From: Oscillospiraceae bacterium
Lineage (GTDB): Bacteria; Bacillota; Clostridia; Oscillospirales; Acutalibacteraceae
Length of the DNA stretch: 64,000 bases
Direction: 5' to 3'
NCBI GenBank assembly: GCA_902802375.1
Contig: CADCLS010000003.1
Span: 36,392-100,391, forward strand
Shown piece after piece: positions 1 to 64,000 of this stretch; the stretch's first letter is position 1, and every line of letters starts with the position of its first letter. Under the pieces are notes generated by a model that saw only the letters and a list, made by a program, of their open reading frames with translations, had not been told where the DNA came from and made no database searches. A program made the translations under genes and the position numbers.

Positions 1-205
1 CCAAGGCAGTGAGTTTGATTGTGTAATAATGCCGGTGTTTGGCGTGCCCACGCCATTGTGTTACAGGAATTTAATATATACCGCCATTACAAGGGCAAAA
101 AAGCTGTTTATTGCAGTAGGCGATAGAGGCACAATTCTTAAAATGTGCGCTAATGATAAAAAAACGCTGAGGTATACTCTGTTAAAGGAGTTTTTGTGCG
201 AATAA
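1..205 (+). CDS. recD2: RecD2-type ATP-dependent DNA helicase, C-terminus (partial)
   Basis: Only the last ~67 residues are in the window. The frame is open from base 2 to the TAA at 203-205. It contains QGSEFDCVIMPV followed by a YTAITRAKK block, the UvrD_C_2 signature of superfamily 1 helicases (motifs V and VI) that ends RecD-like proteins. RecD2 is a 5'-3' helicase used in DNA repair and recombination in bacteria without RecBCD. The stop codon abuts the start of comF, so the two are probably co-transcribed. The assignment to RecD2 rather than another SF1B helicase is inferred from the short tail and the comF neighbourhood. Confidence 0.8.
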   Translation, partial: QGSEFDCVIMPVFGVPTPLCYRNLIYTAITRAKKLFIAVGDRGTILKMCANDKKTLRYTLLKEFLCE

Positions 206-925
206 ATGAGAAAGAATACGGTTATAAGTTGTCTATATCCAAATAAATGCGCAGGTTGTGGCGAGATAATAGATGAGGACAAGATGTTTTGCAATTACTG
301 TAGCGCTTTTATAAATAATATAGATTTCAAAAACTTTTGCACAAAGTGCGGAATGGAAAAAGAAAATTGCCGGTGTAAATACCGTGAATTTCATTTTGAG
401 GGTAATATAGGGCTTTACAAAAACGAGGGTATTGCCAGAAAGGCTTACTATTCTTATAAACTCGGCAAAAGAAATTATCTTGCTTCGTTTTTTGCCGAGA
501 ACGCCGTTAAAGCCGTAAAATCAGCCTTTGTGAATGTGCCATTCGATGCGGTGTGTGCGGTTCCGACAGCGTTTAGAAGTCGCCTTAAACACGGATTTGA
601 CCATAACCGTACAATCGCACTAAAAATTGCTGAAATTATGAAAACGGAATATATCGACTCAGTGCTTAAAGCCAGGCATTTCCGGCGTTTACAACATAAA
701 AGCACATTCGCCGAAAGACTTGAAAATGTACGAGGTAAGTATTATACTGTCGGTAGGATAAGCAAAAAGTGCGTATTGTTATTTGACGACATTTATACAA
801 CGGGCGCAACGCTTGACGAATGCGCTAAGGAGCTTTTGTTTGCAGGCGTCCGTAAAGTGTATTGTGTTTCGGTGCTTATGACAGACAAACGCAAGAAAAA
901 AGAGGTGACGAAAAATGGCGACTGA
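206..925 (+). CDS. comF: ComF family phosphoribosyltransferase-like competence protein
   Basis: This 239-residue protein has an N-terminal zinc-binding region with Cys pairs (C15/C18, C29/C32, C45/C48) and a C-terminal type I phosphoribosyltransferase fold with the PRPP-loop motif DDIYTTGAT at about residues 194-202. ComF proteins work with the late competence machinery, bringing transformed single-stranded DNA through the membrane and linking it to PriA/DprA. The ATG directly follows the recD2 stop; the nearest Shine-Dalgarno sequence is aaaggag, 15 nt upstream, which suggests translational coupling. The last 11 bp overlap the next gene. dprA lies 3 kb downstream, so two natural-transformation genes share this locus. 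Confidence 0.9.
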   Translation: MRKNTVISCLYPNKCAGCGEIIDEDKMFCNYCSAFINNIDFKNFCTKCGMEKENCRCKYREFHFEGNIGLYKNEGIARKAYYSYKLGKRNYLASFFAENAVKAVKSAFVNVPFDAVCAVPTAFRSRLKHGFDHNRTIALKIAEIMKTEYIDSVLKARHFRRLQHKSTFAERLENVRGKYYTVGRISKKCVLLFDDIYTTGATLDECAKELLFAGVRKVYCVSVLMTDKRKKKEVTKNGD

Positions 926-1937
926 TATAGGAATAGATTTAGGCTCTTATAAAACGGTGATTTTTTCGAGTTCAAAAATAGTGCTTGAGGCACCGAGCTT
1001 TATAACCGTTGATAATGAAACATGGGAACCTGTGTATTACGGAGAAAAAGCGCGTCAGACGCTTGGCAGAACCCCGGATAGTCTTTTGTGTGTAAATCCC
1101 ATCGAGCACGGAAAAATATCGGATTATGATTTAGCTCAGAGTATGCTCAAATCGTATATGGATGACGCGTTCGGTAACAGAATTTTGCGACCGCGCATTA
1201 TGGCAACACTGCCTCCCGGGCTTACAGAGCTTCAGCATCATTCGCTTTCTAATGTTATTGAATCAAGCGGCGGAAGAAATATTTTCGTAATAGAATCGCC
1301 TTTGGCAATAGCTTACGGACTTGAGCTTGATTTTTCAAAGCCTCACGGCAACCTTATAATTGATATAGGTGCCGGCACTACCGACGCCGCCGTTATTTCT
1401 ATGGGAGGGATTGCGGTGTGCGAGTCTGCCCCCGTAGCTTCTTTTGATTTTGACAATCAGATAATAAAGTATGTAAGGTCGGAATATAACATTGAAATAG
1501 GCGCACTTACGGCAGAGGCGGTAAAAAAACAAATCGGCACGGTTATTGAAAGACCGGTTGAAATCGCTATGGTAGCAAAGGGCAGAAATGTATTTACGGG
1601 GCTGCCCGAAAGCTTCGAAATAACATCCGGAGAGATTTATTACGCTCTGAAGGAAACCGCAGCAGATATTTGCGACGCGGTGAGAAAGGTTTTGAATTTG
1701 ACCGACCCGGATTTGTTAGCCGATATAAAGAATGACGGGTTTTATCTTGCAGGCGGCGGCTCTAAGATATTTGGTATGGATGTTTTACTTTCTGAATTCC
1801 TTGGTACCAAGGCAATAGCTTTAGAGGACCCTGAGTACAGCGTGGTAAAGGGCGCCGCAGCAGCGCTCAGGCACAGTGATTCTCTTAAAAATGTAAATTA
1901 CCAGCTTCGTTCTATCAAAGAGCTTGAAATTTCTTAA
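915..1937 (+). CDS. MreB/Mbl-like bacterial actin, rod shape-determining protein
   Basis: The 340-residue protein carries the actin-like ATPase motifs: phosphate-1 GIDLGSYKT near residues 6-14, phosphate-2 IDIGAGTTDAAV near 149-160, and a C-terminal adenosine loop LAGGGSKIFGM. Length and order of motifs fit MreB/Mbl cytoskeletal proteins, which form membrane-associated filaments that guide lateral wall synthesis. It is not in the usual mreBCD cluster, and the first phosphate loop (GSYKT rather than GTANT/GTANI) is divergent, so it may be an Mbl/MreBH-like paralog. It overlaps comF by 11 bp and is followed by the strong infC promoter. Confidence 0.8.
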   Translation: MATDIGIDLGSYKTVIFSSSKIVLEAPSFITVDNETWEPVYYGEKARQTLGRTPDSLLCVNPIEHGKISDYDLAQSMLKSYMDDAFGNRILRPRIMATLPPGLTELQHHSLSNVIESSGGRNIFVIESPLAIAYGLELDFSKPHGNLIIDIGAGTTDAAVISMGGIAVCESAPVASFDFDNQIIKYVRSEYNIEIGALTAEAVKKQIGTVIERPVEIAMVAKGRNVFTGLPESFEITSGEIYYALKETAADICDAVRKVLNLTDPDLLADIKNDGFYLAGGGSKIFGMDVLLSEFLGTKAIALEDPEYSVVKGAAAALRHSDSLKNVNYQLRSIKELEIS

Positions 1938-1945
1938 AAACATAC

Positions 1946-1973
1946 TTGACAAATTATTATTTAGTGTTATAAT
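1946..1973 (+). promoter_or_regulatory. Sigma-70-type promoter of the infC-rpmI-rplT operon
   Basis: TTGACA (1946-1951) and TATAAT (1968-1973) are both perfect consensus hexamers with a 16-bp spacer. The promoter sits just after the MreB-like gene and before a structured leader, as expected for a highly expressed ribosomal operon. Confidence 0.85.
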
Positions 1974-1994
1974 ACTCATTGACAATGAAGTAGA

Positions 1995-2092
1995 AATGCC
2001 GTGTTTCTCACCCTGCGATTTTGTTTTCAGGGTTTATAGGAAGTATCTTTTCAGGACACGGGTATATTCTGCTCGTGTCCATATTTATTTTT
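1995..2092 (+). promoter_or_regulatory. Ribosomal protein leader with intrinsic attenuator upstream of infC
   Basis: The leader holds a terminator-like hairpin, GGACACG (2054-2060) with CGTGTCC (2074-2080), followed by a T-rich run (2081-2092). Just upstream, CCGTGT (1999-2004) can pair with ACACGG (2056-2061), which would destroy the terminator stem. ACCCTG (2010-2015) can pair with CAGGGT (2028-2033). This terminator/antiterminator layout matches the L20-controlled leader known for infC-rpmI-rplT in Firmicutes; that L20 is the ligand here is inferred. Confidence 0.7.
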
Positions 2093-2107
2093 CGGAGGTG
2101 CTTTGCA

Positions 2108-2626
2108 ATAAGCAGTAAGGAATTAGCCATAAATGAGGCAATCAAATTCAAAGAGGTACGCGTTATAGGCGAGGACGGAACACAGCTCGGCATTATGCCT
2201 GTTGATAAGGCGCTTAAGGCGGCTTATGAAAAGGATCTTGACCTTGTAAATATTTCACCGAATGCTACGCCGCCGGTTTGTAAAATTATGAATTACGGTA
2301 AGTACCGTTTTGAGCAGTCCAAAAAGGAAAAAGAAGTCCGTAAAAATCAAAAGATAATCGAGATTAAGGAAATAAGACTCGGTCTCGGTATTGATGTTCA
2401 CGACTTTGAAACCAAAGGTAACCAAGCTATAAAATTTCTTAAAAGTGGAAACAAGGTAAAGGTATCTATCCGTTTTCGCGGCAGAGAGCTTGGCCATCCG
2501 GAAATAGGCCTTGATACTATGGCTCGCTTTGCAAGCTATTGCGAGGAATTTTCAAATGTTGAGAAAGCCGCTAAAATGGAAGGGCGGAATATGTTAATGT
2601 TTTTAGCCCCTAAATCGGCTAAATAA
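2108..2626 (+). CDS. infC: Translation initiation factor IF-3, with ATA start codon
   Basis: The protein has the IF-3 N-domain ([22 protein letters not shown]), the lysine-rich linker and the C-domain ([21 protein letters not shown]). IF-3 binds the 30S subunit, prevents premature 70S formation and proofreads start codons. The frame is open back to an ATG at 2021, but that would add ~29 non-homologous residues through the attenuator. The family N-terminus falls at an ATA codon (2108) exactly 8 nt after a strong GGAGGT (2094-2099), giving 172 residues, the usual size. Rare AUU/AUC/AUA starts are known for infC and allow autoregulation through IF-3's own start-codon discrimination. Confidence 0.9.
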
Positions 2627-2645
2627 GAATATTGGAGGATTAAAA

Positions 2646-2843
2646 ATGCCTAAGATTAAAACACACAGCGGCGCTAAAAAGCGCTTCAAACTCACAAAAA
2701 ACGGCAAGGTAAAACGCGCACATGCTTTTAAGTCGCATATTCTTAATAAGAAGACAACAAAGCGTAAAAGAAATCTGCGCAAGGTCGTATGCGCTGATGT
2801 AACGAATGTTGCAGCAGTTAAGAAAATGATTCCTTATAAGTAA
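2646..2843 (+). CDS. rpmI: 50S ribosomal protein L35
   Basis: This 65-residue, very basic protein has the L35 start ([14 protein letters not shown]) and the [16 protein letters not shown] block. It is a small late-assembly component of the large subunit. It lies 19 bp after infC with the SD ggagg, between infC and rplT as in almost all Firmicutes, so it should share the leader-controlled transcript. Confidence 0.97.
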
Positions 2844-2872
2844 TTAAGGACTTGAAAGTGGAGGTAACTTAA

Positions 2873-3232
2873 ATGGCTCGTGTAAAAGGTGCGTTAGCAA
2901 CACGCAAGAGAAGAAAAAAGACATTAAAACTTGCTAAAGGTTATTTTGGTGCAAAATCAAAACTTTTTAAGACCGCTAAAGAAGCGGTAATGAAATCAGG
3001 CAATTATGCCTATATCGGCCGCAGGCAGAAGAAGCGCGATTTTCGTCGCCTTTGGATAACCCGTATTTCTGCTGCAGCAAAAATCAACGGTATGAATTAT
3101 TCAACATTTATGAACGGTCTTAAAAAGGCAGGCGTTCAGATTAACCGTAAGATGTTAGCTGATATTGCGGTAAACGATCCGGCAGGTTTTGAAAACCTTG
3201 CTAAGAACGCAAAAAAGGCGCTCGAAAAATAA
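2873..3232 (+). CDS. rplT: 50S ribosomal protein L20
   Basis: The 119-residue basic protein begins with [15 protein letters not shown] and holds the conserved [17 protein letters not shown] segment of L20. L20 is needed for early 23S rRNA assembly and, in Firmicutes, represses its own operon by binding the infC leader. It is the last gene of the operon and is followed by a clear terminator. Start ATG follows the SD ggaggt by 6 nt. Confidence 0.97.
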
Positions 3233-3238
3233 TTGTTT

Positions 3239-3275
3239 CGCCCGAGAGTTTTAATCTCGGGCGCATTTTGCTTTT
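3239..3275 (+). terminator. Rho-independent terminator of the infC-rpmI-rplT operon
   Basis: Stem CGCCCGAGA (3239-3247) pairs with TCTCGGGCG (3255-3263) around a 7-nt loop, followed by attttgctttt. Confidence 0.9.
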
Positions 3276-3290
3276 AATAAGGTGATAAAA

Positions 3291-4073
3291 ATGCTTGATT
3301 TTAAGCAAATTTCGGCAAAAGACAACCGTCTTATAAAGCTTACGGCGCTTTTGCAAAAGTCGTCAAAAGCGCGAAAAGAGAACTCTCTTTTTGTGCTTGA
3401 GGGTCCGCGTATTTGCAAGGACGCGGCTGAAAACGGTGTATTGTTTGATACGCTTATTTTATCAGATTCCGTATATGAAAATATGTCTGACGATGTATTA
3501 CTTTTATGCAAAAATGCCGATAACGGTGCCGTAGTACGCGATGATTTATTCAAAAAAATCAGCGATACCGCCTCACCTCAGGGTATAATTGCTTTGTGCA
3601 TTATGCCAACGCAGAAAGAAAGTATAGACAACTTAGGCAGATTTGTGGCGCTTGAAAACATTGCAGACCCGGCAAATATCGGAGCTATTGCGCGAACGGC
3701 TGAAGCTCTCGGCATTGACGGGATAATTATTTCGGGCGATTCCTGCGATATTTATTCGCCGAAAGCACTCAGAGCCTCTATGGGCACACTTCTTCGTATG
3801 CCGTTATATTTTTGTGATGATATTATATCTTTCCTTAATAAAAATTCTTTAAGAGGCTTTGCTTGTATACCTGTAGCTTCGGCAGATATAAGCTTTGGGG
3901 ATTTTAAGTTTTCTGACGGTGATGTGGTAATTATAGGAAATGAGGCAAACGGTCTTACCGAAGCAACAAAAATCGGTGCTTATAAAACTGTCACGATAAA
4001 TATGCGCGGAAGTGCGGAGTCACTTAATGCTGCCGCCGCCGCGGCTATAGCTATGTGGGAGCTGATAAAGTAG
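3291..4073 (+). CDS. TrmH/SpoU-family RNA 2'-O-ribose methyltransferase
   Basis: The SPOUT methyltransferase motifs are present: motif 1 ALENIADPANIGAIARTAEALG, motif 2 IIGNEANGL and motif 3 with an ESLNAAAAAAIAM helix near the C-terminus, in a protein of 260 residues. An N-terminal substrate-binding domain (LIKLTALLQKSSKARKENSLFVLEGPR) precedes it, as in RlmB/TsnR-like enzymes that methylate rRNA or tRNA riboses with SAM. A GTG at 3282 would add three residues, but aaggtga (3279-3285) is the SD for ATG 3291. The exact target nucleotide cannot be told from sequence. In many Firmicutes this gene also follows rplT. Confidence 0.88.
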   Translation: MLDFKQISAKDNRLIKLTALLQKSSKARKENSLFVLEGPRICKDAAENGVLFDTLILSDSVYENMSDDVLLLCKNADNGAVVRDDLFKKISDTASPQGIIALCIMPTQKESIDNLGRFVALENIADPANIGAIARTAEALGIDGIIISGDSCDIYSPKALRASMGTLLRMPLYFCDDIISFLNKNSLRGFACIPVASADISFGDFKFSDGDVVIIGNEANGLTEATKIGAYKTVTINMRGSAESLNAAAAAAIAMWELIK

Positions 4074-4082
4074 GGGATTTTT

Positions 4083-5216
4083 ATGGATAACAGGATTTAT
4101 AATATTTTGCTGTTAAACTCTGTATTTGGTGCCGGCAGTCAGAGAGCTGTTAAAATCTATGCAAAACTTAATGAAATGCGTTTACTTGATTTGCCTATCG
4201 AAAAATCAGTTCTTAAAGCCGGAATTGATGATACAACTCGTGAGCGCTTACTCGGCGTTAAAAAAGAGCGCATAGATAAGGTGATTTCCGATTGTAAAAG
4301 AGCAGATATAAGGATTTTGCCGATTTATGATACCGGTTATCCTGAATGTCTTCGTAATATAGCCGTTCCGCCTATTGTTCTTTTTGTAAAGGGCGAACTG
4401 CCTGATTTTGATAATTTGCCCGTATTCTGCATCGTAGGGCCGAGGAAAATCACCGATTTCGGGAGGAAAGCGGCGTATTCGCTTGCGAGAAGACTTTCTA
4501 AAGCCGGTATGATTATTGTCAGCGGTTCGGCAGAAGGCGGCGACTTTTCTGCGCATTCGGGTGTTTTGAGCGTGTCCGGCAAATCGGTTATGGTTTCGGC
4601 TGACGGTATTATAACTCAGCTCAATTCAAAAAATCATCTGCTCTGTAAAAATCTGCTTAAAAACGGCTGCATTATAAGCGAATGTCCTCCTCGCGAAGTG
4701 GCGCGGAAATATAGTTTTCCTATAAGAAACAGGATAATGTCCGGTCTGAGCCTCGGTGTGGCAATAGTTGAAGCACCCGAGAAAAGCGGTACGCTGATAA
4801 CCGCAAGTCACGCGGCGGATCAGGGTAAAGATGTATTTGTAATACCCGGTAATCCTACGGATAATGCGTATAAAGGCACAAATGCACTTCTTCGTGACGG
4901 CGCTATGCCGCTGCTTGAAGCATCGGATATATTTTTAAGGTATTCTGAGGAGTTCCCCGAACAAATTGACATTAAAAAGGCATACAGCGGTGAAGATTCT
5001 AAAAAGTTAAAGAAAAATTCACAAAAAAAGTTACTGTCTGCTCTTTCAAAAGAGGCGCAGTTAGTGTATAATAATTTGAATGAGCATCAGTTTTCGGCAG
5101 ATGATTTATATGTGCCGGAGTTGGATGCAGGAAGCCTTATTTCGGCTCTTACCGAGCTTGAAATTGAGCACTATATCATATCCGTACCCGGCGGAACCTA
5201 TAAAATTTCAGATTAG
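4083..5216 (+). CDS. dprA: DNA-processing protein DprA
   Basis: The 377-residue protein contains the Rossmann-like DprA core with FCIVGPRKITDFGRKAAYSLA, SGSAEGGDFSAHSG and the FPIRNRIMSGLS/GTLITASHAADQGKDVFVIPG blocks, followed by a short C-terminal winged-helix-like segment. DprA binds incoming single-stranded DNA and loads RecA during transformation. The usual glycine-arginine motif G(M/A)ARGID is altered to GSAEGGD, a noticeable local divergence. It starts 9 bp after the methyltransferase and is followed by topA, a conserved dprA-topA-trmFO order in Firmicutes. Confidence 0.92.
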   Translation: MDNRIYNILLLNSVFGAGSQRAVKIYAKLNEMRLLDLPIEKSVLKAGIDDTTRERLLGVKKERIDKVISDCKRADIRILPIYDTGYPECLRNIAVPPIVLFVKGELPDFDNLPVFCIVGPRKITDFGRKAAYSLARRLSKAGMIIVSGSAEGGDFSAHSGVLSVSGKSVMVSADGIITQLNSKNHLLCKNLLKNGCIISECPPREVARKYSFPIRNRIMSGLSLGVAIVEAPEKSGTLITASHAADQGKDVFVIPGNPTDNAYKGTNALLRDGAMPLLEASDIFLRYSEEFPEQIDIKKAYSGEDSKKLKKNSQKKLLSALSKEAQLVYNNLNEHQFSADDLYVPELDAGSLISALTELEIEHYIISVPGGTYKISD

Positions 5217-5232
5217 TAAAGGGAGTTTTGAA

Positions 5233-7326
5233 ATGTCAAAACTGGTTATTGTTGAGTCACCTACTAAGGTTAAGAGCATAAAGAAGTATTTAGGCTCTGA
5301 TTATAGCGTTATGGCATCAATGGGGCATATCAGAGATTTGCCGAAATCAAAGTTCGGAATAGATGTCGATAACGGCTTCAAACCTGATTATATAAATATG
5401 CCGGAGAAAAAAGAGCTTATTAAATCCTTGAAAGCGGCGGCGGCGCAGAGCGATTTTGTATATCTTGCAACCGACCCTGACCGTGAGGGTGAAGCTATTT
5501 CATGGCATTTGGCAAATATACTGGGATTAAGCCTTGATGATGAAAACCGCATTTCTTTCAATGAAATTACTAAAAGCGGTGTTGAAAAAGGAATTAAAAA
5601 TCCCCATAAAATAGATATTAATTTAGTTGACGCACAGCAGGCTCGCCGCGTGGTTGACAGAATAGTTGGTTATAAGCTTAGCCCTTTCCTTTGGAAAAAG
5701 GTCAAAAGCGGTCTTTCAGCCGGAAGAGTTCAAACTGTAGCTTTAAGGCTCATAGTAGACCGAGAGCGCGAGATTGAGGCGTTTGTACCTGAAGAGTATT
5801 GGACGATAGATGCCAAGCTTTTAAGCGGTACAAAGTCATTTACCGCGCGTCTTTTCGGTATGGCAGACGGTAAGAAGCTTGATGTCGTACATGATGAAAA
5901 AACTGCACTCGGCATAGCAGATAGCCTTAAAGATAAAAAGTTTACGGTAGCGGATGTTAAAAAGGGCACGCGCACACGCCAGCCTGCGCCTCCGTTTACA
6001 ACCTCTACACTTCAGCAGGAGGCTTCAAGAAAGCTTAATTTTACAGGTCAGCGAACCATGAGCGTGGCTCAAAAGCTTTATGAAGGCGTTGATGTTGAGG
6101 GCTTTGGCACTACCGGTCTTATCACCTATATGCGTACGGATTCGCTTCGTATATCCGAGGAAGCCCGTGCCGCCGCTCAACAGTATATTTCAGAGATTTA
6201 CGGTGGCAATTATTTACCGGCAAAACCTCGCTATTTCAAAACAAAAAGCGGTGCGCAAGATGCTCATGAGGCTATAAGACCTACCAATGTTTTTATAACG
6301 CCAAACAAGGCAAAAGCATCTCTTACAGCAGAACAGTATAAGCTTTATAAGCTTATTTGGGAGAGATTTTTGGCGTCTTTAATGGCGGCGTCAATTCAAA
6401 ATACCGTAAGCGTTGATATACTCGCCGGCGATTATCTTTTCAAAGCAAGCGGATATAAGGTTAAATTCGACGGATTCACCGTTCTTTACGAAGAGGGCAA
6501 GGATGAGGAAACTGACGATAATGTAACACTACCTGAGATGAGCAAGGGAGATAGTCTTAAGCTAAAAGCACTTCTTCCGAATCAGCATTTCACTCAGCCA
6601 CCCGCCCGTTATACCGAGCCTACGCTTATTAAAACGCTCGATGAAAACGGAATTGGCAGACCGTCAACCTATGCGCCTATAATTTCAAATATTTTGCAAA
6701 GGGAATACATTGAAAGGGAAAAGAAATCATTGAAGCCTACTACCCTCGGTATTCTTGTGTGTGACCTTATAAATGAATATTTCAAAAAAATCATTGATAC
6801 GAAATTTACCGCAAATCTCGAAAATAGCCTTGATAAGATAGGCACAGGTGATGAAGAGTGGTTAAATACGGTATCCGATTTCTACAAGGATTTCGATGCG
6901 CTTTATAAAAAGGCTGAAAAGGCGCTTGACGGGAAGCGAGTTAAGATACCGGTTGTTGAAAGCGATGTAATCTGCGAAAAATGCGGCAGAAAAATGGTTG
7001 AACGCTCAGGCAGGTTTGGAAAATTTTTAGCTTGCCCCGGTTACCCTGAGTGCAAGAACACCAAGCCTATGCCGGAAAACGAAATCAAAGAACCCTGTCC
7101 GGTTTGCGGCGGCAAGCTTGTTAAGAGAATTTCCAAAAAAGGAAAGAAATTCTATGGTTGCTCGAATTATCCTAACTGCAATTTTGCGGCTCCGGGAATT
7201 CCTACCGGCGATAAATGCCCGGAGTGCGGCGGCTATATAATTAAGGGACTTCGCGGCAGAAAGTACTGTATGAATGCGGATTGTCCCACGAGAAAAACCA
7301 AAAAAGAAAAGGAAAACGGGAAATGA
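5233..7326 (+). CDS. topA: DNA topoisomerase I (type IA)
   Basis: The protein of 697 residues has a Toprim domain at the start (KLVIVESPTKVKSIKKYLG; ATDPDREGEAISWHLA), the catalytic tyrosine in the TYMRTDSLRIS motif, and three C-terminal Cys4 zinc-ribbon units (CEKCG...CPGYPECKN, CPVCGG...CSNYPNCNF, CPECGG...CMNADCP). It relaxes negative supercoils by cutting one strand. The reading frame extends upstream inside dprA to 5080, but ATG 5233 follows the SD gggag and matches the family N-terminus. It overlaps trmFO by ATGA. Confidence 0.96.
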   Translation: MSKLVIVESPTKVKSIKKYLGSDYSVMASMGHIRDLPKSKFGIDVDNGFKPDYINMPEKKELIKSLKAAAAQSDFVYLATDPDREGEAISWHLANILGLSLDDENRISFNEITKSGVEKGIKNPHKIDINLVDAQQARRVVDRIVGYKLSPFLWKKVKSGLSAGRVQTVALRLIVDREREIEAFVPEEYWTIDAKLLSGTKSFTARLFGMADGKKLDVVHDEKTALGIADSLKDKKFTVADVKKGTRTRQPAPPFTTSTLQQEASRKLNFTGQRTMSVAQKLYEGVDVEGFGTTGLITYMRTDSLRISEEARAAAQQYISEIYGGNYLPAKPRYFKTKSGAQDAHEAIRPTNVFITPNKAKASLTAEQYKLYKLIWERFLASLMAASIQNTVSVDILAGDYLFKASGYKVKFDGFTVLYEEGKDEETDDNVTLPEMSKGDSLKLKALLPNQHFTQPPARYTEPTLIKTLDENGIGRPSTYAPIISNILQREYIEREKKSLKPTTLGILVCDLINEYFKKIIDTKFTANLENSLDKIGTGDEEWLNTVSDFYKDFDALYKKAEKALDGKRVKIPVVESDVICEKCGRKMVERSGRFGKFLACPGYPECKNTKPMPENEIKEPCPVCGGKLVKRISKKGKKFYGCSNYPNCNFAAPGIPTGDKCPECGGYIIKGLRGRKYCMNADCPTRKTKKEKENGK

Positions 7327-8627
7327 GTAAAATCACCGTTATCGGTGCCGGTCTCGCCGGGTGTGAAGCGGCGTTTGCAGCGGCAAACTTAGGCGTAAGC
7401 GTTGACCTTATAGATATGAAGCCGGAAAAGCATTCGCCGGCGCATAAAAGCGATTTGTTCTCAGAGCTTGTATGTTCAAATTCACTAAAGGCGGCGCGTA
7501 TTGATTCCGCGGCAGGACTTTTGAAGGAAGAGATGCGCCGTTTAGGCTCTGTTTGCCTAAAGGCTGCGGATAAATGCACAGTCGCTGCCGGCGGTGCTTT
7601 GGCAGTTGACCGTGATAAGTTTTCCTTTTTAGTCACCGAAAGCATTAAAAATCATCCGAATATAAATATAATCACAAAAACCGTTTCGCAGTTACCTGAA
7701 AACGGCATTACTGTAATCGCTACAGGTCCGCTTACCGATGACGATTTAGCACGCGATATTGAGAAATACTGCGGTCAAAGTAATCTAAGCTTCTTTGATG
7801 CCGCCGCACCTATAGTGACGGCAGAAAGTGTAGATATGAGTATAGCTTTTTCGGCTTCAAGGTACTCAGAAGGTGAGGGCGATTATATAAACTGCCCTAT
7901 GGATAAAGCACAATATGAGGCATTTTATGATGCTCTTGTGAATGCCGAGTCGGCACAACTTCACGGTGTTGACAGCGGTCTTAAGGTATACGAGGGCTGT
8001 ATGCCGATTGAAGTGCTTGCAAAGCGCGGGGGTGACGCCATTCGTTTTGGCCCTATGAAGCCGGTAGGACTAAGGGACCCGAGATCGGGTCACAGACCTT
8101 GGGCGGCAGTACAACTGAGAAAAGAAAATAAAGACGGAACACTATACAATATTGTCGGTTTTCAAACCAACCTGAAATTCGGTGAGCAAAAGAGAGTTTT
8201 CAGTATGATACCGGGACTTGAAAATGCCGAGTTTGTACGGTACGGGGTTATGCACCGCAATACTTTTATTAATTCTCCAAGGCTGCTTAGTGACAATTTA
8301 TCATTAAGGAAAAACGGTAATATCTTTTTTGCAGGTCAGCTTTCCGGTGTTGAGGGGTATATGGAATCGGCGGCAAGCGGTATTGTTGCCGGTATAAACG
8401 CGGCAAGAAATGTTTTGAAGCAAAAACCGTTAATTTTGCCGGATTATACCATGATAGGCGCACTTCTCGGATTTATTACCGACGAAACAGTAAATAATTT
8501 TCAGCCTATGGGGGCAAATTTCGGTGTACTGCCGCCACTTGAAGAGCAGATAAGGGATAAGCGCGAGCGATATGCGGCATTTGCCCGTAGGTCACTCAAA
8601 GCTTACGATAGGGGAGAAATTATATGA
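7323..8627 (+). CDS. trmFO: Methylenetetrahydrofolate-tRNA-(uracil-5-)-methyltransferase TrmFO
   Basis: The 434-residue flavoprotein starts with the dinucleotide-binding motif VIGAGLAGCEAAFAAANLG and carries the family blocks SDLFSELVCSNSLKA, YEGCMPIEVLAKRG and FAGQLSGVEGYMESAASG. TrmFO makes 5-methyluridine at position 54 of tRNAs using 5,10-methylene-THF and FAD, the folate-dependent route typical of Gram-positives. It overlaps topA upstream and plsX downstream by ATGA, so it is in the same transcription unit. The ATG at 7323 is chosen because it gives the canonical N-terminus. Confidence 0.96.
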   Translation: MSKITVIGAGLAGCEAAFAAANLGVSVDLIDMKPEKHSPAHKSDLFSELVCSNSLKAARIDSAAGLLKEEMRRLGSVCLKAADKCTVAAGGALAVDRDKFSFLVTESIKNHPNINIITKTVSQLPENGITVIATGPLTDDDLARDIEKYCGQSNLSFFDAAAPIVTAESVDMSIAFSASRYSEGEGDYINCPMDKAQYEAFYDALVNAESAQLHGVDSGLKVYEGCMPIEVLAKRGGDAIRFGPMKPVGLRDPRSGHRPWAAVQLRKENKDGTLYNIVGFQTNLKFGEQKRVFSMIPGLENAEFVRYGVMHRNTFINSPRLLSDNLSLRKNGNIFFAGQLSGVEGYMESAASGIVAGINAARNVLKQKPLILPDYTMIGALLGFITDETVNNFQPMGANFGVLPPLEEQIRDKRERYAAFARRSLKAYDRGEII

Positions 8628-9616
8628 GAGTAGTTGTAGATGCATTTGGCGGCGATAATGCGCCGGTTGAAATTGTAAAGGGCGCGGCCCTTGCTCATAA
8701 TGAATACGGCGTGGATATTACGCTTACCGGCGAAAAGAAACAAATTGAAAAGATAATAGCGGAAAACTCGCTTGACTTAGGTGACAGCCTTAATATTGTT
8801 GACTGTACGGATGTTATAAGTATGCATGATGACCCCACCTCAATACTTAAAGCACATAGCGAATGTTCAATGGCAAAAGCATTTTATGAGCTAAGGGACG
8901 GCAATGCCGATGCGTTTGTATCCGCCGGTTCTACGGGGGCGGTCGTTGTGGGCGGAACGCTTATAGTAAAGCGGATTAAGGGCGTAAAGAGACCGGCCCT
9001 CGGCTCTATGATACCGTCGCCTGACGGCGCGTATTTGCTTATGGATATGGGCGCCAACAGTGAAACGAGACCTGAGATGTTGAGACAGTTTGGAATTATG
9101 GCGTCTGCTTACCTTACGGCAGTTGAGGGGAGAACCAACCCTAAAATAGGACTTCTTAATATCGGTACAGAAGAAACAAAAGGTGATGAGCTGCATCGCG
9201 AGGCTTACAGGCTTTTAAGCGAGGCGCCAATAAATTTTGTTGGTAATATTGAGTCAAGAGAAATGCCAAAGGGTATTTGCGATGCGGTAATTACCGACGG
9301 TTTTACCGGCAATATTGCCCTTAAGCTTATCGAGGGTACGGCAAGTACACTCTTTAAGATGATTAAAAATGTTATGTATAAAAGTCTTCCAAATAAGCTT
9401 GCGGCGCTTGTTCTTAAAAGCGACCTGTATTCGCTTAAAGGAATGATGGATAGCTCTGAAGTGGGCGGCGCATTATTGCTCGGTGTAAATATGCCCGTAA
9501 TTAAAGCGCACGGCAGCTCGGATGCGAGAGCCATCAAAAACGCCATAAGGCAGGCTAAAAATTTTTATGAAAACAGTGTTATCGAGAAGATAACGGAAGG
9601 CTTAAAATCGGAGTAA
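8624..9616 (+). CDS. plsX: Phosphate acyltransferase PlsX
   Basis: The 330-residue protein starts with MRVVVDAFGGDNAP and contains the SAGSTGAVVVGGTLIVKRI and DGFTGNIALKLIEG motifs of PlsX. PlsX converts acyl-ACP to acyl-phosphate, the first committed step of phosphatidic acid synthesis with PlsY. ATGA overlap with trmFO. In many Firmicutes acpP lies between plsX and rnc; here only 2 bp separate the two genes and no acpP is present. Confidence 0.96.
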   Translation: MRVVVDAFGGDNAPVEIVKGAALAHNEYGVDITLTGEKKQIEKIIAENSLDLGDSLNIVDCTDVISMHDDPTSILKAHSECSMAKAFYELRDGNADAFVSAGSTGAVVVGGTLIVKRIKGVKRPALGSMIPSPDGAYLLMDMGANSETRPEMLRQFGIMASAYLTAVEGRTNPKIGLLNIGTEETKGDELHREAYRLLSEAPINFVGNIESREMPKGICDAVITDGFTGNIALKLIEGTASTLFKMIKNVMYKSLPNKLAALVLKSDLYSLKGMMDSSEVGGALLLGVNMPVIKAHGSSDARAIKNAIRQAKNFYENSVIEKITEGLKSE

Positions 9617-9618
9617 TT

Positions 9619-10302
9619 ATGAAAACGCTTGAAGATAATTTAGGTTATTCTTTTAACAATAAAAAACTGCTTGAAAACGCCCTTGCGCACTCATCTTATG
9701 CAAATGAAGTGCGCGGCGGCATTTCGTCGAATGAGCGACTTGAATTTTTAGGTGATTCGGTTTTGTCGCTAATAGTTTCAAGTTATATTTATGAAAATTA
9801 TAAAAAAATGCCAGAAGGTGAGCTGACGCGCCTGCGTTCGTCTCTTGTATGTGAAAAGACCCTTTGCAAGTTTTCGAGGGCACTGTCAGTAGGAGATTTT
9901 TTACTTCTCGGCAAGGGCGAGCGAAAAACAGGCGGCGCAGAGAGAGATTCTATTCTGGCTGATGCTTTTGAAGCGATACTCGCGGCGGTTTTTCTTGACG
10001 GAGGAATTGAAAACGCAAGAAAGCTTGTTATGCGTTTTGTACTTCCTGAACTTGAAAGCTATGATATAAAAGCCGATTTTAAGGATTACAAAACGCTTCT
10101 TCAGGAGATAATACAGCGTAATCCCGAAGAGAGCGTTACCTATATTTTAACAGACGAAACAGGACCTGACCATAATAAGCAGTTTACGGTTGAAGTGCGC
10201 CTTAATTCAAATACGATAGGCGCGGGAACCGGCAAAAGCAAAAAAGAAGCTGAGGAAATGGCGGCAAAGCAGGCGCTGAGCTTAATGGGTGAATCCGTAT
10301 GA
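9619..10302 (+). CDS. rnc: Ribonuclease III
   Basis: The 227-residue protein has the RNase III signature NERLEFLGDSVL with catalytic acidic residues, the second acidic motif DAFEAILAAVFLDGG, and a C-terminal double-stranded RNA-binding domain (residues ~155-225, ending KSKKEAEEMAAKQAL). It processes rRNA precursors and cuts structured mRNAs, and in Firmicutes cleaves scRNA. It sits between plsX and a radical-SAM gene with an ATGA overlap downstream, followed by smc and ftsY, the usual rnc-smc-ftsY order. Confidence 0.96.
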   Translation: MKTLEDNLGYSFNNKKLLENALAHSSYANEVRGGISSNERLEFLGDSVLSLIVSSYIYENYKKMPEGELTRLRSSLVCEKTLCKFSRALSVGDFLLLGKGERKTGGAERDSILADAFEAILAAVFLDGGIENARKLVMRFVLPELESYDIKADFKDYKTLLQEIIQRNPEESVTYILTDETGPDHNKQFTVEVRLNSNTIGAGTGKSKKEAEEMAAKQALSLMGESV

Positions 10303-11297
10303 GTATCAGGCACTCTAATATTTCGGTTTTTGTGCCTCATATAGGGTGCCCTAATATGTGTAGCTTTTGTGACCAACGGCATATTACGGGGGTTACAACC
10401 GTTCCCTCCGGGGAGGATGTTGTAAGCGCTGTAAATATAGCGAGGTCGTCAAAGAACTATGACCCCGAAACTACTGAAATTGCTTTTTTCGGCGGTAGTT
10501 TTACGGCTATTGACCGTGATTATATGATGTCGTTGTTGACGGTTGCATACTCTTTTATACAATCGGGGGATGTAAAGGGCATCAGGATATCAACAAGACC
10601 TGACGCTATTGACAACGAAGTCTTATGCCTATTAAAGGCTTACGGCGTTACATCAATCGAGCTTGGCGCTCAGAGTATGGACGATGAAGTTTTGAGGATG
10701 AATAACCGTGGCCATTTATCGGACGATGTGGTAAACGCCTCACATCTTATAAAGAAGTACAGCTTTTCTTTGGGACTTCAAATGATGACAGGTCTTTACG
10801 GTGACAGTGAACAGAAAACGATAAAGACAGCACAAGAGCTTATAAAGTTAAATCCCGAAACTGTAAGAATATATCCTACGATAGTGCTTAAAGATACAAC
10901 GCTTGCGACTCTTTACACTGAGGGGAAATATAAACCTCAAACCGTCGGCGAAGCAGTAAAACTATGCACAAAACTGTTAAGGATGTTTTCTGCGGAAGGT
11001 ATTAAGGTTATAAGGTTAGGGCTACATTCCATTGATAATGAAGCCTATGTTGCCGGGCCATGGCATCCGGCATTCAGCGAGCTTTGCTTTTCAGAGATTT
11101 TTTTGCAAAAAGCTCTTGAAATCTTAAAAGAGAAAGGCGACTACTGTTTATTCGTAGCGCCCGAAAATCTTTCGAAAATGATAGGTCAAAGCCGAGCAAA
11201 TATTGAAAAACTCAAATCAATGGGTTATAATTGCAAGGTTTTGCCTGATGAAACTATAAAAGGCAATGAAATTCGCGTTAAAAGGGGAGATATTTAA
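10299..11297 (+). CDS. Radical SAM protein, Elp3-like
   Basis: The 332-residue protein has the radical-SAM cluster motif CPNMCSFC (CxxxCxxC) near residues 19-26, followed by FFGGSFTAID and IRISTRPDAI, blocks shared with Elp3/MiaB-like and YhcC-like radical SAM enzymes. It lacks the GNAT acetyltransferase domain of true Elp3, so it is a stand-alone radical-SAM module of the type often found between rnc and smc in Clostridia. Substrate unknown; tRNA modification is plausible from family relatives only. It overlaps rnc (ATGA) and smc (TAATG), indicating translational coupling. Confidence 0.85.
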   Translation: MSIRHSNISVFVPHIGCPNMCSFCDQRHITGVTTVPSGEDVVSAVNIARSSKNYDPETTEIAFFGGSFTAIDRDYMMSLLTVAYSFIQSGDVKGIRISTRPDAIDNEVLCLLKAYGVTSIELGAQSMDDEVLRMNNRGHLSDDVVNASHLIKKYSFSLGLQMMTGLYGDSEQKTIKTAQELIKLNPETVRIYPTIVLKDTTLATLYTEGKYKPQTVGEAVKLCTKLLRMFSAEGIKVIRLGLHSIDNEAYVAGPWHPAFSELCFSEIFLQKALEILKEKGDYCLFVAPENLSKMIGQSRANIEKLKSMGYNCKVLPDETIKGNEIRVKRGDI

Positions 11298-14200
11298 TGC
11301 TGCTTACATCAATTCAAATTCAGGGCTTTAAGTCCTTTGCCGATAAAACCGTACTGAAATTCGGTAAGGGTATTACTGCAGTTGTAGGTCCGAATGGAAG
11401 CGGTAAAAGTAATATTTCCGATGCCGTTCGTTGGGTACTTGGTGAACAGTCAACTAAAAGTCTTCGCGGTCAATCTATGGAGGATGTTATATTCGGCGGT
11501 ACGGACGAGCGCCGTCCTCACGGCTTTTGCGAAGTAACGCTTAATATTGATAACAGCGACCGTTCTCTTAACTTTGATAATGATACCATATCAATCACCA
11601 GAAGATACTACCGTTCGCACGAGAGCGAGTACCTTATAAATAATGTCAGCGTCAGGCTTAAGGATATAAATGAGCTTTTTATGGACACGGGACTCGGTCG
11701 TGACGGATATTCAATGATAGGTCAAGGTAAAATTGACAATATAATCAGCACGAAATCCGACGAGCGCCGCGATATATTTGAGGAGGCTTCGGGTATATCT
11801 AAATACCGCTACCGCAAGATAGATGCCGAAAGAAAGCTTTCTGCGGCAGAAGAAAACCTCATAAGGCTTAAAGATATTATGGGGGAGCTGGAGTCTCGCG
11901 TAGGTCCGCTTAAAGAGGCAAGTGCAAAGGCGGAAGAATTTTTATTGCTTGCAGAAGAGAAAAAACAGCTCGAAATAGGACTTTGGCTTTATACACTTAA
12001 CAATTCAAAGGACGCTTTAAGAACACAGGAAAGTAAAATTGCCGCCGCACAGCTTAAGTATAAAGAAATTGAAAATGCGCTCAGCGATTTCGATACTCAG
12101 AACGAGCAGAATACAGCCCGATTTGCCGCTATTACAACGAAAATTGAAGAAATAAGAGCCAACATCGTTTCCAAGAATGAGGAAGCGGTTAAAATTGAGG
12201 GCGATATTGCGGTAACAAATAACGAGATTGAACATTGTGGTGAAAAGATAAATGCGCTGAAATCCGAGCGTGAGCAGTTGACGCTTGACGACTCTTCGGC
12301 GCAGGCGCAGATAAATCTTAAGCGTGAAAATGCTGATAAGCTTAAAACAGAAAAAGAAAGCTTAGAAACAAAGCTTTCTGATTTTGAGAAAGAGTTATCG
12401 GAAATATTGCTGAGTAGCGAAAGTATATCACGGAAAATTGAGGAGCAGGCCCAAAAACTCAATAGGCTAATAGCACAAGTCGCTGATGAGCGTGTTAAAT
12501 TGACTACGGCGAGCACTTCAATAGAGGAAATCCGTTCGCGAAGCGGAATAGTAAAAAACCTCATAGCCGCGGCAGAAGAGAAGGGTAAGGCGCTTGACGG
12601 CGAGTTTGACGATACTCACAAGCTTTTAGATAAATGCGAAGAAGATATTTTGTCTTGTGAAAATTCACTTAAAGGCTATAAATTACGGCTTGAAAGCCGA
12701 AAAGAAAGTGCGCAGCGGTTCAAGGACGAGCTTGATAACATCCGAATTGAAATTGAAACAAAACGCCGCCGGGCTTTGATACTCACCGAGCTTGAAAATA
12801 ATATGGAGGGTTTTTCAAAGTCGGTAAAATCTGTAATAAGTGAGTCGAAAAAAGGAATACTCGGCGGAATTCACGGCACGGTGTCGTCGCTTATAACGGT
12901 TGATAAAAAGTACAGTATTGCCATTGAAACGGCACTCGGTAATGCCATTCAGAACATAGTTGTAGACGGTGAAGCGGATGCTAAGCGAGCGATAAACTAT
13001 CTTAAATCAAATAATTTAGGTCGCGCTACATTCTTGCCGGTGTCAACAGTAAGGGCAAGGGAACTCGGTGAAAACGGAGCTGACGATTTGTTCGGATTTA
13101 TAGGAATTGCGAGTGACCTTGTAAAGACCGATAAAAAATACGAGCAAATTATAAAGCACCTGCTTGCAGGCACTTTTGTGTCCGAGGATATTGACAGCGC
13201 TATTAACATAGCAAAGAAATTCGGTCATCGCGTTAAAGTGGTGTCGCTCGACGGGCAGATAGTAAATCCCGGCGGCTCGCTTACCGGCGGTTCACTTGTA
13301 AAGCAGGCAGGATTACTCAGCCGCGGCGCGGATATTGAGCGCTTAAACGGCGAAATAAGAAGCCTTACCGAAAAAGAGAATAATGTTAAGGCGCAGTATG
13401 AAACCGCCGTATCTGAGCTTTCGCAGGTGGAAGCCGATATTGTAGCACTTGATGCCGACCTTAAAACCGCAAATGAAGATAAAATCAGAACGCTTGCGGA
13501 GCTTAAACGAATAGATGACTTACGCCGGGAAAGTAAAGCAAATTATGATAACCTTATATCTGAGCGTGACGGTGCAAATGCTAAAATAATCGAGCTTACA
13601 GCCGTTCGTGACGCTTCTCAAAATGAAATTTCCTTGATTGAAGAAAACCGTAAAAAGCTGGAACTCGAAATTTCCGAAATGAGTGGCGGCAGAGACGATA
13701 TGTCGAATAAGCGCGAGGCGTTAGCTGAGAGCATTACCGGTACAAAACTGCTTATAATTGAAAAGGAAAAGGACATATCGGCTTTGATTTCTTCCGCAAG
13801 CGTGCTTGAAAATGCAATATCCGGAAGAGCTGACAGGTCAAAAATAATCAACGAGGAAATATCCGCTTTAAGCTATAAAATCGATGTTTTCACCGGCGAA
13901 ATATCAAATCACAAAGAGAATATTGAAAATATAAAAATCGATATTACAGAACTAAACGGCGATATTGATAAGCTGCTTAACGAACGCAATAGCATTGAAA
14001 AGGCGGGCGTAGAGCTTAGGGCAAGCGAGAAAGAACGCATTTTAGAGCGCGAAAAAATCGTTGGCGAAATTGCGAGACTTACAGAGCGCAAGGAAGTTAT
14101 GGTCTCAGAATACGACGATGTTATACGCAGACTTTATGATGAGTATTCGCTAACGCGCAGCGAAGCTGAGCAGATAGGCATAAATATTGAAAAGCCTAAC

Positions 14201-14875
14201 GAGGCAAAGCGCCGGCTTTCTGATATTAAATCTAAAATACGCTCGCTCGGTAATGTAAATGTTTCGGCTGTTGAGGAGTACAAGGAAGTAAAAGAGAGAT
14301 ATGACTTTATGAAGGCTCAAATAGATGATGTTGAGTCTGCAAGAGCGAGCCTTCACAAGCTTATAAATCAGCTTACTTCTCAAATGCAGGAGTTGTTTGT
14401 GATAGGCTTTGATAAAATCAATGCTAACTTCAAAAAGACATTTACGGAGCTTTTCGGCGGCGGCAACGCGAATTTACGCCTTACAGACCCCGAAAATATA
14501 CTCGAAAGCGGAATAGATATTGAGGCAAGACTGCCCGGTAAGAATGTTCCGAGCCTTGACGGTCTTTCAGGCGGTGAAAAGGCGCTTGTAGCACTTTCAA
14601 TTTACTTCTCAATAATGCAAGTGAATTCACCTCCGTTCTGTTTCCTTGATGAGGTTGATACCGCGCTTGACGATATAAATGTTGAGAGGTTTGCCGAGTA
14701 TATGAAGAAAAGCGAGTTTAATACGCAGTTTATATGCGTAACTCACAGAAGAGGCACAATGGAAGCGGCGGATATGCTTTACGGCGTTACAATGCAGGAA
14801 AAGGGCGTTACAAAGCTCTTAGAGCTTAATGTCGCCGAGCTTGAAAAGAAATTACTTAAAACTCAAGGAGCGTAA
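11297..14875 (+). CDS. smc: Chromosome segregation protein SMC
   Basis: The 1192-residue protein has the Walker A GPNGSGKSN near the N-terminus, two long coiled coils, a hinge of about residues 500-660 rich in glycine turns (VNPGGSLTGGS), and a C-terminal head with signature LDGLSGGEKALVALS, Walker B FCFLDEVDTALDD and a D-loop. SMC forms the ring of the ScpAB condensin that organises and segregates the chromosome. Full family length, start at the ATG overlapping the stop of the upstream gene. The coiled coils generate long antisense open frames, which are not genes. Confidence 0.97.
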   Translation: MLLTSIQIQGFKSFADKTVLKFGKGITAVVGPNGSGKSNISDAVRWVLGEQSTKSLRGQSMEDVIFGGTDERRPHGFCEVTLNIDNSDRSLNFDNDTISITRRYYRSHESEYLINNVSVRLKDINELFMDTGLGRDGYSMIGQGKIDNIISTKSDERRDIFEEASGISKYRYRKIDAERKLSAAEENLIRLKDIMGELESRVGPLKEASAKAEEFLLLAEEKKQLEIGLWLYTLNNSKDALRTQESKIAAAQLKYKEIENALSDFDTQNEQNTARFAAITTKIEEIRANIVSKNEEAVKIEGDIAVTNNEIEHCGEKINALKSEREQLTLDDSSAQAQINLKRENADKLKTEKESLETKLSDFEKELSEILLSSESISRKIEEQAQKLNRLIAQVADERVKLTTASTSIEEIRSRSGIVKNLIAAAEEKGKALDGEFDDTHKLLDKCEEDILSCENSLKGYKLRLESRKESAQRFKDELDNIRIEIETKRRRALILTELENNMEGFSKSVKSVISESKKGILGGIHGTVSSLITVDKKYSIAIETALGNAIQNIVVDGEADAKRAINYLKSNNLGRATFLPVSTVRARELGENGADDLFGFIGIASDLVKTDKKYEQIIKHLLAGTFVSEDIDSAINIAKKFGHRVKVVSLDGQIVNPGGSLTGGSLVKQAGLLSRGADIERLNGEIRSLTEKENNVKAQYETAVSELSQVEADIVALDADLKTANEDKIRTLAELKRIDDLRRESKANYDNLISERDGANAKIIELTAVRDASQNEISLIEENRKKLELEISEMSGGRDDMSNKREALAESITGTKLLIIEKEKDISALISSASVLENAISGRADRSKIINEEISALSYKIDVFTGEISNHKENIENIKIDITELNGDIDKLLNERNSIEKAGVELRASEKERILEREKIVGEIARLTERKEVMVSEYDDVIRRLYDEYSLTRSEAEQIGINIEKPNEAKRRLSDIKSKIRSLGNVNVSAVEEYKEVKERYDFMKAQIDDVESARASLHKLINQLTSQMQELFVIGFDKINANFKKTFTELFGGGNANLRLTDPENILESGIDIEARLPGKNVPSLDGLSGGEKALVALSIYFSIMQVNSPPFCFLDEVDTALDDINVERFAEYMKKSEFNTQFICVTHRRGTMEAADMLYGVTMQEKGVTKLLELNVAELEKKLLKTQGA

Positions 14876-14876
14876 A

Positions 14877-15794
14877 ATGGGTTTTTTCAGCAAAATTAAG
14901 AACGGTCTTAACAAAACGAGAAATTCAATTTCCTCAAGCGTTACTTCTCTTATTAACAGCTTCACTAAAATCGACGAGGATTTTATTGAGGAGCTTGAGG
15001 AATTGCTTGTGTCATCCGATATAGGCGTTAAGACCTCAACTGATATTTGCGAGCGTCTGCGCGCAAAAATAAAAGAAACCGGCACTACAGAGCCTAATGA
15101 AATAAAACTGCTTTTAAGGGATATTATTGCCGATATGCTCGGCGAGGATAAAGGGCTAAATCTTAGCACTACACCGTCAATAATACTTGTTATCGGTGTA
15201 AACGGTGTAGGTAAGACTACCTCTATAGGCAAGCTTGCGGCATTACTTGCTTCCCAAGGTAAAAAAGTGATTTTGGGTGCGGCGGATACATTCAGAGCCG
15301 CGGCGATAGAACAGCTTCAGGTTTGGGGAGACAGAGCCGGCGTATCTGTTATTAAAAGTACACAGGGAGCCGACCCGGCATCTGTGGTATTTGATACGAT
15401 AGCCGCAGGAAAGGCGCGGCACGCGGATGTTATAATCTGCGATACTGCAGGAAGACTTCATAATAAAAAAGACCTTATGGAAGAGCTTGCCAAAATAAAC
15501 CGCGTAATCGAGCGTGAACTGCCCGAGGCTTCTAAGGAATCGCTTTTGGTGCTTGATGCCGCTACCGGTCAAAACGCGGTAAATCAGGCAAGAGAGTTTA
15601 AGAATGTTACAAATATTACAGGTATTGTGCTGACTAAGCTTGACGGTACGGCTAAAGGCGGAATTGTGATAGCAATTCACAACGAACTGTCTATACCCGT
15701 GAAATATGTAGGCGTAGGCGAGGGAATGGACGACCTTCAGCCGTTTAACGCCAAAGAGTTTGCAGACGGTATTTTTGACGGCGGAGACAAATGA
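14877..15794 (+). CDS. ftsY: Signal recognition particle receptor FtsY
   Basis: The 305-residue SRP-GTPase has an N-domain helical bundle (residues ~1-95) and a G-domain with G1 GVNGVGKTTSIGKL, G3 DTAGRLHNKKDLMEEL and G4 TKLDGTAKGG. It docks ribosome-SRP complexes at the membrane for co-translational insertion. It lacks the long acidic A-domain, as usual in Gram-positives. The frame is open upstream to 14829 inside smc, but ATG 14877 follows aaggag and gives the usual start MGFFSKIKNGL. ATGA overlap with rdgB. Confidence 0.96.
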   Translation: MGFFSKIKNGLNKTRNSISSSVTSLINSFTKIDEDFIEELEELLVSSDIGVKTSTDICERLRAKIKETGTTEPNEIKLLLRDIIADMLGEDKGLNLSTTPSIILVIGVNGVGKTTSIGKLAALLASQGKKVILGAADTFRAAAIEQLQVWGDRAGVSVIKSTQGADPASVVFDTIAAGKARHADVIICDTAGRLHNKKDLMEELAKINRVIERELPEASKESLLVLDAATGQNAVNQAREFKNVTNITGIVLTKLDGTAKGGIVIAIHNELSIPVKYVGVGEGMDDLQPFNAKEFADGIFDGGDK

Positions 15795-16381
15795 TGAAAT
15801 TCTTTCTATCTTCTAAAAACAACGGTAAAATCAGAGAGTTTGAGCGAATATTTCATTTGTTTGGCATTGAGATGTTGTCGGAAAAGGATTTTCAAGCCGA
15901 AATGCCGGAGCCTGAAGAAAGCGGTTTGACATTCGAGGATAACGCGCTTATTAAAGCGAGAGCCGGTGTGGTTTTTTCGGGACTTCCTACGGTGGCTGAC
16001 GATTCGGGACTTTGTGTTGACGCGCTCTCCGGCAGGCCCGGAGTATTATCGGCAAGATACGCAGGTGTTCACGGTGACGATGAGGCTAATAATAAAAAGC
16101 TTTTGAGTGAACTTCAGAATGTACCTGCAAATGAGCGTACAGCTCACTATGTGTGCGCTATTGCCTGCGTTTTTCCGGACGGCAGAGAGTTTACGGTAAT
16201 CGGCAAGTGCGAAGGCTTAATTGATTTTTGCCGGACGGGAAGCGGCGGATTTGGATATGACCCACTGTTTATCAGTCCTATCGGGAAATTTTCAGAAATT
16301 TCAGCCGAGGAAAAAGATAATGTCAGTCACAGAGGCAAAGCAATAAAAAGATTTGAAGAGAAATTAAAGGAATTTATATAA
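15791..16381 (+). CDS. rdgB: XTP/dITP diphosphatase (RdgB/HAM1 family)
   Basis: This 196-residue protein shows the family start FFLSSKNNGKIREFERIF, the active-site block LPTVADDSGLCVDAL and the GYDPLF / SHRGKAIKRF C-terminal motifs. It hydrolyses deaminated purine nucleotides (dITP, XTP) to monophosphates and so keeps them out of DNA and RNA. It overlaps ftsY by ATGA. Two consecutive ATG codons are possible starts (15791 or 15794). Confidence 0.95.
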   Translation: MMKFFLSSKNNGKIREFERIFHLFGIEMLSEKDFQAEMPEPEESGLTFEDNALIKARAGVVFSGLPTVADDSGLCVDALSGRPGVLSARYAGVHGDDEANNKKLLSELQNVPANERTAHYVCAIACVFPDGREFTVIGKCEGLIDFCRTGSGGFGYDPLFISPIGKFSEISAEEKDNVSHRGKAIKRFEEKLKEFI

Positions 16382-16391
16382 CGGTGATATT

Positions 16392-16685
16392 ATGTTGAAT
16401 TCAAGACAACGCGCTCAACTTCGCGGTATGGCAAACGGATATGATACTATTCTGCATATTGGCAAGGGCGGTATTATTGATACGGTAGTAAAACAGGCTG
16501 AAGATGCACTCACGGCGCGTGAGCTTATAAAATGCTGCGTTTTAGAAGCTTGCGAGTTAACATCGCGCGAGGCAGCAGATATGCTCGCGGCTAAAACACA
16601 CTCTGATGTTGTTCAGGTCATAGGTTCAAAGTTTATTTTGTACCGTGAGAACAAGAAAAACAAAAAGATATTCTTGGTGAAATAA
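16392..16685 (+). CDS. yhbY: YhbY/CRM-domain RNA-binding protein
   Basis: The 97-residue protein consists of one CRM domain (LNSRQRAQLRGMANGY, LHIGKGGI, ALTARELIKCCVLE), the RNA-binding fold of YhbY/YqeI, which associates with pre-50S ribosomal particles. The loop usually written GxxG reads GKGG here. It lies between rdgB and nadD with spacings of 10 and 1 bp, matching the yqeI-nadD-yqeK-rsfS block of Bacillus and Clostridia. Confidence 0.92.
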   Translation: MLNSRQRAQLRGMANGYDTILHIGKGGIIDTVVKQAEDALTARELIKCCVLEACELTSREAADMLAAKTHSDVVQVIGSKFILYRENKKNKKIFLVK

Positions 16686-16686
16686 T

Positions 16687-17268
16687 ATGTTAAAAATCGC
16701 TGTTTTCGGCGGAACATTCAATCCCTTTCACATAGGGCATTATGAGATTTTGAAGGCTCTAAACGGGAACGATATGTTTGATAAGGTCTTGGTTATACCC
16801 GATAGGATACCGCCACATAAAGATTACTCTTATGATGTTCCTGATAGTGATAGAATAGAAATGTGCCGTATCGTGTGTGAAGACTTTGAAAAAGCGGAGC
16901 TTTCTCTTATCGAGTTTGAGCGTGAGGGGAAAAGCTATACTGTAGATACAATTAAGGCACTTAAAAAACTGTATCCTGACGCTGAGTTTTTTGTCACTTG
17001 CGGTGGTGATATGGTAAAAACTCTTGATACTTGGTATAATTTTGACGAGCTTAAAAATATCTCATCATTTATTGCTTTTAACAGAGCAAAAGACAAATCT
17101 TTTCATAAAGAAATCGAGCGACTTGGCACTCTTGGCGCTGATATTACCGTGCTTGATAATCAAATAACCGATATATCTTCAAGTGAGTTGCGCGAGCACC
17201 TTGATAGAAAATTTTTACCGAAAAAGGTATGGGAATATGTTAATAAACGAGGAATTTATAAACAGTAA
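16687..17268 (+). CDS. nadD: Nicotinate-nucleotide adenylyltransferase
   Basis: The 193-residue enzyme has the nucleotidyltransferase motif GGTFNPFHIGHYEI at the start and the ISSSELR motif near the C-terminus (family ISST/SxxR). NadD adenylates nicotinate mononucleotide to deamido-NAD, the penultimate step of NAD synthesis. Its end overlaps yqeK by 32 bp, an organisation typical of the nadD-yqeK pair. Confidence 0.95.
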   Translation: MLKIAVFGGTFNPFHIGHYEILKALNGNDMFDKVLVIPDRIPPHKDYSYDVPDSDRIEMCRIVCEDFEKAELSLIEFEREGKSYTVDTIKALKKLYPDAEFFVTCGGDMVKTLDTWYNFDELKNISSFIAFNRAKDKSFHKEIERLGTLGADITVLDNQITDISSSELREHLDRKFLPKKVWEYVNKRGIYKQ

Positions 17269-17845
17269 AATAATTGATGAATATAAGAAACTGCTATCAA
17301 TAAGACTAAATGAAAAAAGATATTTTCATTCTCTTTGTGTGGCAGACGAAGCAAAACGCTTGGCGAAAGCCTATGGCGCCGATGAAAGCAAAGCGTATCT
17401 TGCAGGACTTCTTCATGATGTCACAAAAAACTCTCCTGTGGCGGAACACTTGCAAATATTTAGCACTTTTGGTATAATTTTAACCGATGTTGAGAAGCAC
17501 GGTGAAAAGCTATGGCACGCAATATCGGGTTCAGCTTATGTTAAGCATTTTCTGAATATTGAAGATGAAGATATAATAAGCGCTATTCGTTATCATACTA
17601 CAGCGCGCGCGGATATGACTAAGCTTGAAACGGTGCTTTATCTTGCTGATTTTACTTCTCGTGACCGTGATTACGATGATGTTGATGTTATGAGAAGTCT
17701 TGTAGATAAATCGGAGAATGAAGCGCTTTTATATGCGCTGAAATATACAATAAACGAATTGCTCAATAAGGGTGCGGCAATACACCCGGATACCGTTTCG
17801 GCGTATAACTATGTTGTTTTGAAAGGAAAAGAAAATGAAATCTGA
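17237..17845 (+). CDS. yqeK: HD-domain protein YqeK (Ap4A hydrolase type)
   Basis: The 202-residue protein has the HD-phosphohydrolase residues RYFHSLCVADEAKRLA, LLHDVTKN, and IRYHTTARADM. YqeK-family proteins from Firmicutes are reported as symmetrical diadenosine tetraphosphate hydrolases. The frame is open to 17183 inside nadD; ATG 17237 gives the usual start and follows aaaaaggt. It overlaps rsfS by 11 bp. Confidence 0.9.
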   Translation: MLINEEFINSKIIDEYKKLLSIRLNEKRYFHSLCVADEAKRLAKAYGADESKAYLAGLLHDVTKNSPVAEHLQIFSTFGIILTDVEKHGEKLWHAISGSAYVKHFLNIEDEDIISAIRYHTTARADMTKLETVLYLADFTSRDRDYDDVDVMRSLVDKSENEALLYALKYTINELLNKGAAIHPDTVSAYNYVVLKGKENEI

Positions 17846-18197
17846 AGAAATTTTGAAAATTGCGGCAAAAGCACTTGACGATAAAAAAGCAGAGAATTTA
17901 ACCGCAGTGCGTGTTGATGATTTAACCGCGCTAACCGAGTATTTCCTTATAGCAACGGCGACATCTAACACCCATGTCCGTGCGCTTACTGACGAGGTAG
18001 AGGATATGCTGACGGCGGCCGGCGAAAAACCTCATCACATTGAGGGAAAATCTTCGGGTTGGATAGTGCTTGATTACCGTTCTGTTATAGTTCATATTTT
18101 CACGCCTGAAATGCGTGAGTTTTACGGTCTTGACCGCATTTGGAGTGACGGCGAGATTATAGATTTGAAGGATATTATTGAGGATAGTGAGGGTTAA
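17835..18197 (+). CDS. rsfS: Ribosome silencing factor RsfS
   Basis: The 120-residue protein shows the family pattern ([45 protein letters not shown]). RsfS binds L14 on the 50S subunit and blocks subunit joining in starvation. It is positioned after yqeK and before leuS as in many Clostridia. SD gaaagg precedes the ATG. Confidence 0.95.
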
Positions 18198-18201
18198 CAC
18201 T

Positions 18202-20607
18202 GTGAAGTACGATTTTAGTGAAATAGAGAAAAAATGGCAAAAGATATGGGACGATAATAAAACCTTTGCCGCCGGCACAGATTATAGTAAGCCTAAGTTT
18301 TACGGACTTGTTGAATTTCCGTATCCGTCAGGGCAGGGACTTCATGTAGGTCATCCGCGTTCATATACCGCGATAGATATAGTGGCTCGCAAGAAAAGAC
18401 TTGAGGGTTATAATGTTCTTTATCCTATGGGGTGGGATGCTTTCGGTCTGCCTACTGAGAATTTTGCCATAAAAAACCACATTCACCCTTCGATTGTTAC
18501 TGAGAATAACATAGCAAATTTCAAGCGCCAGCTAAAATCATTGGGATTTTCTTTTGACTGGGATAGAGAAGTTAACACTACCGACCCGAGCTATTATAAA
18601 TGGACACAGTGGATATTTTTACAACTTTATAAAAAAGGTCTTGCTTATAAAAAGAAAATGTCGGTAAACTGGTGTCCCTCCTGTAAGTGCGTGCTTGCTA
18701 ACGAAGAGGTTGTAAACGGTGCCTGCGAGCGTTGCGGCACCGAGACCGTACACCGTGAAAAAAGCCAATGGATGCTTAAAATCACAGATTATGCCGAGAA
18801 GCTTCTCGAAGGCCTTGATGATGTAAACTATATTGAGCGTGTAAAAACTCAGCAAAGAAACTGGATAGGTCGCTCATACGGCACACAGCTTAAATTCAAA
18901 ACTACATTGGGTGATAATTTCGAGGTGTTTACTACCCGTGCCGATACGCTTTTCGGTGCAACTTATACAGTAATATCACCTGAACATCCATTGGTTTCAA
19001 AATGGGCAGATAAAATTACCAACTTTGATGAAGTTAAAAAGTATGTTGAAGAGTCCGCTAAAAAATCCGACTTTGAGCGTACAGAGCTTAATAAGGAAAA
19101 AACCGGTGTAAGACTTGAAGGTGTTATGGCGATAAACCCCGTAAACGAAAAGCAAATACCTATATATATTTCCGATTATGTACTTATTTCATACGGCACC
19201 GGCGCAATTATGGCAGTGCCGGCTCACGATACGCGTGACTATGAGTTTGCAAAGAAATTTGATATTCCTATAATCGAAGTGGTTGCCGGCGGTGATATAA
19301 CCAAAGAAGCGTTTACGGATTGCGAAACAGGCGTTATGGTAAATTCCGGCTTCCTTGACGGGTTAAGCGTTGAGGACGCCAAGCTAAAAATGCAAGAGTG
19401 GCTCACAGAAAAGGGCATTGGCTCTAAAAAGGTTAATTATAAACTGCGTGATTGGGTGTTTTCACGCCAGAGATACTGGGGCGAGCCGATACCTATGGTG
19501 TACTGCGAGAAATGCGGTTGGGTGCCAATACCCGAAAGCGAACTGCCGCTTGAGCTACCGAATGTAGAGTCATACGAGCCTACCGATACCGGCGAATCCC
19601 CACTTTCTAAAATGACCGACTGGGTTAACACTACCTGTCCGCACTGTGGCGGAAAGGCAACAAGAGAGACCGATACTATGCCTCAGTGGGCAGGCTCTTC
19701 TTGGTACTTCCTTCGCTACTGCGACCCACACAATGATAAAGAGTTGGCATCGAAAGAAGCACTCGAATATTGGTGTCCGGTTGACTGGTACAACGGCGGT
19801 ATGGAGCATACTACGCTGCATCTTCTTTATAGCCGTTTTTGGCATCATTTCCTTTATGATATAGGCGTAGTGCCAAATCCGGAACCGTATTCAAAGCGTA
19901 CGAGTCACGGTATGATTTTGGGCGAGAACGGGGAAAAAATGTCAAAGTCACGCGGTAATGTCGTCAACCCCGATGAAATAGTGCGTGATTACGGTGCTGA
20001 TACTATGCGCGTTTATGAAATGTTTATAGGTGATTTTGAAAAAGCAGCCCCTTGGAGCCAGTCTTCAATTAAGGGCAGTAAACGATTTTTAGATAAGGTG
20101 TTTGCGCTTCAGGATTCACTTGTTGACGGCGATAGTTACCGTGAGAAAATTGAAACCGAATTCCATAAAACAATTAAAAAGGTTACAGAGGATATTGAAA
20201 ACCTGAAGATGAATACCGCTATTGCGGCACTGATGTCACTGCTCAACTCAATTACCGCGACCGGTAAGATAAATAAAAAAGAGCTTAAAGACTTCATAAT
20301 TCTCTTGAATCCGTTTGCGCCTCATATTACTGAGGAGATTTGGCAAAATGTAGGCTTTGAAGGTATGCTTAACGGTACATCCTGGCCTCGGTATGACGAA
20401 GCGAAATGTGTTGATAGTAAGATTGAAATTGCGGTTCAAATAAACGGAAAAGTTCGTGCAAGAATTGAAATTGCACCCGATATAAGTAGTGCTGACGCTC
20501 TCGCTCTTGCAAAAGCACAGCCTGCCGTAGCCGAAGCCATAAATGGCAAAACGCTTATTAAAGAACTTTATATACCGGGAAGAATAGTAAATATTGTTGT
20601 AAAATAA
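18202..20607 (+). CDS. leuS: Leucyl-tRNA synthetase
   Basis: The 801-residue class I synthetase has the HIGH-type motif [15 protein letters not shown], a CP1 editing domain with the [19 protein letters not shown] motif, the KMSKSRGN loop, a Cys-rich zinc-like insertion (CPSCKC...CERCG; a second CPHCGG insert) and a C-terminal anticodon/elbow domain. It charges tRNA-Leu. The start is taken as GTG 18202, which gives the canonical [13 protein letters not shown] beginning; an upstream in-frame GTG lies inside rsfS. No T-box leader is present, because it directly follows rsfS. Confidence 0.96.
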
Positions 20608-20611
20608 AATT

Positions 20612-20648
20612 CAGTGCCTTGCCATAACGGTGGGGCACTGTGTTTTTT
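20612..20648 (+). terminator. Rho-independent terminator after leuS
   Basis: CAGTGCC (20612-20618) pairs with GGCACTG (20634-20640), followed by tgtttttt. Confidence 0.88.
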
Positions 20649-20660
20649 GATAACAAAAGT

Positions 20661-20694
20661 AAAAATCCCTTAAACGAAAGTTTAAGGGATTTTT
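20661..20694. terminator. Bidirectional terminator; original host terminator of the tRNA-Thr locus
   Basis: A perfect 15-bp stem (20661-20675 with 20680-20694) closed by a GAAA loop, with A5 and T5 on the flanks, works in both directions. It touches the left attachment core. I infer that before insertion it terminated the leftward tRNA-Gly/tRNA-Thr transcript, a role now taken by the element-borne hairpin at 51491-51520. Confidence 0.75.
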
Positions 20695-20705
20695 GGAGCT
20701 GCTAT
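20688..20705. other. Left attachment core (attL), 18 bp
   Basis: Identical to 51513-51530. It includes 10-11 bp of the tRNA-Thr 3' end including its CCA. After this core the sequence diverges from the tRNA (tccgtg instead of accaga). Confidence 0.8.
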
Positions 20706-20759
20706 CCGTGCAAAAATATCTGAATATCCCTTTAAATAAAGCGTTTGCGGCTATCAGGA

Positions 20760-20777
20760 GTGCAACCGGTGTGCAAC
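20760..20777. repeat. Arm-type integrase binding site, left
   Basis: GTGCAACCGGTGTGCAAC is itself two GTGCAAC units and is repeated exactly at 51375-51392. Its position 55 bp inside attL and 31 bp from the end of the integrase gene fits an arm-type site. Binding is inferred, not shown. Confidence 0.6.
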
Positions 20778-20807
20778 CGTTACTTTTTCAAAGAGCTCTA
20801 AGTGAAT

Positions 20808-21986
20808 TTAACTTGCTGTCAGAGCCTTTTTTCTTTTATAGAAACTAATACCCATATCAGCAAAATACTTGTCCGTTTTAGCAATGTTTTCTTTTTGAAA
20901 GTTTTCAAATGCATCGCAATAGGTGTTAAGCGTAATTCTTATATCTGAATGCCCAAGTATATGCTGTAAAACTTTCGGTTGCATACCTGCCTCTATACAT
21001 CTTGTAGCGAAAGTATGACGCAGAGAGTGAAGAGACACTTTTCCCTTAACCTTTTTATCAATAATATCGTATTCCTCAACTGTCCTTTGAAATTGAAGAT
21101 TTACCTGTGAAGTTGTAATAAGCTTTCTTTTTTTAATAAATAAATATTCCTTATCACCACAGAAAAGAATTTCCTCTATTAAAGGACGAACCGTTTCCGA
21201 AATTGGAATTACGCGGTTACCGTTTGCGGTCTTTGCACTGTCCGAAATAATAGCTTGGCCTTTTTGACCTTTTGCCATTGTTTTATTAATTGAAATAGTA
21301 TTTAAGCGCAAATCAATATCATTGCGTGTAAGTGCATTGATTTCGCCCATACGCATACCTGTGAGCATTGAAAGTAACATTTGATGTGAATAGTTTACAT
21401 CCTCCGTTGTAAGGACTTTATAAAGCCTCATTTCCTCGTCTGTCGTAAGCGCACGAACCTTTTCTCTACGCTGTGAGGATTTCGGCTTTCTCAGATCGGC
21501 AACAGGGTTTTCTTTTATTATTTTGCGTTTTACGGCTTCTTTTAGTGTCCGCTTTATCATCATAAAAACTTTATCTATTATACTTTGTGACATACTTGTT
21601 TCAGAAAGCAAAAAGTCCTTTATCGGTTGGCATGTCAGCGCTTGCAAAGGGGTGTTTTTCAGATAAGGATTGCGTTCAATTCTTTTAAGAGTATCTTTAT
21701 TTCTGAAAAATGTAGATTCTTTTACATAGTTTAAATTATAGTCGTCCTGTATTATTATTTTTGCTAAATCGCAGAGTGTTATTTGATTTGGTGCTATATA
21801 AGTCCCTGTTATAATACTGTTCTTTACGGCAGTAAGTTTTTCGTTCACTTCTTTTACTGTTTTTCCGGTAACGCTTCTGCGAATAGGTTTGCCATAATCA
21901 TCAATGCCAACTACTATTTGTCCTCTGTAACCGGACTTTGTTTTATAAACCGTACCCTCGCCGTTCCCTTTTTTCTTTTTTGCCAT
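20808..21986 (-). CDS. int: Tyrosine recombinase / integrase of the first element
   Basis: The 392-residue protein has an N-terminal arm-binding AP2-like segment (GYRGQIVVGIDDYGKP), a SAM-like core-binding domain, and a C-terminal catalytic domain with the R-H-R-H-Y set: Arg in TGMRMGEINAL, HSLRHTFATR, HILGHSD, and Tyr in TLNTYCD. It is of the Tn916/phage Int type and should integrate and excise the element at the tRNA-Thr site 100 bp away. The SD is aaggaggt. It is the last gene of the leftward backbone and shares its layout with the second integrase at 61806-63008. Confidence 0.93.
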   Translation of the reverse strand: MAKKKKGNGEGTVYKTKSGYRGQIVVGIDDYGKPIRRSVTGKTVKEVNEKLTAVKNSIITGTYIAPNQITLCDLAKIIIQDDYNLNYVKESTFFRNKDTLKRIERNPYLKNTPLQALTCQPIKDFLLSETSMSQSIIDKVFMMIKRTLKEAVKRKIIKENPVADLRKPKSSQRREKVRALTTDEEMRLYKVLTTEDVNYSHQMLLSMLTGMRMGEINALTRNDIDLRLNTISINKTMAKGQKGQAIISDSAKTANGNRVIPISETVRPLIEEILFCGDKEYLFIKKRKLITTSQVNLQFQRTVEEYDIIDKKVKGKVSLHSLRHTFATRCIEAGMQPKVLQHILGHSDIRITLNTYCDAFENFQKENIAKTDKYFADMGISFYKRKKALTAS

Positions 21987-22018
21987 TTTCTATACCTCCT
22001 TAATTTCGGCAATTTGCA

Positions 22019-22041
22019 GGGGCATTGTAAAACAATGCCCC
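22019..22041. repeat. Hairpin between xis and int
   Basis: GGGGCATTGT (22019-22028) and ACAATGCCCC (22032-22041) form a perfect 10-bp stem with a 3-nt loop and no T-run. A different sequence with the same structure sits at the same place in the second element (63045-63076), suggesting a conserved regulatory role such as limiting int expression. Confidence 0.6.
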
Positions 22042-22061
22042 CACTGTTTGCAATTATGCGA

Positions 22062-22265
22062 TTATATTCGTCTGGTTGAAGCCCATTCCATAAACTTGGA
22101 AGCCATAACCTTAAGATTTTTACCGCACTTTACAAGCGGAAAATCTTTGCGCCGCATAATCTGCCTTGCTACCGGAATAGAGCAACCCATAAGAGCGGCA
22201 ACTTCTTTCGTGCCTATAAACTTCATAAGGTCTATTTCCTTTGCTGTTAATACTGATTCACTCAT
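22062..22265 (-). CDS. Excisionase-like helix-turn-helix protein
   Basis: The 67-residue protein has the MerR/excisionase-type winged-helix block FIGTKEVAALMGCSIPVARQIMRRKDFPLVKCGKN (DNA-binding domain, excisionase family). Such proteins bend attachment-site DNA and direct the integrase toward excision. ATG 22265 follows a strong SD (gggggtgg); the longer open frame upstream lies in the ParB-like gene. The homolog in the second element (63093-63296) is nearly identical in this core. Confidence 0.88.
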   Translation of the reverse strand: MSESVLTAKEIDLMKFIGTKEVAALMGCSIPVARQIMRRKDFPLVKCGKNLKVMASKFMEWASTRRI

Positions 22266-22278
22266 TACTGCCACCCCC

Positions 22279-23166
22279 TTATCTCGCACCGTCATCGCGC
22301 ATACGGCACTGACGCTCATAGTTTTGCTTAAATAACAGAATCGCAAGTTCAGAGATTTGCTGAGGCGTATATCCGTACGGCACATATTGACGAATATCGT
22401 CCATAGGAATCTTTAACTTTTCCACCTGATTAGGTTTTAGTTCCGAAATGATTTCCTTTATAGATTCATAGTCAAGTTTGCCCTCTGTGTCTAACTGTCT
22501 CATACGCCTTGTCTGTGCGTGCGAGGGGAATATATCGTTTTCTTCAATGCAGTCAACGATATCTCTCTGTCGCTCTTCATTGAGGAAAGAAATCTCTACT
22601 GCCGGAGATACTTTCATCTTGCCTGTGTCAACATACTCTTGAAGTTCGGGTGTTAAATAGGTTAGGCGAATAAACCGCTGAACTGTTCGCCCGCTTTCGG
22701 TTTCTGAAACTGATTCGGCACTTTCTTTTAACTTCCCGACAACTTGTCGGGAAGTGCCTTGATGTTTTATAGCATCAAGTTTCATCTTATATGCTTTACC
22801 TTTTTCAACAGGCGATACGCTGTCCCGCTGGCAGTTTGAATCAACCATTAAAACGGTTGCCTCGTCTCGGTCAATGAAATAAACAACCGCCGGTACTTCT
22901 TTTATTCCCAGAAGTTCGGCGGCGTGGACTCTCCTATGACCGGATATTATTTCGTATTCGTCAGTCGTGTTCTCAAGTGGTCTTACGATTATTCGATTTA
23001 ACATCCCTTTTTCCTTTATGCTTTCTTTCAGTTCCTCCATTGATTCGTCATCTACTACTTTGTAGGGATGACCTTCAAACGGATACAACTTCTCAAGCTT
23101 AATATTTGCTAATTTTGGTTTTTGTTTTATATCTACCTTTTCGGCAGACTTTTTTATTTTTTCCAT
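22279..23166 (-). CDS. ParB/Spo0J-like nuclease-domain protein
   Basis: The 295-residue protein contains a ParB N-terminal domain: IKLEKLYPFEGHPYK, EELKESIKEKGMLNRIIVRP and the GHRRVHAAELLGIKEVPAVV box, followed by an HTH-like region and a C-terminal segment specific to mobile elements. ParB proteins bind centromere-like sites using CTP; element-borne copies without ParA may instead control copy number or transcription. No parA is seen nearby. ATG 23166 has the SD gaaagga. The same gene is found in the second element. Confidence 0.85.
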   Translation of the reverse strand: MEKIKKSAEKVDIKQKPKLANIKLEKLYPFEGHPYKVVDDESMEELKESIKEKGMLNRIIVRPLENTTDEYEIISGHRRVHAAELLGIKEVPAVVYFIDRDEATVLMVDSNCQRDSVSPVEKGKAYKMKLDAIKHQGTSRQVVGKLKESAESVSETESGRTVQRFIRLTYLTPELQEYVDTGKMKVSPAVEISFLNEERQRDIVDCIEENDIFPSHAQTRRMRQLDTEGKLDYESIKEIISELKPNQVEKLKIPMDDIRQYVPYGYTPQQISELAILLFKQNYERQCRMRDDGAR

Positions 23167-23257
23167 TAAAATTTTTCCTTTCGTTAATTTATTTTTGTTT
23201 TTGTCTGCCGTTCTTTCAAAGATGATAAAATATAAAAATGCAATTGAACGGTTTTTG

Positions 23258-24751
23258 TTATCTAGACATAATGTCTTTTTGGTTTTTAGCGTCACGGATT
23301 TTATATCCGCGTGCCACTTCATACGGGTCGTTTTCACGCTGAACATTCTGCTCGGCTCTAAGCATATCTTTCACCTTCGTCAGGTCATTAAGAATCGTCT
23401 GTGCCGTCTCCTTGTCCTTACGAAGATGTGTCAGTATCCGTGTGCAACTATCTCGCTTTTCGCTGTACTCCTGTATTCTTTTAGGGTCTTTTTCATTACG
23501 CAGTTTGTTCCGAAAATGCTCCCGGTATTTCTTAAAATCGGCAATGTCAAGTTCTTTCTTTGCGATATACTCCCGAACCTCGCCTACCGTTTTGAACTTT
23601 TCTTCGGACATGAGTATAACCTGCCTGCTGTACCTTTCAAACGACCGAGACGCTTCAAGAACTTCAGGCGATTTTGCTTTCATGTCTGTGGCTATAATAC
23701 ACCCGGGTATATGCGTTTCAGGCAATAAGAGTTCAATAGCAAGGGAGATAAGCTCAATCGCTAAATCTAAAACAAGCACAAACAGGACCGCATATATTTC
23801 GATTACAGAAGCATGCCCTAAATCCCAATCATAAAACTCACAGCGTTTCGTATATTCCTTTTTAGGCGGATTGGCACGCACCCACTCATAATCGTACCGA
23901 TAAAACATATCGTTAAAGCGGTCTATCGTACCTTGCCTGTCATATTGACAATTTTCATCAATGCGGTCAAAGATTGCGTCTCTGTCATAACTTTCGCCAA
24001 GTCTGAAAAGCCGAGTACCCCGCTTTGCATTATATGAACGGATAGTGGCATACTTATAATCGGTATTGAGACTTACAAAGTAACCCTGCTTTTTCATGGC
24101 ATAAACAAAGTCGGCGGCGGTGATACTTACATGAAGTGCCCTGTCTATTGCCTCACGCATAAGATTGTACTTTGTAGGCTCGCCATTCTTTTCGGCAATA
24201 TAAATCGGTCGTGGTGCACGCTTTTTCGGGTTTGCGATAACCGTTAAACCCTCTCGCGCACACATCTCGTCAGAAAGCCTGCGCATACGGTAATACTCTC
24301 GCTTAGAGCAATCGTATTTCCTGCCGTCCCAAATAGACACCGGCTGAATTATAAAGTGATTATGCCGAGTTTTAGTATTGAAATGGCTGGCAACTAATAC
24401 CTGATAATTATCTCCCCACATCTTACGGGCCAGTTCAACACCTAAGCGGTGGCACTGCTCGGCGGTGACTTCACCGGTCTTAAAACTCTGGTATGCGTGA
24501 TATGCTACATTGCCGCCGGTCTTGCCAAAACGCTCCTGGACTTCCTGCATTTCCTGTATGGCTGTTTCAGCGTTGCAGTTGATACCTGTTACGGCATAAA
24601 ACTGCTCGTCCTTATCAAGAGTTTTAGCAGTATTAGAAGCGTACTTTACGACCTGTTCCAAATCCGAGAATCTTGTCTTTTCAGGATTTTTTGCGTATTC
24701 TATGACTCGCGACATTCCACCTTTGATCTGCCATATCTTGGTTGTTGCCAA
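23258..24751 (-). CDS. Relaxase / mobilization nuclease
   Basis: The protein begins TTKIWQIKGGMSRVIEYAKNPEKT, typical of the Firmicutes relaxase/mobilization (PF03432-like, MobP-type) family, and has the metal-binding motif TRHNHFIIQPV near residue 140 and a C-terminal helical tail. The relaxase nicks the transfer origin and stays bound to the 5' end. I take TTG 24751 as start (497 residues) since aaggggg lies 8 nt upstream and gives the family start MATTKIW; ATG 24772 is the alternative. The start region overlaps mobC. No conjugation pore is encoded, so a helper is needed. Confidence 0.88.
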   Translation of the reverse strand: MATTKIWQIKGGMSRVIEYAKNPEKTRFSDLEQVVKYASNTAKTLDKDEQFYAVTGINCNAETAIQEMQEVQERFGKTGGNVAYHAYQSFKTGEVTAEQCHRLGVELARKMWGDNYQVLVASHFNTKTRHNHFIIQPVSIWDGRKYDCSKREYYRMRRLSDEMCAREGLTVIANPKKRAPRPIYIAEKNGEPTKYNLMREAIDRALHVSITAADFVYAMKKQGYFVSLNTDYKYATIRSYNAKRGTRLFRLGESYDRDAIFDRIDENCQYDRQGTIDRFNDMFYRYDYEWVRANPPKKEYTKRCEFYDWDLGHASVIEIYAVLFVLVLDLAIELISLAIELLLPETHIPGCIIATDMKAKSPEVLEASRSFERYSRQVILMSEEKFKTVGEVREYIAKKELDIADFKKYREHFRNKLRNEKDPKRIQEYSEKRDSCTRILTHLRKDKETAQTILNDLTKVKDMLRAEQNVQRENDPYEVARGYKIRDAKNQKDIMSR

Positions 24752-25043
24752 TATCTTTTCCCCCTTTTCCATGGTATAAATCAAGCAGCAGATCCTGTGC
24801 GGTTTTGAGTTTGTCTGTGTACATGTTTGTACCGTTATATTCCAAAAGTTCTAAACGCACATCGCCTATAATCTTGTATACTGATTGAAACTCTTTTGTA
24901 GGTGCTTCCATAATCTTTCGTTCAAGGGCACAGTTGCGGATATATTCCGATACTGCAAGACCGCACTTTTTAGCCTTGGCTTTAATCTTATTCAGTTCCG
25001 ACTGATAAAGCCTGAAACTGAACTGTTTGTTTCTTTCCCTCAT
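24681..25043 (-). CDS. mobC: MobC-like relaxosome accessory protein
   Basis: The small basic protein (about 120 residues) starts RERNKQFSFRLYQSELNKI, a ribbon-helix-helix-like N-terminus, followed by AKKCGLAVSEYIRNCALERKI, as in MobC proteins that open oriT DNA for the relaxase. Start choice: ATG 25043 lies 9 nt after agaggtg; ATG 25052 would overlap that SD. Its 3' end overlaps the relaxase start by 71 bp, a common mobC-relaxase coupling. Confidence 0.85.
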   Translation of the reverse strand: MRERNKQFSFRLYQSELNKIKAKAKKCGLAVSEYIRNCALERKIMEAPTKEFQSVYKIIGDVRLELLEYNGTNMYTDKLKTAQDLLLDLYHGKGGKDIGNNQDMADQRWNVASHRIRKKS

Positions 25044-25075
25044 AGGTTTCATCACCTCTTTTCTTTTTAGTATCA

Positions 25076-25260
25076 AGAAGACTCGTCGAGCCTCTCGGCT
25101 GGGGGGTCAAAGGGGTTCGCCCCTTTCGCGCTGATGCGCGTTTCCGGTTTTGGCTATACAAAACCTATGCTCGCTATTCTAACGGATAATATAGCCTCGA
25201 ATAGCCGCACCTCGTTTTATACCCTCATAGGGCATCACCTTCTTTCTTTTGTTTAGTAGC
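25076..25260. other. Candidate transfer origin (oriT) upstream of mobC
   Basis: This non-coding stretch directly upstream of mobC contains nested inverted repeats, including AAAGGGG-ttcg-CCCCTTT, CGCGC-tgat-GCGCG and CCCTAT...ATAGGG. Position (next to mobC/relaxase) and palindrome density are those expected of an oriT. I cannot identify the nick site. A short frame of 18 codons (25200-25256, minus) is also visible and is probably not significant. Confidence 0.4.
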
Positions 25261-25287
25261 AGTAGTAGCAGAACTTTTCCAGTTTGT

Positions 25288-26688
25288 TTATGCTGCTGTA
25301 ATGCAGTAATTTTGCTTTGTTTCAAGCGTCAGGGTAAAGTTTTTAAAGTAGGAAGAGCCGTTTCGCCTTGTAATAATTTCCTTATATTCGCCACCGATTA
25401 TTTTGGAAATTTCTTTTCTGAAATCTCGCTCGGTCTCGCAAAAGCCGGGATAATTATTCCGGCACCACGCCTTGTATGCTCTGAAAATTTTGCCGGTAGT
25501 ACAATCGTCAAACGGCTGTTTTTCTCCGCGCTCACACATACACTCTCTGAAAAAAGTTACGACAGTGTTGTTATCGTTCATATACTTTTCTCTCATCTCG
25601 CTAACACTTTTCGGCTCGTCAAACCGGTAACCGTTTGCTATAACTTTTGTCAGTGCCTTAACCGCTTTTTGAATGATTCCTTGCCGCTCGGCAAACATTT
25701 TTTCAAGCAAAGTTTTGTCCTGCTTAGATTTCGGAATAACATTATTACAGCAAACGACCATAATTCTTTCATAAACCCACGGTCCGTTGTCTCCGCCGAA
25801 CTTCGGTAAATTATTCATGCATAACCACATAAGTCCGTTGTAGGTGAAGTTAAAAGCTTTAAGCCCTTTGAACTCTGCCCGGATGGTGTCGCCGCCCGTG
25901 AGTTTTTTAAATGCCTTAAATTCTTTTACCTTCATACCCGATGCGTCTGCACTGCCGATAAGCCGTTTGCAATATAGGTCGCTTGTTCCGAACCGTTCTT
26001 CTAAATCTGATAATTCACATCCGCTGTAATTATCAGGACCGATTAGTTTTTCACATAAAGATTTCAGTTGCGACTTCCCCGTGTCTCCTGGTCCAACCAT
26101 AAAAAGAGATTTTTTCATACGGTAACCTTTGACATTGGATATTACTGCGCCCATGAATTCGAGCAATAAATTCTCAACTTCTTTATCTCCATTTGTCAGC
26201 GTTTTGAGATAATTATCGAACACGGGTGTAGAAACTTTTTTGTCAGTCCAATCGCAGGGAATCTGAATAGTAGAAAGATATTCCGGGGAGTGGGGTAAAA
26301 GTTTTAACTGCCCGTCAGAAATTTTTAGAATTCCGTTGCGGAAATTTATGATACTTTCGTCGCTGTCGAGTTCCTCAATACCGATATATTCAAGGTCGGT
26401 TGTAAGTTGTTTATATGCTTCATTGATGCCGGACATTTTTACATATTCCTCATCAATATCTGATACAAACTTTTTGATATACCCTTTAAAAAGTTCTGCG
26501 GAGCAGGGCTTGTACACGCCGTCACTGTACACATAAATCTGCTGGTCGCTTCTGCCGTTATTACGGACAATTTTGTAAAAAAGATTTTCTCTTACATGCT
26601 TTGCTAAAAGTGAACCTATGATTTTTGGCTCACCGCGCTTGTCGAAGGTAACAAAATCCGGCAGTTTATCTATCTTTGTTGCTTCCAT
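25288..26688 (-). CDS. D5/P4-type phage-plasmid primase-helicase
   Basis: The 466-residue protein has an N-terminal D5-like region (YVYSDGVYKPCSAELFKGYI) and a superfamily 3 helicase ATPase with Walker A GPGDTGKSQLKSL and Walker B-like YNGLMWLCMNNLPKFGG, then a winged-helix C-terminus (DDCTTGKIFRAYKAW). Proteins of this family unwind the origin of phages, satellites and integrative elements and may allow the excised circle to replicate. The ATG at 26688 follows an ideal aggaggtgg SD. The DNA upstream (26727-27420) with long repeats is a natural candidate for its origin. Confidence 0.85.
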   Translation of the reverse strand: MEATKIDKLPDFVTFDKRGEPKIIGSLLAKHVRENLFYKIVRNNGRSDQQIYVYSDGVYKPCSAELFKGYIKKFVSDIDEEYVKMSGINEAYKQLTTDLEYIGIEELDSDESIINFRNGILKISDGQLKLLPHSPEYLSTIQIPCDWTDKKVSTPVFDNYLKTLTNGDKEVENLLLEFMGAVISNVKGYRMKKSLFMVGPGDTGKSQLKSLCEKLIGPDNYSGCELSDLEERFGTSDLYCKRLIGSADASGMKVKEFKAFKKLTGGDTIRAEFKGLKAFNFTYNGLMWLCMNNLPKFGGDNGPWVYERIMVVCCNNVIPKSKQDKTLLEKMFAERQGIIQKAVKALTKVIANGYRFDEPKSVSEMREKYMNDNNTVVTFFRECMCERGEKQPFDDCTTGKIFRAYKAWCRNNYPGFCETERDFRKEISKIIGGEYKEIITRRNGSSYFKNFTLTLETKQNYCITAA

Positions 26689-26726
26689 TTTTTCCACCTC
26701 CTCTCGTTGAAATTTTTGTTTAACAT
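26670..26726 (-). CDS. Short 18-codon frame overlapping the primase start
   Basis: ATG 26726 is preceded by a perfect aaaggagg with 4-nt spacing and opens an 18-residue basic frame (MLNKNFNERRWKKWKQQR) ending 16 nt inside the primase gene in another frame. Its codons run through the primase SD. It could couple or tune primase translation. It is too short for family recognition. Confidence 0.4.
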   Translation of the reverse strand: MLNKNFNERRWKKWKQQR

Positions 26727-27217
26727 AGTGCCTCCTTTCTAAAAAATTTGTTTTCGCCGCTTTACCTGAATGCAGTTCCTTCCCGAGGATCTCTCCGGAG
26801 TCGCCATGCTCCGTCTGCCGCCAACAGACATCATCGCACAGTCATATCACCATTCATACGGTCATTAAATTGTCAAGGTTCATTTATCTAAATCGCCATA
26901 GGGCGGTTTATTCGTTTTTTTGGGTTAATATGTACTCGCCAAAAAATTAGCCCCTCACTATTCCGACAAAAAAGTGTCAAAATATAAGGCTTTTCAGAAA
27001 ATGTTTACAAATTGTTTAAACTTGTTTTTTTAATACTCCTCCACTTAACGTCAAAAATCGGCCGTTTTGTGCATATGTTTGTGAAAATATTTACAAAAAT
27101 TTAATAACCTCCATATATAAGGCAACGAAAACGCCCGAAAATTAAGTTGCAAATCAAAATTTTTTGAATTTCGCCAAATATTGCCTTATTAAACCGTCAA
27201 AGTTAACGATGTGTAAT

Positions 27218-27270
27218 TTACCCCCTCACTTTTGTATTCCACACTTTTTTCGGAAATAATGCATAGAATT
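27218..27270. repeat. Long direct repeat, copy A
   Basis: It shares the core TCACTTTTGTATTCCACACT plus flanking A/T-rich sequence ending tagaattt with copy B 125 bp away. The size and spacing fit iterons or duplicated regulatory sites. Confidence 0.65.
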
Positions 27271-27342
27271 TTTAAAAAATTCTTTTTCTGCTGTGAACGC
27301 CAAGTGAGAATATCAAAAAATGCTCATTGAAAATGCAAAAAT

Positions 27343-27398
27343 TTTTACCCCTTCACTTTTGTATTCCACACTTTTTTTGAAAAAAATAAGTAGAATTT
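27343..27398. repeat. Long direct repeat, copy B
   Basis: Second copy of the repeat at 27218-27270, differing by a few substitutions and small indels in the homopolymer parts. Confidence 0.65.
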
Positions 27399-27420
27399 GA
27401 AAATAATTTTCCAAAAAGCG

Positions 27421-27454
27421 AAAAAGTCCTCTCCGAGCGAAAGCCGGAAAGGAC
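27421..27454 (-). terminator. Strong leftward terminator below the leader
   Basis: Read leftward, GTCCTTTCCGG and CTCGGAGAGGAC form an imperfect but long stem around CTTTCG, followed by TTTTT. It lies between the LexA-box promoter and the backbone genes, so transcripts must read through it to reach the primase. Confidence 0.75.
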
Positions 27455-27473
27455 ATATTTTATCGTGCGAGCG

Positions 27474-27590
27474 ATCCGAGCAAACAAAAAACACCGTGGA
27501 TCCAAAATGATATAAGTTTTCTTATATCATTCAGACTCGCACGGCGCTCTGTAGTCCAACCGGTTAAGGTTCCCTCCGCTTGCTCGAATA
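27474..27590 (-). ncRNA. Structured leader RNA candidate with nested terminator
   Basis: On the minus strand ATTCGAGCAA (27590-27581 side) can pair over 10 bp with TTGCTCGGAT (27483-27474 side), enclosing the whole leader. Inside, CCGTG/CACGG closes a hairpin whose inner stem AATGATATAAG/CTTATATCATT is perfect, followed by tgttttttg, a terminator-like tail. The layout (closing helix, internal terminator, overlapping leader frame) is that of an attenuator or riboswitch-like element. I do not recognise it as a known RNA family. Confidence 0.5.
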
Positions 27591-27598
27591 GAGTTCAT
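27527..27598 (-). CDS. Near-leaderless 23-codon leader ORF
   Basis: An ATG at 27598 opens 23 codons (MNSIRASGGNLNRL... ...APCESE) ending TGA at 27527. With the -10 box at 27615-27620, transcription should begin ~10 nt before the ATG and there is no SD, so translation would be near-leaderless. The 3' part of the frame runs into the nested terminator hairpin, as in translation-controlled attenuation. Expression is unproven. Confidence 0.45.
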   Translation of the reverse strand: MNSIRASGGNLNRLDYRAPCESE

Positions 27599-27614
27599 AT
27601 TTTATTGTGAATGA

Positions 27615-27643
27615 ATTATACCAAACAAATGTTCGTTTGTCAA
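27615..27643 (-). promoter_or_regulatory. Leftward promoter with an embedded LexA-like (SOS) box
   Basis: On the minus strand a perfect TTGACA (27638-27643) and TATAAT (27615-27620) are separated by 17 bp, and the spacer contains CGAACATTTGTTTG, a near-match to the Firmicutes LexA box CGAACRNRYGTTYC. A repressor there would block RNA polymerase directly. The promoter points to the leader, the terminators and the replication/mobilization genes. Confidence 0.75.
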
Positions 27644-27705
27644 GTATTAATTTTAATTTTTTATGTTTTTAATTTATTTTTGTCAAGCCGTAATTTTTAT
27701 ATAAA

Positions 27706-27739
27706 TATAGGTTGATTTTATCCTATAATTGTGTATAAT
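27706..27739 (+). promoter_or_regulatory. phd-doc promoter with palindromic operator
   Basis: TTGATT (27712-27717) and TATAAT (27734-27739) have a 16-bp spacer. The inverted repeat TATAGG (27706-27711) / CCTATA (27722-27727) straddles the -35 box and is a good candidate for the Phd-Doc autoregulatory operator. Confidence 0.65.
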
Positions 27740-27757
27740 ATAAGAGAGGTGATTTTA

Positions 27758-28009
27758 ATGCTGGTGAATACAAAAACTATTGTTCCTATGACCGATGCAA
27801 ATCAAAATTTTTCTAAAGTAGTTCATACAGTAGATGAAAACGGTATGGCGGTTATAATGAAAAACAACAAACCGCGCTATGTAATTGTTGACTTTGACGA
27901 GTATGATAATATTGCCGCCGCTATGCAAATGCGAAAGGCAAAAATTGATAATGCCGCAGAAAAAATCTTGAACGAAAATATGGAAGCATTGGCGGAACTT
28001 GCGAAATGA
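27758..28009 (+). CDS. phd: Phd/YefM-family antitoxin
   Basis: The 83-residue protein has the Phd/YefM N-terminal DNA-binding fold (TIVPMTDANQNFSKVVHTVDENG, VIMKNNKPRYVIVDFDEYD) and a C-terminal helical tail (ENMEALAELAK) that would bind the toxin. ATG 27758 follows agaggtga; an upstream in-frame ATG (27731) lies inside the -10 region. It overlaps doc by ATGA, so antitoxin and toxin are coupled. The pair would stabilise the element. Confidence 0.92.
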   Translation: MLVNTKTIVPMTDANQNFSKVVHTVDENGMAVIMKNNKPRYVIVDFDEYDNIAAAMQMRKAKIDNAAEKILNENMEALAELAK

Positions 28010-28383
28010 TTTTACTGACTGTTGAAGAAATATTGTCCTTACACGAAAAGCTGATAAATAAAACCGGCGGCAGTCAGGGAATTCGAGATATGGGGCTTTT
28101 GGAATCTGCCGTTTACAGCACCGAAACATCTTTTGACGATATTGAGCAGTATCCAAGTGCAAAGGAAAAAGCGGCACGACTTATGTTTGCACTCACAAGC
28201 AACCATGCATTTGTTGACGGCAATAAAAGAATCGGAGTTTTTGTAATGCTTATGACTTTAGAACTTAACGGTGCTAACTTAAAGTTTTCTCAAAAAGAAC
28301 TAACCCAACTTGGGCTTTCAGTTGCAGATGGAACATGGAATTACGAGAGAATACTTGATTGGATAAAAAAGCACGAAATATAA
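28006..28383 (+). CDS. doc: Doc-type Fic-domain toxin (death on curing)
   Basis: The 125-residue protein contains the Fic/Doc active-site motif HAFVDGNKRIG (HxFxDGNKR) and the start of Doc proteins (LTVEEILSLHEKLI...GGSQGIRDMGLLESAV). Doc phosphorylates elongation factor Tu and stops translation. Overlap with phd by 4 bp and a terminator downstream mark a two-gene operon. All key residues are intact, so the toxin is probably functional. Confidence 0.93.
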   Translation: MILLTVEEILSLHEKLINKTGGSQGIRDMGLLESAVYSTETSFDDIEQYPSAKEKAARLMFALTSNHAFVDGNKRIGVFVMLMTLELNGANLKFSQKELTQLGLSVADGTWNYERILDWIKKHEI

Positions 28384-28393
28384 AAGCAAAATG

Positions 28394-28432
28394 CGGTAGC
28401 AATCTTTTTTAGGACTGCTGCCGTTTTTCTTT
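28394..28432 (+). terminator. Terminator after phd-doc
   Basis: CGGTAGC (28394-28400) and GCTGCCG (28417-28423) form a stem, followed by TTTTTCTTTT. Confidence 0.7.
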
Positions 28433-28499
28433 TGCTATGCACCACAAATGGAACATAGAAATGTGTATAATGTGAAAAATGATGAGAGGAGCGATTGAA

Positions 28500-28670
28500 G
28501 TGAAGTTTTTTGAAAAGCTTAAAAAGGTCTACGCATACTACAAAGAATTGGGCAAAGAGGCAAAACCACAGAAGCTTGCCGATTTGGATATCAGACCGGA
28601 TTATTTTGCTTTTCTGACTGCACCTTATCCCGTTCTTCCAAGTGAAAAAGAAACACAAAGAAAGAGGTAA
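28500..28670 (+). CDS. Small hypothetical protein
   Basis: A 56-residue charged protein (KFFEKLKKVYAYYKELGKEAK...) starting at GTG 28500, 8 nt after aggag; a longer ATG start at 28479 would lie upstream of this SD. A TATAAT at 28465-28470 may belong to its promoter. It ends 5 bp before the next gene and is probably co-transcribed with it. I do not recognise the family; no membrane segment. Confidence 0.6.
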   Translation: MKFFEKLKKVYAYYKELGKEAKPQKLADLDIRPDYFAFLTAPYPVLPSEKETQRKR

Positions 28671-28675
28671 TCATT

Positions 28676-29185
28676 ATGTTGTTGACATCTGCTGAAAGTT
28701 CTAAGCTGTTAAAAAAACTAAAATCCGAGTATGACGCTTTGCGTGATAAAGAAAATGCATCCGCCACATTTTTAGCGAGCGTCGGTGAAGACCCCGAATC
28801 AGTAAGACCAAAATACGACTATACCGAGACTAAAATGCAACTGAACGCCTTATCGCTACAAATACGCAAACTTAAACATGCCGTTAACCTTTTCAATACC
28901 ACAACTGTTATACCCGAATACGGCATTACTATTGATGAAATGCTGGTCCTCATTCCTCAACTTTCCGCTGAAAAAGGGAAACTTGCTGAAATGGCGTCTC
29001 GGTTACCGAAAGCGCGCGAACCACAGGGCTACGGCAGACCGAGCAATATCATCGATTACCGCTATGTCAATTATGATCTCGACACAGTCAACAAAGACTT
29101 ATCCGAAGTGACGGACGAATTATCAAAAGCACAACTTGCACTCGACCGAATCAACCACACCGAGAAATTTGAAGTAGACCTTTAA
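28676..29185 (+). CDS. Coiled-coil hypothetical protein, DIP1984/septicolysin-like layout
   Basis: The 169-residue protein is mostly helical with two coiled-coil stretches (ESSKLLKKLKSEYDALRDKE; QLNALSLQIRKLKHAVNLFN), the block YGITIDEMLVLIPQLSAEKGKLAEMASRL, and a tail with NYDLDTVNKDLSEVTDELSKAQ. The order of helix, ID(E/Q)ML helix, and C-terminal repeat resembles DIP1984-type proteins of unknown function, common as accessory genes in gut Firmicutes. No catalytic motif is visible. The ATG follows aagaggtaa. Confidence 0.6.
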   Translation: MLLTSAESSKLLKKLKSEYDALRDKENASATFLASVGEDPESVRPKYDYTETKMQLNALSLQIRKLKHAVNLFNTTTVIPEYGITIDEMLVLIPQLSAEKGKLAEMASRLPKAREPQGYGRPSNIIDYRYVNYDLDTVNKDLSEVTDELSKAQLALDRINHTEKFEVDL

Positions 29186-29546
29186 TCGTTTTCCGTTGAT
29201 AACATACAAATAAATGTTTTAACCAAATACAGTTCAATGATTATTGATTTTTGCGTTATTTTTTTGTTATTGCGTTTATATGTGACAGTATAGGGTTATA
29301 GAATTATGGTCCAGGAATGCAATTCTTGAATGTTATCATAAAAACTTTCCCCTTCCTTTTGCAAGACCGAAGTACGGTTATAGGTCTTGCAACTTTTTAT
29401 TAAGGAATTAGGTTGATTATAGCTTGTAGAAATTTTTTGATATACAAATAACATTTGCTTTGATATAATAAAAAAGACCCGAATTCGTTGTTTTGACGGT
29501 TATAAAAACAAAAAGTGTAAGAAAAATGAAGTTTGAGGTGATTTAT
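29186..29546. other. Intergenic region with a terminator and a promoter
   Basis: The 361 bp carry no gene. A terminator-like stem GCAAGACC (29361-29368) / GGTCTTGC (29383-29390) followed by aactttttat is present, without a gene close upstream, so a short untranslated transcript could end there. TATAAT at 29464-29469 probably belongs to the next gene. Confidence 0.5.
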
Positions 29547-30452
29547 ATGAATTATGTGTGTCGAATTAATTTAAATGTAGATTGTAAAGACAGAAAGCAA
29601 TTAATTGATTTCTGCTTAAATAGCGAAAAACAGTTCATTGCAATAGGGTGGACTAAACCGTTTGAAATCAATCCTTCAATCAAGACATATCAAGAATATT
29701 ATGAAATTTTGAAAACAGCATACAAAGGGAAAAGACGAAATCCTGCGCATAATATTTTTTTAAACGCAAGAACCAATGATCTGTTTTGGACAAGGGATCT
29801 TGATGGAATGTATTGGATTTGTAGGGCAAAAGGATTGGCGCAATCAATGTATATAGAAGATATTGGTGTTGGTGCTGTTATTCCGGTTGAGGCGTACAAA
29901 TATGACATAGAAGTCCCGGGACAGATAAAAGCATCTTTTAATCGTCAAAGAGGCGGAACTTGTGAGTACATAAAAGATAAGATAATACAAGAGTTTTCTA
30001 AAAAGGCTTATAATGACATGTCTGGTGAATGTTTTTATGAACTTGAAAAGATTGACGGTTGTTTATTAGACAATCTTCCAGATTTCGACCTTGAAGAACT
30101 TGTAATCTCATATATTCAATTGCATGAAAATTATTATCTCGTTTCAAATTCAATTGCCAATAAATCCACTACAATTAAAATTGAATGTGAGTTTATTTCG
30201 AGAAATAAAAATTTGTTTAAGAAAGCGGTTGTTCAAGTAAAAGGTGGAAAAAGCAAAACTGTTGACGCCGGTGAATATACTGAATTTGACAAAAAGGGAT
30301 ATACTATTTATTTGTATGCGCCATATATTTCAAATAAATCTTCACTTAAAAATATGATTGAAATAACAAGAAATGATCTTTTATCATTTTACGAAGACTA
30401 TAAATCTATTTTACCCAAATCAATTACAAAGTGGGAAGATTTATTTAACTAA
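29547..30452 (+). CDS. Accessory protein with possible EVE/PUA-like N-terminal domain
   Basis: The 301-residue protein has an N-terminal half (KQFIAIGWTKPF..., ARTNDLFWTRDLDGMYWICRAKG, AVIPVEAYKYDIEVPGQI) that resembles EVE/PUA-type domains, which read modified bases in defence proteins. The C-terminal half (~residues 150-301) is an unrecognised alpha/beta region with a helical end. The ATG at 29547 follows gaggtg by 6 nt. It stands alone with its own terminator and is AT-richer than the host core. A role in recognising modified DNA is speculative. Confidence 0.5.
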   Translation: MNYVCRINLNVDCKDRKQLIDFCLNSEKQFIAIGWTKPFEINPSIKTYQEYYEILKTAYKGKRRNPAHNIFLNARTNDLFWTRDLDGMYWICRAKGLAQSMYIEDIGVGAVIPVEAYKYDIEVPGQIKASFNRQRGGTCEYIKDKIIQEFSKKAYNDMSGECFYELEKIDGCLLDNLPDFDLEELVISYIQLHENYYLVSNSIANKSTTIKIECEFISRNKNLFKKAVVQVKGGKSKTVDAGEYTEFDKKGYTIYLYAPYISNKSSLKNMIEITRNDLLSFYEDYKSILPKSITKWEDLFN

Positions 30453-30468
30453 AACTTAAACTAAACGA

Positions 30469-30501
30469 AAAAGCTCTTTGCGGAAATGCAGAGAGCTTTT
30501 T
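30469..30501 (+). terminator. Terminator of the preceding gene
   Basis: AAAAGCTCTTTGC (30469-30481) pairs with GCAGAGAGCTTTT (30488-30500). Confidence 0.8.
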
Positions 30502-30520
30502 ATGTGCTCGGTTGGAATTA

Positions 30521-31259
30521 TTAGTCTTTTGTTTGCCACGCTGCCTCTCGATTTGACTGCAATGACCTATGATAAATGCTCATAAGGGAATAGTAATTCA
30601 TGATTTCGGGATACTGATTTGCCGGGTGCCAATAGTCGATCACCGTGACCGGATGACCGTTTAGTAGAACAGTATAGAATAAGTCGTTATTGCTCTCTTT
30701 GCGAAAATCATTATCAAGAATTATCTCAAGTGCTTTTGCCGTATATCCGCAAACAATAACGGTAGGGTCACAGAGTTCAATTTGCTTTTTTAAGAATTCT
30801 TTATCCCGTTTGGCATAGTCACATATTTCGTCATAGTCAGATTGTTTTTGCCCGTTGTATTTCTTTACATTGACGGCGGCGATTTGGTTTAATTAGGGAT
30901 TATTAAAGTTTTGTATATCCTGCGCATTCGGATCAAACGGCTCTATTCGGCTGGCATGTGATTTATCAAGTCCTTTTGCCCAAAGCGAAACTCTTTTTCC
31001 GAATCGGTCTCGCTTTTTTGTCTGTTAGCAAGTGATCTTTTGCTAAGTCCCAATCGTGACCTTCGCCGTATGCCTCTTTCAGTAAAAAGAGTGTCCTACC
31101 TGCAACAACTCCGCGTTTAAACCATATATCCGGATTTATAACGCCGTCTGTAACAAAAGATTCGCCTTTTGCTTTTTTCTTCCATTCTGCAAAAAGTTTT
31201 TCAGTTTCTTGCTTGTATGTTTCACCGATGCGGTGTGTTTGCTCATCCTGTCTCATCAT
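30521..31259 (-). pseudogene. Broken paralog of the UDG-like protein at 33357-34046
   Basis: The minus strand encodes the family's N-terminus (ETEKLFAEWKKKAKGESF, INPDIWFKRGVVAGRTLFLL) to about 31020, then a one-base frameshift in a run of A/T (near 31018) moves homology to another frame (RVSLWAKGL, QIAAVNVKKYNG, QIELCDPTVIVCG, TVIDYWHPANQYPEIMNYY), ending at the stop 30521-30523. In this second frame a TAA at 30893-30895 interrupts the protein. With one frameshift and one nonsense codon it is not expected to be functional. Confidence 0.8.
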
Positions 31260-31296
31260 TTTTTCAGCAAGTATATGTTCTTTTTTTCATTTGTGC

Positions 31297-32556
31297 TTAC
31301 TCCTTTGTATTCACGAATTGAATGCGAGCTTTTTTCGCATACTGCTCTGCATAACTTCCTTCAGACGCATAAATCGTGAGTTTTTCGTTAGTTCTGATAA
31401 AGGCAAGGTAACTAATGCTAATAACGCTATTGGGTATTGTAACAGATGTCAAACTGGTACACGAATCAAACACAAGACCATCGATACTTGTTAAACCGTC
31501 GGGTAACGATACAGATGCAAGTTTATCGCAACCTTGAAATGTACTTTCGTTGATTCGTTTCATTTGATTTGGCAATTTAATATACTCGAGGTTACGGCAG
31601 TTGGCGAACGCAAAAGAATCGATATTTGTGACACCGTCGGGGATCGATACAGACGCAAGTTTATCGCACTTGAAAAATGCGTATTCGCCGATTCGTATCG
31701 TACTATCTGGGATCGATATTGATTCAAGTTTATTGCAACAATAAAATGCCCATTTACCAATACGTTTCATTTGATTTGGCAATTTAACAGACCGGAGGCT
31801 ATAACAGTGCGCGAATGCATAAGCGCTTATATTCGTCACTCCGTCAGGAATCAACACAGACGAAAGTTTATCGCAACCGAAAAATGCTGCTTCTCCAATT
31901 TTGATTACTGTGTCCGGTATTATGTATTCTGAAGCAGTTTTGCCACCAGGACAATGAATAATTGTTGTTTTGTCTTTATTAAAGAGTACCCCGTCCTGCG
32001 ACGAATAGCTTGGGTTATCTTCTGCAACTTCGATCCGTTCCAAACGGTAATCACTCTCAAACGAAGGGGCGTTGATTTTAGTCACACTTTTGGGTATTGT
32101 AACTGACTGAATATTTTCACAATTTCCAAACGCCGACTCTCCAATACAGGTAACACCTTCAGGGATTATGATCGATTTAAGTCCTTTACAGCCGTAAAAT
32201 GCCCCTTCTTCAATTTTGGTTACCGTGTCAGGTATAGTATATTTGGCGTCGGACTTGCCAACAGGATAGCGAATAAGCTTTCTTTTGTCTTTGTTAAAGA
32301 GCACCCCGCCTTGTGACGAATATTCGGGGTTTTCTTCTACAACTTTGATTTCCACAATTTTTTCGTTGTCACATAACAATAACGCACGTATATCAATAAC
32401 ATCCTTCGACAATGTGATCGATGCCGGACTATTAAGCTTTTCAAACGCGTATTGGCCGATAGTTGAAACACGGTCGGGAATCACTATATTCCCACCGGTA
32501 CCTTTGTAATCTTTCAGTATGCTATTTTCAATAAAAAAATCATTTTGGTTATTCAT
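31297..32556 (-). CDS. BspA-type leucine-rich repeat (LRR_5) protein
   Basis: The 419-residue protein is made of about a dozen ~23-residue BspA-type repeats with the pattern (S/T)(V/I)xIPxxVTxIxxxAFxxCxxL (for example GLKSIIIPEGVTCIGESAFG). Two longer inserts (VEENPEYSSQGGVLFNKDK and a relative) interrupt them. BspA repeats usually occur on cell-surface adhesins, yet I see no signal peptide, sorting motif or membrane helix, so this one is probably cytoplasmic or a cargo recognition protein. Start ATG follows aaaggagg by 9 nt. Confidence 0.85.
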   Translation of the reverse strand: MNNQNDFFIENSILKDYKGTGGNIVIPDRVSTIGQYAFEKLNSPASITLSKDVIDIRALLLCDNEKIVEIKVVEENPEYSSQGGVLFNKDKRKLIRYPVGKSDAKYTIPDTVTKIEEGAFYGCKGLKSIIIPEGVTCIGESAFGNCENIQSVTIPKSVTKINAPSFESDYRLERIEVAEDNPSYSSQDGVLFNKDKTTIIHCPGGKTASEYIIPDTVIKIGEAAFFGCDKLSSVLIPDGVTNISAYAFAHCYSLRSVKLPNQMKRIGKWAFYCCNKLESISIPDSTIRIGEYAFFKCDKLASVSIPDGVTNIDSFAFANCRNLEYIKLPNQMKRINESTFQGCDKLASVSLPDGLTSIDGLVFDSCTSLTSVTIPNSVISISYLAFIRTNEKLTIYASEGSYAEQYAKKARIQFVNTKE

Positions 32557-32621
32557 ATAATTAGATCCTCCTTTGCCGTAGTCATTATATAATCATATAA
32601 ATATTTTGGCAAATTTTCCGT

Positions 32622-33329
32622 TTATAAATATATTTCTTTCAAATCATCCAGCCGTAAAAGTGCCGGGGTGTTGCCATAGGGCACGCCGACATCTATGTCT
32701 ATCCAAGTGTCGGTTTTAAGTATTTTACCTTTGAATTTACTGCCGTAACTCATTGTCGGCGTATGCCCGAAGACGGTTACAACATCGTCAAAATAGCGAT
32801 CAGTCAGTTCCGGCCACGCCCAGATAAACTCGTCTGCGGTGTAGTCGGATATTTTTTTATCGGGAGAAAAGTTATCAAGCCCCGAGTGGCAGAGCAAAAA
32901 ATCTTTGCCACCGGCGGAAACCGTTTCGTAAAGCGGCGCTTCCTTTAAGTATTCGAGTATGCTTTCGAGCTTTTCGGGATCTTTCCTTCTTAAATCGCGA
33001 AGTGCATGTAGCGTAACATCGCCGCCATTTAGCATATAGTTTGAAAGCAATCCCATTTTCTCTTTATCAAATTTTTGCACGCTTTCATCCGTTATTTCCT
33101 CGAACACAAAACCGCAGGATAGAAGCATCGCTTCGTGGTTACCAAGAATCAGCTCGGCATTTGGTTGCCCTAAAAGCCACTTTAAGATCTCAACGCCACC
33201 GTCATTTTGGCGGTCAATTACATCACCTAAAACGAAAAGCCAGTCGTTGTCGCTGAAATTTGCCTTTTTAAGAAGTGCTTTAAGTTTGTAAAGTTCAAGA
33301 CCATGTAAATCTGAAATTGCATAAATCAT
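32622..33329 (-). CDS. Serine/threonine phosphatase-type metallophosphoesterase
   Basis: The 235-residue protein has the PPP-family motifs AISDLHG (residues 4-10), GDVIDR and GNHE, then HSGLD and a C-terminal FGHTPTMSYG, all expected metal ligands. It belongs to the calcineurin-like phosphoesterase superfamily, close to PrpA/ApaH-like phosphatases; substrate (phosphoprotein, Ap4A or other) unknown. It is adjacent to a UDG-like gene, an arrangement repeated elsewhere in the element, and a truncated relative is found at 41767-41886. Confidence 0.88.
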   Translation of the reverse strand: MIYAISDLHGLELYKLKALLKKANFSDNDWLFVLGDVIDRQNDGGVEILKWLLGQPNAELILGNHEAMLLSCGFVFEEITDESVQKFDKEKMGLLSNYMLNGGDVTLHALRDLRRKDPEKLESILEYLKEAPLYETVSAGGKDFLLCHSGLDNFSPDKKISDYTADEFIWAWPELTDRYFDDVVTVFGHTPTMSYGSKFKGKILKTDTWIDIDVGVPYGNTPALLRLDDLKEIYL

Positions 33330-33356
33330 AATATCACCATATTATATATACCAAAT

Positions 33357-34046
33357 TTATGTTACGGCAGTATGAACATTATGGTTTTTTATAAGATTAT
33401 TTCTTAAAGCTCTCTGATAAACTTCTGTAAGGCAGTAATAGTTCATGACTTCAGGGTAGGTGTTTGAGAGCCTCCAATAGTCTATAACTATCACAGAATG
33501 TCCATTAATATTTACATTATAAAAAAGATTATTGTTATAATATTTACGGAACTGATTATCTAAAATAATTTCAAGTGCTCTCCCTGTACCGCCACAGATT
33601 ATTACAGTTGGATCACAGAGTTCTATTTGTCTTTTTAGTAATTTTTTTCCGGCTTTTGCGTATTCGCATATTTCTTCGAAAATCACTTTCTTATTGCCGC
33701 TGTCTTTATTTATGTTGACTGCTGCAATCCTTTCGAGATACTTGTTATCGCTGTCAAGTATATCGTTGTTACACGGTTTAAAGGGCTCCATATAGGTGGC
33801 ACCGGTATTCATAATACCCTTAGTCCATAAGGCGATCCTTCGCCACGCGCGCTTTCTGGTTTCTCCTTCGCGTAAATTATCATCCGTTCCGAAGGATTCG
33901 CCGAACAGAAACAGTGGCCGCACCTTATTTTTAAACCACACGTCCGCGTTCATAACGCCGTCTTTTATAAAAGGTATATCGACGGCAATACACTTCCATT
34001 CGGCAAACAGTCTTTTGTTTTCTTCTTCGTAAGATTTAGTATTCAT
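33357..34046 (-). CDS. Uracil-DNA glycosylase superfamily-like protein
   Basis: The 229-residue protein carries a glycosylase-like motif PLFLFGESFG, then MEPFKPCNND, AAVNINK, IELCDPTVIICGGTG and VIVIDYWRLSNTYPEVMNYY, an order that recalls UDG superfamily proteins (motif A followed by a Rossmann-like fold), but the classical catalytic Asp/His motifs are not clearly kept. Function could be base excision or a non-catalytic offshoot. ATG 34046 follows ggaggt. A degenerate paralog lies at 30521-31259 and a distant one at 43426-44235. Confidence 0.5.
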   Translation of the reverse strand: MNTKSYEEENKRLFAEWKCIAVDIPFIKDGVMNADVWFKNKVRPLFLFGESFGTDDNLREGETRKRAWRRIALWTKGIMNTGATYMEPFKPCNNDILDSDNKYLERIAAVNINKDSGNKKVIFEEICEYAKAGKKLLKRQIELCDPTVIICGGTGRALEIILDNQFRKYYNNNLFYNVNINGHSVIVIDYWRLSNTYPEVMNYYCLTEVYQRALRNNLIKNHNVHTAVT

Positions 34047-34156
34047 TATAATACCTCCGCTTTTTTCTCCAATCATAATATACAATCTTTTATGCACCGT
34101 TTTTGTCACATATGTAATGATATAATGCAAACATAAAATTGAGAGGAGTTTTCAAA

Positions 34157-34618
34157 ATGAGAACAAAAAAATGGTTTTACAGTACGATTGCGACTTTACT
34201 TGCTGTAATTTTGTGCATGTCGGTCGCAGGATGCGGAGAGAAAGAAGAAACTAAAACAACCCAAGTTCCTTCAACTGCACAAAGCGCAGATTTGACATCA
34301 CAAGAGCAAGAAGAGGAAATTCAGTACACGCAGGATGCAACTGCTGACATTCCGGAACAAAAAATGTGTTGGACATGTAAGAAAGTAGCCGCATACGGAA
34401 CATCAAATTACTGTATTAATTGTAAATGTATGGTTTGTAATAACGGCAGGAAATTTGGTGGCTATCTATATTGCTCACAACACAATTGCAGTGTTTATAT
34501 GTGCCAGGGTATGGCAGTTGATACTTCGCAGTTTTGCGCAGCACATAAATGTGCGATGTCAGGCTGTAAAATGCAAGCAGCACCGGGGTCACAGTATTGT
34601 GTTGGGCATAAGCAATAA
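34157..34618 (+). CDS. Cys/His-rich lipoprotein
   Basis: The 153-residue protein begins with a signal peptide ending in the lipobox VAGC (lipidated Cys ~residue 26), a Gln/Thr/Glu-rich linker, then a Cys-rich domain (about residues 70-153) with three related units of the form C-x-GM-x-DTSQFC-AAHK, CxxC pairs and His residues. Such spacing suggests zinc (or other metal) knuckles outside the membrane. The family is unknown to me. The ATG 34157 follows gaggag. It is transcribed rightward between two leftward clusters. Confidence 0.75.
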   Translation: MRTKKWFYSTIATLLAVILCMSVAGCGEKEETKTTQVPSTAQSADLTSQEQEEEIQYTQDATADIPEQKMCWTCKKVAAYGTSNYCINCKCMVCNNGRKFGGYLYCSQHNCSVYMCQGMAVDTSQFCAAHKCAMSGCKMQAAPGSQYCVGHKQ

Positions 34619-34755
34619 TTAAAAATTAATTGGCGAGGCATTACGCCCCGCCATTCTCTCATATTTTAAAACTGATAGAGTTTAAATGCACATAAATTAA
34701 TGAATAGTTGATTAAAAAGGCGAATTATGCTATATTTCTTTTACGGGGGTATGAT

Positions 34756-36255
34756 ATGTTTTATTTTTCAAAATCAAAATATTGCCTTATGTGGCAATGC
34801 CCGAAGCTTTTGTGGCTCAGTAAATTTCATCCGGAACTAAAACCCGAAGACCAGGCTTTACAGGTGCGATTTGATACCGGTAACGACGTCGGTGATCTTG
34901 CCATGGGTATTTTCGGCGATTACAAAGAAGTTGCCGCACTAAAACCGGACGGCTCGCAAGACCACGGCGAAATGATACGCCTGACAGGAGAATATATGGA
35001 AAAAGGCGTAGACAATATCTGCGAGGCATCTTTCAGCTATAAAGGCCTTTACTGCGCGGTAGATGTTCTGCGTAAAACTTCCGGCGGATATGCTATTTAC
35101 GAGGTTAAAAGCTCAACCGATGTCAAACCCGTTTACTGCGCCGATATCGCATACCAGAAGTATGTTTTAGAACATTTCGGTATCAACGTTACCGGCACGT
35201 ATCTTGTGTGTATCGACAATAGTTATGTTCGCGGCGAAGAGCTTGATATACATAAGCTCTTTCAGATAATAGACGTATCAGACGAAGTAAAAGATGAAAT
35301 GCAAAACGTTGAGCCGCTCATAAAAAAAGCCGAGCAGGTTTATGCTATGAAAACCGAGCCGGACATTGATATAGGCGGACATTGTTTTGAACCTTACGAG
35401 TGTGCATTTCGCTGTCACTGTGAAGAAAAACTGCCACACCCAAACGTTTTTGACCTATACCGGATAAATTATGATAAAGCACTGGAACTTTACAGGCAGG
35501 GCAAGGCGGATTTTAAAACATTGCTACACGACGGCAGCATAACCAACCCGAAACATCTTCGCCAGATGCTATATGCGGTATCCGATCAACCGGATGATAT
35601 TGATAAAGGTAACATTAAGTCCTTTTTAAGCACACTTACCTATCCCTTATACTTCCTTGATTTTGAAACTATGCAGCTTGCCGTTCCCCAGTTTCCGGGC
35701 ACAAAGCCATATCAGCAGATACCTTTCCAGTATTCGCTGCATTATATAGAGCGTGAGGGCGGTCCCTTATTACATAAAGAGTTTTTAGCCGAGTCGGGCA
35801 AAGACCCGCGCCGTGCTATCGCCGAGCGGCTTTGTGAGGATATACCGAAAGACGTTTGCGTTACAGCATATAACAAAACCTTTGAATGTGGCAGGATAAA
35901 TGAACTCGCCGAAACATTCCCTGACCTTGCCGAACATCTTTTGAATATTAAAGATAATATTGTCGATTTAATAGTTCCGTTTCGTTCCGGCTGGTATTAT
36001 AATCGGGCAATGGGCGGAAATTTCTCTATTAAAACCGTCCTTCCGGCGCTTTTCCCGAATGACCCGGAACTTGACTATCACGCGCTCGAGGGCATACATA
36101 ACGGCACCGAGGCAATGACAATATTTCCACAAATGCAGTTTATGCCACCCGAAGAGCAACAAATCACACGCCACAACCTGCTTGAATATTGCAAGCTTGA
36201 TACACTTGCAATGGTTAAGTTATGGGAGAAGCTAAAAGAAGTATCTAAACAATAA
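34756..36255 (+). CDS. DUF2779-type double nuclease: Cas4-like domain plus DEDD exonuclease
   Basis: The 499-residue protein has an N-terminal Cas4/RecB-like PD-(D/E)xK nuclease: D103, then YEVKSS around 115-120, with Cys that can hold an iron-sulfur cluster (C10, C15 and C210, C216, C220, C222). The C-terminal half is a DEDD/RNase H-like exonuclease with LDFETMQL (D302, E304), a middle TAYNKTFECGRI motif and YCKLDTLAMVKLW near 485. Together this fits DUF2779 proteins. It may act in nucleic acid end processing; biology unknown. ATG 34756 follows ggggg; an upstream ATG is in frame without SD. Confidence 0.78.
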   Translation: MFYFSKSKYCLMWQCPKLLWLSKFHPELKPEDQALQVRFDTGNDVGDLAMGIFGDYKEVAALKPDGSQDHGEMIRLTGEYMEKGVDNICEASFSYKGLYCAVDVLRKTSGGYAIYEVKSSTDVKPVYCADIAYQKYVLEHFGINVTGTYLVCIDNSYVRGEELDIHKLFQIIDVSDEVKDEMQNVEPLIKKAEQVYAMKTEPDIDIGGHCFEPYECAFRCHCEEKLPHPNVFDLYRINYDKALELYRQGKADFKTLLHDGSITNPKHLRQMLYAVSDQPDDIDKGNIKSFLSTLTYPLYFLDFETMQLAVPQFPGTKPYQQIPFQYSLHYIEREGGPLLHKEFLAESGKDPRRAIAERLCEDIPKDVCVTAYNKTFECGRINELAETFPDLAEHLLNIKDNIVDLIVPFRSGWYYNRAMGGNFSIKTVLPALFPNDPELDYHALEGIHNGTEAMTIFPQMQFMPPEEQQITRHNLLEYCKLDTLAMVKLWEKLKEVSKQ

Positions 36256-36269
36256 GGGGTTAATAGAAT

Positions 36270-36986
36270 ATGCCAAAAAACATTAAATACAGTTCTAGAG
36301 GTTGCTGTATTGAACCTACATCGGATTTTTCAAACCTATGCGATAAACATAATCTTAATATAGATGGCAAAATTGTATTATTAACAAGAAATAATGCCGA
36401 TGTTATCGAAAAGTTGCTTAAAGATGATAATACATATATTCCTTTTGCCAAAATTGTTTTTGATTCTTTTGAAAAAAATGCTGTAATGGAAAATAAAAAC
36501 AAAGCACTTTTCATTGTTGCACGAGAGATTGACCGTGACAACAACACTAATGCTTGGAGATATAATAAGAATCATGACAGTTTTAATAATATGATTAAGT
36601 ATATTTCAAATAAAAACAACAAATTTTTTGAAAGATTAAATTCTGGGGATCAAACTTTGCCGGATGATATAGTTGAAAAGTGTGGAACAGGTGTAAAGAG
36701 CTTATCCAGTAAGATTTGTAAATATTTATGCGAGTACATCTATAATAAGGACAATTTTTATATAAATGATTCTGTTGTACGAAACATGCTACTGTTTTAT
36801 CTAGATTATTACGGTGTTAAACATCCCAAATTAAAAAGCATATATGGCGTAGACAATCTAAAATATTCAGATTATTACGAGTTGCTATCGAAACTACATA
36901 CAGAGCGAAATAGTAAACACAAGGATTCGATTACAAAATCCGAACTCGATCATATTATTTGGTATTGCTACAAATCCTTTAAATAA
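36270..36986 (+). CDS. Hypothetical protein, AT-rich
   Basis: The 238-residue protein has no family I can name. The middle has an ECGTGVKSLSSKICKYLCEY helix followed by DNFYINDSVVRNMLLFYLDYYG, which loosely resembles helix-hairpin-helix (HhH-GPD) DNA glycosylase domains. The gene is markedly AT-rich and Asn/Lys-rich compared with its neighbours, suggesting separate acquisition. It starts 14 bp after the nuclease gene with SD aagggg and is followed by a GGCAGGC/GCCTGCC hairpin (36994-37020), so the two genes form a plausible pair. Confidence 0.6.
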   Translation: MPKNIKYSSRGCCIEPTSDFSNLCDKHNLNIDGKIVLLTRNNADVIEKLLKDDNTYIPFAKIVFDSFEKNAVMENKNKALFIVAREIDRDNNTNAWRYNKNHDSFNNMIKYISNKNNKFFERLNSGDQTLPDDIVEKCGTGVKSLSSKICKYLCEYIYNKDNFYINDSVVRNMLLFYLDYYGVKHPKLKSIYGVDNLKYSDYYELLSKLHTERNSKHKDSITKSELDHIIWYCYKSFK

Positions 36987-37081
36987 TTAATTCGGCAGGC
37001 TCAATAAATATGGGCCTGCCATTGTTTTGCATTTAAACCATTAATGGTGTTATTGCCTTATAGTCGGCTATACAAATATCC

Positions 37082-39538
37082 TTAGTACATTTTATACCAT
37101 GCCTGGATGACGGCAATTCTTGCGTATTCGCAAGCGTGGGCTTTTGGAAAAAGATACCAAATCTTTTTGCAGTATTCAATATACCAACAAGGCATTCCGA
37201 TTTCGGTCAAATCATTTTCAAATTCGCCTATTTTTTCGGCGGACAGCTTGCCTTTTGCAATCAGTCCCTTTCGAATTGTTTCTGAATAGCGAAATGCCTT
37301 CTCTCTTTCAAGTCCGCGAAAAAGTAAATCGTTATATATATCGTCCCTCGTGGTAGGGATATCGCTTAAAGTGCAAACGCCACCTTTAAGCAGTTCTTTT
37401 GCATTTCCTTTCCACGTGCCGGTGCCGTGAGAAAGTCCGATTATTTTTACAAGGTCCGAAAACTTTTCGGGCTTAGTCAGAGAAAGAATTTCAGATACAA
37501 AACCCGAGTTAAATTCCGTCATTTCTGTCAATTCGTTGTTAGATATAAGCGTAAAGATCTCCTGTGAATTTAATGGGATATCTTTTATCTTTTTACCGGT
37601 TTCCGCTTCGAGTTCATGTAGCAAATCAAGGTGTTTTACAGGTAAAATATCAAACTGATAAAGAGTGTCATATAAATCACGGTAGATGAAGTGCGATATT
37701 GGTAAACCGTTATATTTTCCTTCTCTTGTCGGTGTGAAATCTAAGATTTCTTTATTTTGGGGGATTAAAAATAACCCTGCCGGATGAATTTCGTCACTCT
37801 GCTTAACCTTAGTCAGTTTATCAATGATTATATCTTTTTCCAGATAATTCAGCAGGCGACCTGTTTTAGATTCATAATCTTCAATCATTTTTTTTGCATA
37901 GGTTTCGCTTACGGTGCGAACTGTTCCGCAGACAGCAACCCTCTTTCCGTCAAAGTATTCGTTTGAAATCTTGTTAGTAATCATATTACGACTTACTGTA
38001 TTGCAGTTTATATCAATATCGGGAACCTTATCACCCTTAAATCCGAAAAATGTTTCATGAGGAATATTCATACCGTCACCGTGAATTATTTCGCCGCAGG
38101 AACATCCTGTATCTGGCAAATCCGCGCCGCTTGAGGCGTTTTTTACCCATTCGGTTTTTCGGCACTTAGGGCAGTAATAATGAGGTGGCAAAGGATTTAT
38201 ATCGGTTATACCCAAACAGTACGCGAGAAAAGACGAAGCGGCAGTTCCTCTTGTTGTATGTAATCCTCCTATAAGTGAAATATCTCTGACAATCATTCTT
38301 GCCAGCAACAATTCGTCAGCACAGGATTTGACAATCGGGAGATTAAGCTCGGCGTCAAGCCGTTCTTTTATTTCCGCCGGCAGTTGTCCTTCTTTGTCGC
38401 TGTATTTCGAAGCTGCAAAATTTTCGGCAAACATTTTTATCGCCTTATATGAGTCCTCAAATAAATTGTCGTGAAAATCACGGGGTATAATTTCAATATC
38501 TTCGATTTGCTCGGCAATTTTATTTGTGTTGTTTATCACAACGTCGGTTGTGTCTTCTCCGAGATACGAAAACATCTCTAACATATCTTCGGTATTAAAT
38601 AAATACGCCGTCTCGTTACCGTAATTTTTAAATCCTCTGCCATTTTTAAGAATGCGCCAGGGCAGTTTACCGTCCATATCTATAAACTTTGCGCAACTTA
38701 CAGCTACAACCGGTTTGCCTTTTTCCTTTGCGTATTTAAGAATTCGCAAATTTTCTTCTTTTTTTATATTAGATGAATATGTACGGTTGATTTCGAAATA
38801 ATCATAAAATTTCAGCATTTTTTCATTGTTTATAAAACTACTAAAATCGTGTGCACCGAATAACAACCCTTCACGATACTTTTCCATTACACTAATGGGA
38901 ACGTTCTTACAGACACCGTCATCCTTTAGTTCTGAAATAATGTGATACAGATTTTTAAGCCCTTTTTGGCTTTTTACAAGCACGGTCGTAAATAGAGGGT
39001 ACCCGCCCTTATAGTCGCTGTGAATGATCTGCGCGCCGTAAATCGGCTTGATACCTGCCTTTTTGCACACTCTCTCGAATTCAGGAAAACCCTGAACGCA
39101 GTTTAAGTCGGTCAAAGCAATCGCCGGCATACCGTTCTCTTTGGCAAAGTCCACAAGTTCCTTTATGCTTATTATGCTATCCATTTTGTCATAAACGCTA
39201 TGGGCGTTAAGTTCGATTCTCGCCATTTCTGAAACACTGTCGGGCGTTCCTTGCAATTCTACACCCAAGAGCTCCGCCAGATATTTTACAGAATCTATGA
39301 AATCAATGCTTTTTATAAGGCTGATAAATTTGATAACATCTCCGCCAATACTGCAACCAAAGCAATAGAAAGTCTGCGAATCGGGGTAAACGGTAAAAGA
39401 CGGTGTGTGCTCACTATGAAAAGGGCAAAGGCCAACATAGTTGTTACCTCTTTTCTTAAGATTTACATATTCCGAAACAATATCTACAATACTGATTTCG
39501 GATTTAATTTCATTTATAACTTCTTCTGGAATTACCAT
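37082..39538 (-). CDS. DnaG-type CHC2 zinc finger fused to a PolC-like polymerase core
   Basis: 818 residues. Residues 1-98 are a DnaG-primase CHC2 zinc finger (C38, H41, C59, C62, with CPFHSEHTPSFTVYP). Residues ~105-350 are a PolC PHP domain (ELNAHSVYDKMDSI, ALTDLNCVQGFPEF, KPIYGAQI) whose metal ligands are partly lost (NAH for HLH, TDL for TDH), without the exonuclease normally inserted there. Residues ~420-818 are the PolC palm/thumb/fingers: TRGTAASSFLAYCLGITDINPL, Cys4 site (C456, C459, C479, C481), KGDKVPDIDIN (D507, D509), YQFDIL (D630), SGFVSEILS, FPKAHA. All three palm aspartates are kept. The duplex-binding C-terminus is missing. ATG 39538 follows aaaggag. Confidence 0.85.
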   Translation of the reverse strand: MVIPEEVINEIKSEISIVDIVSEYVNLKKRGNNYVGLCPFHSEHTPSFTVYPDSQTFYCFGCSIGGDVIKFISLIKSIDFIDSVKYLAELLGVELQGTPDSVSEMARIELNAHSVYDKMDSIISIKELVDFAKENGMPAIALTDLNCVQGFPEFERVCKKAGIKPIYGAQIIHSDYKGGYPLFTTVLVKSQKGLKNLYHIISELKDDGVCKNVPISVMEKYREGLLFGAHDFSSFINNEKMLKFYDYFEINRTYSSNIKKEENLRILKYAKEKGKPVVAVSCAKFIDMDGKLPWRILKNGRGFKNYGNETAYLFNTEDMLEMFSYLGEDTTDVVINNTNKIAEQIEDIEIIPRDFHDNLFEDSYKAIKMFAENFAASKYSDKEGQLPAEIKERLDAELNLPIVKSCADELLLARMIVRDISLIGGLHTTRGTAASSFLAYCLGITDINPLPPHYYCPKCRKTEWVKNASSGADLPDTGCSCGEIIHGDGMNIPHETFFGFKGDKVPDIDINCNTVSRNMITNKISNEYFDGKRVAVCGTVRTVSETYAKKMIEDYESKTGRLLNYLEKDIIIDKLTKVKQSDEIHPAGLFLIPQNKEILDFTPTREGKYNGLPISHFIYRDLYDTLYQFDILPVKHLDLLHELEAETGKKIKDIPLNSQEIFTLISNNELTEMTEFNSGFVSEILSLTKPEKFSDLVKIIGLSHGTGTWKGNAKELLKGGVCTLSDIPTTRDDIYNDLLFRGLEREKAFRYSETIRKGLIAKGKLSAEKIGEFENDLTEIGMPCWYIEYCKKIWYLFPKAHACEYARIAVIQAWYKMY

Positions 39539-39588
39539 AAAATCACGCTCTCCTTTATTTACTACATACTGCAAAAATGTGCATTGGA

Positions 39589-40656
39589 TTAGTTTGTTTC
39601 ATTTTTTATATATTCTCTGATTTCATCTGCCGTGACACCGTTTCTGCTTTTGCGGTTTCGTTTTTCTTTGTCGGCAGTCATATTGTTGATCCAAAGCCAC
39701 ATTTCCTGACCCTTTTTGGTATCGCAATTTAAAAACGCCTTGATTTCATTGAAAAGTTGTTCTTGCCCGGTTGGCGGTTCGGTTGCTGTTTGGATTCGGT
39801 ACAATGGGGAAATCTCCGGACGGTAAAAATCACAAAAAACCGAGCCATGCTTAATTGCACCGATAAAAAATATATTATCATCCGGATTATAGGATAATCC
39901 CTGCAACGAGCAACAGTCTTCGTTCGATACATTTTCCAATATTAAAACCGTCTTTTCCGGCTGATAGGGCAAGCAATCAAGTGTTACGATATCCCCGGTC
40001 CTAAAAGGTGTTATAAGGTTTAAATCACAATCGGGTTCAAATTGATTTCGGGAGTATTCCGTTTTATCCGCATAGGAGAAAAACATCACCTTATTGTCGA
40101 TAAATTCATAACAAATAATTTCTTCATAATCGCCTTTTTTATTTAGCGACCACTTGCGGATTTCAAAATGGAATAACACCTCTTTGTCATTCCACGAAAC
40201 CTCTTCAAGCTTCATTTCTTTCTTAATATATTTAAGTGCGTTTTCAAAGGAAGAAGATATGTGAAAATCGCTTTCGGTATAACCTTTTGGATCATCGTGA
40301 TCATACCATACCGTTTGAACACTGAATACATCACCGGGATTGTTTTCTAAAAGCGATACGGCTTTCTTTACATATTCATAGTTGAAGGCAAAAGAGTTTT
40401 CGGCTATATATTTGCTGATACTCTTATAATCGGATTTTTGAGGTTTTAAGCGCATTAATTCTTCCGAAATTTCTTTTTCTATATCTTCATCTTTTGAAAG
40501 TTCCGATAGTATTTCTGCTTTACGGCGAATGTCAATCGGTGCTTTACTGACCATATTAAGAATGTTATGTTTGTAAAGTTGCTCGGCGTGTTCGGTCAGG
40601 TACGCCACCATTTCTTTTGACGGGAATAATTCTCTTATCAAATCAGATATTTTCAT
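39589..40656 (-). CDS. Hypothetical protein with TPFxxGDIV motif (paralog 1)
   Basis: The 355-residue soluble protein has an N-terminal helical part (KAEILSELSKDEDIEKEISEEL, SFAFNYEYVKKAVSLL), a central region, and NLITPFRTGDIVTLDC leading into an SH3/beta-barrel-like stretch. The same TPF..GDIV arrangement occurs in the next gene (40748-41740). Function unknown. It lies 50 bp upstream of the CHC2-PolC gene on the same strand, so the two are probably co-transcribed. ATG 40656 follows aaggtgg. Confidence 0.6.
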   Translation of the reverse strand: MKISDLIRELFPSKEMVAYLTEHAEQLYKHNILNMVSKAPIDIRRKAEILSELSKDEDIEKEISEELMRLKPQKSDYKSISKYIAENSFAFNYEYVKKAVSLLENNPGDVFSVQTVWYDHDDPKGYTESDFHISSSFENALKYIKKEMKLEEVSWNDKEVLFHFEIRKWSLNKKGDYEEIICYEFIDNKVMFFSYADKTEYSRNQFEPDCDLNLITPFRTGDIVTLDCLPYQPEKTVLILENVSNEDCCSLQGLSYNPDDNIFFIGAIKHGSVFCDFYRPEISPLYRIQTATEPPTGQEQLFNEIKAFLNCDTKKGQEMWLWINNMTADKEKRNRKSRNGVTADEIREYIKNETN

Positions 40657-40747
40657 AAAAAACAACCACCTTTTTGTTTACAGGCGAGCATCTTTTTTAT
40701 TTTTGGGGTAAGCGTGCCAATACTCTTGGAACCGCCGATAAAAGTAT

Positions 40748-41740
40748 TCATACCATTATACCCGCCAGATAAAGACCCTTTTCTGTGTAAATATTTGGCC
40801 TCTTTTGCTTTGCATCTTCTTCGGAAAGAATGTTATGATACCCTTCACAGAGCAAAGCGGCGTCAATGTCACCTTTTACATAATTGCTAAAAGCAGTAAG
40901 AATCCGTCTATAACCCGAAAGCTCACCCCGATATAACTCCAAGTCCATATAATTGCACATAACTTCATTGTAAACTCGCCCATCGTCATCAAAGAAATAT
41001 CCCCAGGCATTCATATCGGTATTATCGCCGTCTTTCCTCGTGCTTTCTCTTGCAAATTCAGGTGTAATATCCGTCATAACAAAAGGTCCGCTGCAGAAGC
41101 CTTCGGGATGAGAAGGATCCCAAACTATATCGCCCTTGTGGAACGGTGTCGGAAACTCGAACCACAAACCTTCAAAAACGCCCCAGTATATATCTTCGTC
41201 ATCTTTGTTTTCAAAGCGTCCGGGATCAAGGGACAGAATATCAAAAGACGGCGTAAGATATGCTACTTGCCAGCTGTTTAATCTATCGACTTGCATCTTG
41301 GTACACCGAATAGAAACAACATCCTCATCCGGCTCCATAATTGATTCATACAAGGCATCAAAGCACGAAAATACGGTTTCCCAGTCATACTTAGGAGCAT
41401 CTCTATAAATGTATTCGAACTTATAGACATATGCCTTGTAATCATTATAAGTATCAGTATGCTTATCGTCAAAAAACTCGTTTACCAGTTTATCCTCAAG
41501 TTCCATGTACTTTTTCAGAAAAGCGTGCAGACTATCCTGCGGAACAGTATTCATCCGCTCCGGTATAGAACAGTCCGGCATTGTTTTAATAAGTTCGTTC
41601 CACGCATTGTGCTTTTCTTTAAGCTTTGCGTCTTTGCACTGATATATGAGCCACGCGGCTTCCAACGAATTAAACTTATAACCGATATTTATTAAATGTT
41701 CTCTTATATCCTTTGAGTTAATAAATCTTGCAATATCCAT
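40748..41740 (-). CDS. Hypothetical protein with TPFxxGDIV motif (paralog 2)
   Basis: The 330-residue protein starts with a helical region ([28 protein letters not shown]) and carries [19 protein letters not shown] in the middle, the same motif as its neighbour, then an acidic region ([19 protein letters not shown]) and a C-terminal helix. Both ends resemble proteins abundant in gut Firmicutes elements but without known role. ATG 41740 follows ggagg. Its SD region borders the truncated metallophosphoesterase fragment, so the region has been rearranged. Confidence 0.6.
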
Positions 41741-41766
41741 TTTAGTCCTCCACATAAAACTCTTCT

Positions 41767-41886
41767 GCCACGGTCAACAATATCGCCCAAAACATACATT
41801 GTATCTTCCGCACCGAAGTTGATTTTTTCAAGCATTTTAAGGTATTTTTCAAGGCAACCGTGAAGGTCGCTCATTGCGTAAATCAT
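41767..41886 (-). pseudogene. Metallophosphoesterase fragment (N-terminal 40 residues)
   Basis: The frame starts [16 protein letters not shown] and reaches [10 protein letters not shown], i.e. the first two metal motifs of a PPP-type phosphatase, then loses homology 21 bp before the SD of the next gene and stops at 41704. The N-terminus is similar to the intact gene at 32622-33329. A deletion has fused the gene start to the downstream locus. Only this fragment remains. Confidence 0.75.
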
Positions 41887-41898
41887 TTTATGTTCCTC

Positions 41899-42297
41899 TC
41901 AATCCCACAAATAGAAAAAGTATTCCGAGAATCTTTTGAAGCACTCATTTTTTATGGCTTCCTGTTGCTTCCGATCGCCAATTTCATCTTGAAGTCTTTT
42001 TAGCGTTTCAAAATCGTCCGCCAACCGGTTTAATGCTTCGTTCCATTTTTGCTCACCTATTTCGTATAACTTACCTCTATCAGTTTCATCGTCTGCTTCG
42101 GGAACAAAATTTTTTATAAGTTCACCAGGGCAACCGCCCATTCTGCTATTCGTGAATTGTCGCAACATCGGCACGATCACCGATAAAAACCACTCGTCAA
42201 TATCCCACAGATCCGCATCGCAATATCCAAGCCTTATTCTTTGAATACAGTATTTTAGATTTTTTAGCAACTTCTTTGACTGAAAAGCACTTCGCAT
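41899..42297 (-). CDS. Small hypothetical protein, tandem paralog A
   Basis: 132 residues with the pattern KYCIQRIRLGYCDADLWDIDEWFLSVIVPMLRQF and a C-terminal QQEAIKNECFKRFSEYFFYLW. It is clearly related to the next gene upstream (42388-42786). I have seen this pattern (R-x-x-RGY-x-D-x-D-x-W-x-x-D-x-WFL-x-x-x-P) in phage- and plasmid-associated proteins of gut bacteria, but no function is known to me. ATG follows gggagg. Confidence 0.65.
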   Translation of the reverse strand: MRSAFQSKKLLKNLKYCIQRIRLGYCDADLWDIDEWFLSVIVPMLRQFTNSRMGGCPGELIKNFVPEADDETDRGKLYEIGEQKWNEALNRLADDFETLKRLQDEIGDRKQQEAIKNECFKRFSEYFFYLWD

Positions 42298-42387
42298 ATT
42301 TCTTCCTCCCGTATATAGAACACCTAAAACTATCAGGCAAAAATATAGTTCACCTTTTAATAAAGTGGTAATACCTTATTTTTGTCG

Positions 42388-42786
42388 TCAAAGATACAAT
42401 TCAAAAAAGTATTCCGAAAAAGTTTTGAAGCACTCGTTTTTAAGTGCCTCCTGCTGGTGAAAAGTTCCAGAATCATCATCGTAAAGACTTTCAAGCTTTT
42501 CAAATTTGTCCGCCAATTCATTTAGCATTGTTTTCCATTTTTGATAGCAGATTTTGTTTAGCTCATCGCTACCCGATTCGTATCCTGTTTCTGCAATACA
42601 TTGCTCATAAAGCCACATGGGGAGACTTGGTATCGTTTCACTGAATTTTCGCAGCATCGGTACAATTACCCATAAAAACCAACCGCCCATATCCAACAGA
42701 TCGGCGTCACAATATCCGCGCCGTATTCTCTGAATACAGTGTTTTAAACTTTTAAACGGTTTTTTTGCATAAGAAGATATTTGCAT
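42388..42786 (-). CDS. Small hypothetical protein, tandem paralog B
   Basis: 132 residues from ATG 42786, which follows gggagtgag; an in-frame upstream codon at 42816 lacks an SD. The same blocks as paralog A are visible: KHCIQRIRRGYCDADLLDMGGWFLWVIVPMLRKF and QQEALKNECFKTFSEYFFELY. About half of the residues match, which indicates an older tandem duplication. It heads the leftward gene series that ends with the CHC2-PolC chimera. Confidence 0.65.
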   Translation of the reverse strand: MQISSYAKKPFKSLKHCIQRIRRGYCDADLLDMGGWFLWVIVPMLRKFSETIPSLPMWLYEQCIAETGYESGSDELNKICYQKWKTMLNELADKFEKLESLYDDDSGTFHQQEALKNECFKTFSEYFFELYL

Positions 42787-42925
42787 CTTTCTCACTCCCA
42801 TAACGCAGAATACCATAATCTATGCACCAAAAACGGAACACACCTTTTGATATTATAAAAAAGCAGAAAAAACCGTCTTGCAAATATGCAAAGCGGTTGT
42901 AAATAAGAAAGACAGGTGTGTTTAA

Positions 42926-43321
42926 TTGAATAAAGAGAATCTGCAAAACAAGAACATTACAGAGGATAAGATCCGCGCAACGAACGAAAGAGATCAAAAG
43001 ATTTTTGAGAAAAGAGTTTTAATCGGGTGGATTATGATAATTCTGGGTTTGATTTCTATGTACGCAATAGGAGTCAGTTATTACCATGAATATGCTTGGA
43101 TTGGATTTGCAATCGTTATTGGAGGTTTTATTGTGATAACCGGGTTTTCGGGCATAATCGGTTGTATTTTAGGCGGATTATTGGAAGGCATGACTTCTTC
43201 TGCTAACACCGCAGATTTGGCAAAGCGAATTTCTATGACACAAACAGATTTAGAAAGATGTAATCTGATGCTTGACAAAGATGTATTAGGGCAAAAGTTA
43301 GAAAAGCCGTTTAATAAATAG
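42926..43321 (+). CDS. Small membrane protein
   Basis: The 131-residue protein has a hydrophilic N-terminus, two hydrophobic segments (VLIGWIMIILGLISMYAIGV, about 34-53; AWIGFAIVIGGFIVITGFSG, about 59-78) and an amphipathic tail (TDLERCNLMLDKDVLGQKLE). I take TTG 42926 as start, 7 nt after aggtg. Family unknown. It diverges from the leftward genes and precedes the UDG-like gene. Confidence 0.6.
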   Translation: MNKENLQNKNITEDKIRATNERDQKIFEKRVLIGWIMIILGLISMYAIGVSYYHEYAWIGFAIVIGGFIVITGFSGIIGCILGGLLEGMTSSANTADLAKRISMTQTDLERCNLMLDKDVLGQKLEKPFNK

Positions 43322-43425
43322 AGCGTTATTGACTTAACACCGACTGACAAGAGTTGCACTTTTTCGTAAAATATGGTATAACATTATAAAATTTTGAAGA
43401 AAACCAAAAAAGAGAGGAAAAACGA

Positions 43426-44235
43426 ATGAATAAAGAAATAGAAAACCGTTTTTTAAAACATTTTGAGAGCATTAAAGAAAGCTCTTTGAACGACAAAACG
43501 ATATACAAATTTGAAGGCGATGAATTTGTTGATGAAGACATCTTCAATAATGAAAATTCCAAAGATACAAGTTTACATTTAGATTTGTTACCTCAGCCAT
43601 TTGTTGGTGATGTTAAAAATGCTAAAATTATTATTTGCTCATTGAATCCGGGATTTGACAAAGAAAATTATAATGACGAAGAATACATAAAAGAACACAT
43701 TAAGGAACAATTTAGTCAAGATGAGCACCCGTCTATGTTTTGGCTTGAAAATGATGAAAATATCAAAAATACAGGCGGTGCCAAATGGTGGCGTGGAAAA
43801 CTGAATCAAAAAAATAAAACAGCTTCGCTTGTATATAATATTGCACAAGAATACAATAAAGAAAATCCAGATGAAAAAATAGAAGCTGTTTTTGAGTGGC
43901 TTTCTAAAAATATGGCGGCAATCGAGTTGTTTCCATATCATTCAAAATCCTTTAAAAAGAGTCTTACAAATTGTAAAAGCACACGAATTATTAGGGATTA
44001 TGTGCATGAATTGATTAAAAATGAAGAAAATGACAAAAAACTGATTTGTTTTACAAGATCTTTCAATTTATGGGGAAAGGACGGTAAATCCGTCAGTGAT
44101 ATTGCAGACGGGAAATATGTTATTTGTGCGGGAAGCCCTCGGTGCGTAACCTTTAATGTTACAAAAGACCTTGGCAAAAGGATTCTTGAATATATTGGAG
44201 AACTTACCAGTGATTTTAAAGAACCACTTAACTAA
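43426..44235 (+). CDS. UDG-superfamily-like protein (divergent)
   Basis: The 269-residue protein has DLLPQPFVGDVKNAKIIICSLNPGFDKENY, resembling the motif-A region (GxxPG-like) of uracil-DNA glycosylase superfamily proteins, then WWRGKLNQ, AAIELFPYHSKSF and KLICFTRSFNLWG. Catalytic residues cannot be assigned with certainty. The gene is AT-rich. ATG follows agagaggaaaaac. The convergent metallophosphoesterase gene ends directly behind, sharing the terminator. Confidence 0.5.
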   Translation: MNKEIENRFLKHFESIKESSLNDKTIYKFEGDEFVDEDIFNNENSKDTSLHLDLLPQPFVGDVKNAKIIICSLNPGFDKENYNDEEYIKEHIKEQFSQDEHPSMFWLENDENIKNTGGAKWWRGKLNQKNKTASLVYNIAQEYNKENPDEKIEAVFEWLSKNMAAIELFPYHSKSFKKSLTNCKSTRIIRDYVHELIKNEENDKKLICFTRSFNLWGKDGKSVSDIADGKYVICAGSPRCVTFNVTKDLGKRILEYIGELTSDFKEPLN

Positions 44236-44257
44236 ATATAATAATAGCCACACATCA

Positions 44258-44300
44258 ATACCGGCGGACTGCCCTTTAAACAGTCTGCCGGTATTTTTTG
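44258..44300. terminator. Shared terminator of convergent genes
   Basis: ATACCGGCGGACTG (44258-44271) pairs with CAGTCTGCCGGTAT (44281-44294), followed by TTTTTT. It covers the last codons of the leftward phosphoesterase gene. Confidence 0.8.
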
Positions 44301-44860
44301 TCCTCGGAGATAATTTCTTCAAGCGTGCGGGGTGTATAGTTCATATACGGCATCATAGCGCCTACGTTTATAAAGTTTCCGTTTGGTGTGCCGTAGCCGG
44401 TGTAATTTTCGAGTATGCTCTTTCGCATATCTTTTAAGTATTCGTAGTCTTGTTTTTGATGAACGTGCCCGTAAAGCATATATGAGTTTTCGGCTGATCC
44501 CGCCCTGAAAAACGGGATAGGGTAATGGCAAAGCGTAAGGTGATGCCCGCTATCTTTTATCTCTTTAAAAGGTGTGATTTCCGAAAACAGTCGCTTTGTA
44601 GCAGGGCTAAACTGTTTAGGATCGTGGTTGCCTACTATCAGCACTTTGTTGCCGTTAAGTTGCTCTACGTAAAAAGCCCAATTTTCCTCTTTAATCCATA
44701 TAAAATCGCCGAGAATATAAACGGTGTCTTCGGGCTTTACGCGACTGTTCCAGTTCTCAATTATAGCCCTGTTCATTTCATCTATATCCTTAAATGGGCG
44801 TTTATCAAGATAAATTATGTTTGCGTGTCCAATATGTAAATCAGAAATATAGAAGTTCAT
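44276..44860 (-). CDS. Metallophosphoesterase
   Basis: The 194-residue protein has the calcineurin-type motifs FYISDLHIGHANII, VYILGDFIW, VLIVGNHDPKQ, LCHYPIP and YGHVHQK, all metal ligands in place. This compact variety (YfcE/MPE type) cleaves phosphodiesters or phosphomonoesters; substrate unknown. It is the last gene of the AAA+ operon and overlaps the 110-residue gene by ATGA, which argues for joint function. Confidence 0.85.
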   Translation of the reverse strand: MNFYISDLHIGHANIIYLDKRPFKDIDEMNRAIIENWNSRVKPEDTVYILGDFIWIKEENWAFYVEQLNGNKVLIVGNHDPKQFSPATKRLFSEITPFKEIKDSGHHLTLCHYPIPFFRAGSAENSYMLYGHVHQKQDYEYLKDMRKSILENYTGYGTPNGNFINVGAMMPYMNYTPRTLEEIISEDKKYRQTV

Positions 44861-45189
44861 AATGTTTTCGCCTCACGGTACACCTGATACATATACCCTA
44901 GTCCGTACGGGTTACCGTAACAAAGTATTCCCCATGTATCAGGAATTTTCCCCTGCACGGCGCTGCGCTTTTCCGGATCGCTTATTACAGCATATGTAAG
45001 GTCACATCCAGTTTCAAGGGGAAACGAATTGCCGGTTTGCTCATCAAAGATAATAAACCCAACGGTTTTTTCAGCGTTCTTAAATACAAGATCGGCGGTG
45101 CAGTCCGAATTTTCCGCTTCCTCAAAGCCCCGGCACAGACACCACATTTTTACGGCGTTTATAAGTTTGTTTTTCTCTTCAGTTTTCAT
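44857..45189 (-). CDS. Hypothetical 110-residue protein of the AAA+ operon
   Basis: A small alpha/beta protein with CTADLVFKNAEKTVGFIIFDEQTG and TWGILCYGNPYGLGYMYQVYREA. The central beta hairpin with spaced D and E residues is compatible with a small restriction-endonuclease-like fold, but I cannot confirm a PD-(D/E)xK site. It has an ATGA overlap with the phosphoesterase and starts 9 bp after the RecF-like gene. Confidence 0.6.
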   Translation of the reverse strand: MKTEEKNKLINAVKMWCLCRGFEEAENSDCTADLVFKNAEKTVGFIIFDEQTGNSFPLETGCDLTYAVISDPEKRSAVQGKIPDTWGILCYGNPYGLGYMYQVYREAKTL

Positions 45190-45198
45190 GCTCGCTCC

Positions 45199-45906
45199 TC
45201 ATTTTATAAATATAATCTGTCTATTTATAAGTTCTCTGTTTTCTTTCAAGATTTTTCTGTCTTTCTCACTTAAATTTTTAATAAACAGTGGTTTGCCTTC
45301 ATGGTGAATATTTACTGTGCTTTTAAATTCGTCCCAAAACCGCACAGTATCAACAAAGGACAGTATAGGGCTTTTTAAATCGGGTGAAAGGGTGCGGTAG
45401 GTAAGAAAGTGTTTAAGTGCTCGGCGAAAGGTTGGGGTAACACTCATACCGTCGGTCAGTTTACAGAGCTCGCCCGGGGCATAGTATTTTTCCTCACACA
45501 GATACCGTTCCAAATCAAAAGGCGCATTTTCATAATCCGGAAAATCGGAGAAGCACAGCCGTATCTCTTCTTCACATTGCCGGATTGCCGAAAAGTAACC
45601 CGACTGTGAAGCGGTTTCAAACCGGTTTAGCGGTATGGCGTTTACAGTCGGCACATACCGCCTGCCGCACGATTCTATTTTATATAGTGCGTTTTCTGTT
45701 ACCACTTCGGCATAAAGCCTTGTGCTTTTGTTTCTTTTCGGCGGTCTGCCCCGGCTTTTATCCGTAGGACAACCGAACAGAAGCCGGACGGCGGATAGTA
45801 GATCGTCTGCAAAATCTGTGTTTACTGTGCCAATATCCGCCGTAAAGGTATTATCTAACCGCTCGATTTCGCCGAAGTTTTCAATCAGTAGTCGTTTAAT
45901 ATACAT
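45199..45906 (-). CDS. RecF/SMC-like N-terminal domain protein without Walker A
   Basis: The 235-residue protein begins MYIKRLLIENFGEIERLDNTF, the usual start of AAA_23/RecF/SMC-head ATPases, but the segment where GxxGxGKS should be reads GTVNTDFADDLLSAVRLLFG, so the P-loop is gone. The rest is helical without signature or Walker B motif, and it ends near where the first coiled coil would begin. It is complete (own SD, stop before the next gene) rather than a fragment, and probably plays a structural role with the AAA+ protein 7 bp upstream. Confidence 0.6.
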   Translation of the reverse strand: MYIKRLLIENFGEIERLDNTFTADIGTVNTDFADDLLSAVRLLFGCPTDKSRGRPPKRNKSTRLYAEVVTENALYKIESCGRRYVPTVNAIPLNRFETASQSGYFSAIRQCEEEIRLCFSDFPDYENAPFDLERYLCEEKYYAPGELCKLTDGMSVTPTFRRALKHFLTYRTLSPDLKSPILSFVDTVRFWDEFKSTVNIHHEGKPLFIKNLSEKDRKILKENRELINRQIIFIK

Positions 45907-45913
45907 TTTACCA

Positions 45914-47941
45914 CTACTGACACTGGAAACCGATTGCCGGCTTCGGTTGTTCGGTTTTTATAAGCGGCGCTTCAATATCCGAAATTTCGAGCGTTTGCAG
46001 TTCTTTGAGTGTTAAATCGGCATCGTTCATTTTTGCGATTCGGCTTGCCTGATTCATCTTTGAAAGTTCAATAAGATTGCGCACGTATCTGCCGTTTCCA
46101 AAGCCGGTATGTTGCCTTGCGTCTTCAAAAATGGTATTAAGTTTCCCGAGTGCCTCATCGGTGAGTATAACGCCCTTATCTTTGCCTATTAGTCCGGCAA
46201 TTTTGCATAGCTCGTCGGCGTTATAATCGGCAAACGGAACGTGAAAAGCTATTCTTGAGCGAAGCCCCGGATTTTTATCCAAAAACCGCTCCATTTCCTC
46301 GGGGTAGCCCGCAAATATCACCACAAGGTCCTCGCGGCGATTTTCCATTTCCTGCACTATGGTATTTATCGCCTCGTCGCCAAATGAGCCGCCACGGTCA
46401 TCTACAAGCGAATACGCCTCGTCAATAAAAAGCACGCCGCCCATAGCGGTTTTGAATTTATCTTTCACTATCGAAGCCGTCCAGCCGACGTATTTGCCCA
46501 CAAGGTCGCTTCTGCCTACCTCTACAAGATGCCCTTTTGAAAGCAGACCGTTTTCCTTCATAATGCGGGCAAACAGGCGAGCCACCGTGGTTTTAGCCGT
46601 GCCGGGATTACCAGTAAACACCATGTGCATAGCCGGGCGGTCCTGCTTGATGCCTTTATCCTTATAAATCCGCTGTATTTTATAGTAATTAAGTGCCTTT
46701 TCTATAACCGATTTGGCTTCGCTTAGCCCTATCATTTTGCTTAATTCGTCATAGGCGTTGCCTCTGGCGACTTCCTTCTTGGCTTCATTACTGCAAACCG
46801 AAATACCCTTATACTGCGGATAAACCGAGGTTTTCATTTTGCTGTTGTACCAGTTATCAAACATATTGCGAAGCTCTTCGGGTAAATACTTCTTGTCTTC
46901 CTCTAAATCTTTATAAAGTTTTTTATCGGGCCTTATATGGCAATCTTTACACATCATTTTGAGATAACCAATAGAGTTTTCCATGTCGGCAAGGTCTTCT
47001 TTTATCTCGACAATTCCCATACTGCCGAGATTTTCATAAAACATGGCTTTCTTTTTCTCGCAGGCACGGGGGAAGCATAACACTGTTAATACTTGATTGC
47101 GATATTTTATCATCGCTTCGCAGATGGCGGATATAGTTTCCATTTCGCTGTTTGCATAGTTGTTATCCTCATCGGAATCGTCGCACGCCATATAGCGCAC
47201 CACGATAGCACCTTCGGTACAACTTTTATATATTGCATCATAAACTATTCTCGCAAAACTCTGTCCGGGTTTGAAATCAAGAAAACAATACCGTCGGCTT
47301 TTTATACGATTATTGTCATAGAGTGCCTGAAGCAGGGTACGATATAGCGATTTTCTTGTGTCACGATCATCGGTTTCAATAATATAGTGCACAGGATGTC
47401 CAAACGCTTTGCAGTTCGGTTTTCCCGCATATATTCTGTCAAGTTCCGGGCCTAATGTTTCCCGTGCGAGAAGCTCTTTTGAAGTTTTATAAAGCAAAGT
47501 TTTATTTCCCTTATTGCTTAACAGGTTTTCACCGTAATTTATTCCGCGAAATCCTCTGTCTCCTAATTTATCAAGCCCGAACTGCTCAAGGACATCATCA
47601 TCCTCACTAATAAAGTTATTGTGGTCAGCCATACTAAGCATATTTCGTATAGTGTTAAAGGTTACTTCACTCACAACGGGCGTATCGGTGGCAACACCAA
47701 GATATTTAAAAAATGACTGTGATGATTTAACTGCATCGATTGATTCATACGAAATAATACCGCACAAAATGTTGTCATCAATCCCAGCAATAAAGCAGTA
47801 ATTTCCTTTCTTATCGTGGCTGTTATAATCTTCGGCTTTCTCCGCCAACAGCCGGACGCGTTCTTGTTTTATTCGCCTGTCGTTGTTTTCCTCCGCCCAT
47901 TTTTCGTTCTCAAGCATGGCATTAACTTTATAAAATAACAT
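45914..47941 (-). CDS. AAA+ ATPase, CbbX/SpoVK type with degenerate first AAA module
   Basis: 675 residues. The C-terminal half (about 385-660) is an intact CbbX/SpoVK-type AAA+ module: YDELSKMIGLSEAKSVIEKAL, Walker A FTGNPGTAKTTVAR, VGKYVGWT, Walker B GGVLFIDEAYSL, sensor-1 VVIFAGYPEEM and Arg finger NPGLRSRI. The N-terminal ~380 residues include a second, decayed AAA-like region (CFLDFKPGQSFARIVYDAI, VLTVLCFPRACEKK) without a P-loop. CbbX-like proteins remodel or activate partner proteins, and related modules occur in type VII secretion and defence. ATG 47941 follows gggaggt. It heads a four-gene operon. Confidence 0.85.
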   Translation of the reverse strand: MLFYKVNAMLENEKWAEENNDRRIKQERVRLLAEKAEDYNSHDKKGNYCFIAGIDDNILCGIISYESIDAVKSSQSFFKYLGVATDTPVVSEVTFNTIRNMLSMADHNNFISEDDDVLEQFGLDKLGDRGFRGINYGENLLSNKGNKTLLYKTSKELLARETLGPELDRIYAGKPNCKAFGHPVHYIIETDDRDTRKSLYRTLLQALYDNNRIKSRRYCFLDFKPGQSFARIVYDAIYKSCTEGAIVVRYMACDDSDEDNNYANSEMETISAICEAMIKYRNQVLTVLCFPRACEKKKAMFYENLGSMGIVEIKEDLADMENSIGYLKMMCKDCHIRPDKKLYKDLEEDKKYLPEELRNMFDNWYNSKMKTSVYPQYKGISVCSNEAKKEVARGNAYDELSKMIGLSEAKSVIEKALNYYKIQRIYKDKGIKQDRPAMHMVFTGNPGTAKTTVARLFARIMKENGLLSKGHLVEVGRSDLVGKYVGWTASIVKDKFKTAMGGVLFIDEAYSLVDDRGGSFGDEAINTIVQEMENRREDLVVIFAGYPEEMERFLDKNPGLRSRIAFHVPFADYNADELCKIAGLIGKDKGVILTDEALGKLNTIFEDARQHTGFGNGRYVRNLIELSKMNQASRIAKMNDADLTLKELQTLEISDIEAPLIKTEQPKPAIGFQCQ

Positions 47942-48012
47942 AGTTTTACCTCCCGATTTTTCTACGAGCAAATAATAGCACTTCTTATGCACCAAAAAGG
48001 GGAGGTATGAAA

Positions 48013-48039
48013 AAAGGACCGTGAAAATCACGATCCTTT
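48013..48039 (-). terminator. Terminator between WYL gene and AAA+ operon
   Basis: AAAGGACCGTG (48013-48023) pairs with CACGATCCTTT (48029-48039); read leftward it ends in TTTTTT. It separates the WYL gene from the AAA+ operon. Confidence 0.8.
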
Positions 48040-48061
48040 AGCAGTTTTATTCTGTTTTTAG

Positions 48062-49045
48062 TTATTTGTTGTACTTGTTGGCAGCGTTTTGCAGATTTTC
48101 AGTTATCTTATCTACTAATAATTTAGGAAAAACAACCTTTACATAGTTTATATACTGCATCGCCCAGTGTTCCATGGCAAGCAGGCTTACTTTTACGGAA
48201 ACCTTAAGAGTTTTTTCATCCTCTTTAATAATGCGGATGTCTTTTCCGAACCAGTCGATTATCTGGTCGATTATGTCCGCATCAGCTAAAAACTCAACCG
48301 TTTCGGGTTTATCGGTATACATATACGGAAAAGCGGTGGCGAGCTCCTTGTAGTTTATGCCGTGCTCAAAACCGGGATTTGAGGTTATGGGAGTAAGCTT
48401 TTCTTCACGAAGCGACATATCGGTAATGCGGTCAAGGCGGTAATAAACCATATTTTTCCAGTATTCATCCCGCGCCATAAGATAATACCGCTGATTATGC
48501 AGAATAAGCTGATACGGGCTGACGTTATGCGTATGTGTGCGGTGAAGTTTTTTATCCGCACCGAATTTGTTATACTCAAAACGGATCTGTTTTTTGTTTT
48601 CTATCGCCTCGTCAACGATTTCAATATTATAAAAAAGCGCCTGGTTTTCGGTTTTGTCCCAATCGTTTACGGTATGGATGTGTTTAACGTGGGACATAAA
48701 ATACTGGCTTGAAAGAGAACAGAGTTTTTCTATCAAGTCCTTTGAGTATTTAGGTGCAATATGTTTGCTCGAAAGCACGCCGTCTATAAGCACACGAAGC
48801 TCCGATTCGGTAAAATCGCGGCTGTCAAGATAACTGCCGGCGCGGCTTGACTCAATTTCAAAACCGGCTTCTTTAAGTAGCGATATATTACGGCTTATCG
48901 CTTTGCGCTCGATATCAATGCCGTAATCGCCGAAAAGATAATCGGCGATATCCTCCTGCTTTAAGGGATGGTCGCAGTCACTGTATTTCTCGAATATCTG
49001 TAATATACGCAAAAGCGCGAGTTTTTTCGGCTCTAAACCTTCCAT
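48062..49045 (-). CDS. WYL-domain transcriptional regulator
   Basis: The 327-residue protein has an N-terminal winged helix (LALLRILQIFEKYSDCDHPLKQEDIADYLF...RKAISRNISLLKEAGFEI) and a WYL domain (NVSPYQLILHNQRYYLMARDEYWKNMVYYRLDRI, about 180-215), ending with a WCX-like C-terminal region. WYL regulators sense nucleic-acid-type ligands and frequently control phage-defence operons. Its position right upstream of the AAA+ operon on the same strand, but separated by a terminator, suggests it regulates that operon. SD acggaggg before the ATG. Confidence 0.88.
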   Translation of the reverse strand: MEGLEPKKLALLRILQIFEKYSDCDHPLKQEDIADYLFGDYGIDIERKAISRNISLLKEAGFEIESSRAGSYLDSRDFTESELRVLIDGVLSSKHIAPKYSKDLIEKLCSLSSQYFMSHVKHIHTVNDWDKTENQALFYNIEIVDEAIENKKQIRFEYNKFGADKKLHRTHTHNVSPYQLILHNQRYYLMARDEYWKNMVYYRLDRITDMSLREEKLTPITSNPGFEHGINYKELATAFPYMYTDKPETVEFLADADIIDQIIDWFGKDIRIIKEDEKTLKVSVKVSLLAMEHWAMQYINYVKVVFPKLLVDKITENLQNAANKYNK

Positions 49046-49174
49046 ATTAGCCCTCCGTAAACTTTATTGTTTTTATTGTACTATATTCGGTACATAAAAT
49101 CAATAGGCACTTTTCACGGTATGCGACATTTTCGGTGCATTAAGTTTTATATAATACACGCCGGAGATGATAGC

Positions 49175-49513
49175 ATGTATGAAGTAAATCTGCCGTCATT
49201 AAAATGGTTTATGTTCGGGAATGTTTACACCGGCTCGCTCGGCACCGATCCTGCACGGGGGTGCCTAAGCGCGACAACTCTTAATTACCGTGTTCATGTC
49301 ATGGGCGGCGCTCTTTGTGTAGAATGTTGGTTTGAGCTTCCTTGGAATGCTGTTTATAACTCAAGTGAAATGGTATTAGGCCGATTTGAAGCATCGGATT
49401 TTGGTATTGAAGTAGCCGGGAACTGGATACGTTCAAAGTTTGTGATTTCGGATGAAACTACACCCGCTTTGCCACCAACCGCCAAAGGACTGACAGAAGG
49501 AAAAAAAGAATAG
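49175..49513 (+). CDS. Small hypothetical protein
   Basis: 112 residues from ATG 49175 (SD cggaga); the frame extends upstream to 49067 without support. Sequence features: VNLPSLKWFMFGNVYTGSLGTDPARGCLSATTLNYRVHV and ECWFELPWNAV, likely a beta-rich domain. I have no family name. It diverges from the WYL gene and ends with an AGCAGAGG/CCTCTGCT hairpin (49512-49535). Confidence 0.6.
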   Translation: MYEVNLPSLKWFMFGNVYTGSLGTDPARGCLSATTLNYRVHVMGGALCVECWFELPWNAVYNSSEMVLGRFEASDFGIEVAGNWIRSKFVISDETTPALPPTAKGLTEGKKE

Positions 49514-49547
49514 CAGAGGAAAAAGCTCCTCTGCTATGCAATGCGAG

Positions 49548-50732
49548 TTAATCAAAATACCCTTTATATTCAATTTTCAAATCGCTGGTTGGGAACAAGT
49601 GATTATATAGTTCTATAAAATAATCGTCGGTCATACTTGCAATATAATCTACAACGATTTGATTCGGCTCTTCGCTTTCATAGGGGCTTACGCGGCTATA
49701 ATGTGACTTATTAACATAATCAATATGATGCTTGTAAATCAACGAATCGGTGTTTTTGCTTTCAAGGTCATTTAAGAGTTTCTCATACACCGCTTTTATC
49801 ATCGGCTTAACGGTGGTATTAAGGGTGTGGGAAATTTTTTTGTTGTTATAAATCAGTTCGTAGTTATCCGCTTTTGCCTTTTTTAGCGCGGCGAAATGCT
49901 CGGCATCCATTTTGATATACGGCTTACCGTAACTGTTTTCAATGATGTTTACAACAAGATTGTTTATTATCTCGGCGTTTATCACCCCGATAGCGCCGCC
50001 CGCATAATCGGTATCCGCCAAAAGCCCGGCGCGCTCGGCATCCTGCCGGTCCTTGCCGAGGTAAGCGATAATATCCGAAATACGCACAACGCACCCTTCA
50101 AGCGTGGAAGGCACCAGATTTTCGATATTGCTTTTATCTATGTAGCAACTCTCGATTTGCGCGTCAAATTCGGTAAAACTGTCAAGCTGCTTCGGGCGGT
50201 ATTCGGCGAGTTCTAACTCGCCGTCGTGCGCCGCAATGCCGGATAGCGTTTGCAGCGTTATGTTATACGGAAAGATTCTATCGAGCACCCGGACCGAATG
50301 AATATTATGGGCAAAATGCCTGCCGGTATGTGTGAAGTAAACCTCGTCAAGAAAACTCTCACCCGCGTGACCAAACGGAGTATGCCCTATATCGTGACCG
50401 AGCGCGATCGCCTCTATCAGTTCAAGGTTAAGCCCTAACGCCTTGCCGATAGTCCGCGCAATTCGGGAAACGAGCTGAACGTGAAGTCCGCGCCGAGAAA
50501 TATCATCGTTTTTATAAAACGAGAACACCTGCGTTTTATCAGCGTAGCGGTTATAAAAAGGACAGTGAAGTATCTTATCCGAGTCCCTTATAAACGGCGT
50601 GCGAACGGCATCGGGTTTATCGTGCGTATTGTCCCGACGGACAGCGTTCTCATCCGCAAAAGCATAAGGACTTATTTTCCGAAAAGCAATCTTTTCGGCA
50701 ATTTCCGGGCTTAAATTATCATAAACAGGCAT
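49548..50732 (-). CDS. dgt: dGTP triphosphohydrolase-like HD protein
   Basis: The 394-residue protein has the dGTPase HD motifs: RRGLHVQLVSRIARTIGKAL, LGHDIGHTPFGHAGE (HD pair) and AAHDGE..., plus a C-terminal region typical of Dgt. It hydrolyses dNTPs to nucleosides and triphosphate. Element- and defence-associated dGTPases deplete nucleotides during phage infection, and this copy lies within the element, not the host core. ATG 50732 follows gcgaggtg; the upstream in-frame start is not preceded by an SD. It lies 20 bp after the small gene 50753-51004. Confidence 0.88.
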   Translation of the reverse strand: MPVYDNLSPEIAEKIAFRKISPYAFADENAVRRDNTHDKPDAVRTPFIRDSDKILHCPFYNRYADKTQVFSFYKNDDISRRGLHVQLVSRIARTIGKALGLNLELIEAIALGHDIGHTPFGHAGESFLDEVYFTHTGRHFAHNIHSVRVLDRIFPYNITLQTLSGIAAHDGELELAEYRPKQLDSFTEFDAQIESCYIDKSNIENLVPSTLEGCVVRISDIIAYLGKDRQDAERAGLLADTDYAGGAIGVINAEIINNLVVNIIENSYGKPYIKMDAEHFAALKKAKADNYELIYNNKKISHTLNTTVKPMIKAVYEKLLNDLESKNTDSLIYKHHIDYVNKSHYSRVSPYESEEPNQIVVDYIASMTDDYFIELYNHLFPTSDLKIEYKGYFD

Positions 50733-50752
50733 AGTTTCACCTCGCCTATATT

Positions 50753-51004
50753 CTACCACTTTGAAAGTCTGGTTGCAAGATAAAACCCATATTTAAACGC
50801 TTCTGCTTCGGAGACGGAGTTCATTTCGTTTGTGGCGGTATAGTATTTCTCGAACAATTCGGCTTGTTCGGCGCTGAGAGTTACTTCGAGTTTTCCGCGG
50901 TTTTTTGCTACTATACGAAGCAATTCTTTATATTCCTTATTATCCGCAAGAAACTCTTCAACCGGTCGGATATTGCCATACCAGAGGTTTTCAAGTGTTG
51001 TCAT
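50753..51004 (-). CDS. Small accessory protein (DUF6809-like)
   Basis: 83 residues starting TTLENLWYGNIRPVEEFLADNKEYKELLRIV, a pattern I associate with short proteins located next to TnpV in clostridial transposons and conjugative elements. It is all-helical. The start ATG overlaps the tnpV stop by ATGA. Function unknown. Confidence 0.7.
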   Translation of the reverse strand: MTTLENLWYGNIRPVEEFLADNKEYKELLRIVAKNRGKLEVTLSAEQAELFEKYYTATNEMNSVSEAEAFKYGFYLATRLSKW

Positions 51005-51297
51005 GTAAACAACACCTCGCTTTTTACAATCTCTTCGGCACGGTTGCGGATGTTATTCATTAACCTCACCCATTTCATTTGGTCGGTGGCTTTGAGTTGT
51101 TCGGTAATGCCTTCGGCTTGTTTCATTTGATTTACCAGCTGAAAAAGCATTTCTTCGGCTTCGGTATCTACACTTTTGAGGTAGCTATTTAGTGTGCCGT
51201 TCATCCGCATAACATTTATGACGGTTGGTTTGTTTTTCTTCAAATAATCATAATGTCTGCGACCGAAAATTCCTATGCCGTTTAGGTTATCTTTCAT
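51001..51297 (-). CDS. tnpV: TnpV-like transposon-encoded protein
   Basis: 98 residues: IGIFGRRHYDYLKKNKP, LNSYLKSVDTEAEEMLFQLV and QMKQAEGITEQLKATDQMKWVRLMNNIRNRAEEIV match the TnpV family encoded by clostridial mobilizable transposons. Its role is unknown. ATG 51297 follows gggaggt; the upstream part of the frame is ignored. With 50753-51004 and dgt it forms a three-gene leftward operon that begins at the right end of the element. Confidence 0.88.
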   Translation of the reverse strand: MKDNLNGIGIFGRRHYDYLKKNKPTVINVMRMNGTLNSYLKSVDTEAEEMLFQLVNQMKQAEGITEQLKATDQMKWVRLMNNIRNRAEEIVKSEVLFT

Positions 51298-51374
51298 AAT
51301 GCAAAACCTCCCTTGCGGTATCATATTACTACAAAGGAGTTTTAATTTGAAATGTGCGTTTTTAGGTAAAATGT

Positions 51375-51392
51375 GTGCAACCGGTGTGCAAC
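51375..51392. repeat. Arm-type integrase binding site, right
   Basis: GTGCAACCGGTGTGCAAC, identical to 20760-20777, located 120 bp inside the right core. Confidence 0.6.
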
Positions 51393-51490
51393 GGAAACGA
51401 TTTTTTATGATTTTGAGATAATTCTTACTAAGAGAAATTAACATCGAAAAATCCTTTATTTAAGGGCTTTATCGGTGTTTTTGAGCAAAG

Positions 51491-51520
51491 AAAAATCCGA
51501 GTTCGAAAACTCGGATTTTT
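51491..51520 (-). terminator. Element-borne terminator for tRNA-Thr
   Basis: AAAAATCCGAGTT (51491-51503) pairs with AACTCGGATTTTT (51508-51520) around CGAA. It follows the tRNA 3' end directly and has a different stem from the host hairpin at 20661-20694, so the element supplied it. Confidence 0.8.
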
Positions 51521-51530
51521 GGAGCTGCTA
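51513..51530. other. Right attachment core (attR), 18 bp
   Basis: Same 18 bp as 20688-20705. It joins the T-tract of the element's terminator to the 3' end of the tRNA-Thr gene. Confidence 0.8.
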
Positions 51531-51595
51531 ACCAGATTCGAACTGGTGACCTCTTCCTTACCAAGGAAGTGCTCTGCCTACTGAGCCATAGCAGC
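51520..51595 (-). tRNA. tRNA-Thr (anticodon GGT)
   Basis: 76 nt: acceptor GCTGCTA/TAGCAGC, anticodon arm CTTCC-TTGGTAA-GGAAG (GGT), T-arm with GTTCGAATC, CCA encoded. The 3' end carries the integrated element. Confidence 0.95.
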
Positions 51596-51599
51596 ATAT

Positions 51600-51674
51600 T
51601 GGAGCGGGTGATGGGAATCGAACCCACACGACCAGCTTGGAAGGCTGGGATTCTAGCCATTGAACTACACCCGC
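51600..51674 (-). tRNA. tRNA-Gly (anticodon TCC)
   Basis: 75 nt: acceptor GCGGGTG/CACCCGC, anticodon arm CCAGC-CTTCCAA-GCTGG (TCC), T-loop GTTCGATTC, CCA encoded. It is upstream of tRNA-Thr in the same transcript. Confidence 0.95.
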
Positions 51675-51687
51675 AAGCGCGAATATT

Positions 51688-51716
51688 ATAATATCATACT
51701 GTCGCTGTTTAGTCAA
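51688..51716 (-). promoter_or_regulatory. Promoter of the tRNA-Gly/tRNA-Thr pair
   Basis: On the minus strand TTGACT (51711-51716) and TATTAT (51688-51693) are separated by 17 bp, about 14 bp before the tRNA-Gly 5' end. Confidence 0.7.
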
Positions 51717-51721
51717 GCGTT

Positions 51722-51761
51722 TTTTTCGGTGAACCTCAAAGTTTTGAAGTTCACCGAAAAA
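51722..51761. terminator. Terminator after the PBP gene
   Basis: TTTTTCGGTGAAC (51722-51734) pairs with GTTCACCGAAAAA (51749-51761); read leftward it ends in TTTTTT. Confidence 0.8.
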
Positions 51762-51775
51762 TTTGTTAAATATGA

Positions 51776-54073
51776 TTAGTTTTGAGTATTTTCTTTTTGT
51801 GTCTGTGAATTTTCTGCGTTTGCTTTTGCCTCGGCTTCCCGCTTTTCAACCACATCAGGCGAATCAAGCACCGAACCGCCGTGAGTAGTGCATACGCCCG
51901 GTACAAAATTGCTTTTATACCATCCTACAACCGGGTGTTTACAGGCGTCGGTCGCTAAAAGCCCGGTTTCAGAACAATAATAACGACGAACAGTATAATC
52001 AGTATGCGGAAATTCGCGAACGGCGAGATTTGAGTGAATTTTTGACATTACACCGCCCCACATAGTCCTCGCAATTGAGGAATTGCTGATTTTCTGCTGT
52101 TCATCAAATCCGCACCAGCAAGAGGCAACATAGTAGGGGGAACCGCCTACAAACCAAAGGTCATTGACATTATTTGAAGTACCTGTCTTTGCAAAGATTT
52201 TCATATTCGGTATAAATCCTGCCGCTGATTTACCGGTACCGCTGCCGCCATAAACGACATTTTGAAGCAAGTGGTTCATAACCTCAGCAGTATCTTCGCT
52301 TATAACAACTTCAGGCTGGTCATCCGCCTTCAAAACCACTTTGTTATGTTGGTCATAAACCGAATAATAAAGCATGGGCTTATAGAATTTACCACCGTTG
52401 CCGAATATTGCAAATGCACCGGCTGATTCCAGCGTTGTAATGCCTCCGTTAGTACCTCCCATTCCAAGCGGTGACAGATTTATATCCTCGTTCGTGAGCG
52501 TATTGATGCCAAGCTTTTTTGTGAGAAAGTCATAACAAACCTGAGGAGTAAGCTCATTTACAAGTTGAACGGGTATGGTGTTCATTGAAACTTCCAATGC
52601 ATACTCTACCGTGACATTTCCTCTATAAGAACGGTACCAGTTTACAGGAGTCCATCCGCGGTAGCTTGTAGCCTTATCGTTGACCTTAGACGAATAATTT
52701 ATGAGTCCGTTTTCAATTGCGAGGGAATATGCTGAAATCGGCTTCATAGTAGAGCCGGGCTGACGGATAGCGTCAGTTGCTCTATTGAAACCAGAAAGTC
52801 CTAAATTGACCTTCTTTTCACCAATTCCGCCGGCAAGACCTTTTACATGGCCTTCATAGTCCATAACGGTTATGGCACCCTGGAGTGTGGCACCGTTTTT
52901 ACCCTTAATGCCATAGGTTTTTGAGTTTGAAAATACATTGTCAACTGCCGATTGCACATTGGGGTCGATTGTCGCATAAATCTTGTATCCGCCGCTGTAA
53001 AAATTGCTTGCGGCGTGAGCTTCATCGTAGTTATACTTTTTGGCTAAGTCTTTTGTGACCTGAACTATCAGCGCATCAACAAAATAATTGTTTACTTCGT
53101 TTTCGTTCAACGCTTCACGGGATGCAACTATTTTAACATCCTCAGCTTTTGCCGCTTCATATTGCTCATCGGTTATATATCCTTGTTCGAGCATTTCGTT
53201 CAGCACTGTAATGCGACGCTTCTTGTTCGCATCCGGATGGGTATCCGGCGCATAAGATGACGGGCTTTTCGTGATTGCCGCAAGTGTTGCACACTCCGCG
53301 AGTGTTAAATCCTTTACGCTTTTATCGAAATAGTAGTTTGAAGCAACCTCTACGCCGTAAACGCCGTGTCCCATAGCGATAGTATTAAGGTAACATTCGA
53401 TTATTGTATCTTTTGAATAGTGACCCTCAAGATACCTGGCGCGCATAATTTCGCGCACTTTTCGGCTGACTCGCTTACTGTTATCATTAGTAAGGTTCTT
53501 TACAAGCTGCTGAGTGATTGTAGAACCGCCATAACTTTTCGAGCCCTTAAGGAGATTGAGAAAAGCGGACATTGTCCTTTTCCAATCTATACCGTCGTGA
53601 ACTCTGAAACGCTTATCCTCAATTGCAACGAAAGCATTTACAACATTTTCGGGTATTCCCTCATAGCTTTCGTCCTTTTCTTGAGCTGATTTACGGTCAT
53701 ACGGCACCCAGATGCGGTTATATGTTCCGTGAAGCCTTTGATATTCTTGCCACTCGCCGTCCTTATCCTTGGTATAAATAGTAGTCGTGAAATTGAGCTT
53801 CAAATCGTCAAGGTCTTCTTCCATAGTGCCGTCAACCATAGTGAATGCGTACACTAAGAATGTGGCGGCAACAATGCTTACGGTAATAATACCTACGAGC
53901 ATAACCGTAAGGATTGCAGTAATCACGCGCCGTTTGCCCGTTTTTTTGCGCTTGCGCCGTTTTATTTCGCTGTCAACAGCACTGCTTGAAAAACTGTTTA
54001 GGTCCAGAATATCGTTTTGAGGCGATTCTTCAGGACTGCTAAAACTGAAAATATCGTTATTGTTCTTAGACAT
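51776..54073 (-). CDS. Class A penicillin-binding protein (PBP1A type)
   Basis: The 765-residue bifunctional enzyme has a short cytoplasmic tail, one membrane helix (about 50-75, VITAILTVMLVGIITVSIVA), a glycosyltransferase GT51 domain (VAIEDKRFRVHDGIDW, GGSTITQQLVKNL) and a transpeptidase domain with catalytic Ser in RQPGSTMKP, the SMN motif (EVSMNTIPV) and KTGTSNN. It polymerises and crosslinks peptidoglycan. The C-terminus is a Ser/Asn/Gln/Glu-rich tail. Host gene, next to the tRNAs. ATG 54073 follows gaggtg. Confidence 0.95.
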   Translation of the reverse strand: MSKNNNDIFSFSSPEESPQNDILDLNSFSSSAVDSEIKRRKRKKTGKRRVITAILTVMLVGIITVSIVAATFLVYAFTMVDGTMEEDLDDLKLNFTTTIYTKDKDGEWQEYQRLHGTYNRIWVPYDRKSAQEKDESYEGIPENVVNAFVAIEDKRFRVHDGIDWKRTMSAFLNLLKGSKSYGGSTITQQLVKNLTNDNSKRVSRKVREIMRARYLEGHYSKDTIIECYLNTIAMGHGVYGVEVASNYYFDKSVKDLTLAECATLAAITKSPSSYAPDTHPDANKKRRITVLNEMLEQGYITDEQYEAAKAEDVKIVASREALNENEVNNYFVDALIVQVTKDLAKKYNYDEAHAASNFYSGGYKIYATIDPNVQSAVDNVFSNSKTYGIKGKNGATLQGAITVMDYEGHVKGLAGGIGEKKVNLGLSGFNRATDAIRQPGSTMKPISAYSLAIENGLINYSSKVNDKATSYRGWTPVNWYRSYRGNVTVEYALEVSMNTIPVQLVNELTPQVCYDFLTKKLGINTLTNEDINLSPLGMGGTNGGITTLESAGAFAIFGNGGKFYKPMLYYSVYDQHNKVVLKADDQPEVVISEDTAEVMNHLLQNVVYGGSGTGKSAAGFIPNMKIFAKTGTSNNVNDLWFVGGSPYYVASCWCGFDEQQKISNSSIARTMWGGVMSKIHSNLAVREFPHTDYTVRRYYCSETGLLATDACKHPVVGWYKSNFVPGVCTTHGGSVLDSPDVVEKREAEAKANAENSQTQKENTQN

Positions 54074-54198
54074 TATAACACCTCGCTCATACCGAATAAG
54101 TATTATACTACACTTTTATAAGTATTTGTAGTTACAATTTTTTAACCATTATTTGCATAAAAAGACTGTGTGTGTCAAGAATACTTACGGGTGATACA

Positions 54199-54489
54199 AT
54201 GATATTTTCATATAAAAAAACTGCGGCAGTTGTAATTGCGTTTACACTAACATTGACAATAATTCTCATTTTGATTTATTATCGAAATCCGAGAGAGGTG
54301 GAGAACAAATATATTCTTAAAGAGTATAACGGAACAGTCGCTCTTTTTAAGAATGATGAGGTTATATCGGTTTACGATGAAATAGTTTTATCCGCATTTC
54401 CGAGTGCGGACCGTCAAAGATTTGCTGAGGGAATAGCGATTAATTCACCTGAGGAAGCAGAATATATAATTGAGGATTTTGACGGTTAA
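54199..54489 (+). CDS. Small membrane-anchored protein, BofC-C-like tail
   Basis: 96 residues: an N-terminal hydrophobic anchor (AAVVIAFTLTLTIILILIYY, residues ~9-28) and an extracytoplasmic tail with YILKEYNGTVALFKNDEVISVYDE, resembling the C-terminal domain of the BofC family (forespore pro-sigma-K checkpoint) that recurs as a stand-alone module in Clostridia. Function not certain. ATG 54199 follows ggtga. It diverges from the PBP gene. Confidence 0.6.
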   Translation: MIFSYKKTAAVVIAFTLTLTIILILIYYRNPREVENKYILKEYNGTVALFKNDEVISVYDEIVLSAFPSADRQRFAEGIAINSPEEAEYIIEDFDG

Positions 54490-54498
54490 AAATTTATC

Positions 54499-54526
54499 TT
54501 GCAAAATTAAACTTTTGTATTATAAT
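54499..54526 (+). promoter_or_regulatory. Promoter of the DUF4364 gene
   Basis: TTGCAA (54499-54504) and TATAAT (54521-54526) with a 16-bp spacer, 37 bp before the start codon. Confidence 0.6.
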
Positions 54527-54563
54527 AAAAGTTAACTTACTGACGATAAGGAGGGTACCGATA

Positions 54564-55112
54564 ATGGAAAATGATGCCATAGGCGCAGGCGTTAGAAACG
54601 GTGGCCTTTTCAGCACAACTGAAATCAGAATACTTATTTGTTATATATTAAACGCCGTTAAAGAGCCGGTACCCGCCTCTATGCTTTCAAACATTTTGCA
54701 TTTTGAAGGTATTGCCAATGTCTTTGAGGTGAGTGATGCTATGGCGCATCTTGAAGCAAACGGTCAGATAGTGCCTGTGGATGACGAAAAGAAATACTAC
54801 GAGATAACGCCCGAAGGCACATCTGTGGCGAATGAGCTTGATTCCTCGCTGTCACTTACAGTAAGGCAGAGAGCGTACATAGCAACAATGAAAATGCTTG
54901 CAAAGATTAAAAATGCAAAGGGTACGCGCTTTCATATTTCAAATGAGAACGGGCACTCATACATAACCTGCAGTGCGGTTGACGGTAAAGTAACGCTCAT
55001 AGAAGTAAAAATGCTGATACCGGATGAAAAAAGCGGTACATATATACGAGAAAAGTTTCTCGAAAATCCGTCCGAAATCTTTTCGGGTATAATAGAAAAG
55101 CTATCAAAATAA
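54564..55112 (+). CDS. DUF4364 family winged-helix protein
   Basis: The 182-residue protein starts with a winged helix (STTEIRILICYILNAVKEPVPASML, NVFEVSDAMAHLEANGQIVPVDDEKKYYEITPEG) and ends with an alpha/beta domain, as in the DUF4364 family of Clostridia. Likely a DNA-binding regulator, target unknown. SD ggaggg precedes the ATG. Followed by a gene for a zinc-ribbon membrane protein 40 bp away. Confidence 0.85.
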   Translation: MENDAIGAGVRNGGLFSTTEIRILICYILNAVKEPVPASMLSNILHFEGIANVFEVSDAMAHLEANGQIVPVDDEKKYYEITPEGTSVANELDSSLSLTVRQRAYIATMKMLAKIKNAKGTRFHISNENGHSYITCSAVDGKVTLIEVKMLIPDEKSGTYIREKFLENPSEIFSGIIEKLSK

Positions 55113-55152
55113 AATTATAATATTATTCATTAAAAAGAGAAGGGGAATGTTT

Positions 55153-55641
55153 ATGAAAATTTGTCCTAATTGTAATACTCAGCTTGATGACGCTGCAGTT
55201 TTCTGCACTAATTGCGGCACACAGTTTTCAGCATCGCAACCTCAGCCACAGCAGCAGTACGCGCAATCTCAGCCGGTATATGCGCCGTTTTTTGATCCTT
55301 ATGACCATACTTCTGAATATGACCCCAAAGACATATCTGATAACAAGGTTTTCGCTATGCTCGGATATTTGCTTGGAACAATAGGTGTTATTATAGCGCT
55401 TTTAGCATCTAAAGATTCACCGTATACAATGTTCCATGTCCGTCAGGCGCTAAAGTTCACAGTTGTAAACATACTTTTGATTTTAATCACAGCGCTTTTA
55501 TTCTGGACGGTTATTGTGCCTTTAGCTTTCGGCGTTATAACCTGCATACTTACTGTTATTAAGGTTATTTGTTTCTTCCAGATTTGCTCGGGGAAAGCGA
55601 AGGAACCTGCTATAATCCGTAGCCTTGGCTTTTTGAAATAA
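55153..55641 (+). CDS. Zinc-ribbon plus DUF4870-like membrane protein
   Basis: 162 residues: a zinc ribbon (CPNCNTQLDDAAVFCTNCGTQF), a Gln/Pro/Tyr-rich linker, then three hydrophobic segments (FAMLGYLLGTIGVIIALL; LKFTVVNILLILITALLFWTVIV; AFGVITCILTVIKVICFFQ) as in DUF4870 (Tic20-like) proteins. Such proteins are widespread in Firmicutes with unknown function. ATG 55153 is preferred because aagggga lies 7 nt before; the earlier ATG at 55147 is too close to it. The terminator 55647-55680 follows. Confidence 0.82.
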   Translation: MKICPNCNTQLDDAAVFCTNCGTQFSASQPQPQQQYAQSQPVYAPFFDPYDHTSEYDPKDISDNKVFAMLGYLLGTIGVIIALLASKDSPYTMFHVRQALKFTVVNILLILITALLFWTVIVPLAFGVITCILTVIKVICFFQICSGKAKEPAIIRSLGFLK

Positions 55642-55646
55642 TAAGT

Positions 55647-55680
55647 GCCTCATACTCGGAAACGAGTATGAGGCGTTTTT
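55647..55680. terminator. Bidirectional terminator between convergent genes
   Basis: GCCTCATACTCG (55647-55658) pairs with CGAGTATGAGGC (55663-55674) around GAAA, followed by GTTTTT. Confidence 0.88.
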
Positions 55681-56101
55681 ATGTGTTGTTATCATTTTTG
55701 GCTGAGTCAATACTTCCCCTGAAAACCACATATTTTTGAAAAAGATACTCTGTTATGAGGTTTATCAGCATAGTACCTGCTAATACAATGTATTCGTTTA
55801 TACCGACTTTTTCTGATGTAAGATACGCGGTCCACCAAGTGGATAGGGGAGTGAAGACTAAATAATATCCTGCAACCTTTAGCATAGCGATTGGTACATT
55901 GTTTGCGGAACAAAATGTGATTTTGCGGTTTAATGTAAAATTCCAAATAACTGACAGTATCAAAGCAATCAGATATGATACCCAATAGTTAAAATTAAAA
56001 ACCTCATTAAACAGCGAAAAGCTTATTAATTCAATTATACCTGCGCTAATAGAAAACAGTGTGAATTTTATTGTTCTGAAAAATTCTTTTTTATTACTCA
56101 A
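55679..56101 (-). CDS. GtrA-like membrane protein
   Basis: The 140-residue protein has four hydrophobic segments and the GtrA signature (TLFSISAGIIELISFSLFNE, SYLIALILSVIWNFTLNRKITF). GtrA-like proteins flip or help flip lipid-linked sugars. The start is a TTG at 56101, 8 nt after gaggt. It lies 6 bp downstream of the DUF4097 gene in the same direction. Confidence 0.85.
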   Translation of the reverse strand: MSNKKEFFRTIKFTLFSISAGIIELISFSLFNEVFNFNYWVSYLIALILSVIWNFTLNRKITFCSANNVPIAMLKVAGYYLVFTPLSTWWTAYLTSEKVGINEYIVLAGTMLINLITEYLFQKYVVFRGSIDSAKNDNNT

Positions 56102-56107
56102 TGTTAT

Positions 56108-56950
56108 TTACCTCGTCAGTTCTATCAATATATTTCCGGTAGAAGTTGTGATTTCACATTTTCCGCCTGAATTTGTATCGGGAACATTTATTTTTCCGGT
56201 AGAGGTTTTTGCAATAAAATTTTTCTCCGAACGAAGCGTTCCGGTAACGTCTCCGGTTGAGGTTCTTACGGTGAGCTTTAACGCGTCGCAGTTGTCAAAA
56301 ATAACATCACCTGTATTTCTTTTGATATTGCATTCGTCAGACGCGAGCACGTTTTTAAGCGTAATGTCACCAGTGCTTCCGACTGAAATAAATGATTTGC
56401 ACATAATATCTGTAAGACTGATTTTTCCGGTACTTACCTCGGTGGAAAAAGTCTTTGCGCATTCAATATTCCTGCCACAAATTTTCCCGGTTGACACTGA
56501 AAGATTTATCATTTCCGCACGGAAATCATCAATGTTAATATCACCTGTACTTGTTTTTACAGTCAAAGATTTGTAGAAATTAGACGGTAGATATACCGTA
56601 ATTGACTGCGGTCTGAAAGAAAACAATGTTAAATAATCGTACCAGGACCGATTGTCAACAACAATGATTTTCAAAACGCCGTTTTTGACATAAACATCGT
56701 ATCTGACTTTTGTCCGTTCAACGCAATCTACGCTCGGTTTTTGGTTATCAGAATTCTTTAATATAATATTAGCCTCTTTAGAAATGATTTCTATGGTTTC
56801 AAAATCTTCATTTAAGGCGTATGTGTTTGTCTCATATTCGTCTGTATCTAATCTGGAAAAATCAAAATCCGATGCAATAAATGCAATTGCGAAAATTAAT
56901 GTGCCAGCTACAACAAGTATTACGGCGGCTATAATAAATCCTTTCTTCAT
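56108..56950 (-). CDS. DUF4097 family beta-helix envelope protein
   Basis: 280 residues with an N-terminal membrane anchor (GFIIAAVILVVAGTLIFAIAF) and a tandem repeat of TSTGDI/VSTGKI units (for example SLTVKTSTGDINIDDFRAEM, EVSTGKISLTDIM), the right-handed beta-helix pattern of DUF4097. It is encoded with the DUF1700 and PadR genes, a conserved Firmicutes trio thought to sense or stabilise the cell envelope. It overlaps the DUF1700 gene by 4 bp. Confidence 0.9.
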   Translation of the reverse strand: MKKGFIIAAVILVVAGTLIFAIAFIASDFDFSRLDTDEYETNTYALNEDFETIEIISKEANIILKNSDNQKPSVDCVERTKVRYDVYVKNGVLKIIVVDNRSWYDYLTLFSFRPQSITVYLPSNFYKSLTVKTSTGDINIDDFRAEMINLSVSTGKICGRNIECAKTFSTEVSTGKISLTDIMCKSFISVGSTGDITLKNVLASDECNIKRNTGDVIFDNCDALKLTVRTSTGDVTGTLRSEKNFIAKTSTGKINVPDTNSGGKCEITTSTGNILIELTR

Positions 56951-57549
56951 TTTCGGGTCTCCTTATTTATAAACATATATTTGATACCGATGACGCCTTT
57001 CCAAGTCAATTTAATTATACTCTTGGAAACAGCTACACATCCAAAAAGAATAAAGATTGAAAGCCCTCCGATAAACATAGCAATAGCCAGAGTCATAAAA
57101 GCGGGTGTAATATTTGCGTTTATGAAATATACAACAGATATTGCAATTCCGCCTAGAGCAGAAATTAAAATAGAAATATCAAATGCCCACAGTGAAATTA
57201 CTAGCGCCCAGACAACAATATACAATGAGAGAATAACTGCACCTGCAGCAATAATAAGAGGGAACCATACGGGGAATCCCAAAACAATCAGAATTATTTC
57301 CCATATTCGCAAGGCACGCTTGGGCTTAACTTTTTCTTTTACAAGCCTTGGAAGTGGTGTTTCGGCAACAATCTGTGTTGTTACTTCTTGTACCGAACCA
57401 ATTTCCGCAATTGCCTGCTCCTCGCTCATACCTTCTTCTATATGGTCATCAATTATTTCACTATAAAATGCAATCCGTTCTTCAATATCTTCTTGCGGAA
57501 GCCATGAAAGAGCTTTTTGCATTTGGGTAAGGAATTCCTGTTTATTCAT
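56947..57549 (-). CDS. DUF1700 domain membrane protein
   Basis: The 200-residue protein begins MNKQEFLTQMQKALSWLPQEDIEERIAFYSEIIDD, the DUF1700 start, has the GMSEEQAIAEIGSVQEV block, then four hydrophobic segments. The family partners with PadR regulators and DUF4097. It overlaps both neighbours by 4 bp. Function in envelope stress is inferred from relatives. Confidence 0.9.
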   Translation of the reverse strand: MNKQEFLTQMQKALSWLPQEDIEERIAFYSEIIDDHIEEGMSEEQAIAEIGSVQEVTTQIVAETPLPRLVKEKVKPKRALRIWEIILIVLGFPVWFPLIIAAGAVILSLYIVVWALVISLWAFDISILISALGGIAISVVYFINANITPAFMTLAIAMFIGGLSIFILFGCVAVSKSIIKLTWKGVIGIKYMFINKETRK

Positions 57550-57860
57550 AACAATGCCTCCTTAGTGACAAAATTATAAATTGTGATAACTTCTTTCCAT
57601 TCGCGCTTAAATTCTTCTATACGCTTTATACCGCTTTCGGTTATATGATAATACTTTCTAAGCCTGCCGTCATGCTCGGCACTTCGTACCGTAAGCATTC
57701 CGGTGCCTTCAAGTCGTTTTAGTATTGTGTATAATGTCGATTCAGACATTTCAATGCACGGCTTCAGGTCTTTTATTATCTTATAGCCATATGAATCTTC
57801 GTTTTTAATAGCAGCAAGAACACAAAGGTCAAGTAAACCGCGTTTTAGCTGAACATCCAT
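57546..57860 (-). CDS. PadR family transcriptional regulator
   Basis: 104 residues with the PadR winged helix: LKRGLLDLCVLAAIKNEDSYGYKIIKDL, ESTLYTILKRLEGTGMLTVRSAEHDGRLRKYYHITESG. PadR proteins repress their own operon and sense small molecules or envelope state. It is the first gene of the PadR-DUF1700-DUF4097 operon and has an excellent promoter (57885-57913) and SD aggaggt. Confidence 0.93.
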   Translation of the reverse strand: MDVQLKRGLLDLCVLAAIKNEDSYGYKIIKDLKPCIEMSESTLYTILKRLEGTGMLTVRSAEHDGRLRKYYHITESGIKRIEEFKREWKEVITIYNFVTKEALL

Positions 57861-57884
57861 ATTATACCTCCTGTAACATAATAC

Positions 57885-57913
57885 ATCATATCACGAAGTA
57901 TAACGCCTGTCAA
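57885..57913 (-). promoter_or_regulatory. Promoter of the PadR operon
   Basis: Minus-strand TTGACA (57908-57913) and TATGAT (57885-57890), 17-bp spacer. Short inverted repeats around the -10 (ATACATCATATCAC) may serve PadR. Confidence 0.75.
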
Positions 57914-57964
57914 TAGTTTTTATTAGCTAGTTATAAAAATGAAACGACAAGGAATCATTTTTCA

Positions 57965-58007
57965 CAAAACTAAAAAGAAAGCGCAACACCTGCGGTGTCA
58001 CACTTTC
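57965..58007. repeat. 43-bp direct repeat, copy 1
   Basis: The 43 bp beginning CAAAACTAAAAAGAAAGCGC and ending GTGTCACACTTTC are identical to 58230-58272. The repeat contains the palindrome ACACCTGCGGTGT. Confidence 0.85.
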
Positions 58008-58229
58008 CTGTTGAAACAAATATTTCTACGAGATTTATGGTCGAGTCACTGAAAAAAGAAAAGCAGGGACTACATCCGGGTTGGGTGCAGACCCTGCCTG
58101 CTGGTTCGCCCGAAGGGATTCGCCACGCCGCAAATGTTGCGGCTACACGCCCACGGGCTCGGCAACCGTTCACCGAAAGGTTGCCGTTTTGCAAGCAAAA
58201 CAGCCCTGTTCGAATCCCTTCGTTTTTTG
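58008..58229. other. Non-coding spacer between 43-bp repeats, tRNA-like fragments
   Basis: No gene. The sequence contains pieces that look like tRNA T-arms on both strands (GCCCGAAGGGATTCG near 58109, matching the tRNA-Arg 3' half, and CTGTTCGAATCCCTTCG near 58207). Open frames crossing it (up to 188 codons) read through tRNA sequence and are not genes. Confidence 0.6.
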
Positions 58230-58272
58230 CAAAACTAAAAAGAAAGCGCAACACCTGCGGTGTCACACTTTC
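58230..58272. repeat. 43-bp direct repeat, copy 2
   Basis: Identical to 57965-58007; ends 4 bp before the tRNA-Arg 3' end. Confidence 0.85.
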
Positions 58273-58276
58273 TTTT

Positions 58277-58353
58277 TGGCCCGCCCGAAGGGATTCGAAC
58301 CCCCGGTCTTCAGAATCGGAATCTGCTGCGTTATCCAGCTGCGCCACGGGCGG
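58277..58353 (-). tRNA. tRNA-Arg (anticodon CCG)
   Basis: 77 nt: acceptor CCGCCCG/CGGGCGG, anticodon loop TTCCGAT (CCG), T-arm with GGTTCGAATCC, CCA encoded. Confidence 0.92.
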
Positions 58354-58388
58354 ATATTGCTCTCACAAAAAAATGAGAGCTTATACTT

Positions 58389-58625
58389 GGCTTACACTCG
58401 ATAAGGACAAAACGCCCGACAATCGGCTGTTTTGTCGTTCCTTCACGCCTTCGCTCATTGAAATACGACAGTATTCCTGCTTCGCTCATACGCGAAATCT
58501 GCGAAAAACAGTTCGATTTCGGGTGCGAAGCAGTTTTGTAATACTGGCGTATTCGGCGTGACGAGGCAAGAACGGGCTGAAAATTTTGCCCTCCAAAGCC
58601 ATTTTGTTCTTACCGAGTGTAAGCC
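58389..58625. repeat. ~237-bp imperfect palindrome (MITE-like)
   Basis: GGCTTACACTCG (58389-58400) is the exact inverse complement of 58614-58625, and the inverted homology continues inward imperfectly (AGTATTCCTGCTTCGC against GCGAAGCAGTTTTGTAATACT). No coding potential. The element could be a non-autonomous transposon relic or a large RNA hairpin at the 3' side of galE and tRNA-Arg. Confidence 0.6.
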
Positions 58626-58630
58626 TTAAT

Positions 58631-59644
58631 TTAGTTTTCAAAACCGTTCGGGTTATTCTTCTGCCAGCGCCAAGTATCTTCACACATCTCTTCAATACCG
58701 CGTTTAGCTTCCCAACCGAGCAGTTCTTTTGCTTTTGAAGCGTCGGCATAAACCTCATCCGGGTCTCCCGGTCTGCGTGGGTCGAAAACATAAGGAATTT
58801 CAATGCCTGAAGCTTTTTCAAATGCTGCGCGAAGCTCAAGCACAGTAGTACCTTTTCCTGTGCCGAGGTTTATTTCCTCGCACCCGGTATTTTTAAGCGC
58901 CCATTCAACCGCCTTTACATGACCTAACGCCAAGTCTACCACATGAATATAGTCACGAACACCTGTGCCATCCGGCGTATTATAATCATTGCCGAAAACA
59001 TGGAGCTTTTCGAGCCTACCAACTGCAACCTGCGATATGTACGGCATAAGATTGTTTGGTATACCCTTAGGGTCTTCGCCGATTGTACCGCTTTTATGTG
59101 CACCGATAGGGTTAAAGTAGCGAAGCAGTGCTATTGACCATTCGTTGTCCGACACAAAAATATCGCGCAGAATATGCTCAATAAAAAGCTTTGTTCTGCC
59201 ATACGGATTTATTGCTCCTGTAGGCATACCTTCTTTTAGAGGCATTTCTTTTGTAACTCCGTAAACCGTAGCGGATGAGGAAAATACAATTCTTTTAACG
59301 CCAAATTCGTTCATAACTTCAACTAACGATATAGTGCTTTCAAGATTATTATCATAGTACATAATAGGCTTCTTAACCGATTCGCCAACAGCTTTAAGAC
59401 CTGCAAAGTGAATTACAGCATCAATTTTATTCTCTGTAAAAATCTTTCTGAGCGCCGTCTTATCACGAACATCATTCTCATAGAATTTCAGTGATTTTCC
59501 GGTGATGCTCTCAATTCTTTCAAGTGATTTTTTATTGCTGTTGTCAAGATTGTCTATGACAACCACATCGAATCCGCTATTTAACATTTCGATGCATGTG
59601 TGACTTCCTATATAACCTGCGCCACCTGTAACGAGTATTGACAT
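58631..59644 (-). CDS. galE: UDP-glucose 4-epimerase
   Basis: The 337-residue extended SDR enzyme has the NAD-binding motif [13 protein letters not shown] at the start, the catalytic Ser-Tyr-Lys set ([14 protein letters not shown]) and the C-terminal [22 protein letters not shown] block. It interconverts UDP-glucose and UDP-galactose for the Leloir pathway and cell-surface glycans. It stands alone with a good promoter (59675-59702). SD ggaggg. Confidence 0.96.
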
Positions 59645-59674
59645 TTTATCCCTCCAAAAAACATTATATAAATA

Positions 59675-59702
59675 ATTATACCTTAAGATAATAGATTGTC
59701 AA
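59675..59702 (-). promoter_or_regulatory. Promoter of galE
   Basis: Minus-strand TTGACA (59697-59702) and TATAAT (59675-59680), 16-bp spacer. Confidence 0.8.
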
Positions 59703-59774
59703 GCGAAAAGAATACAAGGAATAGCGGTTATTTATACTATTAAAATTATTTTGTATAAAAATGTGAAATTTTGC

Positions 59775-59803
59775 TTGACTTTACTTAATGGATATGATAT
59801 ATT
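59775..59803 (+). promoter_or_regulatory. Promoter of tRNA-Thr(TGT)/tRNA-Tyr
   Basis: TTGACT (59775-59780) and TATATT (59798-59803), 17-bp spacer, ending 16 bp before the tRNA. Confidence 0.75.
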
Positions 59804-59819
59804 AATTGGGCGCGAAATC

Positions 59820-59895
59820 GCTGGTGTAGCTCAGTTGGTAGAGCAGCTGATTTGTAATCAGCAGGTCGGGGGTTCAAGTCCGTCCACCAGCTCCA
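59820..59895 (+). tRNA. tRNA-Thr (anticodon TGT)
   Basis: 76 nt: acceptor GCTGGTG/CACCAGC, anticodon arm CTGAT-TTGTAAT-CAG (TGT), T-loop GTTCAAGTC, CCA encoded. Confidence 0.95.
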
Positions 59896-59913
59896 TTTTG
59901 CAAAACTTAATAT

Positions 59914-59998
59914 GGGAGAGTTCCCGAGTGGCCAAAGGGGGCAGACTGTAAATCTGTTGTCTTCGACTTCGATGGTTCGAATCCATCCTCTCCCACCA
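59914..59998 (+). tRNA. tRNA-Tyr (anticodon GTA)
   Basis: 85 nt: acceptor GGGAGAG/CTCTCCC, anticodon loop CTGTAAA (GTA), long variable arm (class II) and CCA. The 3' end is the likely insertion point of the second element. Confidence 0.95.
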
Positions 59999-60001
59999 TC
60001 C

Positions 60002-60027
60002 GGGCAGGTTTTTTAACCTGCCCTTTT
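60002..60027 (+). terminator. Terminator after tRNA-Tyr
   Basis: GGGCAGGTT (60002-60010) pairs with AACCTGCCC (60015-60023), followed by TTTT. It is 4 bp behind the tRNA, so as in the first element it may be element-supplied. Confidence 0.85.
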
Positions 60028-60114
60028 CTTGTCTCAAAATGCCCGAAAACGCCCTATTTATGCGGGTTCCCAGACTTTCATAAATCGACTTGAGTAATCT
60101 TAAGTTCGTCTAAA

Positions 60115-60170
60115 TTGGGCTACTTTTGGGTCATTTTGGGCTATTATTGGGCTACTTTTGGGCTACTTTT
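60115..60170. repeat. Helically phased 11-bp repeats (arm-type sites)
   Basis: GGGCTA begins at 60117, 60138, 60149 and 60160, and a variant GGGTCA at 60128. The unit is TTTTGGGCTAC with spacing 11, 10, 11, 11, about one helical turn each. Likely binding sites for the integrase N-terminal domain. Confidence 0.65.
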
Positions 60171-60287
60171 TTGCCCATTTTTTTGCTATTTTTAGTTTTT
60201 ATAATGATGTAGTGATATGCACCCCAAAAGTGTCTAACTTTTGGGGTGCATATCTTTCAAAGGCTCCGATTTTATTTTCCAGTTGAT

Positions 60288-61688
60288 TCAGTTGATAGAA
60301 TTAATTATTTCCTTATAAGTTACAAGTGACACATTTCCAAGTTCTTTTGCCTTGTCGGCACAACCCTTTGTAAAACCAGCTTTGGAGAATAGGAAAAAGT
60401 GTTTCTTCTTGTATGAGAACAGATTGCTTCTCTCAACGAGTGTTTCTAAAACGGATAAGTCTATCTTTTCGTTTGTCCATTTGCACTCCGCAAAGAGAGC
60501 AGTTCCTTTATCCTGCGCACCCATAATGTCAATCTCCGCTTGACATTTATGAACAGGATCATTGCCCCACCAGCGACCAAGAGATGTAAACTCCACTGGA
60601 GATTTGCCACTAATTAACAGTTTCCAAAGATATTGCTTGCAGATTTCTTCAAATACCTTTCCCATATAATCGGACAAGTAAGGTTCAATTCGTTTATAAA
60701 CAATATTTGCTGCGCCACGCGCAATCATTGATGCGTTATCCGGTACAAAGCGATACCAAAAACGAAACATATTATCATCAATAGAGTAGATTGTTTTCTT
60801 GGATGCTTTCTCGCCGTATGGCATTTCCTTTTGAACAATTCCTAATGTTAAAAGACTCTTTATATAGGTTGAGCATTTATTTGTATCTTCGCCTATCTTG
60901 CTTGAGATTTCCGACATACGGGAAGAACCGGTAGCAATAGTCGTGATAACGGCTGAATAGATTGCCGGTTCTCTGACTTCCTGCTTCAAAAGATTTGTGG
61001 GTTCCTCATACAGAGAAGAAAGCGGGTTGAAGAACGTATTTTTTATATTCTCTTCAATGCTCTTTTTATCATTCATCTGTAAAAGATACTGCGGTGTTCC
61101 GCCCATAATGCCATAGGCGAGCGCTTTATCCTCGGAGGAAAAGTTTTTGAAATAGCGACAGGTCTCTTCAAAGCTGAAAGGGAGTAGTTTGATTTGAGCC
61201 GTTTTTCTGCCGTAAAGGGGTGCTTTATACGCGAGTACATGATCTTCCATATACGACATAGATGAGCCGCAGAGAATCAACATCAATTTGGAGTTATCCT
61301 TATACTTATCGATTAGCATCTGGATTGTGGAAGCAAAACTTTTAGAAACACGCGCAACATATGGATACTCATCAATAGCGAGAACAACTCTTTTATTTAA
61401 TGAAAGCTTAAAAACAGTATCCAGTGCCGCCTGAAAAGATACAAAGGATGTCTCTGTGTCATCTATTCCGCTAACATACTCAAGAATACTTGTGCTGAGA
61501 TTTTCAAGATTTTGCTTTGCGTTACTTTCCACACCGGTAAAATATATGGCATTTTTATCATCGATAAAGTGCTTTATCAGTTCTGTTTTACCCACGCGAC
61601 GGCGACCGTAAAGCACAACAAATTCAAACTTACCGGAATTATATAAGTCGTTCAGAGCGGTAAGTTCTTTTTCTCTGCCAATAAACAT
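60288..61688 (-). CDS. AAA ATPase with DUF234 (archaeal-type ATPase family)
   Basis: 466 residues: Walker A VLYGRRRVGKTELIKHF near the start, Walker B-like RVVLAIDEYPYVA, sensor SKLMLILCGSS, a winged helix (AVITTIATGSSRMSEISSKIG), and the C-terminal DUF234 domain with a PD-(D/E)xK-like core (EIDIMGAQDKGTALFAECKW). These ATPases are common in archaea and gut bacteria and their role is unknown; nuclease activity is possible. ATG 61688 follows cggagg. It lies between the arm repeats and the integrase and may be cargo. Confidence 0.85.
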   Translation of the reverse strand: MFIGREKELTALNDLYNSGKFEFVVLYGRRRVGKTELIKHFIDDKNAIYFTGVESNAKQNLENLSTSILEYVSGIDDTETSFVSFQAALDTVFKLSLNKRVVLAIDEYPYVARVSKSFASTIQMLIDKYKDNSKLMLILCGSSMSYMEDHVLAYKAPLYGRKTAQIKLLPFSFEETCRYFKNFSSEDKALAYGIMGGTPQYLLQMNDKKSIEENIKNTFFNPLSSLYEEPTNLLKQEVREPAIYSAVITTIATGSSRMSEISSKIGEDTNKCSTYIKSLLTLGIVQKEMPYGEKASKKTIYSIDDNMFRFWYRFVPDNASMIARGAANIVYKRIEPYLSDYMGKVFEEICKQYLWKLLISGKSPVEFTSLGRWWGNDPVHKCQAEIDIMGAQDKGTALFAECKWTNEKIDLSVLETLVERSNLFSYKKKHFFLFSKAGFTKGCADKAKELGNVSLVTYKEIINSIN

Positions 61689-61736
61689 AGTCAAAACCTC
61701 CGTATCAGATTAACCGCAGTATATCACAGATTTATA

Positions 61737-61777
61737 AAAAAGTCAAGTATGATTAGGTAAATCATACTTGACTTTTT
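61737..61777. terminator. Bidirectional terminator between integrase and ATPase
   Basis: An 18-bp perfect stem: AAAAAGTCAAGTATGATT (61737-61754) pairs with AATCATACTTGACTTTTT (61760-61777). Confidence 0.88.
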
Positions 61778-61805
61778 GTGCCATTTAATTTTGTAAAGGA
61801 AATAT

Positions 61806-63008
61806 TTATGCGCCTTTTATGATTCTAAATCTGCTCGAAGGATAAAGTGTAAGTCCGTTTTGCTTCATATATTTCTCTGCGTGGGTGATATTATCAAATT
61901 CAAATTTATCAAATACATCGCCGTAGGTGTTGTAAGTTGTTGTGATATCCTTATGCCCTAAAATGTGTTGTAAGACTTTCGCCTGCATTCCCGATTCGAT
62001 ACATCTTGTTGCAAAGGTGTGCCTCAGGGAGTGCAGGTCTACTTTTGTATTAACTTGCGGTTTGATAAAATGATATTTGTCATCCATTCTCCGAAACTGG
62101 CTGTATATCATTGGTCTTGATATAAACCTGCCATCAGGGCGTGTAAATACAAACTCATTTTTATCACGCCCGGCACATATTTCGTTAAGCATACGCTTTA
62201 CCTCGTCCGTAACTTTAATTATTCGCATTCCCGTCTCGGTCTTAGTTTGTTCGTTTATGAACGGGTTACCGTTATTATCGGTTGCCATAGTACGATGAAT
62301 GTTTATATAACCGTTTTCGAGATCAATATCATCTATTGTAAGGGCAACCACTTCGCCCATTCTCATACCTGTGAATAACGATAATAACATTTCTTCGGCA
62401 AATTGAATATCCTCTGTTTGAAGCAGTCGGATAAATTCGGTTTGTTCATCAAGAGTGAGCGCCCGAACTTTTACTTCTCGTTTTACCGATTTCGGCTTTT
62501 CAACTCGCTTCATTGGTGTTTCGGGTATTAGCTTATCATCAACCGCATTATTGAAAATCCGGTTTAATAGCATATATATTTTGTCAATAATCGAGTTTGA
62601 ATACTCCATACAATGGTCAATAAGGAAATTTTGGATCAGCATCGGCGTTGCATCTTGTAAGCGTGTGCCGTAAATCGGGCTTAACATATTAAGAGTACCG
62701 AACTCCCGATGTGCGGTTTGAGACTGAATTTTATTCAGTTTAACCTTCTTATCAATTAGTTGTTTACCGTAAATATAAATAGTAAGGTCTTCGGCAGAAT
62801 ATATTGTCCCGGTCTCATACATATTTACGATTTCTTTCATCTTTTTACGGCATTCATCTTTTGTTTTGCCGTAAACCGCTTTGCGGATCGGCTTGCCGTC
62901 TTTATCATACTGCTCGGGTATGGTTAAACGGTATCGCCATGTTTTTTTCGTTTCATCATAGGAAAACGAACCGTCGCCGTTTAAGCGTTTTGTTTTCTTG
63001 TTAGACAT
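61806..63008 (-). CDS. int: Tyrosine recombinase / integrase of the second element
   Basis: 400 residues with the same plan as the first integrase: SYDETKKTWRYRLTI N-terminal arm-binding segment, core-binding domain, and catalytic residues Arg in TGMRMGEVVAL, HSLRHTFATR, HILGHKD, Tyr in TYNTYGD. About half of the residues agree with the 20808-21986 integrase in the catalytic domain, while the N-terminal domain differs, consistent with different arm sites. The start is ATG 63008 with SD gaaagg. Confidence 0.94.
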   Translation of the reverse strand: MSNKKTKRLNGDGSFSYDETKKTWRYRLTIPEQYDKDGKPIRKAVYGKTKDECRKKMKEIVNMYETGTIYSAEDLTIYIYGKQLIDKKVKLNKIQSQTAHREFGTLNMLSPIYGTRLQDATPMLIQNFLIDHCMEYSNSIIDKIYMLLNRIFNNAVDDKLIPETPMKRVEKPKSVKREVKVRALTLDEQTEFIRLLQTEDIQFAEEMLLSLFTGMRMGEVVALTIDDIDLENGYINIHRTMATDNNGNPFINEQTKTETGMRIIKVTDEVKRMLNEICAGRDKNEFVFTRPDGRFISRPMIYSQFRRMDDKYHFIKPQVNTKVDLHSLRHTFATRCIESGMQAKVLQHILGHKDITTTYNTYGDVFDKFEFDNITHAEKYMKQNGLTLYPSSRFRIIKGA

Positions 63009-63044
63009 TTTTGTTGATTCCTTTCTGTAATTTTAATAATATTC

Positions 63045-63076
63045 GTGCGCAGGTATTATAAATAATGCCTGCGCAC
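63045..63076. repeat. Hairpin between xis and int (second element)
   Basis: GTGCGCAGG (63045-63053) pairs with CCTGCGCAC (63068-63076), with further pairing inside (TATTAT/ATAATG). Same location as the 22019-22041 hairpin, different sequence. Confidence 0.6.
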
Positions 63077-63092
63077 TTCTCAAATGTGTGGA

Positions 63093-63296
63093 TTATAATC
63101 TACGTTCTGAAGCCCACTCGATAAATTTTGATTTCATTACCCTAAGATTTTTACCGCATTTAACAAGCGGGAAATCTTTTCTCCGCATTATTTGTCGTGC
63201 CACCGGTATAGAGCAACCCATAAGCGCAGCAATTTCTTTTGTGCCTATAAACTGCATAAGATTCTTGTCCTGCGGTGTTAATGCCAATTCACTCAT
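63093..63296 (-). CDS. Excisionase-like protein (second element)
   Basis: 67 residues, FIGTKEIAALMGCSIPVARQIMRRKDFPLVKCGKNLRVMKS, almost the same as the protein at 22062-22265 except at both ends. Excisionase-type DNA-binding domain. Near identity of the recognition part in two elements with different attachment sites suggests it binds a conserved site or acts on the promoter instead. SD aaaggggg. Confidence 0.88.
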   Translation of the reverse strand: MSELALTPQDKNLMQFIGTKEIAALMGCSIPVARQIMRRKDFPLVKCGKNLRVMKSKFIEWASERRL

Positions 63297-63309
63297 ATTC
63301 TAACCCCCT

Positions 63310-64000
63310 TTACCTTTCGTTTTCTCTCTGCCGCTGTAAATAGCGGTGATAATATTCAACTGCCTTTACAATAAAATCTTCGGTTTGCTGTGCGTTATAG
63401 CCGTTTGGTATTTTTCCGGATAAACGGTCTTGTGGAATCTTTACCGTAATGCGCTGATTGGCTTTTTCACGAGCCATAATTTCATAGACATAATCGCAGT
63501 CGAGCTCGCCGTTTTTGTAAAGCTTTCGCATTTCCACCGCTTGCGCATATGAAGGTGTGTTTTCGTTTTCTTCACAGGCGTTTAAGACATCGTATTGACG
63601 CTCATCGTCAAGGAACGACAGTTCCACACCTACCGAAAGCGCAATTTTGCCTTCGTCCATCATATCCAGCAGTTCGGGGATAAGATTGGTAAGGCGGATA
63701 TAACGATAAACCGTATCCCGGCTTTCGTTGAAATCTTTTCCTATGGTTTCTGCGCTATCTAACTTTGTCGCAACTTGCGATGAAGTTAAGTCTGTTCTTT
63801 TTCCCTGATGATTAAGCGCATCCATTTTGAGCTTATACGCAAACGCCTTTTCAGACGGTAAAATATGCTCGCGGTGAAGATTGTTGTCCACAAGCATGAT
63901 TGCCGCCTCATCTCTGTTTACGGCAAAAATAAAAGCAGGTACTGACTCCAGTCCTGCTTTCACTGCTGCGTGTAGTCTTCGGTGTCCCGATATTACCTCA
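63310..64000 (-). CDS. ParB-like nuclease-domain protein (partial, second element)
   Basis: The frame is open to the window edge; the upstream part reads EVISGHRRLHAAVKAGLES, the ParB box II, so the true start is outside. The visible part holds PAFIFAVNRDEAAIMLVDNNLHREHILPSEKAFAYKLKM and the C-terminal NGYNAQQTEDFIVKAVEYY block. It is a homolog of 22279-23166 in the same order with xis and int. Confidence 0.85.
   Translation of the reverse strand, partial: EVISGHRRLHAAVKAGLESVPAFIFAVNRDEAAIMLVDNNLHREHILPSEKAFAYKLKMDALNHQGKRTDLTSSQVATKLDSAETIGKDFNESRDTVYRYIRLTNLIPELLDMMDEGKIALSVGVELSFLDDERQYDVLNACEENENTPSYAQAVEMRKLYKNGELDCDYVYEIMAREKANQRITVKIPQDRLSGKIPNGYNAQQTEDFIVKAVEYYHRYLQRQRENER

What the first reader, a model, noticed from the sequence alone, without database searches (positions are those of the whole stretch)
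37082..39538. Chimera of a DnaG primase zinc finger and a PolC polymerase core on a mobile element
One protein joins the CHC2 zinc finger of DnaG (C38, H41, C59, C62) directly to a PolC-like PHP and palm/thumb/fingers. The PolC catalytic aspartates are kept (D507, D509, D630), as is the Cys4 site (C456, C459, C479, C481). The DnaG Toprim catalytic domain, the PolC 3'-5' exonuclease, OB domain and C-terminal duplex-binding region are absent, and two PHP metal ligands are replaced. I know of no described function for such a fusion. It could be an error-prone polymerase, a priming polymerase, or a replisome mimic that interferes with phage or host DnaG/PolC.
Basis: partly seen in the sequence, partly recalled or inferred. 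Interest (0 to 1): 0.88.

Follow-up and report, generated by a model that had tools for sequence, protein, structure and literature searches.

The report
Stripped-down PolC with captured primase finger
A bacterium carries a cut-down copy of its main DNA-copying enzyme fused to a zinc finger from its primer-making enzyme; it belongs to an apparently undescribed family of such cut-down enzymes that sit among defence-type genes, so they may be a stress or anti-virus device rather than copying machinery.

Summary
In detail: window 37082-39538 (-) is one 818-aa frame joining a DnaG CHC2 zinc finger to a PolC-type PHP, palm and fingers. It is not a one-off wreck of the host PolC. Thirteen loci (in 958 genomes searched, a lower bound) encode the same core without OB/NTD, exonuclease and C-terminal tail; the 12 put in a tree split from 29 PolCs on one branch, 100/99. 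Ten of 13 lie 2 bp to 25 kb from one subfamily of WYL regulator, and nuclease, restriction, phosphatase, dGTPase-like and helicase genes recur nearby. The catalytic aspartates are kept in 8 of 13 and changed in 5; 90 of 90 PolC rows keep them. The finger is so far unique to this locus and groups, with modest support, beside DnaGs of its genus. Best reading: a WYL-controlled accessory factor of defence-type islands that engages primed or single-stranded DNA; DNA synthesis looks optional across the family. Function is inferred, not shown. Within the genus alone the WYL co-occurrence is weak (p 0.06).

The parts
37082..39538 (-). CHC2-mini-PolC fusion gene, 818 aa
39548..39556 (-). AAAGGAGAG, probable ribosome-binding site, 9 bases before ATG 39538
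   Evidence: read from sequence
39251..39529 (-). CHC2 zinc finger of DnaG type (C38 H41 C59 C62), residues 4-96
   Evidence: Pfam 1.2e-35; 1d0q 4.3e-28
39224..39226 (-). ATG of residue M105, the place where the finger-less homologue G020 begins; no Shine-Dalgarno seen before it
38840..39211 (-). PHP domain match, metal site degenerate
   Evidence: Pfam 9.8e-21; ligands
37889..38431 (-). DNA_pol3_alpha (palm) match with D507, D509 and the Cys4 site
37385..37606 (-). PolC finger-domain match; D630 lies just upstream
48062..49045 (-). WYL regulator of the subfamily found near 10 of 13 mini-PolCs
   Evidence: Pfam 9.6e-13
45914..48031 (-). AAA+ ATPase; relatives near the minis of G068 (68-69%) and G816
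45199..45906 (-). unknown 235-aa protein, relative beside the AAA+ gene in G068
34708..36255 (+). DUF2779 protein with a weak Cas4-like part; relatives near the minis of G816, G068, G956
32622..33329 (-). calcineurin-like phosphoesterase; relatives near five other minis
   Evidence: Pfam 2.7e-13
49548..50759 (-). HD-domain dGTPase-like protein; relatives beside the minis of G816 and G803
   Evidence: Pfam HD 1.2e-10, PADLOC dGTPase 2.7e-45
44857..45189 (-). 110-aa protein, weak relative (27%, 2.6e-05) of the N-terminal part of the G803 half-gene fusion
40748..41755 (-). unknown protein; relatives near the minis of G429 and G956
20808..26697 (-). integrase, ParB, MobA relaxase and D5-type genes of an integrative element near the island

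Best explanation
P0001 is a chimeric member of a family of stripped PolC relatives ('mini-PolC': PHP, palm, thumb, fingers; intact frames 728-910 aa) found in WYL-linked, defence-type islands of one bacterial class. Here a DnaG zinc finger, from a DnaG close to those of the genus, stands in front of the whole mini-PolC frame. Most likely mechanism: the WYL regulator (in studied cases a sensor of single-stranded DNA) switches island genes during DNA damage or invasion; the mini-PolC then binds primed or single-stranded DNA, or replisome partners, at a damaged or foreign fork, without the clamp, OB, tail and proofreading parts of a replicase; in this copy the CHC2 finger adds a second template contact. 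Any synthesis would be short and unproofread. As 5 of 13 members lack catalytic aspartates while fingers and most zinc-site residues stay, binding or mimicry is more likely the shared function than DNA synthesis. Shown: anatomy, family, gene association, erosion. Inferred: induction, DNA binding, target, role in defence.
For: One branch separates 12 minis from 29 PolCs, 100/99. WYL subfamily near 10 of 13 minis, gaps 2-25022 bp; next to the mini in G576; rough, after-the-fact chance estimate 1e-12 to 1e-9. In 15 of 15 genus genomes with this WYL (40% identity or more) the ordinary PolC (or PolC piece) is on another contig. Neighbours include GmrSD, PDDEXK_4, SNF2, MoxR, VWA, dGTPase-like and Cas4-like genes. 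Triad changed in G031, G576, G895, G803, G043; PHP complete in only 2 of the 12 with that region. Palm positions are lost more than finger positions in 9 of 9 minis compared. Constraint: dN 0.25 against dS about 2, saturated, between P0001 and G020. WYL-ssDNA: PMC10693628, passages.
Against: P0001 itself keeps D507, D509, D630 and 32 of 39 near-invariant finger positions, as an active polymerase would. The WYL gene is 8.5 kb from P0001 with other genes between. No WYL of this kind was seen for G020 (8.5-kb contig), G803 and G043. In the genus, WYL co-occurs with minis in 3 of 5 against 12 of 65 (p 0.06; phosphatase 4 of 5 against 13 of 65, p 0.011), and 12 of 15 genomes with this WYL showed no mini. 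No defence, binding or expression data exist. The neighbours vary from locus to locus, so the mini may be unrelated cargo.
Confidence: 0.5

Rival explanations
1. An active accessory DNA polymerase: a distributive, unproofread gap-filling or translesion enzyme, in role like DnaE2, with the CHC2 finger holding the template; it would patch damage from stress or from the island's own nucleases.
For: Triad intact in P0001 and 7 relatives; G534 keeps triad and all nine PHP ligands; finger motifs SHGT..W.GNA, RDDI, RKG and FPKAHA kept; WYL regulators control DNA-damage genes elsewhere.
Against: Five of 13 relatives have a broken triad; palm positions are the most eroded (46 of 81 kept), including the stretch around D630; no clamp motif or C-terminal tail.
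Confidence: 0.3
2. A C-family priming polymerase: the DnaG finger lets the PolC core start chains de novo, as the zinc finger of PrimPol supports priming.
For: The finger keeps its ligands and is the top-scoring CHC2 of 68 in the genus; PrimPol precedent from the abstract of PMC4027207 as listed.
Against: The DnaG catalytic Toprim part is absent; the other 12 minis have no finger, so the base function does not need it; no C-family enzyme is known to me to prime (recalled).
Confidence: 0.07
3. A decaying or recently scrambled gene without function.
For: The G043 copy is broken into two frames and G803 is a half gene fused to another small domain; the fusion is seen once; the frame ends about 14 residues before that of G020.
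Against: 818 codons open, start and Shine-Dalgarno present, zinc ligands and triad kept, dN/dS about 0.13 for the mini part (715 codons) and 0.15 for the finger (97 codons), dS saturated in both.
Confidence: 0.1

Closest known systems
PolC replicase (e.g. Geobacillus kaustophilus, PDB 3f2b), including exonuclease-less clostridial PolC
   Same: PHP, palm, thumb, fingers, Cys4 site and catalytic triad align over residues 89-817
   Different: No OB/NTD, no C-terminal tail with clamp motif, degenerate PHP; minis branch apart from 29 PolCs
DnaG primase, N-terminal CHC2 finger (PDB 1d0q)
   Same: Finger with all four ligands, 4.3e-28
   Different: No Toprim catalytic domain, no helicase-binding C terminus
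Reverse transcriptases of DRT defence systems with a CHC2-like part (PADLOC RT_UG29; also RTasDnaG-like)
   Same: The finger matches both models (4.8e-19 and 6.3e-14): a DnaG-type finger with a polymerase in a defence setting
   Different: The polymerase there is a reverse transcriptase; the mini-PolC part matches no PADLOC model
Other odd C-family proteins: DnaEX with a uracil-glycosylase domain, DnaE1 with a Lar-like zinc domain (PMC3919608)
   Same: Extra polymerase copies with domains swapped (section read)
   Different: DnaE type, keep the HhH region; no CHC2, no stripped PolC named in that section
ImuB, a catalytically dead Y-family protein of a mutasome
   Same: Polymerase fold kept with a lost active site in a stress response (PMC12926913 passages)
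   Different: Y family; works with DnaE2 and ImuA

Membership tests
PolC replicase | PolC-type PHP, palm and fingers with three catalytic aspartates | tested here: met
   (P0001); not met in 5 of 13 relatives
PolC replicase | N-terminal domain and OB domain | tested here: not met
   only CHC2 lies before the PHP
PolC replicase | C-terminal HhH region and clamp-binding motif | tested here: not met
   alignment ends at residue 1085 of the 1237-residue piece of the host PolC, which ends NQMSLF; judged by alignment, no HhH model run
PolC replicase | Intact PHP metal site HHDHEHCDH | tested here: not met
   NHDLQF-CK; 90 of 90 PolC rows, some of them duplicates, keep it
PolC replicase | Branches among PolCs | tested here: not met
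   minis on one side of a branch 100/99, long branches noted
DnaG primase | CHC2 finger | tested here: met
DnaG primase | Toprim catalytic domain | tested here: not met
   no match
DRT defence (UG29-type) | Reverse transcriptase domain | tested here: not met
   matches only in residues 5-104 and 17-98
Known anti-phage system (PADLOC v2.0.0) | Polymerase part matches a listed model | tested here: not met
   P0001 and six other minis; six of 13 minis not tested
Anti-phage defence (functional) | Protects against phage or plasmid | not testable with these tools
   needs a bench test
Primase-polymerase | De novo chain initiation | not testable with these tools
   needs a bench test

The most novel reading that the evidence does not exclude
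A WYL-switched immune or fork-damage module that turns pieces of the host replisome into an effector: a PolC core in all members, a DnaG finger fused to it here, and a DnaB-type motor domain encoded between WYL and mini-PolC in G031. It would be the first C-family polymerase in bacterial defence that I know of, acting as a replisome decoy or as a poison of foreign replication forks.
Probability: 0.3. Interest if true: 0.88.

Novelty: new variant of a known kind. Interest (0 to 1): 0.72.

Why it matters
C-family polymerases are treated as replicases plus the repair enzyme DnaE2. The architecture section of one survey (PMC3919608) calls PHP-Pol3-HhH nearly universal and lists no CHC2 fusion; passages of a second (PMC12926913) name none either. 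A family of PolC cores without these modules, spread over several families of a class, partly catalytically dead and linked to a WYL regulator and defence-type genes, would show the replicase fold reused in conflict or stress. The chimera is directly testable: finger, palm and triad can be disabled one by one in an 818-aa protein.

Tried and rejected
Viral origin: the IMG/VR hits to the mini alignment (4 loci) and the three phage records opened are full-length PolCs (frames 1269-1534 aa). Of 354 phage and 276 plasmid records with a match, 3 and 4 cover 80% or more of the query, and none of these begins before residue 89, so none has finger plus core (only the best 20 rows of each were shown).

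Named relatives: the genome-contig scan gave one close relative, L116 (MAG RUG14147, 'Ruminococcaceae bacterium', the same contig as G020's); L117 is DnaE1.

Dropped as pieces of PolC on contig ends: G178, G022, G830; short rows of G018, G005, G885, G927, G921, G814 and others were judged from the tables alone. G791 (two matches) was not opened. Searches scored only two candidates per genome and listed about 150 rows; G576 and G534 were missed and found, so 13 is a lower bound. The A2 profile did not separate minis from PolCs.

My early note that no mini keeps both sites was wrong: G534, found later, keeps all twelve residues.

Empty site: DNA downstream of leuS was fetched for 13 genus genomes and compared for 11 (two too short, some of the 11 short too). 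Gene order is scrambled; apart from integrase, PBP and DUF4364 relatives no window gene matched, and no clean empty site was seen.

Structure: an 8-row alignment gave pLDDT 63 and pTM 0.46; Foldseek ranks PolC first (3f2c 3.2e-43) but with rmsd 13.4, so the placement of the finger cannot be used. Attempts to deepen the alignment failed.

Literature: nine searches ran. In their listings I saw no CHC2-PolC fusion and no WYL-PolC link; the library lacks most subscription papers. PMC3919608: one section and passages; PMC12926913 and PMC10693628: passages; all others: listing or start of abstract.

Full report
WHAT IS THERE. Window 37082-39538 (-) encodes 818 aa from ATG 39538, with AAAGGAGAG 9 bases before it. 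Pfam finds CHC2, PHP, DNA_pol3_alpha and finger in that order. Against solved structures, residues 89-817 match G. kaustophilus PolC (3e-111) and residues 3-96 the zinc domain of Bacillus stearothermophilus DnaG (4.3e-28). The same genome (1.68 Mb in 24 contigs) has a PolC (open frame 1292 aa), a DnaE (1146) and a DnaG (597) elsewhere. Its PolC also has no exonuclease inserted in the PHP, so that absence is not special; 6% of PolCs in a 2013 survey lack it, all but one in Clostridia and Negativicutes (PMC3919608, section read).

THE FINGER. In 70 genus genomes PF01807 (E up to 1e-8) gives 68 hits in 67 genomes: one per genome, and a second one only here, which has the top score, 126.2 bits. 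The finger is 63% identical at best to 13 DnaGs of the genus, 52% to that of its own genome, and 44-52% to 7 DnaGs of the order; a tree of 21 groups it with the genus DnaGs at 92/93, but outside them (83/80) and on a long branch. Against the G016 DnaG dN is 0.31 and dS about 2, saturated (97 codons): old, yet constrained. A Met at residue 105 stands where the G020 protein begins.

A FAMILY. Searches with the C-family part covered 958 genomes (handles G000-G957), unevenly: two large calls scored two candidates per genome. Thirteen loci carry the core without OB/NTD, exonuclease and C-terminal tail: G000, G020, G816, G803 (a half gene fused to another small domain), G031 (five in the genus, of 70 genomes), G429, G956, G895 (same family), G068, G149, G043 (same order; G043 is split in two frames), G576, G534 (same class). 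None but G000 has the finger. In a tree of 12 minis (G043 left out) and 29 thinned PolCs the minis are one side of a branch at 100/99. An earlier tree of 99 rows (94 different) also kept 90 PolC rows together at 99/98. Long branches make the order among minis unsure, and long-branch attraction cannot be excluded for the split itself.

EROSION. All 90 PolC rows keep nine PHP ligands and three aspartates. The triad is kept in G000, G020, G816, G429, G068, G149, G956 and G534, and changed in G031 (D-N-D), G576 (V-D-D), G895 (Y-V-D), G803 (N-T-E) and G043 (all). The PHP site is complete only in G031 and G534; G534 keeps all twelve. Of 177 near-invariant PolC positions P0001 keeps 115: PHP part 37/57, palm part 46/81, finger part 32/39 (limits set by me). 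Palm is below fingers in 9 of 9 minis compared (G956, G895, G576 and G534 were not yet known), but nearly equal in G043. Left out one at a time, PolC rows keep at least 95.6%, median 99.4%. P0001 against G020: dN 0.25, dS about 2, saturated (715 codons).

NEIGHBOURS. One WYL subfamily lies near 10 of 13 minis, with gaps of 2, 886, 1091, 1610, 3638, 5493, 6988, 8488 (window), 12399 and 25022 bp. It was not seen for G020 (contig of 8.5 kb), G803 (about 44 kb read) and G043 (18 kb read). A rough chance estimate, made after seeing the distances, is 1e-12 to 1e-9. Other recurrent genes: metallophosphatase (window, G020, G429, G816, G895, G534); DUF2779 (window, G816, G068, G956); SNF2-MoxR-VWA (G068, G149, G816, G895; next to the mini in G149 and G895); PDDEXK_4 (G149, G429 twice, G956, and by 72% identity G020); GmrSD (G816 twice, G576); HD dGTPase-like (window, G816, G803); AAA+ (window, G068, G816). 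In G031 a 266-aa protein with a DnaB C-terminal domain (Pfam 1.6e-27) and a P-loop (read from the sequence) lies between WYL and mini.

CONTROLS. In 15 of 15 genus genomes with this WYL (40% identity or more) the ordinary PolC, or the PolC piece found, is on another contig. Within the genus the presence-absence test is weak: WYL 3 of 5 mini genomes against 12 of 65 others (p 0.06), phosphatase 4 of 5 against 13 of 65 (p 0.011). Twelve of the 15 WYL genomes showed no mini, so the mini is variable cargo of this island type.

MECHANISM. WYL domains bind ssDNA in several studied regulators and control damage and phage-defence genes (PMC10693628, passages). From this, the neighbours, and the loss of the processivity and proofreading parts, I infer an inducible accessory factor that acts on ssDNA, primed DNA or forks. 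The mixed fate of the triad argues that synthesis is not what all members share; for P0001 itself synthesis stays possible. The finger would add a template contact; in DnaG it is a template-binding domain (recalled). I put family and gene association at about 0.9, and this mechanism at 0.5.

NOVELTY. PADLOC has no model for the polymerase part (7 of 13 minis tested), while two of its DRT models match the finger. The papers seen name neither the fusion nor the association (searches listed under Tried and rejected). I file it as a new variant of a known kind, with an open chance of more.

Noticed in passing
L105:7263-8063 (G031): A 266-aa DnaB C-terminal-domain protein with a P-loop is encoded between the WYL gene and the mini-PolC: a second replisome piece in such a locus.
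   Followed up: partly
L127:8923-10365 (G803): The C-terminal half of a mini-PolC is fused to a ~110-aa domain related to window 44857-45189; all three catalytic aspartates are replaced.
   Followed up: partly
L102:4172-12183, L148:2106-10545, L150:4972-11307: A SNF2 helicase-MoxR ATPase-VWA (DUF2201) gene triplet recurs beside or near mini-PolCs in the same gene order; possibly a system of its own.
   Followed up: partly
window 20808-24784 and 61806-63999: Two integrase-ParB modules with related genes (integrases 41%, ParB 45% identical) lie on both sides of the region; the first also has a MobA relaxase.
   Followed up: partly
window 41899-42297 and 42388-42816: Two tandem small proteins, 52% identical, without a confident Pfam match.
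   Followed up: no
window 60288-61694: ATPase_2/DUF234 protein with a weak Mrr_cat restriction-endonuclease match (0.0012).
   Followed up: no
window 31297-32556; also L150:11372-12154 and L207:10466-11152: BspA-type leucine-rich repeat proteins occur near mini-PolCs in three genomes; they may just be common in these bacteria.
   Followed up: no
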